Shown in pieces: positions 1 through 33,091 of a stretch of 33,091 nt of DNA. The translations under genes were made by a program, and so were the position numbers. Each line of letters begins with the position of its first letter. The first letter of the stretch is position 1. The stretch is taken from NCBI GenBank assembly GCA_035540375.1, contig DATLGO010000029.1:1-33091 (forward strand). The letters are read 5' to 3'. The DNA comes from Candidatus Thermoplasmatota archaeon (GTDB lineage: Archaea > Thermoplasmatota > SW-10-69-26 > JACQPN01 > JAJPHT01). The notes under the pieces were generated by a model that searched no databases, was not told where the DNA came from, and worked only from the letters and a program-made list of their open reading frames with translations.

Positions 1-1
1 G

Positions 2-73
2 TCCATCCCCGCCGCCCCCGCCGTCCTCGCGCTCCTCGCCGGGTTCGGAGCCGCCCTCGCGCGCCGGCCGTAG
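2..73 (+). CDS. C-terminal end of a membrane-anchored protein (5' truncated by the window)
   Basis: The second forward frame is open from the window edge to a TAG at 71-73 and encodes only the last 23 residues of a protein. They read as a Pro/Ala-rich start, a hydrophobic stretch (AVLALLAGFGAALA) and a short basic end (RRP). A single C-terminal helix followed by arginines is the form of a tail anchor or of archaeal PGF-CTERM-like sorting tails, but no tripartite signal can be proved from so short a piece. It runs in the same direction as the DUF1761 gene 41 bp downstream. Nothing can be said of the rest of the protein. Confidence 0.45.
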   Translation, partial: SIPAAPAVLALLAGFGAALARRP

Positions 74-74
74 C

Positions 75-92
75 GTTCCGGAACCCTTACAA
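75..92 (+). promoter_or_regulatory. 10-bp palindrome and weak TATA-like box upstream of the DUF1761 gene
   Basis: The perfect palindrome GTTCCGGAAC (75-84) abuts a TATA-like CCCTTACAA (84-92). The box lies about 26 bp upstream of the GTG at 115, as expected for a leaderless archaeal transcript. The palindrome overlaps the position of a BRE and could be an operator. Inferred from spacing only. Confidence 0.3.
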
Positions 93-114
93 CCGCGGCC
101 GCGGCTCGCGGCCC

Positions 115-525
115 GTGCACCCGGCCCCGGCGCTCGACGTCGTGCCGATCCTGGCCGCCGCCCTCGTGAACATCGTCGTGGGTTTCGTCTGGTACGCGCC
201 GCCCGTCCTCGGAAACGCGTGGCTGAAAGAGCTGGGGAAGAAGCAGGAGGAGCTCGGCTCCCCCGGGCCCGCCTATGCGCTCGTGGTGGTGAGCGCTCTC
301 GTCAGCGCCCTCGCGCTGAACTATGTCATCCACGGCATCTCGGGCGCCTCGCCCACCCTCCAGGACGGCGCCCTTGTAGGCCTCATCGTCGGCGTCGGGT
401 TCGCCGCGACAGCCATGGGCGCGGAATCGATCTTCGGCGGCAAGAGCCTGAAACTTTACCTCATCAACGCCGGTTACCACGTGGTGGCGCTCGCGCTCGC
501 CGGCGTCGTCGTCACCTTCCTCTGA
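115..525 (+). CDS. DUF1761 family membrane protein
   Basis: 136 residues with about four hydrophobic helices: roughly residues 10-28, 52-72, 84-104 and 115-136. The early Asn-Ile-Val-Val-Gly-Phe-Val-Trp-Tyr motif (NIVVGFVWY, residues 19-27) and the helix layout match DUF1761, small integral membrane proteins of unknown function found in bacteria and archaea. The GTG at 115 is the only reasonable start and sits about 26 bp downstream of a TATA-like box, so the message may be leaderless. Its TGA at 523-525 overlaps the ATG of trmY by one base, so the two are probably translated together. No function is established for the family. Confidence 0.8.
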   Translation: MHPAPALDVVPILAAALVNIVVGFVWYAPPVLGNAWLKELGKKQEELGSPGPAYALVVVSALVSALALNYVIHGISGASPTLQDGALVGLIVGVGFAATAMGAESIFGGKSLKLYLINAGYHVVALALAGVVVTFL

Positions 526-1118
526 TGCCGACCTTCATCCTCCTCGCGCACCGGGCCTCGACCGCCCCCGCCTTCAGCCTGGACGATCTTCCGGGGTCCG
601 GCGGCCGCATGGACATCGTGTGCCGCGTCGTGACAAGCGCCCTCCTCCATTCCCACGGCGTCCGGAGCGACGTGGAGGTCATCGCCCTCCTCCAGGGCCC
701 CCCGGGCGCTCCCGTCGCGGTGCGCTTCGACGGCGCGAAGGTGCGCCGCCTGAACCCCGACGAGCGCAGCACGGCGGCGCTCGTCCGCCGCGCGCTCGCG
801 ACGCCCCGCACGGGACCCGTGTGGCGCGAAGCCTCCCCCGGGGTGAGCGTCGCGGACGCGACGCTCGCGGACCTCCTCGACACCCTCGCGACGCGCCCTC
901 TCGTGCTCCTCGACGAAGGGGGCGACGACGCGCGCGCCGCGCCGCCGCCCGCGGACGCGGTGTATGTGATCGGCGACGACCAGGGATTCACGCCCGAAGA
1001 GGACGCCGAGGTCCGCGGCCGCGGCGCCCGGGCCGTGAGCCTCGGGCCGCGGTCGCTCCAGGCCGACCAGGCGGTCGTGGTGCTCCTGAACGAGCTGGAC
1101 CGGGCCGGGGCGCGGTAG
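525..1118 (+). CDS. trmY: tRNA (pseudouridine(54)-N(1))-methyltransferase TrmY
   Basis: 197 residues, the usual length for TrmY, the SPOUT enzyme that methylates N1 of pseudouridine 54 in the T-loop of archaeal tRNA using S-adenosylmethionine. Family signatures are visible: the N-terminal AHRASTAPAFSLDDLPGSGG and MDIVCR region (residues about 8-34), LNPDERSTAALVRRAL (about residue 75), and the C-terminal knot with IGDDQGF and SLGPRSLQADQAVVVLLNEL that binds the cofactor. It starts at the ATG overlapping the TGA of the DUF1761 gene (TGATG at 523-527), which indicates coupled translation. TrmY is essentially archaeal and one of the best lineage markers in this window. Confidence 0.93.
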   Translation: MPTFILLAHRASTAPAFSLDDLPGSGGRMDIVCRVVTSALLHSHGVRSDVEVIALLQGPPGAPVAVRFDGAKVRRLNPDERSTAALVRRALATPRTGPVWREASPGVSVADATLADLLDTLATRPLVLLDEGGDDARAAPPPADAVYVIGDDQGFTPEEDAEVRGRGARAVSLGPRSLQADQAVVVLLNELDRAGAR

Positions 1119-1221
1119 GCCTGCCGGGCCGGGGGTCGCGCCCCGTGGCCCGCGAACGAACGCCTCCGCTGAAGCAGTTGGAGCAGCGCGAAAAACTCTT
1201 GTCGTTGGGAGGCTGAAGAGA

Positions 1222-1246
1222 ATGCGCGCGCTGCCGACGCGCGCAT
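1222..1246. terminator. Perfect 9-bp hairpin between convergent trmY and nuoN
   Basis: ATGCGCGCG (1222-1230) and CGCGCGCAT (1238-1246) form a perfect stem around a 7-base loop. It lies in the 200-bp space between the trmY stop and the nuoN stop, which face each other. No strong T-run follows on either strand, so it may be a bidirectional terminator, an RNA-stabilising element or chance in GC-rich DNA. Confidence 0.35.
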
Positions 1247-1286
1247 CCTAGCGAGACCGTATAACCTTTACGATCCGATCACGGGA

Positions 1287-1305
1287 TTGTCGGATTTTCC
1301 GACAA
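1287..1305 (-). terminator. Stem-loop just downstream of nuoN
   Basis: TTGTCGGA (1287-1294), a TTT loop, and TCCGACAA (1298-1305) make a perfect 8-bp hairpin beginning 13 bases past the nuoN stop codon. Its place at the end of the long nuo transcript suggests 3'-end formation or stability. No poly-T tract follows on the minus strand. Confidence 0.4.
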
Positions 1306-1318
1306 GTTCCCTCCAATC

Positions 1319-2836
1319 TCACGGGATGAGCGACGCCGCCGCCTCGACCGCGAAGCCGTAGAACGGCGCCGGGTAGAGGCCGATCACGATCGTGCCGAGG
1401 AGCGCGATCGCGACGGCCGCGATGGCCGAGGCCGGGATCGCGAGGCGCGTCGTGGCGCCGCCCTCGTCCACGTACATCGTGCGCACGATGCGCGCGTAGT
1501 AGTAGAGCGAGATGGCGCTGTTCACGACGCCCGCGACCGCGAGCCACACGAACCAGCCGCCGGCCTGGATGGCCGCGCTGAAGAGCACGAACTTCGAGGC
1601 GAAGCCGGCAAACGGCGGGATGCCCGCGAACGAGAGCATGAAGATCGCCATCGCGAGGGCGAGGAAGGGCGCGCGCCGGGAGAGGCCGCGCCAGTCGTTC
1701 AGGTCCTCGCTCACGCCGAGCGTCGCGACGGCCGCGACCACGACGAAGGCGCCCGCCTTCATGAAGGCGTGCGTCGTGATGTGGAGGAGGCCGCCCGCGA
1801 GCGCGAACTGCGTCGCGATGGGAAGCGCGATGAGCATGTACCCTGCGTGCGCGATGGACGAATACGCGAGGAGCCGGCGCACGTTGGTCTGCGAGAGCGC
1901 GACGACGTTGCCGACCGTCATCGTCACGACCGCGAGGGCGGCCGCGAGGAACGTCCAGTTGGTCTGGACCGCGACGAGGCCGATGATGAAGATCTTGAAG
2001 ATGGCCGCGAAGCCCATCTTCTTCGAGGCCGCCGCGAGGAAGGCCGACACCGTGGGCGGCGCGCCGTCGTACACGTCGACCGACCACATGTGGAACGGCA
2101 CCGCGCTCACCTTGAACGCGAAGCCGGTGAGCACGAACACCCAGCCGAAGACGAGCGTCGGAGCGATGCGGCCCGTCGCGGGGTCGATGAGGCCCGGCGC
2201 GCCGACGAGGCCGCCCGAGAGGGCGTCGAGGTTCGTCGTGCCCGCGAGGCCGTAGATGAGCGAGATGCCGTAGAGCGTGACGGCGCTCGAGAGCGACCCG
2301 ATCACGAAGTACTTCATCGCGGCCTCAGCGCTGTCGGGGGCCTTCTTGTAGAAGCCCGCGAGCGCGTACGTGCAGAAGCTCGCGAGCTCGAGGCCGACGA
2401 AGAGCGTGATGAGTTCGCGCGCGGAGGCGACGACCATCATGCCGAGCGTCGAGAACAGGATGAGCGCGTAGTACTCGCCCTGGTGGCGCTCGCGGATCGA
2501 GTGCGGGCTCGCGAGGACCACGATGCCCGCGACGAGGAGGAAGATGGCGGCGAAGAAGACCGAGAACGGCGTGACGTCGTACACGCCGTAGACCGTCGGG
2601 ACGCCCGCGCTCGAAACCGGCAGGGCCTCGACGGCGTCGCGCACGTAGCCGAAGCCGGGGACGTCGTAGAGGCTCGCGAAGCTGAAGACGCCGGCGAGGA
2701 CGATCGCGATGAGCGCGAAGCCCGCCATGCCCTGGCGCTTGAGGCCGAGCGTGCCGAGGATCGCGGCCGCGAGGCCGGCGATCGTGAGGATCGCAAGCGG
2801 CGTGAGGGCGATGATCTCGTTCGGGACGAGCGCCAC
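1319..2836 (-). CDS. nuoN: NADH-quinone oxidoreductase-like subunit N (antiporter-type)
   Basis: 505 residues, the normal length for NuoN, one of three Mrp-antiporter-like proton-pumping subunits of complex I. It is a chain of about 14 hydrophobic helices. The conserved glutamate of the fifth helix lies in FVGLELASFCTYALAG (Glu150), and the later SVDVYDGAPPTVSAFLAAASKKMGF segment carries the family proline and lysine pattern. The start is a GTG directly abutting the nuoM stop, with GGGGGTGG upstream as ribosome binding site. It is the last gene of the operon and is followed by a stem-loop at 1287-1305. Confidence 0.95.
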   Translation of the reverse strand: MALVPNEIIALTPLAILTIAGLAAAILGTLGLKRQGMAGFALIAIVLAGVFSFASLYDVPGFGYVRDAVEALPVSSAGVPTVYGVYDVTPFSVFFAAIFLLVAGIVVLASPHSIRERHQGEYYALILFSTLGMMVVASARELITLFVGLELASFCTYALAGFYKKAPDSAEAAMKYFVIGSLSSAVTLYGISLIYGLAGTTNLDALSGGLVGAPGLIDPATGRIAPTLVFGWVFVLTGFAFKVSAVPFHMWSVDVYDGAPPTVSAFLAAASKKMGFAAIFKIFIIGLVAVQTNWTFLAAALAVVTMTVGNVVALSQTNVRRLLAYSSIAHAGYMLIALPIATQFALAGGLLHITTHAFMKAGAFVVVAAVATLGVSEDLNDWRGLSRRAPFLALAMAIFMLSFAGIPPFAGFASKFVLFSAAIQAGGWFVWLAVAGVVNSAISLYYYARIVRTMYVDEGGATTRLAIPASAIAAVAIALLGTIVIGLYPAPFYGFAVEAAASLIP

Positions 2837-4351
2837 TCAGGCCACCCCCATCGTGAGGAGAAGGGCGCGGACGGGGCCGTCGAGGACGTCCGTGAGCAGG
2901 CGCGGCCAGAGGCCGTAGAGGGCCGTGAACAGGAGCAGGATCGCCAGGGGGACCGCCTCGTGCCAGTGCAGGTCGTACGTGTGTCCGTAGTGGACGCCGG
3001 GCTTCTCCGTGAACGGGCCGAAGAAGGCGCGCTGGAGCGCCCACAGATAGTACGCGGCGGAGAGCACGAGGTAGACGAGCGGGATCAGGATGTAGATCCC
3101 GAAGGCTTCCCAGGTGGCGCCGTAGATCTGGAACTCCGCGATGAAGGCCGCAAGCCCCGGGAGGCCGAGACCCGCCATCGAGAAGATGACCATGTACGTC
3201 GCGGACTTCGGCAGCTTCGCCGCGAGGCCGCCCATCGACGGGATGTCGCGCGTGCCGAGGTTGTGCGCGAGCACGCCGCACAGCATGAAGAGCGCCGGAC
3301 TGATGAAGCCGTGCGCGAGCATCATGAAGTTCGCTCCGACGAGGCCGAGCTCGCTGCCCGTGTGGACGGACGCCGCGATGCCAAGGAGCACGAGGCCCAT
3401 CGACCCGATGGACGAGTACGCGACGAGCTTCTTGTAGTCGCGCTGCACGAGGCAGATCGCGGAGGCGTAGATCATGCTCGCGACCGCGATCACGAACATG
3501 AGGGGCACGAGCCACTGCGCGCCGAAGGGCGCGACGGGGAGCGCGATGCGGATGAGGCCGTACGAGCCCATCTTCAGCAGCACGCCCGCGAGGAGCACCG
3601 AGCCCGCCGTCGGCGCCTCGACGTGCGCGTCGGGGAGCCACGTGTGGAAGGGGAAGACGGGGAACTTCACCGCGAAGCCCACGAAGAGCGCGAGGAACAC
3701 GATCTGCTGGAAGCCCTGGCTGAAGCGGCCGTTCGCGGCCACGATGTCCTCGATGGCGAAGGAGCGCGCGCCGGACGGGAATGCCTCGAAGTACAGCGCC
3801 ATGAAGGCGAGCAGCATCACGAGCGAGGCCGTGAACGTGTAGATGAAGAACTTGATCGCCGCGTACTTCTTCCTCGGGCCGCCCCAGATGGCGATGAGGA
3901 AGTACATCGGGATGAGCACGAACTCCCAGAAGACGTAGAACAGGAAGAGGTCGAGCGCGCTGAACACGCCGAGGACGGCCGCGTTCAGGATCATGAGCAT
4001 CGCGTGGAACGTGGAGGCGCGCTCCGTCTGGTCCCAGGCGAAGACGATGCCGAGCGTGACGAGGAGCGCCGTCAGGAAGAACATCGGCGCGCCGAGGCCG
4101 TCGAGACCGAAGATGATCTGGATGCCGAGGCCCGGGATCCACTGGTACTTCTCGTAGAAGCCGTAACCGGTCGCGGTCTTCGGGGCGTCGGCGAGCGTGA
4201 TGAGGAGGTACGACGCGATCGCGAGCGGCACGAGGCTCGTCGCGAGCGCGACGACGCGCGCGATGCGGTGATCCTTCCGGCCGATCGCGAGCGTGAGGCC
4301 GGCGCCCGCGAGGGCGCTCAGGATGGCGATGGAGACGAGAGGCAATTCCAT
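2837..4351 (-). CDS. nuoM: NADH-quinone oxidoreductase-like subunit M (antiporter-type)
   Basis: 504 residues with about 14 membrane helices. The essential helix-5 glutamate is in FWEFVLIPMYFLI (Glu143), and the sequence FHTWLPDAHVEAPTAGSVLL with the following LLKMGSYG is the proton-channel signature of NuoM. It pumps protons as part of the membrane arm. The ATG at 4351 abuts the nuoL stop, with GGAGGG a few bases upstream, so the pair is almost certainly co-translated. Nothing in length or motifs departs from the family. Confidence 0.96.
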   Translation of the reverse strand: MELPLVSIAILSALAGAGLTLAIGRKDHRIARVVALATSLVPLAIASYLLITLADAPKTATGYGFYEKYQWIPGLGIQIIFGLDGLGAPMFFLTALLVTLGIVFAWDQTERASTFHAMLMILNAAVLGVFSALDLFLFYVFWEFVLIPMYFLIAIWGGPRKKYAAIKFFIYTFTASLVMLLAFMALYFEAFPSGARSFAIEDIVAANGRFSQGFQQIVFLALFVGFAVKFPVFPFHTWLPDAHVEAPTAGSVLLAGVLLKMGSYGLIRIALPVAPFGAQWLVPLMFVIAVASMIYASAICLVQRDYKKLVAYSSIGSMGLVLLGIAASVHTGSELGLVGANFMMLAHGFISPALFMLCGVLAHNLGTRDIPSMGGLAAKLPKSATYMVIFSMAGLGLPGLAAFIAEFQIYGATWEAFGIYILIPLVYLVLSAAYYLWALQRAFFGPFTEKPGVHYGHTYDLHWHEAVPLAILLLFTALYGLWPRLLTDVLDGPVRALLLTMGVA

Positions 4352-6508
4352 TCAGCTCCCTCCGAAGAACGAGATGCCGCGGTCGCGCAGGGCGTCCGTG
4401 AGGAGCGGCGCGTACACGATCGCGAGGATGATGAGGACGACGCCCGCGACGACCGCGAACGCGTAGTCCTGGACGTCGCCGGTCTGCCAGAACCTCCAGC
4501 GGTCGGCCGTCCTGCCGGTGCGGTTCGCGACGCCGTTCACGACGCCGTCGATGACGTGCTGGTCGAACCAGTCCTCGACGCGCGCCCAGCCGACGACGAC
4601 CTTCTCCGCGAAGGCGTTGTAGGCGTGGTCGATGTAGTAGCGGTTCGCGAGGACCTTCGAGAAGCCCGTGAGCTCGTCGTCGGCCTTGAGGTTCTTCGCG
4701 ACGCTCTTCGGTCCCCACCAGGCGTACGCGAGCCCGGCGCCGAGGAGCGCCACGGCGATGGAGGCGTAGGTGAGCGGGACCTCGAACGGGTGGAGGAGCG
4801 CCTTCACGAGGCCGCCGCCGTGCGCCTCGCCGTGGCCCGCGTCCGCGACGCCCGCGGCCGCGAGCGTCTCCGGGGAGGCCGCGACCAGGTTGTCCGCGGT
4901 GCCGCCCGCGAAGGCGAAGACGACGACGCCGCCCACGAGCGCCATCGCGCCGAGGAAGGCGAGGGGGACGGCCATCGTCCAGCCCGACTCGTGGATGTGG
5001 CTCTCGTGCGACCCGTGCTCGCGGTGGTGGCCGGCGTGCCCGTCGCGCGCCGCGCGCCAATCCTTGCCGCGGTACTCGCCCTCGAAGGTCATGAAGTACA
5101 GGCGGAACATGTAGTACGCCGTGAGGCCCGCCGTGAGGAGGCCGACGCCGTAGAGGACGTAGTAGATGGGCGCATCGTGGGCCGCGTGGAACACGGCCTC
5201 GAGGAGCGCGTCCTTCGAGTAGAAGCCGCTGAACGGCGGAAGGCCCGCGATCGAGATGGTGCCGAAAAGCATCGCGAACGCCGTCACGGGCATCCACTTG
5301 CGCATGCCGCCCATCTCGCGCATGTCGTACGGCGCGTCCTCGTGGTGGCGCGCGTGGCCGACGGACCCGGCGCTGAGGAAGAGGCCGGCCTTGAAGAAAG
5401 CGTGGCTGAACAGGTGGAAGATCGCGACGGTGACGCCCGCAAGCGCCGCGGCCGAGACGGCGTCGCCGTGGCTGAAGTAAAGCGATCCGCCGACGCCGAG
5501 CGCGAGGAACATGTACCCGAGCTGCGAGAGCGTCGAGTACGCGAGGACGCGCTTCACGTCGTTGTTCACGAGCGCCATGCTCGCGGCGAAGAGGGCCGTG
5601 AAGCCGCCGATGATCGCGACGACGAGCAGAAGCTCGGGCGTCTGCACCATGAGCGGGTACGAGCGCGCGACGAGGTAGACGCCGGCCTTGACCATCGTCG
5701 CCGCGTGGATGAGGGCGGAGACGGTCGTGGGGCCCTCCATCGCGTCCGGGAGCCACACGTGCAGGGGGAACTGCGCGCTCTTGCCGACGGCGCCGAGGAA
5801 GATGAAGAGGTTCGCGATGAGGAGCGTGCCCTTCGCCGACTCCTCGACCTTGAGCGCGAAGAGGTGGTCGAAGTCGAGCGTGTGGAGGCCGCCCGCCGCC
5901 CCGCCGAACTGGACGAGGAGGATGATGATGCCGACGAGGAAGAACACGTCGCCGATCCGCGTGACGAGGAACGCCTTCTTCGCGGCGGCCGCCGCGGCGG
6001 GGCGCTTGTACCAGTACCCGATGAGGAGGTACGAGCAGAGGCCCATGATCTCCCAGAAGATGAAGAGGATGAGGTAGTTGCCCGCGACGACGAGGCCGAG
6101 CATGCCCGTGATGAAGAGCGTGATCTCGGCGAAGTAGCGGCGGCGCCCGTCGCCCTCCTCGTGCATGTAGCCGACCGAGTAGAGGACGATGAGCGTGACG
6201 AGGATGCCGACCACGAAGAGCATGAGCCCCGTGAGCGGGTCGACGTGGATCGCGAGGTTGAGCTGGTAGTTGCCCGCCGTCCACCATTCCATCTTCTGGA
6301 CGAACGGGTGCGCGTAGCTCACGGTGTGGTCGAGGACCTTCTGGAAGACGAGCAGGCTCAGGATGCCCGCCGCGCCGACGAGCGCGACGGAGAGCCACCC
6401 GCCCTGCTCGCCGGGGATCTTCTTCCCGAAGAGGCCGACGAGGAGGAACGCGACGAAGGGCAGGACGGGGATGAGCCAGGTGTACTGGAGGATCGGGTCG
6501 ACGGCCAT
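4352..6508 (-). CDS. nuoL: NADH-quinone oxidoreductase-like subunit L (antiporter-type, with lateral helix)
   Basis: 718 residues, somewhat longer than the bacterial norm of about 610-650. The antiporter core has Glu153 in IFWEIMGLCSYLLIGYWY and the signature HVWLPDAMEGPTTVSALIHA followed by MVKAGVYL. A histidine-rich loop (about residues 489-510, reading HAGHHREHGSHESHIHESG) interrupts the C-terminal third, before the long amphipathic helix and final membrane helix that tie L to M and N. The ATG is preceded by GAGGTGG. One base separates it from nuoK. It is the distal proton pump of the membrane arm. Confidence 0.96.
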   Translation of the reverse strand: MAVDPILQYTWLIPVLPFVAFLLVGLFGKKIPGEQGGWLSVALVGAAGILSLLVFQKVLDHTVSYAHPFVQKMEWWTAGNYQLNLAIHVDPLTGLMLFVVGILVTLIVLYSVGYMHEEGDGRRRYFAEITLFITGMLGLVVAGNYLILFIFWEIMGLCSYLLIGYWYKRPAAAAAAKKAFLVTRIGDVFFLVGIIILLVQFGGAAGGLHTLDFDHLFALKVEESAKGTLLIANLFIFLGAVGKSAQFPLHVWLPDAMEGPTTVSALIHAATMVKAGVYLVARSYPLMVQTPELLLVVAIIGGFTALFAASMALVNNDVKRVLAYSTLSQLGYMFLALGVGGSLYFSHGDAVSAAALAGVTVAIFHLFSHAFFKAGLFLSAGSVGHARHHEDAPYDMREMGGMRKWMPVTAFAMLFGTISIAGLPPFSGFYSKDALLEAVFHAAHDAPIYYVLYGVGLLTAGLTAYYMFRLYFMTFEGEYRGKDWRAARDGHAGHHREHGSHESHIHESGWTMAVPLAFLGAMALVGGVVVFAFAGGTADNLVAASPETLAAAGVADAGHGEAHGGGLVKALLHPFEVPLTYASIAVALLGAGLAYAWWGPKSVAKNLKADDELTGFSKVLANRYYIDHAYNAFAEKVVVGWARVEDWFDQHVIDGVVNGVANRTGRTADRWRFWQTGDVQDYAFAVVAGVVLIILAIVYAPLLTDALRDRGISFFGGS

Positions 6509-6509
6509 C

Positions 6510-6830
6510 TTACCACCTCAGGCTGCGGGCGCGTTCGGTGTCGATGTTCTGCATCAGGCGGAACAGGTTGACGAGGATCGCGAGGCCGACCGCGGCCTCG
6601 GCGGCGGCGAGCGCGATCGAGAAGAGCGCGAACGCGTAGCCGGTGCTCGTCTGGAACATGGACGAGAACGCCGCGAAGTTGAGGTTCGCCGCGTTCAGCA
6701 TGATCTCGATGCTCATGAGCAGGCGGATGCCCGAGCGTTGCGTGATCATGCCGTAGACGCCGATCGCGAAGAGCGCGGCGGAGAGCGCGACGACCCAGCC
6801 GCCGGTGATCGGCGGGAAGCCCTCGAGCAT
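6510..6830 (-). CDS. nuoK: NADH-quinone oxidoreductase-like subunit K
   Basis: 106 residues with three membrane helices, as usual for NuoK. The family motif LLMSIEIMLNAANLNFAAFS holds the conserved helix-2 glutamate, and the FSIALAAAEAAVGLAILV segment holds the helix-3 glutamate; both belong to the E-channel. The ATG overlaps the nuoJ2 stop by one base (ATGA) and follows AGGAGG. The stop is a TAA one base before nuoL. Confidence 0.96.
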   Translation of the reverse strand: MLEGFPPITGGWVVALSAALFAIGVYGMITQRSGIRLLMSIEIMLNAANLNFAAFSSMFQTSTGYAFALFSIALAAAEAAVGLAILVNLFRLMQNIDTERARSLRW

Positions 6831-7141
6831 CAGGAATCCTCCTTCTGGGCGAGGACGAGCGCGCCGATGAGCGCGGCGATGAGCGCGACGGAAAGCAGCT
6901 CGAAGGCGAACACGAGGGGCGGCTCGGCCGCGGTGCCCGTCTGCTTGAAGAGCTGCGCCGTGACGCCCGTCAGGTTCTCGCGGCCCTCGAGCGTGCCCTG
7001 GTCGGGGTGCTCGACGGGGCCGGCCGGGCCGAGCGCGGTGTAGGGGTTCCACGCGTTCGTGAACAGCGCGGCAAGCGCCAGGATGACGAAGACGAGGATG
7101 GCGGCCGTCCACTTGAGGTCGGTCTTGGTCTGCTCGTTCAG
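6830..7141 (-). CDS. nuoJ2: NADH-quinone oxidoreductase-like subunit J, second part (NuoJ2), apparent CTG start
   Basis: About 103 residues: one helix near the N terminus (TAAILVFVILALAALF), a polar stretch, then a C-terminal helix (ELLSVALIAALIGALVLAQ). This is the pattern of the separate C-terminal half of NuoJ seen in haloarchaea, where nuoJ is split. No ATG, GTG or TTG exists in frame between the preceding reading frame and the first helix. The best start is the CTG at 7141-7139, which overlaps the nuoJ1 stop (CTGA) and has GGAGGG six bases upstream. It should insert next to NuoK. The product is clear; the start codon is inferred. Confidence 0.85.
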   Translation of the reverse strand: MNEQTKTDLKWTAAILVFVILALAALFTNAWNPYTALGPAGPVEHPDQGTLEGRENLTGVTAQLFKQTGTAAEPPLVFAFELLSVALIAALIGALVLAQKEDS

Positions 7142-7992
7142 GCGGATCCCTCCTTCTTCTTCGTGCCGGCGACCGTCTGCGTCTCCGTTCCGTAGACGCC
7201 GTCGTCGATGCTCACGCCGTAGAGGTTGCCGGGCTCGCGCACGGGCTTCCTCGGGTTCGTGTCCACGAGGCTCTTCATGGGGCCCACGCCGACCGCGGGC
7301 GTCGCCGTCTGGAGGTCCTCGACGCTCTCGACCGAGAAGCCGGGCGGAAGGTCCAGCTCGTCGAGCGAGTGCGGGCGCTCCTGCGGGAGCGTGAGCATCA
7401 CCGTGAACAGGATGAGCGTGATGACCGCGCCGACGTACACGAGGATCTGGATCGCGGCCAGGAACTCGGCGCCGACGAGGAGGAAGAACGCCGCGACGCC
7501 GATGAGGAGCGCCGCGAGCCAGACCGTCGCGTGGATGTTCTCGCGCACGGAGACGACCTTGAGGCCCGCGAACACCATGAGGAGCGCCGTCGCGAAGAAG
7601 CCCGTGAGCATCGCGCCCGCGACGATCGCGAGGCCGCCGAGCCCGACGGCCGCGAGGAGGGCCCAGATCGTGATCTCCTTCTCGCGGACGAGGACGAAGA
7701 TCTGCATCGCGGAGCCGAGGACGAGACCCGCGAGGACGCCTGCGAGACCCCAGCTCGGGAGACCCGCGAGGTAGCCCGCGGCGCCGAGCGCGAGGACGCC
7801 GCCCGCAAAGAGCGTGCCGGCGCGGCGGCGGTCGTCGGAGCGCGCGCCGTTCCAGAAGCCCCATCCCGCGCCGCCCGCGAGGACGGCGAGGACTGCGTAC
7901 GCGAGGTAGGTCGCCATCTGGCTTCCGCCCTCGGGCGCGTAGTTGTTCAGGGGAGACCCTTCGACGAACGCGATCACACTGAGTCCCGTCAT
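7138..7992 (-). CDS. nuoJ1: NADH-quinone oxidoreductase-like subunit J, first part, with extra N-terminal membrane domain (NuoJ1)
   Basis: 284 residues. The canonical NuoJ core is residues about 130-203: FFATALLMVFAGLKVVSVRE, then LVGAEFLAAIQILVYVGAVI, the highly conserved NuoJ signature. Before it is an unusual hydrophobic region of about 100 residues (26-127, about four helices), and after it a polar tail of about 80 residues rich in Pro, Asp and Lys. NuoJ subunits normally start close to the core. The ATG at 7992 has GGAG about 11 bases upstream; an internal ATG at 7917 (Met26) is an alternative that drops a polar leader. It lies 21 bp after nuoI and overlaps nuoJ2. Confidence 0.88.
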   Translation of the reverse strand: MTGLSVIAFVEGSPLNNYAPEGGSQMATYLAYAVLAVLAGGAGWGFWNGARSDDRRRAGTLFAGGVLALGAAGYLAGLPSWGLAGVLAGLVLGSAMQIFVLVREKEITIWALLAAVGLGGLAIVAGAMLTGFFATALLMVFAGLKVVSVRENIHATVWLAALLIGVAAFFLLVGAEFLAAIQILVYVGAVITLILFTVMLTLPQERPHSLDELDLPPGFSVESVEDLQTATPAVGVGPMKSLVDTNPRKPVREPGNLYGVSIDDGVYGTETQTVAGTKKKEGSA

Positions 7993-8013
7993 GGTGGTCC
8001 GCTCCGCGCGCTC

Positions 8014-8454
8014 CTAACCGGCCTTGGCCTCGTTTTCGCGTTCAAGCTCGAGCTGGCCCTCGCGCTTCGAGAGCTCGTACGAGTCGTAGTCGAAGACGCC
8101 GCGGTCGTACTCGGAGAGCTTGAATTCCTTGTCGAGCCGGATGGCGTCCGTGGGACACGTCTCCTCGCAGAGGCCGCAGTAGATGCAGCTCACGATGTCG
8201 ACGCGCGGGAAGATGGCGCGCTTGTTCTTCGGCGCCTGGTAGTCGAGGGCCTCCATCTGGCAGCTCGCGTTCGGGCACACCATCGAGCACGTGGTGCACC
8301 CGACGCAGAGGTCGAGATAGAGCTTGATGCGGCCGCGCCAGTTCTCCGGCACGTCGCGCATCTCCTCGGGGTATTCGACCGTCACGGGGGCCTTCGTCAT
8401 GGACGTGAGGGTCTCCTTGAATCCCTTGGCGAAGGCGAGGATCGGTACGCGCAT
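8014..8454 (-). CDS. nuoI: NADH-quinone oxidoreductase-like subunit I (two 4Fe-4S ferredoxin domain)
   Basis: 146 residues. Two clean 4Fe-4S motifs are present: Cys50, 53, 56, 60 (CVGCTTCSMVCP) and Cys90, 93, 96, 100 (CIYCGLCEETCP), which hold clusters N6a and N6b and pass electrons to NuoB. The amphipathic N-terminal part (residues 1-20) lies against NuoH in known complexes. With no NuoEFG in the operon, NuoI is a plausible docking point for another electron donor such as ferredoxin. The ATG is one base from the nuoH stop. Confidence 0.96.
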   Translation of the reverse strand: MRVPILAFAKGFKETLTSMTKAPVTVEYPEEMRDVPENWRGRIKLYLDLCVGCTTCSMVCPNASCQMEALDYQAPKNKRAIFPRVDIVSCIYCGLCEETCPTDAIRLDKEFKLSEYDRGVFDYDSYELSKREGQLELERENEAKAG

Positions 8455-8455
8455 C

Positions 8456-9484
8456 TCAGAAACCTCCCTTGAGGAAGTAGACCTCGGCGACGGCGACGAC
8501 GAGGTTGACGACGGACAGCGGGAAGAGGACCTTCCAGCCGATGCTCAGGAACTGGTCCGCGCGCACGCGGGGGAGCGTGAACCACGTCGCGAGCACGATG
8601 AAGACGAAGACGGCCACCTTCGCGAGGAACACGAGGATGCCGACGAGGTTCCAGAGCCACGACCCGCCCGTGGGGAGGAAGGGCATCGTCCAGCCGCCGA
8701 AGTAGAGCAGCACCGTGAGGGCGCTGATGAACACGATGTTCGCGAGCACGCCGACGAAGAAGACGCCGAACTTCATGCCCGAGTACTCGGTGAAGTAGCC
8801 GGCCACGAGCTCCGATTCCGACTCGGGCAGGTCGGTCGGGACGACGCCCGCCTTCGCGAGGGCCGCGACGAAGAAGATGAGCGCGCCGAGCGGCTGCAGG
8901 AGGATGAACCAGAGGTGGTGCTGCGCGAGCGCGATGCCTGTCGTGCTCATCGTGCCCGCGAGCATCACGACCGCGATCGCGGAGAGGATGAGCGGGATCT
9001 CGTAGGCGACGTCGAGCGCGGCCGCGCGCATCGCGCCGTACATCGAGTACTTGTTGTTCGACGCCCAGCCCGCGACGATCTCGCCGATCGGCGCGACCGC
9101 GCTGATCGCGAGGATGAACAGGATGCCGACCGAGAGGTCGCTCACGATGACCTGGTTCGAGAAGGGCAGGGGAACGAAGGCGACGATGATGGGGACGATC
9201 GCGAGATAAGGCGCGATGCGGAAGCCCCAGGGGTCGGCGCGGGACGGGATCACGTCCTCCTTGGACATGAACTTGATACCGTCCGCGAGGAACTGCAGGA
9301 GGCCGAAGGGACCGACGCGGTTCGGGCCAAGACGCGTCTGGATGCGCGCCATGATCTTGCGCATCACGTAGGACATGATGCCGCCGACGCCGAGCACGAA
9401 GCCGACGGCGAGGAGCGCGCCGATGAACCACGCGTAGGGCGGGGCGATGAGCGTCTCGATGAGGTTCGTCAGGGGGTCCGCCAT
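8456..9484 (-). CDS. nuoH: NADH-quinone oxidoreductase-like subunit H
   Basis: 342 residues with about eight membrane helices. Diagnostic motifs are [20 protein letters not shown] (residues 53-72), the acidic cytoplasmic loop [21 protein letters not shown] with the following YEIPL, and [20 protein letters not shown]. NuoH links the quinone cavity to the membrane-arm proton path. It begins at ATG 9484, four bases after the nuoD stop. Length and motifs are standard. Confidence 0.97.
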
Positions 9485-9488
9485 GGGT

Positions 9489-10709
9489 TCACCGGTCGAG
9501 GTCGCCGAGGATGATGTCGATCGAGCCGAGCGAGACGACGAGGTCGGGGATCTTCAGGCCGACGACCATGTCGTGCAGGGGCGCGAGGTTCGAGAGCGTG
9601 GGCGCGCGCCACTTGAAGCGGTAGGGTTTGGAGGTGCCGTCCGAGACGACGAGGCAGCCGTACTCGCCGCGGCCGCCCTCGATCGCGGCGTACACTTCGC
9701 CGGGCGGGGCCTTGAAGCGGTGCTGCCGGGCGCCCTCGCCGACCTCGGGCGAGACGTAGTCGCCCGTCGCGGGCATCTCCGCGATGCACTGGCGGATGAT
9801 CCGGATCGACTCCGTCATCTCCTTCATGCGGACGATGAAGCGGTCGTAGGCGTCGCCGCCCGTGCGGACGGGCACGTCGAACTTCATGCGGCCGTAGACG
9901 TCGTACGGGTGGGCCTTGCGCTGGTCGTACGCGACGCCGGAGCCGCGAAGCATCGGGCCCGAGCAGCCGTAGTTGATCGCGAGGCGCTTCGGGAGGACGC
10001 CGACCTTCTTCGTGCGGACGACGAAGATGTCGTTCTCCGCGAGGAGGTTCCAGTACTCCTTGAGCCGCTCCTCCATGTAGTCGCAGTACCGCGCGGCCTC
10101 GTCGAGGAAGCCCGGCGGCAGGTCGTTCTTGACGCCGCCGATACGGTACCAGTTGTACGTGAGGCGCGCACCCGAGAGGCGCTCGAGGAGCGCGATCGCG
10201 CCTTCGCGGTCGCGCATGCACCAGAAGAAGGGCGTGACGGCGCCCGAGTCCAGGCAGAAGGGACCGAGCCACAGGAGGTGCGACGCGACGCGCTGGATCT
10301 CGGCCGTGAGGACGCGGATGTACTGCGCCTTCTCCGGGACCTGCACGTTGCCGAGCACTTCGCAGGCGCGGACGAACGCGTAGTTGTTGTGCATGGCCGC
10401 CGCGTAGTCGAGGCGGTCCGTGAGCGGGATGCCCTGGAGGTACGATCCGTCCTCCCACAGCTTTTCGACGCCGCGGTGCAGGTAGCCGATCACGGGATCG
10501 ACGCCGCGCACGATCTCGCCGTCGAGGAGCACGCGGAGCCGGAGCACGCCGTGGGTCGACGGGTGCTGCGGGCCGACGTTGAGGAGCACGAGGCGCTGCT
10601 TCTCGGCCGCGGACTTCGTCGCGAGGCGCGCGAGCGCGGGCGGGAACTCGGCGGAAGCGGGCGCGGTCTTGAGGGTGACGTTGTCGGGCGTGATCGCGGG
10701 CGTCGTCAT
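9489..10709 (-). CDS. nuoD: NADH-quinone oxidoreductase-like subunit D (49 kDa type)
   Basis: 406 residues. NVGPQHPSTHGVLRL (about 44-58) carries the quinone-site histidines His49 and His53; VIGYLHRGVEKL, the central WCMRDREGAIALLERLSGAR and the C-terminal SLGSIDIILGDLDR are family hallmarks. The subunit is homologous to the large subunit of NiFe hydrogenases but lacks the nickel cysteines. The first 35 residues are an Ala/Pro-rich leader. nuoC and nuoD are separate here, not fused as in E. coli. The ATG overlaps the nuoC TAA by one base. Confidence 0.97.
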   Translation of the reverse strand: MTTPAITPDNVTLKTAPASAEFPPALARLATKSAAEKQRLVLLNVGPQHPSTHGVLRLRVLLDGEIVRGVDPVIGYLHRGVEKLWEDGSYLQGIPLTDRLDYAAAMHNNYAFVRACEVLGNVQVPEKAQYIRVLTAEIQRVASHLLWLGPFCLDSGAVTPFFWCMRDREGAIALLERLSGARLTYNWYRIGGVKNDLPPGFLDEAARYCDYMEERLKEYWNLLAENDIFVVRTKKVGVLPKRLAINYGCSGPMLRGSGVAYDQRKAHPYDVYGRMKFDVPVRTGGDAYDRFIVRMKEMTESIRIIRQCIAEMPATGDYVSPEVGEGARQHRFKAPPGEVYAAIEGGRGEYGCLVVSDGTSKPYRFKWRAPTLSNLAPLHDMVVGLKIPDLVVSLGSIDIILGDLDR

Positions 10710-11644
10710 TACCAGCCCTCCTCTTCCTTGAACGAGACGACGTCGCGGCCCTTCGCGTCCATCGCGACGAACTGCTCGCGCGTCACGTCGTAGTCCTTCC
10801 GGAGCGGGTAGCCGACCCAGCCGTCCGGGAGGAGGAGGCGGCGGAGGTCGGGGTGGCCCTCGAAGGCCACGCCGAAGAGGTCGAACACCTCGCGCTCGAG
10901 CCAATCGGCGCCGCGCCAGAGCGGGACGACCGAGGGGACCGAGGGCAGCTCGCCCGTCTCCAGCTCGCGCGGAACCTTCGTCTTGAAGGAGAGGCGCTCG
11001 CCGTGGCCGTAGCCGTAGAGGTTGTACACGACCTCGATGCGGTCCGGCGGATAGTCGATCGCCGTGAGGCACGCGAGGTGGTCGAAGCCGAACTCCTCCT
11101 TCGCGGCGCGCAGCACCTTGAGGACGGAGTTCGTGTTCAGGTGGATCTGCGGGATGTCGGTCTGGAGCCCGACGTCGACGACGTCCGACGGGAAGGCGGT
11201 GCGGAAGCGTTGGACGAGCGGAAGCGCGAGCGCCTTCTCGCGCGCGAATTCCTCGGGCGACTTCTCCTTCTTCGCCTCGGCGGCGGGCGCGGCGCCCTCG
11301 GGAGCCTTGGCCGCCATCGCGGCCTTGGCGGCCTGCGACTTCGCCTTCGCGATCGCGATCTTCTCGTCCTTCGTGAGCGTCGCGGGATCCTTCGCCATGA
11401 GCGCCTGGATCTCGACCGGGAGGCCGGCGCCCGCGGGCGCCGCGGTCGGAGCGGGCGCGGCGGGGGCGGCGCCCGGCGTCCTGAAGTTCAGCGGCTCGCC
11501 GCGCGTCTTCTTGAAATTGTAGCGCGCGACCGCGGCCTTCTGGTTCTTCGTGAGCTTCGTCTTGTCCGCGTCGTGGAGCGCGAGGAGCTCGGCCATCTCC
11601 TCCTGCGTGTAGTCCTCCACGTTGCCCGCGTCGGGAAGCGCCAC
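10709..11644 (-). CDS. nuoC: NADH-quinone oxidoreductase-like subunit C (30 kDa type) with long N-terminal extension
   Basis: 311 residues against about 150-220 for most NuoC proteins. The real NuoC fold is residues about 140-311, with FGFDHLACLTAIDYP, YNLYGYGHGERLSFKTKVP and the signature WLEREVFDLFGVAFEGHPDLRRLL (two overlapping pieces), then PLRKDYDV. Residues 1-139 are an added segment: two similar Lys/Ala helices (KLTKNQKAAVARYNFKKTRG near 30-49 and TLTKDEKIAIAKAKSQAAKA near 89-108) separated by a Pro/Ala linker. The GTG start abuts the nuoB stop. The core is certain; the role of the extension is unknown. Confidence 0.95.
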   Translation of the reverse strand: MALPDAGNVEDYTQEEMAELLALHDADKTKLTKNQKAAVARYNFKKTRGEPLNFRTPGAAPAAPAPTAAPAGAGLPVEIQALMAKDPATLTKDEKIAIAKAKSQAAKAAMAAKAPEGAAPAAEAKKEKSPEEFAREKALALPLVQRFRTAFPSDVVDVGLQTDIPQIHLNTNSVLKVLRAAKEEFGFDHLACLTAIDYPPDRIEVVYNLYGYGHGERLSFKTKVPRELETGELPSVPSVVPLWRGADWLEREVFDLFGVAFEGHPDLRRLLLPDGWVGYPLRKDYDVTREQFVAMDAKGRDVVSFKEEEGW

Positions 11645-12187
11645 TCAGCGCCCTCCCTTGAGGTAGCGCTCGAGACCGGGCGAGATGCGCGGGTCGGCGC
11701 GGATCTTCTCCTGCAGGCGGATGAGGCCGTCGAGGAGCGCCTCGGGGCGAGGCGGGCAGCCCGGGACGTAGACGTCCACGGGGATGATCTTGTCCACGCC
11801 GTGCACCGTCGAATACGAGTTCTGGTAGGGTCCGCCGCAGACGGCGCACGCGCCCATCGCGATGACCCACTTCGGCTCCGGCATCTGGTCGTAGAGCTTG
11901 CGGATGCGCGGCGCCATCTTCTTCGTGACCGTGCCGGGCACGATCATGAGATCGGCCTGGCGGGGCGTCGCGCGGAACACCTCGCTTCCGAAGCGCGCCA
12001 TGTCGTAGTGCGGGCCGAGCGTCGCGAACATCTCCATCGCGCAGCACGCGAGACCGAAGGAGAGCGGGAAGAGCGAGTTCGAGCGCGCCCACTTGAGGAG
12101 CTTGTCGACGGACGAGAGGAGGATGTTCGGGTCCTGGTCGTCCGGGACGCCCGCCGCGAGATCGCCGGTCGTGATCAGCTTTGCCAC
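11645..12187 (-). CDS. nuoB: NADH-quinone oxidoreductase-like subunit B (cluster N2 subunit)
   Basis: 180 residues, standard for NuoB. The N2 4Fe-4S ligands are all visible: the tandem Cys48-Cys49 ([10 protein letters not shown]), Cys114 in MGACAVCGG and Cys144 in [13 protein letters not shown]2 reduces the quinone. The GTG start at 12187 lies 13 bases inside the end of nuoA and follows a run of Gs; no better start exists before the conserved region. The first 25 residues are variable. Confidence 0.96.
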
Positions 12188-12558
12188 TGGAGAGCCCCCT
12201 TGCGCCACGCGTAGACCCAGCCCGCGAGGACGATCACGACGAAGATGACCATCTCGAAGAGGTACGCGCCGATGCCGACGGACTGGATGAAGGCCGGGTC
12301 CTGCGTGAGCGACAGCGCCCACGGGATCATGAACACGGCCTCGATGTCGATGATGAGGAAGATGAGGACGTACATGTAGTACTGCACGTCGATGGGGCCG
12401 CGGGCGGACCCGACGGGCACCTCGCCGGATTCGTAGGTCGAGAGCTTCCCGGGAACGAGACGGCGCGGGCCGATCAGCTTCGTGAGCTGGAGGGTGGCCC
12501 ACACCATGACGAAGCCGAGCCCCGCCGTGACGAAAACGGGAACGTAGTTCCAGAGCAC
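12175..12558 (-). CDS. nuoA: NADH-quinone oxidoreductase-like subunit A
   Basis: 127 residues from the GTG at 12558, with three membrane helices. [20 protein letters not shown] is the family loop with its conserved acidic residues, followed by [22 protein letters not shown], the classic NuoA second helix. The frame is open up to a GTG at 12645, but that would add 29 polar residues and place the TATA box (12609-12617) inside the gene. Starting at 12558 gives [11 protein letters not shown], like normal NuoA N termini, and a leader of about 30 bases. It is the first gene of the 12-gene operon. Confidence 0.93.
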
Positions 12559-12608
12559 TTCGCCTGCCGTGGGGAACCCTCCGGGGGACGGTGCGGGGAT
12601 GGCCCATT

Positions 12609-12633
12609 CCTTATAAGAACGTTTGGTTCGAAC
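12609..12633 (-). promoter_or_regulatory. Promoter of the nuo operon: TATA box plus upstream GTTCGAAC palindrome
   Basis: Read on the minus strand, CTTATAAGG (12617-12609) is the best protein-gene TATA box in the window. Transcription would start near 12587, about 30 bases before the nuoA GTG. Just upstream is the perfect palindrome GTTCGAAC (12626-12633), placed where a BRE or operator would be. Inference from sequence and spacing. Confidence 0.6.
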
Positions 12634-12649
12634 TTGCGCGTCCACCGGT

Positions 12650-12663
12650 TTTTCCCGGGAAAA
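12650..12663. promoter_or_regulatory. 14-bp palindrome TTTTCCCGGGAAAA between the TPR gene and nuoA
   Basis: A perfect palindrome lies 15 bases past the stop of the TPR gene and about 35 bp upstream of the nuoA TATA box. It could end the TPR transcript (on the minus strand the stem ends in a T-rich arm) or be bound by a dimeric regulator of the nuo operon. The neighbouring GCG-T6-CGC (12667-12678) adds another small symmetric element. Confidence 0.4.
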
Positions 12664-12678
12664 CCAGCGTTTTTTCGC

Positions 12679-14247
12679 TCATCGGGGGAAGCGCGCGTCG
12701 TCCATGAGCGGCGCGAGGTCGGGGTCGCCCGCCGCCTGCTCGGCGAGGCGCGGGTCGAGCGCGAGGGCCTCGTCGAGGTGCACGCGGGCCGCCGACGCGA
12801 GCCCGAGCCGGGCGAGAACGTGCGCGTAGTGGATGTGGACGTCGCCGCGCTCCGGGGCGAGCCGGAGGGCGGCCTCGCACGCCGACCGCGCGGCCTCGGC
12901 CCGTCCGAGCTTCTCCAGCGCGAGGGCCCGGTCGAGATGGACGTCGACGTTCTCGGGGTCGGCTTCGAGGACCCGGTCGGCCCAACGCTTGGCGGCGGAC
13001 CAGCGCGCCTCGCCGAGGGCGGCGAGCAGCTCGTCGAGCGCCTCCTCGGGCGTCGCGCGGGCGCGCGGGAGGATCCGGAGCCTGCCGCGATGCGCGAGGA
13101 CCGCCACCGTCCCCGCGACGAGGAGGAGCGTTCCGCCCGCGGCGGCGCCCGTCGCGAGATCGGGCATCGGCAGCGGGGCGGGGACGACGACGAGCGGAAG
13201 GGACCACGAGGCGGCGTCGCCTTCGAGCCGGACCGCGAGCCGGGGAACCGTCGGCGCAAGGAGCGCGTCGCTGCGCTCCGCCGCGAGGGCGGCCTTGAGG
13301 GAGAAGGCGCCGCGGCCGGTGAGCGCCTCGCCGCGGGCCTCCACGAAACCCTCGGCGGTCTCGAAGCGGCCCTCCGCGTCGGGGAGCGTCACGAGGCCGG
13401 CGACGACCAGGTCGGCTTCGCGCGGGAAGGCCGAGACCCGGCCCTCGACGAGGGTCGCGCGGAGCGACCCGCCCCGCACGGTCACGCGGTGCTCCTCGAG
13501 GCGCTCGTCGCGGGCGATGCCCCCGCGCTTCTCGATGAGGCCGGTTTCGTAGGAGGCGGCCTCGCCCTCGCCGGTGACGAGGTAGTCGACGTTCCAGAGG
13601 AAGAGCGTGAAATCCCCCTCGACCGCGACCGTGCCGCGCGGCGCGGTGAAGTTCGCGTGGGGCCGGTCGAGGCGCGCGCGCAGCCCCCAGAAGACGTCGT
13701 CGCTCGTCTCCACGTCGTAGCCCGGCGTCCCGACCTCCTCGAAGCGCGCGCCGGTGACGGACGCGCGTCCGGTCGTGTCGACGTCGATCGCGTAGGGCGC
13801 GCCGACGACGGGGGCGACGAAGACCGCGAAGCCGGGCCGCGTCCGCGCGACCGCGAGGAAGGACGCGTCGTGGCGGATTGTGGCGCGCGTCTCCTCGCCA
13901 ACGGCCCGCGTGCAGCCGACGAAGGCCGGCGGACACACGTTCGTGGCGTTCGCGAACCGGCGGTCGATCTCGATCCGCTCCGCCTCGAGCGAGAGCGCGA
14001 AGGGCGCGACGGGGCCGGGGCCGTACAGGAGGAGGGGGCCGTCCGCGGAGGCGAGGCCGAGGTCGCCCGCGAGCGCGACGGGGGCGCCGGTCTCGAACAC
14101 CCCGGCGCCCGCGGCGGCGGCCGCGGCGGGGGCAAGCGGCATGAGTAGGAGGATCAGGATGAGAACGGGAAACAGCCGGCCGCTCAAGGCCCTCCTCACA
14201 CTCCTCGGAGCCTCCCAGCTCCGCCCGCTCAAGGAGCCCCGGGTCAT
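12679..14247 (-). CDS. Membrane protein with exported N-terminal domain and cytoplasmic TPR domain
   Basis: 522 residues. A signal-like segment (LFPVLILILLLMPLAPAAA, about 25-43) precedes a long Gly/Val/Ala-rich, probably beta-rich exported region to about 380. One membrane helix follows (TLLLVAGTVAVLAHRGRLR, about 390-410), then three TPR-like helical pairs (WADRVLEADPENVDVHLDRA, ACEAALRLAPERGDVHIHYA, HLDEALALDPRLAEQAAG). I do not recognise the outside domain. The ATG at 14247 is used, but a TTTATT box at 14250-14256 is too close to it and favours a GTG at 14199 or a TTG at 14187 preceded by GGAGG; either keeps the signal segment. It lies just upstream of nuoA on the same strand, with its own termination signal between. 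Confidence 0.75.
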   Translation of the reverse strand: MTRGSLSGRSWEAPRSVRRALSGRLFPVLILILLLMPLAPAAAAAAGAGVFETGAPVALAGDLGLASADGPLLLYGPGPVAPFALSLEAERIEIDRRFANATNVCPPAFVGCTRAVGEETRATIRHDASFLAVARTRPGFAVFVAPVVGAPYAIDVDTTGRASVTGARFEEVGTPGYDVETSDDVFWGLRARLDRPHANFTAPRGTVAVEGDFTLFLWNVDYLVTGEGEAASYETGLIEKRGGIARDERLEEHRVTVRGGSLRATLVEGRVSAFPREADLVVAGLVTLPDAEGRFETAEGFVEARGEALTGRGAFSLKAALAAERSDALLAPTVPRLAVRLEGDAASWSLPLVVVPAPLPMPDLATGAAAGGTLLLVAGTVAVLAHRGRLRILPRARATPEEALDELLAALGEARWSAAKRWADRVLEADPENVDVHLDRALALEKLGRAEAARSACEAALRLAPERGDVHIHYAHVLARLGLASAARVHLDEALALDPRLAEQAAGDPDLAPLMDDARFPR

Positions 14248-14249
14248 GG

Positions 14250-14293
14250 AATAAACCCTTGGGTGTCACCCGTCCCGTCACCAAATCCTTATG
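14250..14293. promoter_or_regulatory. Divergent promoter region between the TPR gene and the FN3-like gene
   Basis: The plus strand has CCTTATG at 14287-14293, giving a start near 14315 and a leader of about 17 bases carrying GGGAGG before the ATG at 14332. The minus strand has GGTTTATTCC (14257-14248), giving a start near 14227 inside the annotated TPR gene, which is why a downstream start is possible there. The 84-bp space holds nothing else obvious. Confidence 0.4.
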
Positions 14294-14331
14294 CCGCGAA
14301 GGACGCATCCGAACCCGGGAGGCCCGGTCCA

Positions 14332-14733
14332 ATGTCGCTCCTCGGTTGGCGGACGATCGCCGTGCTCGCCACGGCGCTTCTCGTCCCGCTGAATGCGAGC
14401 GCGAGTCCCGCCGTGGCCCCCTCGAACTTCCTCGTCCAGCAGAGCAACGGCTTCGCCGTCCTCAGCTGGGATGCGACCGAATCCACCACGTATCGGGTCT
14501 TCGTCGGCACGAACGCGGACAACCTCGGCCTCGTCGGCACCACGAGCGCGCTGACCTTCGACGCGAACGCCGGGTCCGGCGAGACCTGGTACGCCGTGGG
14601 AGCCGTCGACGCGAGCGGCGCGCTCGGCCCCGTCGCCTTCTCGAACGCGGGCGCCACCAAGACCGGGCAATGCGTTTCCGTCTCGAAATCGGGCGGCGTC
14701 GGCATCAGCATCAAGAACTGCGTCACCTTCTGA
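14332..14733 (+). CDS. Small secreted fibronectin type III-like protein
   Basis: 133 residues: a signal peptide (WRTIAVLATALLVPLNASA, about 6-24) followed by one FN3-like beta domain. The pattern NGFAVLSWDATESTTYRVFVG, then LTFDANAGSGETWYAVGAVDASGALG and FSNAGA is the usual strand order of FN3 (PxNxxxxxxxxxxxLxW start, YxVxAV near the end). The C-terminal 25 residues include two cysteines (GQCVSV and IKNCVTF) that may form a disulfide. The ATG at 14332 follows GGGAGG and suits the TATA-like box at 14287. The regulator gene starts seven bases downstream, so the two form a small operon. FN3 domains mediate binding; no ligand is suggested. Confidence 0.75.
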   Translation: MSLLGWRTIAVLATALLVPLNASASPAVAPSNFLVQQSNGFAVLSWDATESTTYRVFVGTNADNLGLVGTTSALTFDANAGSGETWYAVGAVDASGALGPVAFSNAGATKTGQCVSVSKSGGVGISIKNCVTF

Positions 14734-14740
14734 GGACATC

Positions 14741-15319
14741 ATGGAACTCTCGAGGCTTCGCGCCGACGCGCAGCTTGCGGCCGCCCGACCGAGCCTTCGG
14801 CAGGAGATCCATGCCTTCATCGTGGCCCACCCGGCGGCGCACATCCTCGAGATCGCGGAGCGCTTCGGCCTCAGCCACCCGACGATCATGTACCACCTCG
14901 ATCTCCTGAAGAGCGAGGGGTACGTCGTCTCCGTTCCCTGGGGGAAGCGGCGCGTCCACTTCGACGCCGCCTCGCACTTCACGGCCTGGGAGCGGGAGGT
15001 CCTCGCCACGTTCGCCGCGGACGAGCCGCGCGCCATCCTCGAAGCCGTCGCCGCGAGCCCCGGCACCTTCGGTCGCGAGCTCGCGGCCTCCCTCGGGCTT
15101 TCCACGACCACCGTCAAGCGGCATCTGCCCGCGCTCCTGAAGCTCGGTCTCATCGCCGAGGTGGAGTCGGGCTTCCGTCGCCGCTTCGCGATCGGCCCCC
15201 AGCTCGTCCGTCGCGGGCCCGCCCTCCTCGCGAAGATCCCCGAGGCCGTCGGCATGCAGGCGATGATCCGCGCGGTCCTCGCCGACACGATCGGACCGAA
15301 CCCTTCAGAGACAACTTGA
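14741..15319 (+). CDS. Two-winged-helix transcriptional regulator (soluble)
   Basis: 192 residues with two winged helix-turn-helix modules and no membrane segment. Module one (about 18-82) has HILEIAERFGLSHPTIMYHL as helix-turn-helix and a GKRRVHF wing; module two (about 88-155) has TFGRELAASLGLSTTTVKRH and GFRRRF. Tandem ArsR/MarR-like winged helices of this type are widespread in Thermoplasmatota and other euryarchaea and bind DNA, mostly with unknown targets. GAGG lies seven bases before the ATG. It follows the FN3-like gene by seven bases and may control it or the divergent TPR gene. The last 35 residues are a non-conserved tail. Confidence 0.85.
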   Translation: MELSRLRADAQLAAARPSLRQEIHAFIVAHPAAHILEIAERFGLSHPTIMYHLDLLKSEGYVVSVPWGKRRVHFDAASHFTAWEREVLATFAADEPRAILEAVAASPGTFGRELAASLGLSTTTVKRHLPALLKLGLIAEVESGFRRRFAIGPQLVRRGPALLAKIPEAVGMQAMIRAVLADTIGPNPSETT

Positions 15320-15491
15320 AAGGCCGGACCTGACGGGACCGGGCGGGTTCTAGACAAAATGACCCAAGTTTGATGAGGGGGCGCGTCCTTAGCAGCCTCA
15401 AGGGACAAGCCTGCCAAGGCCGCCGGGGATCGGGGCGTCGGCGTGATTCCTCACACCAACCCCCCCTCCTCCCGCCGACCCCTCCCACGAG

Positions 15492-15526
15492 GTTGCGACC
15501 GCGCTCCCCTCAGACGCGGTCGCAAC
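15492..15526. repeat. Perfect 12-bp inverted repeat
   Basis: GTTGCGACCGCG (15492-15503) and CGCGGTCGCAAC (15515-15526) flank an 11-base loop. First of three strong hairpins in a row in the gene-free gap. Confidence 0.7.
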
Positions 15527-15568
15527 AACCGGTCCCCGGCGCTCCCTTCCTGTTTACAGCGACACTCC

Positions 15569-15604
15569 GTCTCACGCTCCGTGCTGCGGCACGGAGCGTG
15601 AGAC
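15569..15604. repeat. Perfect 15-bp inverted repeat with tight loop
   Basis: GTCTCACGCTCCGTG (15569-15583) pairs perfectly with CACGGAGCGTGAGAC (15590-15604); one more C-G pair can close on the TGCG tetraloop. A similar word, GCTCACGCT, recurs at 15910-15918 at the far end of the repeat tract. Confidence 0.75.
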
Positions 15605-15610
15605 TACGTG

Positions 15611-15643
15611 CCAGAGGAGGGGGCTATCCGCCCCCTCCTCTGG
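15611..15643. repeat. Perfect 14-bp inverted repeat
   Basis: CCAGAGGAGGGGGC (15611-15624), loop TATCC, GCCCCCTCCTCTGG (15630-15643). Only six bases separate it from the preceding hairpin. Confidence 0.75.
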
Positions 15644-15659
15644 ACTCCTCCCCGGACCA

Positions 15660-15935
15660 GGGGCTCCGCCCCTGGACCCCCGCCGAGACCCGCGTTTCCC
15701 TGTCATGGGACGGTCAGGGGGCCCTCGGCCCCCCTTGGGTTCGCGCGCGGGCTGGGGCTCTGCCCGATTTCCGCCGAGACCCACGTGGGCCTGTCGATGG
15801 GACGGTCGGGATGCGCGGGGCCCTTCCGGACCTGCGTGGAACTGGGGCTTCGCCCCTGGAACCCCGACCGAAACCGCGTGGGCCCGTCCTGGGGGCGATC
15901 GGGAGGCGCGCGGCTCACGCTACGACCCCCAGAGC
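15660..15935. repeat. Three imperfect tandem repeats of about 90-94 bp
   Basis: Copies begin at 15660, 15754 and 15844, each with GGGGCTnnGCCC (a self-pairing word). They then share, with substitutions, CCGCCGAGACCC, CGTGGGCCTGTC and ATGGGACGGTCGGG. Copies one and two are closest over their first 60 bases; copy three is more diverged, and the last 30 bases of each copy are poorly kept. The spacing (94 and 90 bp) need not keep a reading frame, which argues against a coding repeat. Confidence 0.65.
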
Positions 15936-16121
15936 GGAGCACTTCTGCGGGGTTCTGGACGCGCGTGAGGTCGACCGCGGTGATGCACTCCGATGGAGCG
16001 CGGCTGAGGACCTCCTGCAGATGGGGGACCGTGAGGCCGCAATCCTCCTCTTCGCCGCCTTCGGCCAACGCGGGCCATCGCCCTCGTTGAGGGGCTGCTG
16101 CTTCGCCCGCGCCGGGCCGCC

Positions 16122-17501
16122 TCACCGCTTCGCGAGGAACCGCACGAGATCGTACTTCGTGACGATGCCCCTCACGGCGCCCTTCTCGAGGACGAGGACC
16201 GCGGGCTGGGTCTTCACGAGCTCGATCGCGCGCTCCACCGATTCGCCCGCGTCGAGCGAGGGGAGCGGCGGGCCCATCGCGCCCTCCGCGGTGCGGTCGA
16301 GGACGCCCGGGTTCGCGAGCGCCTTCGAGAGGATGTCGCCCTCGAGGAGCGTGCCCACGATCTCGCCCTTCTCGCCCACGACGGGAATCTGGTTGATGCC
16401 GTGGCGGTTCATGAGCTCCACGCCGCGTCGGACCGTGTCCTTCCACGCGACGCTGATGAGCGCGCCCTGCTCGTGCGGCGGGAGCACCTGGCCGATCGTC
16501 GCGCGCGGCGTCGTCTCGTCGAGGTAGCGGTTCTCGCGCATCCACTCGTCGTTGTGGAGCTTCGCCGTGTAGTTGCCGCCCCAGTCCGGGACGATCACGA
16601 CGCACACCGCGTCGGGGCCGAGGCGCTCGCGGCGGATGTAGCTCATCATCCCCGCGATCGCGGTCCCCGCGGACCCGCCCGCGAAGATGCCCTCCTCGCG
16701 CGCGAGGCGGCGCGAGGCGATGAACGACTCCTTGTCGGTGACCTTCAGGATCTCGTCGATGACGTCGAACCAAACCGTCGTCGGGACGATGTCCTCGCCG
16801 ATGCCCTCGACCTTGTACGTGTGCGCGTGCTCCGGGTGGTACTCGCCCGTGTCCTTCACTTCCTTGAGGATCGAGCCCACGGGGTCGAGGCCGATGACCT
16901 TGATCTTCGGGTTCTTCTCCTTGAGGAACTTCCCGATGCCCGAGATGGTGCCGCCCGTGCCGACGCCCGCGAAGAGGTGCGTGATCTTCCCGTCCGTCTG
17001 GCGCCAGATCTCCGGGCCCGTCGTCTTGTAGTGCGCGCGCGGATTGTCCTGGTTGTCGTACTGGTTGGGATACACCGCGTTCGGCGTCTCGGCCGCGAGG
17101 CGCTTCGCGACGGAGTAATACGAATCCGGGTGATCCGGCGGGACCGCGGTCGGGCACACGATGACCTCCGCGCCGAACGCGCGCAGGAGCCGCACCTTCT
17201 CGATGGCCTGCTTGTCGGTCGTCGTGAAGATGCAGCGGTAGCCCTTGATCGCCGCGGCGATCGCGAGCCCCACGCCGGTGTTCCCGGACGTGCCCTCGAC
17301 GATCGTGCCGCCGGGCTTCAGGAGGCCTTCGCGCTCGAAGCGCTCGATCATCGCGATGCCGATGCGGTCCTTCACGGACGCGCCGGGATTGAAGTATTCG
17401 ACCTTCGCGAGGACGAGGGGCTTCGCGCCGTCCGTGACCTTGTTGAGCTTCACGAGTGGCGTGTTGCCGATCGTCTCCAGGATGTTCTCGCGGTACTCCA
17501 C
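16122..17501 (-). CDS. cbs: Cystathionine beta-synthase with C-terminal CBS domain pair
   Basis: 459 residues. It joins homocysteine and serine to cystathionine with PLP. The PLP lysine is Lys44 in NPGASVKDRIG; EGTSGNTGVGLA binds the substrate carboxylate and GVGTGGTISGIGKFLKE the cofactor phosphate. DHPDSYYSVAKRLAAE and YPNQYDNQDNPRAHYKTTGP separate true cystathionine beta-synthases from cysteine synthases. Two CBS domains fill residues about 335-459, where adenosyl ligands often regulate the enzyme. The GTG at 17501 lies about 13 bases after a start predicted from a TATA-like box. The lyase of the pathway is at 19133. Confidence 0.92.
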   Translation of the reverse strand: MEYRENILETIGNTPLVKLNKVTDGAKPLVLAKVEYFNPGASVKDRIGIAMIERFEREGLLKPGGTIVEGTSGNTGVGLAIAAAIKGYRCIFTTTDKQAIEKVRLLRAFGAEVIVCPTAVPPDHPDSYYSVAKRLAAETPNAVYPNQYDNQDNPRAHYKTTGPEIWRQTDGKITHLFAGVGTGGTISGIGKFLKEKNPKIKVIGLDPVGSILKEVKDTGEYHPEHAHTYKVEGIGEDIVPTTVWFDVIDEILKVTDKESFIASRRLAREEGIFAGGSAGTAIAGMMSYIRRERLGPDAVCVVIVPDWGGNYTAKLHNDEWMRENRYLDETTPRATIGQVLPPHEQGALISVAWKDTVRRGVELMNRHGINQIPVVGEKGEIVGTLLEGDILSKALANPGVLDRTAEGAMGPPLPSLDAGESVERAIELVKTQPAVLVLEKGAVRGIVTKYDLVRFLAKR

Positions 17502-17535
17502 GGCGCCACCGTCGGCCGATCATCGGGAGGGCCCG

Positions 17536-17543
17536 GGATAAGC
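17536..17543 (-). promoter_or_regulatory. TATA-like box upstream of cystathionine beta-synthase
   Basis: GCTTATCC on the minus strand (17543-17536) lies about 38 bp before the GTG at 17501, so transcription would start near 17514 with a short leader. The similar word CGCTTATCG occurs near 33080. Confidence 0.4.
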
Positions 17544-17601
17544 GTTCTCCTCCCGGCCGAGGGGGCGGTCGAGGATCGGCGAGCGGGAAGGCGAGCGCGC
17601 G

Positions 17602-18207
17602 CTACGCGCGGGCCCCGACCCCGCGCGCGAGGCCGGCCGCAAGGAGCGCCTTGCCGACGTCGAGCGCGACGAACGGCGCGACGCCGAGCATGAACGCGCG
17701 CGGGAGGTCGAGGTTCAGGACGACCACGAGGCCCGCCATTCCACCCGCGTAGATGACCGCGACCCCCGCGAGCATCGCGAGCACGAGGCGGCCGTAGCCC
17801 GGCGCGCGGGCGGCGACGACGGCGACGAGCGCGGCGGCGACCGGCATCGCGAGGAGGTAGCCCCCGGTCGCGCCCGCGAGGTGGGCGAGGCCCGCCTTCG
17901 CGCCCTGGAAGACCGGGAGGCCGGCGGCGCCGAGGCCGAGGTACAGGCCCTGCGACGCGGCGCCCCACCGGAGGCCGAGGACGGCGGCCGCGAGGAGGGT
18001 CCCGAAGACCTGCATCGTGAACGGGACGGGCGTGAAGGGGAGGACGATGCGGACCTGCGCGAGGAGGCCCATGAGCGCGGCCCACCCGAGGGCGAGCGCG
18101 AGCATCGGGAGGAACCCCGTGTTCGAGCGCCAGGCGTGGAACCGGTCGAAGCGTTCGCGGACCGCGTGGACGGTGACCATGGCCGCGCCCATCGGCGTCA
18201 CCGTCAT
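17602..18207 (-). CDS. bioY: BioY family biotin transporter (S component)
   Basis: 201 residues with about six membrane helices. The family signature is LPFTPVPFTMQVFGTLLAAAVLG (in two overlapping parts, about 55-80), followed by LYLGLGAAGLPVFQG, and AHLAGATGGYLLAMPVAAAL. BioY captures biotin at the membrane; in many genomes it works with the shared EcfAA'T energy module, which is not encoded here, and some BioY proteins transport alone. ATG 18207 is used; an internal ATG at 18180 (Met10) is possible because neither has a clear ribosome site. It lies 100 bp beyond the divergent start of the cystathionine beta-synthase, on the same strand, so a link to sulfur metabolism is only positional. Confidence 0.9.
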   Translation of the reverse strand: MTVTPMGAAMVTVHAVRERFDRFHAWRSNTGFLPMLALALGWAALMGLLAQVRIVLPFTPVPFTMQVFGTLLAAAVLGLRWGAASQGLYLGLGAAGLPVFQGAKAGLAHLAGATGGYLLAMPVAAALVAVVAARAPGYGRLVLAMLAGVAVIYAGGMAGLVVVLNLDLPRAFMLGVAPFVALDVGKALLAAGLARGVGARA

Positions 18208-18301
18208 GAAGGTTGCGCGGCGGCGTCGCTGCCGCGGCGCGGACCGTTCCCCGTTCGGGATCAGAAGGATTCAAGGCCCCTCCGGGACAGTGCCGGGCGC
18301 C

Positions 18302-18700
18302 ATGTCCGCCATCGCCGAGGAGCGGCCCATGGAGCCGCCCCGCGAAACCCCCGCGAACGATCGGGCCGCCCAGCAGGCGAACGCGGCGTTCGCCGGATTC
18401 CTGCTCGTGAGCATCGGGATCGCGTTCTTCCTCATCCAGTCCGGGACGCTTCGCGGCCTCAACGCCGCCGGGATCCTCCTCATGGCGGTCGGCCTCGCCT
18501 TCCTGAGCGACGGGGCCTTCCGCCACGCGACGAGCGCCGGCGCCGCCGCGACGCGCAACAACCGCGTCATCGCGGGGGCCATCCTCGTCGCCGTCGGCGC
18601 CGTCGCGACGACCGACCTCGACGCATGGCCGCTCATCCTCGTCCTCGTCGGAGGGCTCCTCGTGGGCCGCGCCGTGATGAACGCGAGGCTGATATCCTGA
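18302..18700 (+). CDS. Small membrane protein with two helical-hairpin repeats (first of a pair)
   Basis: 132 residues. A polar, charged N terminus (1-25) precedes four hydrophobic helices in two similar hairpins: FAGFLLVSIGIAFFLI with GILLMAVGLAFLSDGAF, and RVIAGAILVAVGAVA with WPLILVLVGGLLVGRAV. The W-P-L-(I/V)-L-V-x-V-G motif ending each hairpin resembles LiaF/DUF5668-type membrane domains. The function is unknown. The ATG at 18302 has no clear ribosome site; a weak ATTCAAGG box about 30 bp upstream allows a short leader. It overlaps the next gene by four bases, and that product has the same architecture. Confidence 0.7.
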   Translation: MSAIAEERPMEPPRETPANDRAAQQANAAFAGFLLVSIGIAFFLIQSGTLRGLNAAGILLMAVGLAFLSDGAFRHATSAGAAATRNNRVIAGAILVAVGAVATTDLDAWPLILVLVGGLLVGRAVMNARLIS

Positions 18701-19080
18701 CGTCCGCCGCGACCGAGCCGCGTCTCGCGCCCCCGCCCGCGCGCGTTGCCGACCCGGATCCGTTGAACGGCCTCACCGCGGGCCTCGTCCTCGTCGCCGT
18801 CGGCGTCGTCATGTGGCTCCAGGTGAATCACCTGCTTTCACACCGGGATGTCCTGCCCACCCTGCTCGTCGCGCTCGGGGGCGTCCTCGTCGCCGACGGC
18901 GCGGTGCGCACGATGCGGCCTGACGAATCGACGAACCTGTGGGGGCGCTTCATCGCGGGGACGGCGCTCATCGTCCTCGGTCTCATCGTCCTCGCGGACG
19001 CGGCGGCCTACTGGCCCCTCGTCCTCGTGGCGGTCGGGCTCGCGCTGCTCCTCAAGGCCTTCGCGCGCCCGTCCTGGTAG
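18697..19080 (+). CDS. Small membrane protein with two helical-hairpin repeats (second of a pair), apparent CTG start
   Basis: About 127 residues, again four helices in two hairpins: LTAGLVLVAVGVVMWLQ with LPTLLVALGGVLVADGAV, and FIAGTALIVLGLIVLADAA with YWPLVLVAVGLALLLKAF. It looks like a diverged duplicate of the preceding gene. No ATG or GTG lies in frame near the front. The CTG at 18697 overlaps the upstream stop (CTGA) with GAGG nine bases before it, as seen for nuoJ2; a TTG at 18763 is the alternative and would start right before the first helix. Function unknown; the two products may pair in the membrane. Confidence 0.65.
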   Translation: MTSAATEPRLAPPPARVADPDPLNGLTAGLVLVAVGVVMWLQVNHLLSHRDVLPTLLVALGGVLVADGAVRTMRPDESTNLWGRFIAGTALIVLGLIVLADAAAYWPLVLVAVGLALLLKAFARPSW

Positions 19081-19132
19081 CGCGACCGACCGCGGCCCAA
19101 ACGTTCATCCTGCCCCGGTCGATGGGTAGCCC

Positions 19133-20323
19133 ATGCCCAAGACGCCGGCGAAACGGAGCCGCGCGAAGCCCGCCCCGGAGCACGCCTTCGAGACGCGCCT
19201 CATCCACGCGGGCCAGGCGCCGGACCCCTCGACGGGCGCGGTCGTGACGCCCATCCACCCGACGACCACGTATGCGCAGGCGTCGCTCGGCGTCACCAAG
19301 GGCTTCGACTACTCGCGCGCGGGCAACCCGACCCGCAAGGCGCTCGAAGACTGCTTCGCGAGCCTCGAGAACGCGACGCGCGCCTTCGCCTTCGCGAGCG
19401 GGATGTCGGGCATCGTCACCGTCGCGCACCTCCTGAGCGCGGGCGACCACGTCGTGTGCGAGGAGAACGTGTACGGCGGCACGATCCGCTACTTCTCGAA
19501 GGTGGCGTCGCGCTTCGGGCTCTCCTTCGACTACGTCGACGCGTCGGATCCCAAGAACGTCGAGCGCGCGATGCGGCCCGAGACGAAGATGGTCTACCTC
19601 GAGACGCCCACGAACCCGAACCTCAAGCTCAACGACATCGAGGCGCTCGCCACCATCGCCCGCCGCGCGGGCGCGCTCACGGTCGTCGACAGCACGTTCG
19701 CGAGCCCCTACATCACGCGCCCGCTCGACCTCGGCGCGGACGTCGTGCTGCACAGCGCGACGAAGTACATCGGCGGGCACTCCGACGTGCTCGCCGGTCT
19801 CGTTGCGGTGAAGGACGAGGATCTCGCGGAGCGGCTCGCGTTCCTCTCGAAATCGATCGGGCCCGTTCTCTCGCCCTTCGATGCGTGGCTTCTCCTGCGC
19901 GGCCTCAAGACGCTCCACGTGCGGATGGAGGCCCACAGCGCGAACGCCACCGCGATCGCGACGCGGCTCGAGAAGCACCCGAAGGTCGCGCGTGTGAACT
20001 ATCCCGGGCTCGCGTCGCACCCCCAGCGCGCCCTCGCGAAGCGTCAGATGCGCCTTCCGAGCGGCATGCTCTCGTTCGAGCTCAAGGGCGGATTCAAGGC
20101 CGCAACGCGCGCCATGGAGTCGGTCCGGCTATGGACGCTCGCGGAGAGCCTCGGCGCCGTGGAAAGCCTCGTGAGCCACCCCGCGAGCATGACGCACGCC
20201 TCCGTGCCCGCAAAGCAGCGTCGGAAGGCGGGCGTGACGGACGGTCTCGTGCGCCTGAGCGTCGGCCTCGAGAACCCGGACGACCTCTGGGCGGACCTCG
20301 AGCGGGCGCTCGCGAAGGCCTGA
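19133..20323 (+). CDS. Cystathionine gamma-lyase / gamma-synthase (Cys/Met PLP family)
   Basis: 396 residues. The PLP lysine is Lys211 in LHSATKYIGGHSDV; YSRAGNPTRKALE (Tyr60, Arg62) binds phosphate across the dimer, ASGMSGI and VYLETPTNPNLK are family blocks, and Asp186 in VVDSTFASPY holds the ring nitrogen. The family includes cystathionine gamma-lyase, gamma-synthase, beta-lyase and methionine gamma-lyase, which sequence alone separates poorly. The nearby cystathionine beta-synthase argues for the lyase, giving cysteine, 2-oxobutyrate and ammonia. The first 17 residues are a Lys/Arg-rich leader. A stem-loop lies 45 bases past the stop. Confidence 0.9.
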   Translation: MPKTPAKRSRAKPAPEHAFETRLIHAGQAPDPSTGAVVTPIHPTTTYAQASLGVTKGFDYSRAGNPTRKALEDCFASLENATRAFAFASGMSGIVTVAHLLSAGDHVVCEENVYGGTIRYFSKVASRFGLSFDYVDASDPKNVERAMRPETKMVYLETPTNPNLKLNDIEALATIARRAGALTVVDSTFASPYITRPLDLGADVVLHSATKYIGGHSDVLAGLVAVKDEDLAERLAFLSKSIGPVLSPFDAWLLLRGLKTLHVRMEAHSANATAIATRLEKHPKVARVNYPGLASHPQRALAKRQMRLPSGMLSFELKGGFKAATRAMESVRLWTLAESLGAVESLVSHPASMTHASVPAKQRRKAGVTDGLVRLSVGLENPDDLWADLERALAKA

Positions 20324-20368
20324 GGCAAGCGTCGGGGGACCGCGGCCCGGGAGGTGGAGAGGGAGGCA

Positions 20369-20408
20369 CTTCCGCCGCGGCCGGACCGGGGGGGTCCGAC
20401 GGCGGAAG
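20369..20408 (+). terminator. Stem-loop downstream of the cystathionine lyase gene
   Basis: CTTCCGCCG (20369-20377) pairs with CGGCGGAAG (20400-20408), and inside it GGACC (20383-20387) pairs with GGTCC (20393-20397). No T-run follows; a structural 3'-end signal is the simplest reading. Confidence 0.45.
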
Positions 20409-20472
20409 CGGGGGCCGCGATCCCCGACGGCGATCCCATCGACGGCGCTATCTTAAAGCTTGAGACATTCTG

Positions 20473-20528
20473 ACGGTGCCTACCGTACACGTCCGGACCG
20501 TCGCCGAAGTGACACCGTCCCGGACGGT
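20473..20528. promoter_or_regulatory. Cluster of five ACCGT/ACGGT half-sites upstream of the membrane winged-helix gene
   Basis: ACGGT at 20473 and 20524 and ACCGT at 20482, 20497 and 20514 occur within 56 bp. ACGGT-gcct-ACCGT and ACCGTCC-c-GGACGGT form inverted pairs. A TATA-like CTTAAA at 20453-20458 lies just upstream. The arrangement resembles a multi-site operator, perhaps for self-regulation of the downstream gene. Confidence 0.4.
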
Positions 20529-20587
20529 CGCGCCCCGGCCGAAGGTTCCGGATCCGCGCCGACCCTCAAGCATCGCATCGAGAACTC

Positions 20588-20593
20588 TTTTAA
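20588..20593 (+). promoter_or_regulatory. TATA-like box for a leaderless start at 20617
   Basis: TTTTAA at 20588-20593 is about 26 bp upstream of the ATG at 20617, implying a transcript that begins at or beside the start codon. It supports that start against a GTG at 20476. Confidence 0.5.
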
Positions 20594-20616
20594 CGCTGAC
20601 ACCGGTTGACAAGGCC

Positions 20617-21411
20617 ATGTCGAGGCGAAGCTGGGCCGCGCCCGTTGCATTCCTTGCGCTCCTCGGGGCCGCCCAGGCCGTGGTCGCGGAGGGCGTCGCG
20701 CCGACGTCCACCGGGCTGCCCCCCGTGGACGACGACGTCCGGGTGGGTCTCCCGGACCTTCTCGCCGTCCTCGGCCGCTCCGACACGGTCGCGCCCGAAT
20801 CCCGGTCCGCGGCCGCGGCCTCGCTCGCGGTCCCCGCCGAGGCTTTCGCTCCGCCCTCCGCCGAGGCCGTCGCGTTCGGCGCCGTCGTTGCCGCCGCGCT
20901 TGCCGCCCTCGCCTGGGCCTGGCCCGTCCTCAAGCACGTCGCGGTCGCGCGCTTCTACGCGCACGTCCAGCCCTCCGAGGTCTTCGACAACGCGGTGCGG
21001 GAGCGCATCTTCGCCCACGTGAAGGCCGACCCGGGCGTGAGCGCGACGGACCTCGCGAAGCGCGCGGGCGTCTCCTGGGGCACGACCATCTACCACCTCG
21101 AAGTCCTCGAGCAGACGCGCATGGTCGTGAGCCTGCGCAACGGCCGCTACCGACGCTACTTCGAGAACGGCGCGGGCGACGCCGCGAAGCGCACGGCGGT
21201 CGCCGTCCTCCGGAACGACGTCACCGCGAAGGTCGCGAAGGCGCTCTCCGCCCATCCCGGCCTCAGCCAGAAGGAGGCGGCCCGCCTCGTCGGCCTCTCG
21301 CCCCAGGCCCTCCACTGGCACATCAACCGGCTCGCCGGCGCGGGCCTCCTGCGTCGCGAGCGCGACGGGCGCGTGGTGCGCCACTTCATGGCCGAGAAGA
21401 CGGAAGCTTGA
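20617..21411 (+). CDS. Membrane-anchored double winged-helix regulator
   Basis: 264 residues. A signal-like helix (WAAPVAFLALLGAAQAVVA, 6-24) leads to an exported stretch of about 60 residues without cysteines, then one membrane helix (AVAFGAVVAAALAALAWAW, about 88-106), then two cytoplasmic winged helices: VSATDLAKRAGVSWGTTIYH with wing NGRYRRYF, and LSQKEAARLVGLSPQALHWH with wing DGRVVRHF. Such one-component membrane regulators are typical of Thermoplasmatota and relatives and may pass an outside signal straight to DNA. The frame is open back to a GTG at 20476, but that stretch uses rare codons (TTA, AGA, ACT) and would hide the signal helix. It overlaps the DUF488 gene by four bases. Confidence 0.82.
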   Translation: MSRRSWAAPVAFLALLGAAQAVVAEGVAPTSTGLPPVDDDVRVGLPDLLAVLGRSDTVAPESRSAAAASLAVPAEAFAPPSAEAVAFGAVVAAALAALAWAWPVLKHVAVARFYAHVQPSEVFDNAVRERIFAHVKADPGVSATDLAKRAGVSWGTTIYHLEVLEQTRMVVSLRNGRYRRYFENGAGDAAKRTAVAVLRNDVTAKVAKALSAHPGLSQKEAARLVGLSPQALHWHINRLAGAGLLRRERDGRVVRHFMAEKTEA

Positions 21412-21944
21412 CCCGCGAGGACGACCCACCCCGTCGCGTGCGTCTCGCGACCATCGGCCACTCGAACCGGCCGTTCGAGGCCTTCGTCGACGCCCTCGAC
21501 GCCCACGGCGTCGACCGCGTCGCCGACGTCCGGACGGTACCGCGCTCGCGCACCGTCCCATGGTCGTCGCGGGAAACGCTCGCCCCCGCCCTTGAGCGGC
21601 GGGGCCTCGCATACCGCCATGACCCGGCGCTCGGGGGGCTGCGGAAGCCTCGCCCCGATTCGACGAACCAGGCTTGGCGCAATGCCGGTTTCCGCGGCTT
21701 CGCCGACCCCATGGAGACGGAGGCCTTCGAACGCGGCCTCGAGGACCTCCTCGCCTTCGGGGATGGCGGCTTCGCGGCCGTGATGTGCGCGGAGGCCGTG
21801 CCGTGGCGGTGCCACCGCTCGCTCATCGCAGATGCGCTCCTCGCCGCCGGGCACGAGGTCATCGACATCTTCGACGCGCGCTCGGCGAAGCCGCACGCGC
21901 TCGCGTCGTTCGCGCGCGTCGTGGACGGGCGCGTCCGTTACTGA
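21408..21944 (+). CDS. DUF488 domain protein
   Basis: 178 residues. All DUF488 blocks are present: TIGHSNRPFEAFV at the start, DVRTVPRSRTVPW, YRHDPALGGLRKPR, and the C-terminal MCAEAVPWRCHRSLIADAL with its conserved cysteines and histidine. No activity is established for this widespread family. The TTG at 21408 overlaps the upstream stop (TTGA), which suits coupled translation; a GTG at 21438 nearer the IGHSNR motif is an alternative. It meets the protease gene tail to tail with no base between the stops. The four-base overlap ties it to the membrane regulator. Confidence 0.87.
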   Translation: MTREDDPPRRVRLATIGHSNRPFEAFVDALDAHGVDRVADVRTVPRSRTVPWSSRETLAPALERRGLAYRHDPALGGLRKPRPDSTNQAWRNAGFRGFADPMETEAFERGLEDLLAFGDGGFAAVMCAEAVPWRCHRSLIADALLAAGHEVIDIFDARSAKPHALASFARVVDGRVRY

Positions 21945-23039
21945 TCAGCGGCGCAGCCGGTCGACGAGCTTCACGCCGTCGATGAGGCCGTAGCCGTAGA
22001 ACGCGTCGTGAGCGCTTTGCGTCTGGCCTTCGAGCGGACCCACCTTCTTCGCGGTTCCCATGAGGGCGTCCTTCACCCGCATCACGGTCGCGCGGTCCTT
22101 GCGCACGAGGTCCTTGTTGGCCTCGAGCGCGAGCGCGAGGATGCCGCCGACGACGGGCGCGGACTGGCTCGTGCCCGTCGCCTCGACGTACTTGCCCTCC
22201 TTCCACGCGGACAGGATGGAGACGCCGGGCGCGACGATCTCCGGCTTCTGGTTGGGATCGCCGTGGTAGCCGCGCGAGCATTCGCCGAGGCTGCGGGCGC
22301 GGCTCACGAGATCGCTGTTGTTGCACGAGCCCATGCAGCTGAACGAGCCGATGACGGCCCGCTTGTCCACCGCGCCGACGGCGATGACGCCGTCCACGCT
22401 CGCGGGGCTCGCGACGCGGCAGCTCGAACCCGTCTGGTCCTTCTTCGCGTTGCCCGCGGCCGCGACGACGTAGACGCCCTTTGCGACGGCGCGGTCCACC
22501 GCTTCCTCGGTGTCCGTCGAGAACACGAAGCCGGACTCGCCGCCGAGCGACAGCACGATGACGTCCGCGCCGTGCTTCACCGCGGCGTCGATGCCCGCGG
22601 CGACCTTGCTCTCGTCGCCCGTCCCGTCGGCCGCGATGGCCTTGATCGCGATGAGCGTGACCTTGGGCGCGATGCCCTTGAGATAGAAGCCCGAGAACGA
22701 GGTGGTCCATTCGCCCTGCGCGGCGATGATGCCCGCGACGTGCGTGCCGTGCCCGTTGTCGTCGTACGGTTTGTCGCTGCGACCGTTCACGAGGTCGGCC
22801 CAGAGGACCGTGACACCCGCGAACTCGGGGTGGCTGAGGTCGATGCCGGTGTCGATGACGGCCACCTTCACGCCCTTGCCCGTGAGGCCGCGGTCGTGCA
22901 GCGCGTCGACGCCCACCATCTTGGCGGGCCAGTTCGCGCCGAAGCCGGTGGAGGGGACGAGGCTACCGATGCAGCCCGACAAGGCGGAGGCGGCGAGGAT
23001 GGCGACGAGAAGGGCCGCGACGGAGCGGCGGGGGGGCAT
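21945..23039 (-). CDS. Subtilisin-like (S8) serine protease, predicted lipoprotein
   Basis: 364 residues. The signal peptide ends in a lipobox, ALSGC, so Cys23 is probably lipidated and the enzyme sits on the outer face of the membrane. The S8 triad is complete: Asp63 in VAVIDTGID, His97 in DNGHGTHVAG and Ser291 in GTSQSAPVV, with oxyanion Asn197 in AAAGN. Cys207, 235, 239 and 254 lie in two insertions and could form two disulfides. There is almost no propeptide: only about 20 residues separate the lipid site from the catalytic domain. A TTTAAG box at 23063-23068 predicts a leaderless message from the ATG. Confidence 0.93.
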   Translation of the reverse strand: MPPRRSVAALLVAILAASALSGCIGSLVPSTGFGANWPAKMVGVDALHDRGLTGKGVKVAVIDTGIDLSHPEFAGVTVLWADLVNGRSDKPYDDNGHGTHVAGIIAAQGEWTTSFSGFYLKGIAPKVTLIAIKAIAADGTGDESKVAAGIDAAVKHGADVIVLSLGGESGFVFSTDTEEAVDRAVAKGVYVVAAAGNAKKDQTGSSCRVASPASVDGVIAVGAVDKRAVIGSFSCMGSCNNSDLVSRARSLGECSRGYHGDPNQKPEIVAPGVSILSAWKEGKYVEATGTSQSAPVVGGILALALEANKDLVRKDRATVMRVKDALMGTAKKVGPLEGQTQSAHDAFYGYGLIDGVKLVDRLRR

Positions 23040-23062
23040 GGGCGTGCGAGGGACAGGTGAGC

Positions 23063-23068
23063 CTTAAA
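23063..23068 (-). promoter_or_regulatory. TATA-like box of the S8 protease gene
   Basis: TGTTTAAGGC on the minus strand (23070-23061) centres about 25 bp before position 23041, two bases from the ATG at 23039. This implies a leaderless transcript. Confidence 0.5.
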
Positions 23069-23140
23069 CATTGTCGGATGTGGCTCGAAGCGCCTGTCGC
23101 GGACGGCGGCCGCGTCGCGCCCGACGGAGCCGTCGCAAAC

Positions 23141-23148
23141 CCTTTTCC
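23141..23148 (+). promoter_or_regulatory. Weak T-rich box upstream of the dgcN-like gene
   Basis: CCTTTTCC at 23141-23148, preceded by purines (GCAAA), is about 26 bp before the ATG at 23171. It is a weak TATA match but correctly placed for a leaderless start. Confidence 0.35.
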
Positions 23149-23170
23149 CCCGGACCCCCGTCGCCGGGTC

Positions 23171-24295
23171 ATGCGACTCCTCGTCCTCGCGCACGACGCG
23201 TGGGGCCCCGCCACGTCGAAGACCGGGCACGTCCTCGTGAAGTCCTCGCGCGACGGATGGTCGAAGGACGAGGTCGTCGCGATCGTCGACCGGTCCAAGG
23301 CCGGCCGCGACGCGGGCGAGTTCGCCTCGGTCGCGAAGGGCATCCCGGTCGTCGGCTCCGTGCGCGAGGGGCTCGACCTCAAGCCGGACGCGCTCGCGAT
23401 CGGGATCGCGCCCGTCGGGGGACGGCTTCCGGACTTCTGGCGGCCCGATCTCGAGGCCGCGATCGGCGCGGGGCTCACGATCCTGAACGGGCTCCACCTC
23501 TTCCTCGGCGACGACCCGTCGCTCGCGGCCCTCGCCGCGAAGCACGGGGCGAAGCTCGTGGACGTCCGGCGCCCGCCGCCCGAAAAGCGCATCGCGACGG
23601 GCGAAGGCGCACTTGTCGACGCGCTCGTCGTGCTGCACGTGGGCACCGACTGCTCGTCGGGGAAGATGACGGCCGCGGTCGCGCTCGCACAGGAGGCGCG
23701 CCGCCGCGGCCTTGATGCGGGCTTCGTCGCGACCGGTCAGACGGGTATCATGATCGGCGCCGACGCGGGCGTCGCGATCGACGCCGTCGTCTCCGACTTC
23801 GTCGCGGGGACCGTGGAGAAGCTGGTGCTCGACGTCGCCGCCCAGGGCCGGACGATCATCTTCGTCGAAGGGCAGGGCTCGATCACGCATCCCGCGTACG
23901 CGGGCGTCACGTCGTCGCTCCTCATGGGCGCGTTTCCCGACATCCTGGTCGTGAGCGACGAGCCGCGGCGCGCCTGCTACACGTTCCCGAGCGCCTTCCC
24001 GTTCCCGAAGAACGACGCCGCGAAGGAGATCGCGCTCAACGAGGCGCTCCTCACGGCGACGACCGCGGGTCGCGCCGCGTGCCTCGCGCTCGTGACGCGG
24101 GGTCTCGACGACGCGGCGTACGCGGACGAGGTCCGCAGGGCCGAGCGCGCGACGGGGCTTCCGGCGGGGGACGTCTTCCGCGGCGACGCGCCGAAGCTCC
24201 TCGACGCGATCCTCAGGGCCGCCGAGGCGCGCGGGGTCTGGAAGGACGGGCGGCCGGTCCATGGCGCGAAGCGGCGCCGGATGGGGATCGCGTGA
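23171..24295 (+). CDS. dgcN: DUF1611 protein, DgcN-like (D-glutamate N-acetyltransferase type)
   Basis: 374 residues in the DUF1611 architecture: an N-terminal Rossmann-like part (1-130) and a C-terminal P-loop domain with VGTDCSSGKMTAAVALAQEA (Gly158 to Lys165), then ATGQTGIMIG and VEGQGSITHPAY. Family members named DgcN acetylate D-glutamate in a bacterial D-amino-acid route together with the racemase DgcA, and the next gene here is a DgcA-type enolase-superfamily enzyme overlapping by four bases. That pairing is the main reason for the name; the substrate in this archaeon is not shown by the sequence. The last 15 residues are basic. Confidence 0.8.
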   Translation: MRLLVLAHDAWGPATSKTGHVLVKSSRDGWSKDEVVAIVDRSKAGRDAGEFASVAKGIPVVGSVREGLDLKPDALAIGIAPVGGRLPDFWRPDLEAAIGAGLTILNGLHLFLGDDPSLAALAAKHGAKLVDVRRPPPEKRIATGEGALVDALVVLHVGTDCSSGKMTAAVALAQEARRRGLDAGFVATGQTGIMIGADAGVAIDAVVSDFVAGTVEKLVLDVAAQGRTIIFVEGQGSITHPAYAGVTSSLLMGAFPDILVVSDEPRRACYTFPSAFPFPKNDAAKEIALNEALLTATTAGRAACLALVTRGLDDAAYADEVRRAERATGLPAGDVFRGDAPKLLDAILRAAEARGVWKDGRPVHGAKRRRMGIA

Positions 24296-25329
24296 TCGCG
24301 CTGACGTGGCGCGCGATCGACACGCCCACGGCGAGGGCGTTCAAGATCAGCGCCGGGACGATGACCTCGGCGCGGAGCGTCATCGTGGAGGCGCGCGACG
24401 ACGAGGGCCGCGTGGGCTACGGCGAGGCGACGCCGAGCGCGCGCGTGACGGGCGAGAGCGAGGAATCCATCGCGAAATTCCTCGAATGGGCCCGCGGGGA
24501 GGTCAAGGACATCGACCCCGACGATCCGCGCCCGTTCCTCGCGGAGATGGCGACGAACATCTGCGGCAACGCGGGCGCGCGATGCGGCGTCGACCTCGCG
24601 CTCCACGACCTCTGGGGAAAGCGCGCCGGGAAACCCGCGCGCGCCCTCCACGGCATCGGGGACGGGGCGATCGAGATGCCGCTCACGGTCTCGATGGACC
24701 TCCCCGAGACGATGGCGCGCGAAGCGAAGGAATACTTCGCGCGCGGCTTCGACGTCCTCAAGGTCAAGCTCGGGCAGGCGCGCAACGACGAGCCGCGCAT
24801 CGCCGCCGTGCGTCGCGCGGTTCCGCAGGCCCGCCTGCGCGTCGACGCGAACGAGGGCTGGTCGCGCGAGGAGGCGCGCAGGCTCGCGCCCGTGCTCTTC
24901 CGCCACGGCGTCGAGTTCATGGAGCAACCGCTCGCGCGGAACGATCTCACGGGACTTGCGGAGCTTTCGCGCACGAGCGAGGTGCCCGTCGTCGTCGACG
25001 AATCCGTCGCGGACGCAACCGACGTGGCGCGCCTCGTCGATCATCGCTTCGCGGGCGGCGTGAACGTGAAGCTGCAGAAGGCGGGCGGCCTCAAGCCCGC
25101 GCTCGACGCGATCCTCGCCGCGCGGGCGGCGGGCTTCGGGACGCAGGTCGGCTGCAACGTGGAGACGGGCGTCGGCATCGCGGGCGCCGCGCAGCTCATC
25201 CCGCTCCTCGACTGGGCCGACCTCGACGGGAACCTCCTCCTTGCGCGCGATCCGTTCGAGGGCGTCCGCGGCGAACGCGGACGCATCGCGGTCCCCGCGG
25301 CGCCCGGCCTCGGCGTGCGCCCCTCGTGA
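24292..25329 (+). CDS. dgcA: Enolase-superfamily epimerase, DgcA / dipeptide epimerase type
   Basis: 345 residues, muconate-lactonizing subgroup of the enolase superfamily. The catalytic KxK is Lys157/Lys159 (VLKVKLG), the metal ligands are Asp185 (RVDANEGW), Glu211 (FMEQPL) and Asp236 (VDES), and the second-face lysine is Lys260 (NVKLQKAGG). This is the set found in L-Ala-D/L-Glu epimerases and in N-acetyl-D-glutamate racemase DgcA, which differ in substrate only. The start is the GTG of a GTGA overlap with the DgcN-like gene, so both are made together. The DgcN neighbour favours the N-acetyl-glutamate role over peptide recycling. Confidence 0.87.
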   Translation: MIALTWRAIDTPTARAFKISAGTMTSARSVIVEARDDEGRVGYGEATPSARVTGESEESIAKFLEWARGEVKDIDPDDPRPFLAEMATNICGNAGARCGVDLALHDLWGKRAGKPARALHGIGDGAIEMPLTVSMDLPETMAREAKEYFARGFDVLKVKLGQARNDEPRIAAVRRAVPQARLRVDANEGWSREEARRLAPVLFRHGVEFMEQPLARNDLTGLAELSRTSEVPVVVDESVADATDVARLVDHRFAGGVNVKLQKAGGLKPALDAILAARAAGFGTQVGCNVETGVGIAGAAQLIPLLDWADLDGNLLLARDPFEGVRGERGRIAVPAAPGLGVRPS

Positions 25330-25426
25330 CGGACGCCGCCGCAAGCCGGCCGGGACATGTCACCGCGCCCAGGGTCGGGGGAGGCTTCAAGCTCCGTGAG
25401 ACGCTGTGTCGTGCGGGAGGCTCACC

Positions 25427-27151
25427 GTGCACGTCCAGCGCAGCGTCGCGTGGCTCGTCATCGTCTCGTTCGTCCTCGCCCCCGCCGCGGCCACGCACGG
25501 CCACGTGGAATGGGAAGCCGAGGAATCCAATAGGCCGACCCTCGACCTCGCGGGTCAGAAGAATGGCGTCCCCGAGGCGTACCGCGACCGCGGCGCGACC
25601 CCGGGCGGGCTGCGCCTCCTCGACGACTTCTGGGACAACACCGGCGGACACGCCGCCGTTCCGGGCGTCGAATACCCCCTCTCGGTCCTCGGGGGTGAAC
25701 CCCCCCGGGGTTCGACCTTTGAAAACCATGGCGACACGCGCCGCGCCACGGGCGGCCTCGCCGCGCCCCTCATCGTTCCCGGCGCGAGCCGCTTCCTCGC
25801 GTGGTACGGGTATTGGGACGACAAGAACGAGGATGGCCGCATCGACGAGTTCGCGACGACGTCCGCCCTCAACGAGTGGACGCTCACGCCCGGCGCGAAG
25901 CTCTACTCCTACGTCGAGCCGGGGCCGCGCCCGACGCTCACCGCGAAGACGCGGCCCGCCGCCACCGACCCCGACTTCACGTACGTCGATTCCGGCCCCG
26001 CGCTCCTGCGCCTCTACAAGAGCGGCTCCCAGTTCCTCGGCGAGGTCCTCGTCTTCCTCGACGGGTCGCTCCTGCAGACGCTCCGCGTCGACACCGTCAC
26101 GGATCCCGTCCTCGCCCCCTCGGGGCCCGCGCGCCCCTACACGCCGCGCCCCGATTCGCTCGTGGACATCGACATCTACGCGTCGCTCGCGCCCGGCCCC
26201 GTCGAGGCGCTCTACGCGGCCACGGCCGCGCCTCTCGTGCACGAGTTCGCCTCGCCGAGCCAGGGCCTCTGCCCCACGAACTGCCGCGGCCTCCCATGGT
26301 CCCCCGGACCCGTCGCATCGCCCCTCGTGGGCCCCGCGTACGCGCTCGTCTACGAGCGTTACCTGCAGGAGACGCACCCGGATTCCCGGTCCTCCGCCGC
26401 GGGCCGGCTCCACGAGTTCCGGGAAGCGCATCGCGGATGGGCGGACCTCATTGCGCTCTACGCGACGCCGAACGATCCCTACACGCCCGACGTCGCGACG
26501 CCCCTGCCGGGGCGCGGCGCGAACGGACTTCCCGCGATGATTCCCGGCTACCTTGGCTTCGAGGTCCGCACGGGTCTGTGGCGCGATGTCACCGACGACG
26601 GATTCGTGGGGCGCGTCGGAAGCGACCCGTACGACCACGGAAACCGCCCCATCGCGGACCGCTACGAGGACTCGGCGGGCGAGTACCTGGGCGTCTACGC
26701 GCGCGACGAGACCGGACGCGAGATCCGCGGGTCCGCGCCGGTCGGAGGGCGCGAGATGGTCGTGACGTTCCGCCCCGTCCCGAGCTGGGGCGAAGCCGGC
26801 GTCCTCGTGACGTGGGACACCGGCACGCCGGCCGTGGACGTCCTCCCGTTCCTCTGCGTGTTCACGATCCCGCCTCCCTCGGGATGCCCCCCGCTGGGGG
26901 CATTTCTCTCCGACCCCCCGAGGAGCCTGGGTCACGTGACGGGCGACGCGGTCGTCACCGTCACCGCGGTCGCCGGCGCCGTCGACCCCGGTCGCTACGC
27001 GACGAACGGATTCCTCTTCCTTCCAACCGGCACGCAGAACTTCGCGATCGAGGTCTGCACGGAACCCCTCGTGATCCGGCACGTCCTGAACGGCGACGAG
27101 ATCGACGAGCCCGTCCGCGACTGCGACGTCATCGACCGGCTGGAGACCTGA
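25427..27151 (+). CDS. Secreted protein of unknown family with Ca-loop motifs (first of two tandem paralogs)
   Basis: 574 residues. A signal peptide (SVAWLVIVSFVLAPAAA, about 6-22) is followed by a large soluble region and no membrane anchor. I recognise no family. Visible: WEAEESNRPTLDLAGQKN near the front, an EF-hand-like loop DKNEDGRIDEF (Asp132, Asn134, Asp136), a second acidic loop DVTDDGFVGR with DPYDHGNRPI near 385-408, LVDIDIYASLAPGPVEALYA in the middle, and conserved cysteine pairs LCPTNC, EVC and RDC that could form two disulfides. Two extra cysteines (about 480-490) are absent in the paralog. GTG 25427 follows GGGAGG. The paralog starts three bases downstream. Confidence 0.78.
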   Translation: MHVQRSVAWLVIVSFVLAPAAATHGHVEWEAEESNRPTLDLAGQKNGVPEAYRDRGATPGGLRLLDDFWDNTGGHAAVPGVEYPLSVLGGEPPRGSTFENHGDTRRATGGLAAPLIVPGASRFLAWYGYWDDKNEDGRIDEFATTSALNEWTLTPGAKLYSYVEPGPRPTLTAKTRPAATDPDFTYVDSGPALLRLYKSGSQFLGEVLVFLDGSLLQTLRVDTVTDPVLAPSGPARPYTPRPDSLVDIDIYASLAPGPVEALYAATAAPLVHEFASPSQGLCPTNCRGLPWSPGPVASPLVGPAYALVYERYLQETHPDSRSSAAGRLHEFREAHRGWADLIALYATPNDPYTPDVATPLPGRGANGLPAMIPGYLGFEVRTGLWRDVTDDGFVGRVGSDPYDHGNRPIADRYEDSAGEYLGVYARDETGREIRGSAPVGGREMVVTFRPVPSWGEAGVLVTWDTGTPAVDVLPFLCVFTIPPPSGCPPLGAFLSDPPRSLGHVTGDAVVTVTAVAGAVDPGRYATNGFLFLPTGTQNFAIEVCTEPLVIRHVLNGDEIDEPVRDCDVIDRLET

Positions 27152-27154
27152 CCC

Positions 27155-28834
27155 TTGAGATCCACCGCCTTCGCCTTCGCGTTCGCCCTGGCCTTCGCCT
27201 CGCCGCTCGCCGCCGCCTCCGCCGGCGACGTGAGGTGGGAGGCGGAGGAGCCGAACCGGATCGCGCTCGACCACGCCGGCCAGCGCAACAACGTCGACGT
27301 CGCCTACGCGGATCGCGGCGCAACCCCGGCCGGTCACCTCATCCTCGACGGCTTCTACGATCACATGGGCGGCGTCGTGCTCCCGAACGCCGGCGCGTTC
27401 ACGGGCGCGCGCGATTCGTCCATCGATCAGAAGGGCAACCTCCGGCGCTCCTCCGGCGGCGAGGCGCCCGACGTCATCCTCCCGGGCGCGGGCCGCTTCT
27501 TCGCATGGTACGGAACGTGGAAGGACGCGGACGGCGACGGTCGCATCCGCGTGAACCCCACGCTCCCCGGCCTGCCCGCGGGCAACGAGTTCGCGCTCGC
27601 CTCGAAGTCGCTCTATGGATACGTCGAGCCCGGCCACCGCGCGCCCGCGACGTCGACCTCGAGCGGCGGAAGCGACGCGCCCGACTTCAGCTACCACCGC
27701 GGCACGTACATCATGCCGCTCTTCCAGTCCGGCGGCATCACGCCGTACGACCTCACGGTCTTCCTGGACGGGAGCCTCGTGCAGGCCATCACGGTCGAAT
27801 CCGTGGGCGATCCGATCCTCTCGCCCGGCGATACCGGCAAGCCCTACACGCTCAAGGAGACCACGCTCGTCGACATCGACGTCCACGCGGCCGTCGCGCC
27901 CGGGCCCGTCGCCTCCCTGTATGCCGTCACCGCGGGCCCCCTCGTCACCCCCGCAGCCTCGCCGAACCGCGGCTTCTGCCCGCAGAACTGCCGGTTCCCG
28001 CCCGTGGCGCCGCCGCCGGTCGCAAGCGAGCCCGTGGGCGTCGCGCAGGGGGCCGTGTTTCCCCGCTACGCGCAGGAGACGAGCGCGGGCAGCGCCTCGA
28101 CCGCGGAGGGGCGCCTCGCCGACTACCAGGAGGCGTTCCGCGCGTGGGCCGACCTCGTGCCGCTCGCCGTGGAGCCGCACTCCTTCCTCGCGCCCGAGCA
28201 CGTGTCGCCCCTCCTCGGACGCACCGACGAAGGCGCCCCAGCGATGCGATCGGGATACTTCGGCTTCCATCTCTGGACGGGTCTCTGGAAGGACCTGAAC
28301 GGGGACGGATTCGTCGGCGTCGCGAGCGCGGATCCGTACGATCACGGCAACCGGCCGATCCCCGATGATTACGTGGGCGGCTTCCCCGAGTTCGTGCCCG
28401 TCTGGGGCGTGAACGCGCAGAACCACACCCTCGGGCCACAGACGCTCCTGCAGCTCACCTACCGTCCGATCCCGGACTGGGGCCCCGGCGTCATGGTCAC
28501 CGATCGACTCGGCACGCCGCAGCCCGCCGTCCTCGGGAACGGCGAATCGATCCCGCCGGAACCGCTCCCCCGTCTCATGGGCGCGCCGACCGTGCGGGAT
28601 CCATCGCTCTGGTTCGTGACGGGGAACGCCACGATCGCGATGCGCGGCCTCGGGGCGCCCGTCGACACGGGCCGCTACTACGCGTTCGACTACCTCTTCC
28701 TCCCCGTCGGGACGAACGGCTTCGCGTTCGAGGTCTGCCACGAGTGGCTCACGATCGCGCACGCGTCCGGCGGCGAAACCCGCGACGAGACCGTGCGCGA
28801 CTGCGACGTGATCGGTCGCCTCGCGGGGACCTGA
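27155..28834 (+). CDS. Secreted protein of unknown family with Ca-loop motifs (second of two tandem paralogs)
   Basis: 559 residues, colinear with the preceding product from end to end: WEAEEPNRIALDHAGQRNN, GRFFAWYGTWKDADGDGRI (Asp124, 126, 128 form a dockerin or EF-hand-like loop), TTLVDIDVHAAVAPGPVASLYA, FCPQNC, TGLWKDLNGDGFVGV with DPYDHGNRPI, and a shared end EVC...RDCDVIGRL. A signal peptide (FAFAFALAFASPLAAASA, 6-23) directs export and no anchor is visible. The four shared cysteines are probably disulfide-bonded. The TTG start lies three bases after the upstream stop; no clear ribosome site separates them. It meets recQ tail to tail with no base between. Confidence 0.78.
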   Translation: MRSTAFAFAFALAFASPLAAASAGDVRWEAEEPNRIALDHAGQRNNVDVAYADRGATPAGHLILDGFYDHMGGVVLPNAGAFTGARDSSIDQKGNLRRSSGGEAPDVILPGAGRFFAWYGTWKDADGDGRIRVNPTLPGLPAGNEFALASKSLYGYVEPGHRAPATSTSSGGSDAPDFSYHRGTYIMPLFQSGGITPYDLTVFLDGSLVQAITVESVGDPILSPGDTGKPYTLKETTLVDIDVHAAVAPGPVASLYAVTAGPLVTPAASPNRGFCPQNCRFPPVAPPPVASEPVGVAQGAVFPRYAQETSAGSASTAEGRLADYQEAFRAWADLVPLAVEPHSFLAPEHVSPLLGRTDEGAPAMRSGYFGFHLWTGLWKDLNGDGFVGVASADPYDHGNRPIPDDYVGGFPEFVPVWGVNAQNHTLGPQTLLQLTYRPIPDWGPGVMVTDRLGTPQPAVLGNGESIPPEPLPRLMGAPTVRDPSLWFVTGNATIAMRGLGAPVDTGRYYAFDYLFLPVGTNGFAFEVCHEWLTIAHASGGETRDETVRDCDVIGRLAGT

Positions 28835-31063
28835 TCACGGCGCGCTCGCGACGACCGCGAGGATGTCCTCGCCGAACATCTCGGCCTTCTTCGGGCCGAT
28901 CCCCTTCACCGCGAGGAGCTCGGGCACCGTGCGCGGACGCGCGACCGCGATCGCCTCGAGCGTCGCGTCGCTCGCGATCACGTACGCGGGCACCCGGGCC
29001 TCGCGCGCGAGCCTGCCGCGCCACGCTTTGAGGGCCTCGAGAAGCGGCGCCGCCTCCGCGGGCACCTCCGCGCGCGGCGCGCGCTCGCGCGGCTCCGCGA
29101 GGGTCTCGTGCGCGGCGGCCGGCGCGCCTCGCGACGGCGGCCTCGCGACAGGTTTCGGGTCGCCGTCGCGCGCAAGCCGCCACGTCTCGCCGCCGTGCGC
29201 GAGCGTCTCCTTCCGGATGGCGCCCTCGGCCGCCAGCTGCTTCAGCGCGCCCTTGATCGCCGCGTCCGAGCGCAGCGCGAGCGCGCCGAAGCCCGGCTTC
29301 GACGCGAGCCAATCGCCGCCCGACGTATCGCCGCGCAGCATCTTCACGAGATTCGCCTCGCCGAGACCGCGCAGGCTCCCGAGCGCGTCCAGGATCGCGC
29401 GCCGCACCGCGGCGTCGTCGGGCGCGATCCGCGCGTCCGCGACGTGCGCGAGCCCGAGGCACCGGTCGCACGCGCCGCACGTCGCCGGCACGTCCGGGTC
29501 GCCGAAATGGCGGCGGAGGGCCGCGCGGCGGCAGCCCTTCGATTCGGCATAGGCGACGACCTCGCGCGCGCGGGCCTCCGAGAGCGCCTTGTAGCGCGAA
29601 AGCACCTCCGAAACCGAGCCCTTCGCGTCGACCCGCCGGAAGAGCAGGTCGCGATCCCACGTCTCGTACCCGACCGCGCCGCGATCCGACATCTCCGCGA
29701 GCCGCGCCTCCACGTCCTCGGGCCCGACCCCGAGGATCGGCGCGAGCGCGAACACGTCCGTCGCCTGGCCCCGGAGCGCGACGAGCGCGGGATCCTGCGC
29801 GCGATCGATCGCGATCGTCCGCGGCACGTCCGGAAGCCGCGCGAGCCGGCCCGCCTCGACAAGGATGCTCAGCGCCACCCGCGGTCGGACCTCCTCGCGG
29901 TCGAGCGCGTCGAGCTTCGCGGGATCGACGACCGCGAAGTCGCCGCGCGCGCCCTCCGCGACGAGCCGCTCGACCGCCGCGACAAGGTCGAGCGAAGGCA
30001 GATCCCGCCGCGCGTGCGAAACGAGTTGCGCGCCGTCCGCGGGCGCCGCGACGAGGAGCGCGCGCGCCGGAAGCCCGTCGCGGCCCGCGCGGCCCGCCTC
30101 CTGATAGTACGCCTCGAGGCTCGACGAGGGGTCGTGGTGCGCGATGAATCGGATGTCCGGCTTGTCGACGCCCATCCCGAACGCGATCGTCGCGACGAGC
30201 ACCCGGACCTCGCCCGCCATGAAACGGTCCTGCACGGCCGCGCGGTCGAGGATTCCCGCGTGGTACGACGCCGAAGCGATGCCGAGCGACGCGAGGGCGC
30301 CCGCGATGAGGTCCGCCTTGTCGCGGCTCGACACGTACACGACGCCCTGCCCCTCGGCGTCGCGGCAGAACGTCGCGACGTGCGCGAGCTTCTCGTCCGC
30401 GTCGCGCGCAAGCACCGCCTCCCAGCGGATGTTCGGTCGGTCCACGCTCGCGCGCACCACCGTCATCGCGCCGAGGCGCGCGAGGATGTCCTCCGCGACC
30501 CGCGGCGGCGCCGTCGCCGTCACCGCGAGCACGGGGGGCGACCCGAGACGCCGCCGAGCGTCCGCAAGCGCCAGGTAATCCGGGCGGAAGTCATGCCCCC
30601 AAAGAGAAACGCAATGCGCCTCGTCCACCGCGAAGCGCTTCACGCCCGCGCGCTTGAGCGCCGCCACGAACCCCGCCTGCCGCAGACGCTCCGGCGCCGC
30701 GTAGACGAGGCGATACCGCCCTGCCGCGATGTCGTCCACCGCGCGCCGCGCCTCGAACGGCGCCATCTCCCCCGTGACCGCGACCGCCGCCGCGCGCATC
30801 GGCGCGGGAAGCGAGTCGAGCTGGTCCTTCATGAGCGCGATGAGCGGGCTCACGACGAGCGTCACGCCCGGCGAGAGCACGGCCGGAAGCTGGAAGAGGA
30901 GCGACTTGCCCGACCCCGTCGCGAGGATCGCGAACACGTCCTCGCCCCGAAGCACCCGCACGAGCGCCTCGTCCTGGCCCGGCCGCAGCGACGCGTGGCC
31001 CAGGTGGCGCTTCACCAGCGCGGCCGCTTCCGCGATCTCGTCCGGCGTGACGGGGCGCGACAT
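28835..31063 (-). CDS. recQ: RecQ family ATP-dependent DNA helicase with HRDC domain
   Basis: 742 residues. Helicase motifs run in order: motif 0 LRPGQDEAL, Walker A ATGSGKSLLF (Lys53), SPLIALMKDQ, the DEAH box (147-150) followed by the RecQ aromatic loop CVSLWGHDFRPDY, VTATA, then IAFGMGVDKPDIRF and YYQEAGRAGRDG. A four-cysteine zinc site (GCRRAALRRHF ... CGACDRC) and a winged RQC-like part follow, and residues about 670-742 are an HRDC domain ending in AVKGIGPKKAEMFGEDIL. It unwinds DNA 3' to 5' in recombination and repair. ATG 31063 precedes the first motif; the frame stays open upstream through a Gly-Pro-rich repeat that I treat as noncoding. A weak TTGAAGAA box at about 31090-31097 suits a leaderless start. 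Confidence 0.95.
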   Translation of the reverse strand: MSRPVTPDEIAEAAALVKRHLGHASLRPGQDEALVRVLRGEDVFAILATGSGKSLLFQLPAVLSPGVTLVVSPLIALMKDQLDSLPAPMRAAAVAVTGEMAPFEARRAVDDIAAGRYRLVYAAPERLRQAGFVAALKRAGVKRFAVDEAHCVSLWGHDFRPDYLALADARRRLGSPPVLAVTATAPPRVAEDILARLGAMTVVRASVDRPNIRWEAVLARDADEKLAHVATFCRDAEGQGVVYVSSRDKADLIAGALASLGIASASYHAGILDRAAVQDRFMAGEVRVLVATIAFGMGVDKPDIRFIAHHDPSSSLEAYYQEAGRAGRDGLPARALLVAAPADGAQLVSHARRDLPSLDLVAAVERLVAEGARGDFAVVDPAKLDALDREEVRPRVALSILVEAGRLARLPDVPRTIAIDRAQDPALVALRGQATDVFALAPILGVGPEDVEARLAEMSDRGAVGYETWDRDLLFRRVDAKGSVSEVLSRYKALSEARAREVVAYAESKGCRRAALRRHFGDPDVPATCGACDRCLGLAHVADARIAPDDAAVRRAILDALGSLRGLGEANLVKMLRGDTSGGDWLASKPGFGALALRSDAAIKGALKQLAAEGAIRKETLAHGGETWRLARDGDPKPVARPPSRGAPAAAHETLAEPRERAPRAEVPAEAAPLLEALKAWRGRLAREARVPAYVIASDATLEAIAVARPRTVPELLAVKGIGPKKAEMFGEDILAVVASAP

Positions 31064-31129
31064 GACGCACGCGCAAGGCGGCCACGCTTCTTCAAGGCGA
31101 TGCCGAGGTCGCGGGGGGAGGTCGCGCAG

Positions 31130-31272
31130 GGCGGGCGCCGGGCGTCGGGATTCGGGACCGGGGCCGGGTGTCGGGCGTCGGGATTCGGGACCGGGTCCGG
31201 GTCCGGGTCCGGGTGTCGGGCGTCGGGATTCGGGTCCGGGTCCGGGCGTCGGGACCGGGTCCGGGACCGGCG
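31130..31272. repeat. G-rich minisatellite upstream of recQ
   Basis: GGGCGTCGGGATTCGGG occurs at 31140, 31173 and 31218; between copies lie GGGTCC or GGGACC hexamers in varying number (spacing 33 and 45 bp). On the plus strand GGG runs at 31187, 31193, 31199, 31205 and 31211 are each three bases apart, a textbook G-quadruplex pattern. Confidence 0.8.
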
Positions 31273-31280
31273 GTTGGCTG

Positions 31281-31361
31281 GCGCGCGCCGCCCGCACGGC
31301 GCGCGCCGCGCGCGCCGCGCGCGATGTGCGTGATGTGCGTGATGTGCGCGCCGCGCGCGAG
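31281..31361. repeat. Alternating GC tract with three 9-bp GATGTGCGT repeats
   Basis: 81 bp of mostly alternating C/T and G (GCGCGCGCC, CGCGCGCC and similar) enclose GATGTGCGT at 31323 and 31332 and GATGTGCGC at 31341. Long alternating pyrimidine-purine runs of this type can adopt Z-DNA. No gene is supported on either strand. Confidence 0.6.
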
Positions 31362-31466
31362 GCGCTTCACGCCCTCGCGCGGCGCGCCAGCCGGCGCGGC
31401 GTCGCCGAGCGAGATCCGCTCCGCTGCGCCTGCCAGGGGAAGGCCCCCGAAGGGACCCAGGAGAGT

Positions 31467-31572
31467 GAGCAGGGATGAGAAGGGGGGAGGGGGGAGGCTT
31501 GAGTCAGGATAAGCTCTCTTCCCTGCTCGACGACCGCTCTGCCGGTGATGGTATTAACCGTTGTCGCCGGCA
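31467..31572. other. Possible structured RNA: two nested stem-loops in the gap before tRNA-Ser
   Basis: GAGCAGGGA (31467-31475) pairs with TCCCTGCTC (31520-31528), extended inward by GAGA/TCTC after one mismatch. TGCCGGTGA (31540-31548) pairs with TCGCCGGCA (31564-31572) with one G-U, and GGT/ACC closes inside. The rest of 31064-31676 without a gene holds the minisatellite and the GC tract. No motif of SRP RNA or RNase P RNA was found, and the strand is unclear. Confidence 0.3.
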
Positions 31573-31636
31573 CCATAGGGGCGCCTTGGACATGCGTACA
31601 CAGGGGGAAATCAGCCTCGGGGCAGCCACAAACCCC

Positions 31637-31642
31637 TTTATA
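31637..31642 (+). promoter_or_regulatory. TATA box of the tRNA-Ser gene
   Basis: TTTATA at 31637-31642 (in CCCCTTTATACGCG) predicts transcription from about 31666, roughly 10 bases before the mature 5' end of the tRNA. It is the cleanest TATA box in the window. Confidence 0.7.
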
Positions 31643-31676
31643 CGCGAAGCACTTTCCGACGCACTCGGACCCTTTT

Positions 31677-31759
31677 GTGGGGGTAGCCTAGACTGGTAAG
31701 GCGCAGGATTGCTAATCCTGTGCTCTATGAGCTCGGGGGTTCAAATCCCCCCTCCCACG
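31677..31759 (+). tRNA. tRNA-Ser (anticodon GCT)
   Basis: The 83-base sequence folds fully. Acceptor GTGGGGG pairs with CTCCCAC (one G-U), with G73 as the discriminator typical of tRNA-Ser. The D stem is GCC/GGC; the anticodon stem CAGGA/TCCTG holds loop TTGCTAA with anticodon GCT at 31711-31713, reading AGC and AGT. A long variable arm GCTC-TAT-GAGC (31722-31732) confirms a class II serine tRNA. The T arm is GGGGG-TTCAAAT-CCCCC. CCA is not encoded. No intron. Confidence 0.96.
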
Positions 31760-31777
31760 CTTCGCCTCAGCGAAGCG
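31758..31777 (+). terminator. 8-bp hairpin at the 3' end of tRNA-Ser
   Basis: CGCTTCGC (31758-31765), loop CTCA, GCGAAGCG (31770-31777): a perfect stem that begins in the last two bases of the tRNA. It probably marks the 3' end of the transcript or guides trailer processing. Confidence 0.45.
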
Positions 31778-31851
31778 GGACGGGCGATATGAACCGCGGT
31801 TTCGACCCCGCGCGCGAGTCGCTCCGCCGGGGCGCCTTCTGCCCGACCGCC

Positions 31852-32113
31852 TCACAGCTCGTGCAGGATATGCCCCGTCCGCGGCTCGGGATCGCTCGCG
31901 AGGTAGGAGGAGCGCTTCGCGGGCGTGCCGAGCGTCCTCCTCGCTCGTGAACCGGACCCCATGCAGGGTCTCCTTCTCCCCCGTGCGGACGAGCGTGAAG
32001 CTCTGGAAGCCGGGCATCCCCGGAAGCTCCTCGGCCAGGCCCTTGAGTTCGTTGACCCCCTTCTCGACGTCCGCCTCGCTCTTGTAGCGGAGTCTCACGA
32101 CGTTCGCATGCAT
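31852..32113 (-). pseudogene. Small ABM-like (dimeric alpha/beta barrel) protein, interrupted by a one-base frameshift
   Basis: From ATG 32113 the frame reads MHANVVRLRYKSEADVEKGV, a beta-alpha start like antibiotic-biosynthesis-monooxygenase-type dimeric barrels, then PGMPGFQSFTLVRTGEKETL and HGVRFTSEEDARHAREALL. Near 31904-31910 (about residue 69) this frame turns into Arg/Ala/Gly-rich sequence running past the natural end. Skipping one C (plus-strand G at 31906) restores YLASDPEPRTGHILHEL and a TGA at 31852-31854, giving about 86 residues, right for the family. The cause may be sequencing error, real mutation or recoding. The frame is also open upstream to an ATG at 32134. Function unknown. 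Confidence 0.65.
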
Positions 32114-32165
32114 GAACGGGGCTTGCGCGCGCATCGTGCTTGACGGTCGTCGCCCGCCGCTTCGA

Positions 32166-33002
32166 TCACCCGAACGCCAGTTCAAGGAGCAGGCGGTCTT
32201 CGAGGTCGATGCGGTCGCCGAAGAGGCCGGCGCCTCCAAGATCGATGCGGTCGAAGTCGCGAAGCGTCCGACTGACGCCGCCGCCGAAGAGGTCGTCCAC
32301 GACGTCGAGGGCCGCGTCGCGGCGGTCCTCGACCCGGTCGCGGCGGTCCTCGAGGATGTCGATCGCGCGGTCGATGTCGTCGATGCGGTCGCGGATCCGG
32401 TCGCGCGTGCGCTCGTTCTCCACGAGGCGGAGGTCGCGGCGAAGCTCGTCCTCGCGGCGTTCGAGGTCCGCGATGTCCTGGTCGATGTCGCGGATGTCGC
32501 GCGTCGCCTCGCTCGCGACGTCGGTCACCCGGTCGAGGCTCCCGAAGTCGCGGAGGTCGACGTCGGCGCTGCGGCCGAGGTCGAGGCCGAAGGCGTCGAG
32601 CACGTCGTCGCGGCGGTCCTCGAGCGCGTCGAGCCGGTTCTCGCGGGCATCGCGGCGATCCTCGAGGATGCGGATCGCGTCGTTGACGTCCGCGATGCGG
32701 TCGCGGATGCGGTCGCGCGTGGGCTCGCTCGCGGTCCGGCGCAGGTCGTCGCGCAGGTCGCGCTCGAAATCCTCGAGGTCGGCGACATCCCGGTCGATGT
32801 CGAGGATGCGTTCGCGCTCGTCGCGGATGTCGCCCTGGATGTCGTCGAGGAAGCGGGAAACCTCGGAGTCGCCGAAGGCGAGGATACCCAGGTCGCCGAG
32901 CTGGGCAACCGCAGGCGCCGCCGTCGCGAGGGCCCCCGCGACCATCACGACGACGATGGCCGTCGCCCGCCCGCGCGCCTTCCTTCTGCCCGTCGCGGTC
33001 AT
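32166..33002 (-). CDS. Secreted Asp/Arg-rich coiled-coil protein with an internal duplication
   Basis: 278 residues from ATG 33002. A signal peptide (ATAIVVVMVAGALATAAPAVA, given in short: hydrophobic residues about 14-33) leads to a very charged, helix-forming region rich in Asp, Arg, Leu and Ile with little Lys. Two blocks about 104 residues apart match closely (about 60-157 and 168-253 of this start): each has DID(R/Q)D(V/I)ADLE, then TRDRIRDRI, then ILEDRRD. Each block ends in a Phe/Gly/Leu hinge (FGLDLGRS, LFGGGVS). The heptad pattern suggests coiled-coil hairpins outside the cell. No family recognised. An ATG at 33029 in frame is an alternative start with a TATA-like CGCTTATCG near 33080. 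33030-33091 holds nothing else clear. Confidence 0.72.
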   Translation of the reverse strand: MTATGRRKARGRATAIVVVMVAGALATAAPAVAQLGDLGILAFGDSEVSRFLDDIQGDIRDERERILDIDRDVADLEDFERDLRDDLRRTASEPTRDRIRDRIADVNDAIRILEDRRDARENRLDALEDRRDDVLDAFGLDLGRSADVDLRDFGSLDRVTDVASEATRDIRDIDQDIADLERREDELRRDLRLVENERTRDRIRDRIDDIDRAIDILEDRRDRVEDRRDAALDVVDDLFGGGVSRTLRDFDRIDLGGAGLFGDRIDLEDRLLLELAFG

Positions 33003-33091
33003 GGTTTCAAGGTTGCGGGTTTCACGCATAGGGGCTATGGACGACCTGACGGTAAGCGTGATCCGCCCCGCAGGCGCGATAAGCGGGGTTC

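Follow-up and report, generated by a model that had tools for sequence, protein, structure and literature searches.

The 33,091-nucleotide stretch analysed here, referred to as the window, is contig 29 (C29) of the genome of an uncultured archaeon (host genome, G000), a fragmented draft of 3.13 Mb that is 97% complete. Two genes, A and B, lie in tandem on its forward strand. Gene A (25406..27151, +) encodes a secreted two-domain calcium-loop protein of 581 aa when read from an upstream GTG at 25406, or of 574 aa from the GTG at 25427, and it is matched by the family profile at 25436-27148 (599.5 bits). Gene B (27155..28834, +; 594.5 bits) encodes a secreted paralog of 559 aa; its TTG start lies 3 bp past the stop codon of A, and the two genes are likely to be part of one transcription unit. 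The preliminary description had presented them as colinear tandem ORFs of 574 and 559 residues, and indeed both are present; BLASTP aligns them along the full length at 46% identity (561 aligned positions, 402 bits, E 2e-138). The shared features that it had listed, i.e. the exact word DPYDHGNRPI, four common cysteines and the C terminus RDCDVI-RL, were all found in A and B.

Third-position GC on the forward strand is 0.91-0.92 for A and B, which indicates that this strand is the coding one; an antisense ORF of 1188 aa (25196-28762, -), opposite both genes, was considered to be a high-GC artefact. The identity between A and B is 0.60, 0.66 and 0.55 at codon positions 1, 2 and 3, respectively, with saturated dS, a pattern which points to constraint at the first and second positions. 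We called the signal peptides of A and B by eye and with a hydropathy heuristic; that of B is a predicted Sec-type peptide covering residues 1-23 (27155..27223, +), with cleavage after an AxA motif. AlphaFold, run twice on the sequences of the pair alone, gave pLDDT values of 26 and 31 and no usable fold.

The genes found near A and B in the window are unrelated housekeeping genes: the Nuo complex, RecQ and an MR/MLE enzyme. The complex I (Nuo) run extends from 1319 to 12607 (-) and contains genes of the 20, 30 and 49 kDa, H, J-like, K, L, M and N types. Just upstream of A, a gene for a DUF1611 protein overlaps that of the MR/MLE enolase-superfamily enzyme (23057-25329, +), and the two plausibly form an operon. 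The RecQ ORF (28835-31297) opens with a Pro-Gly rich repeat of PTPGPGPESRRP units at 31200-31297 (-), and for this reason the true RecQ start is probably located further in.

Elsewhere in the genome, on several contigs, family genes have housekeeping genes of archaeal type as neighbours, among them those for the thermosome, an RpoA-type RNA polymerase subunit, ArgRS and RNase HII. The closest PDB match of the host thermosome is 1a6d, which we take to be the thermosome of Thermoplasma acidophilum. In addition, the host genome carries a full archaeal 16S, only ~75% identical to haloarchaeal 16S. These two comparisons, together with the size of the phylum, make Thermoplasmatota the likely placement of the host. 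Contamination is unlikely given these neighbours, which, together with the purifying codon-position pattern, led us to reject an assembly artefact or contamination. Among the neighbour genes sampled, we saw neither a recurring partner gene beside family members nor consistent transporter or CAZyme-like genes.

A and B had been assigned to an unrecognised family, and this assignment stood: we obtained no convincing match for the pair, the family profile or the members in Pfam, NCBIfam, PHROGs, PADLOC or the PDB. Weak PDB matches to the anti-sigma factor RskA (E 0.054) and to a heme-binding protein (E 1.5) were short and were dismissed. Two findings that were expected to speak against a new family, a clear match to a known domain and the lack of any homolog, were not made, since sensitive profile searches returned no such match and homologs were found as ~80 paralogs in the same genome and in two genomes of the same order. 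The family is previously undescribed, and it is lineage-specific in one uncultured archaeon.

We observed 84 profile matches in the host genome, at ~80 loci, 68 of which cover most of the profile. The family amounts to 80 ORFs on 38 contigs, i.e. 131,775 bases (132 kb) or 4.2% of the genome. Slightly more than half of the members (43/80) are organized in 14 same-strand tandem arrays of 2-8 genes, with gaps that are often in the tens of bases, the largest being on C70 (8 consecutive genes) and C30 (7), and the others are scattered. The idea that a two-copy tandem is a special unit, with relatives always paired, does not hold, as relatives occur singly or in arrays with a maximum of 8 genes; the A/B pair is an ordinary two-gene array among ~80 family members, and its closest relative outside its own array in the tree is located at C4:51374-53179. 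Members are ~560-620 aa long with a fixed two-repeat architecture. Their identity averages 34.5% with a maximum of 62.9%, and they sit on long terminal branches; the absence of any pair above 63% together with these branches suggests that they are long-kept, specialised copies. Since the genome is a fragmented (short-read) draft, near-identical copies could be collapsed in the assembly. About 6 members are cut by contig ends, to be compared with ~9 expected under random breaks (220 ends x 4.2%), so that collapsed near-identical repeats are not indicated. Three copies are apparently frameshift-split or interrupted by a stop (C102:73371-75085, C15:32937-34556 and, with a TGA, C48:55269-56999) and look like decaying genes or draft sequencing errors.

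We looked for the family in 390 genomes of the phylum and detected it in only three of them, the host and two genomes of the same order, G002 and G004; the remaining 387 gave no match, and none was found on plasmids, phages or viral contigs. G002 contains ~9-10 copies, mostly in one array, and G004 ~7. These proteins are diverged and longer (~690-900 aa), and they are likewise undescribed in the libraries searched. They nevertheless align colinearly with the host family over 489 columns (hhalign probability 100, E 5e-42), share with it the positions of the loop, the Glu and the DxD described below as well as the tandem arrays, and keep invariant most of the columns that are invariant in the host (G, D, E, PG, DxD, W, D, D, W, DxD). 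A tree built from 80 proteins places the 68 of the host, the 8 of G002 and the 4 of G004 in one group each, with a support of 99, so that the expansions in the three lineages are separate. The family is absent from G001, the closest genome by taxonomy (same GTDB family). G001 holds a second undescribed secreted multigene family, with the motif LGVWxDCNxDGYVGxADGAL, absent from the host and without Pfam match, at L115:5140-7113 (+), L116:6464-8329 (+), L117:5388-7247 (-), L118:4513-6399 (-) and on L121. It resembles the host family in being multigene and secreted and in its loop (W-x-D-C-N-x-D-G-Y-[VL]-G); only 31 columns, the loop alone, could be aligned, and we therefore treated it as a separate family.

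A single domain occurs twice in each protein: when residues 88-262 of B are compared as a profile with residues 345-559, they align end to end over 152 columns with an E-value of 8e-8. When repeat 1 was compared with repeat 2 across lineages, we obtained E-values of 1.4e-6 and 3.6e-6, versus 2e-3 or worse for control non-domain segments; inside the G002/G004 set by itself the halves match weakly (E 6e-3). The pattern of the repeat is G-x-W-x-D-x-[DN]-x-D-[G]-x-[IV], followed later by an invariant Glu and a closing D-x-D. We consider that these two colinear repeats, each with its loop, Glu and closing DxD, define at the level of sequence a new superfamily which includes the G002 and G004 proteins.

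Two calcium-loop-like motifs per protein had been announced; both were recovered in A and in B, and we observed that they are conserved family-wide. Residue invariance was scored over 60 host paralogs, with the numbering of B. In repeat 1, the calcium-type loop is DKNEDGRI in A (25820..25843, +) and DADGDGRI in B (residues 124-131; 27524..27547, +), with Asp or Asn at position 1 in 60/60, at position 3 in 58/60 and at position 5 in 60/60 paralogs. It is followed by Glu145, a candidate calcium ligand (27587..27589, +; 60/60), and by the closing D240-I-D242 (27872..27880, +), both Asp being found in 60/60; sequence comparison places the corresponding DID of A at 26165..26173 (+). The loop of repeat 2 is DLNGDGFVG in B (residues 380-388; 28292..28318, +), where D380 and G385 are invariant (60/60) and D384 is present in 58/60. 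In A this loop reads DVTDDGFVG (26585..26611, +) and is degenerate at position 3, with Thr where Asp or Asn is usual. Glu412, again a candidate ligand (28388..28390, +), is found in all 60 paralogs, and the repeat closes with D549-C550-D551 in B (28799..28807, +; D549 in 60/60, D551 in 59/60) and with DCD at the C terminus of A (27119..27127, +).

The strict motif Dx[DN]xDG occurs 0-2 times per family protein, versus 0.027 times per shuffled protein, and 58/68 full-length members contain at least one. It is an established linear calcium site, mainly in exported proteins, which evolved by convergence in twelve or more unrelated families (PMC3123361), and because of this convergence the loop predicts calcium and not kinship. 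Indeed, EF-hand, dockerin and integrin-type loop proteins have the same D-x-[DN]-x-D-G-x-[ILV] spacing, but EF-hand and dockerin proteins are recognised by a helix-loop-helix or dockerin profile, and the host family matches neither model. We also noted a pattern, W-x-D-x-N-x-D-G...E, which we take to resemble SdrD_B or Cna_B-type domains; no member matched the Pfam models of these domains at E<=0.5.

Eight cysteine columns behave as four pairs that are present or absent together among the 60 paralogs. The counts, running from both present to both absent, are 51-1-0-8 for C46/C53, 52-0-0-8 for C275/C279 and 44-3-2-11 for C466/C479, and C528/C550 are both found in 59/60; p-values for this covariation are optimistic, since the sequences are related. 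B is devoid of the pairs C46/C53 and C466/C479, and both A and B retain the second and the fourth pairs, which accounts for their four common cysteines. The second pair would form a disulfide in the linker between the repeats (CPTNC in A, 26270..26284, +; CPQNC with C275-C279 in B, 27977..27991, +), and C550, within the closing motif of B, probably pairs with C528. Covariation thus implies up to four putative local disulfides per protein, as expected of extracellular disulfides.

A signal-like hydrophobic N terminus was detected by the hydropathy heuristic in 75/80 members and a lipobox in ~15/80, and none of the 68 full-length members has a C-terminal hydrophobic anchor. The earlier statement that the proteins have no anchor is true of A and B but not of the family, in which ~15 paralogs are predicted lipoproteins. 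The mature proteins are acidic, with a median pI of 4.6, versus basic or neutral cytoplasmic proteins.

Based on these observations, we propose, with a probability of about one half, that the family is a repertoire, specific to this lineage, of calcium-stabilised proteins that are secreted or lipid-anchored and serve in binding or as a coat. Export, calcium and disulfides we infer from the sequences, and ligand binding is a guess based on how the family behaves. Each protein would cross the membrane by Sec, most members being released or held non-covalently and about one fifth possibly lipid-anchored at the lipobox cysteine. Outside the cell, it would fold into two domains that are homologous and, according to weak hints, mostly beta, each with a predicted Ca2+ site to which the loop (W-x-D-x-[DN]-x-D-G-x-[IV]), the invariant Glu and the closing DxD would contribute, and local disulfides would add stability to both. 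The conserved scaffold could then show variable loops, and the members would act together outside the cell in binding or as a coat (as adhesin-like or ligand-specific surface proteins); each gene may be specialised for its own ligand, instead of being a recent interchangeable copy.

Exported repertoires are already known as a system in archaea. Adhesin-like proteins (ALPs) number 105 in M. ruminantium (PMC2812497), 49 in M. smithii and 42 in M. stadtmanae, and in these last two they represent 10-11% of the genome (PMC11532034). The ALPs of the gut methanogens Methanobrevibacter and Methanosphaera are, as in the host, a large exported paralog set in an archaeal genome. However, they are long, contain domains of the beta-helix and Big-type Ig kinds, and are as a rule anchored to the membrane or the wall, whereas the host proteins are of ~560-620 aa, are mostly anchorless and lack such matches: in 54 members, no beta-helix or Big/Ig-type Pfam domain was found at E<=0.5 beyond a single BigA_beta (E 0.25). 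The best reading by analogy is that the host family may be functionally like methanogen ALPs while unrelated to them in sequence. More tentatively, it may represent a calcium-dependent extracellular recognition superfamily which diversified separately within several lineages of a single archaeal order, with ~80 ligand-specialised members in one genome, and which would be unrelated in sequence to known adhesin or immune-type families.

The preliminary description had suggested, as a possibility, the extracellular binding or degradation of a polymer. As degradative proteins, the members would be extracellular enzymes of a new fold (e.g. polysaccharide lyases or hydrolases), amplified so as to act on a different substrate each, the loops being structural and invariant Asp, Glu, Arg and Tyr residues forming the active site. 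Many invariant polar residues do lie outside the loops (R98, D177, D205-S207, E308, D333, D393, R400 and Y406) and could be part of such a site; secretion without an anchor and the functional divergence of long-kept copies also agree with an enzyme. But no catalytic family was matched in Pfam, NCBIfam or the PDB, even by profile, the invariant Asp and Glu are mostly explained by the two repeated sites, and the neighbours sampled showed no consistent transporter or enzyme partner. We consequently hold degradation to be unlikely, and a binding function or a structural coat seems to be the better guess.

Alternatively, the proteins could be interlocking blocks of a calcium-dependent surface coat (S-layer-like or sheath), in which lipoproteins would anchor, released members would tile and copies would vary against viruses or conditions. 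Such a coat is consistent with the mixture of lipobox and anchorless members in one family, with the calcium-type loops and with the large share of the genome. Nevertheless, a coat usually requires a single dominant protein or a few of them, with which ~80 old, divergent copies fit poorly, and a non-exhaustive search revealed neither gene conversion nor an invertible expression site, which makes this arrangement rather improbable. Very improbable is a hypervariable antigen or receptor-decoy repertoire for fast switching against viruses or predators, which would suit a very large family with tandem arrays, expanded independently in three or more lineages. Recent duplicates and conversion tracts are the usual marks of switching libraries, but here the closest pair is only 63% identical and the number of members cut by contig ends (~6 versus ~9) does not indicate collapsed near-identical repeats.

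The binding or coat repertoire that we favour is new as a family and strongly expanded. Naming it makes a large group of hypothetical proteins easier to address, and its inferred two-site calcium architecture predicts Ca2+-dependent stability, four disulfide pairs and a location at the cell surface. It would be a second case, unrelated to the methanogen ALPs, and it leads one to ask what makes exported repertoires so large in some archaea. Since it takes up ~4% of the genome and has expanded separately in relatives, the family is probably important for the way in which these uncultured cells interact with their environment.
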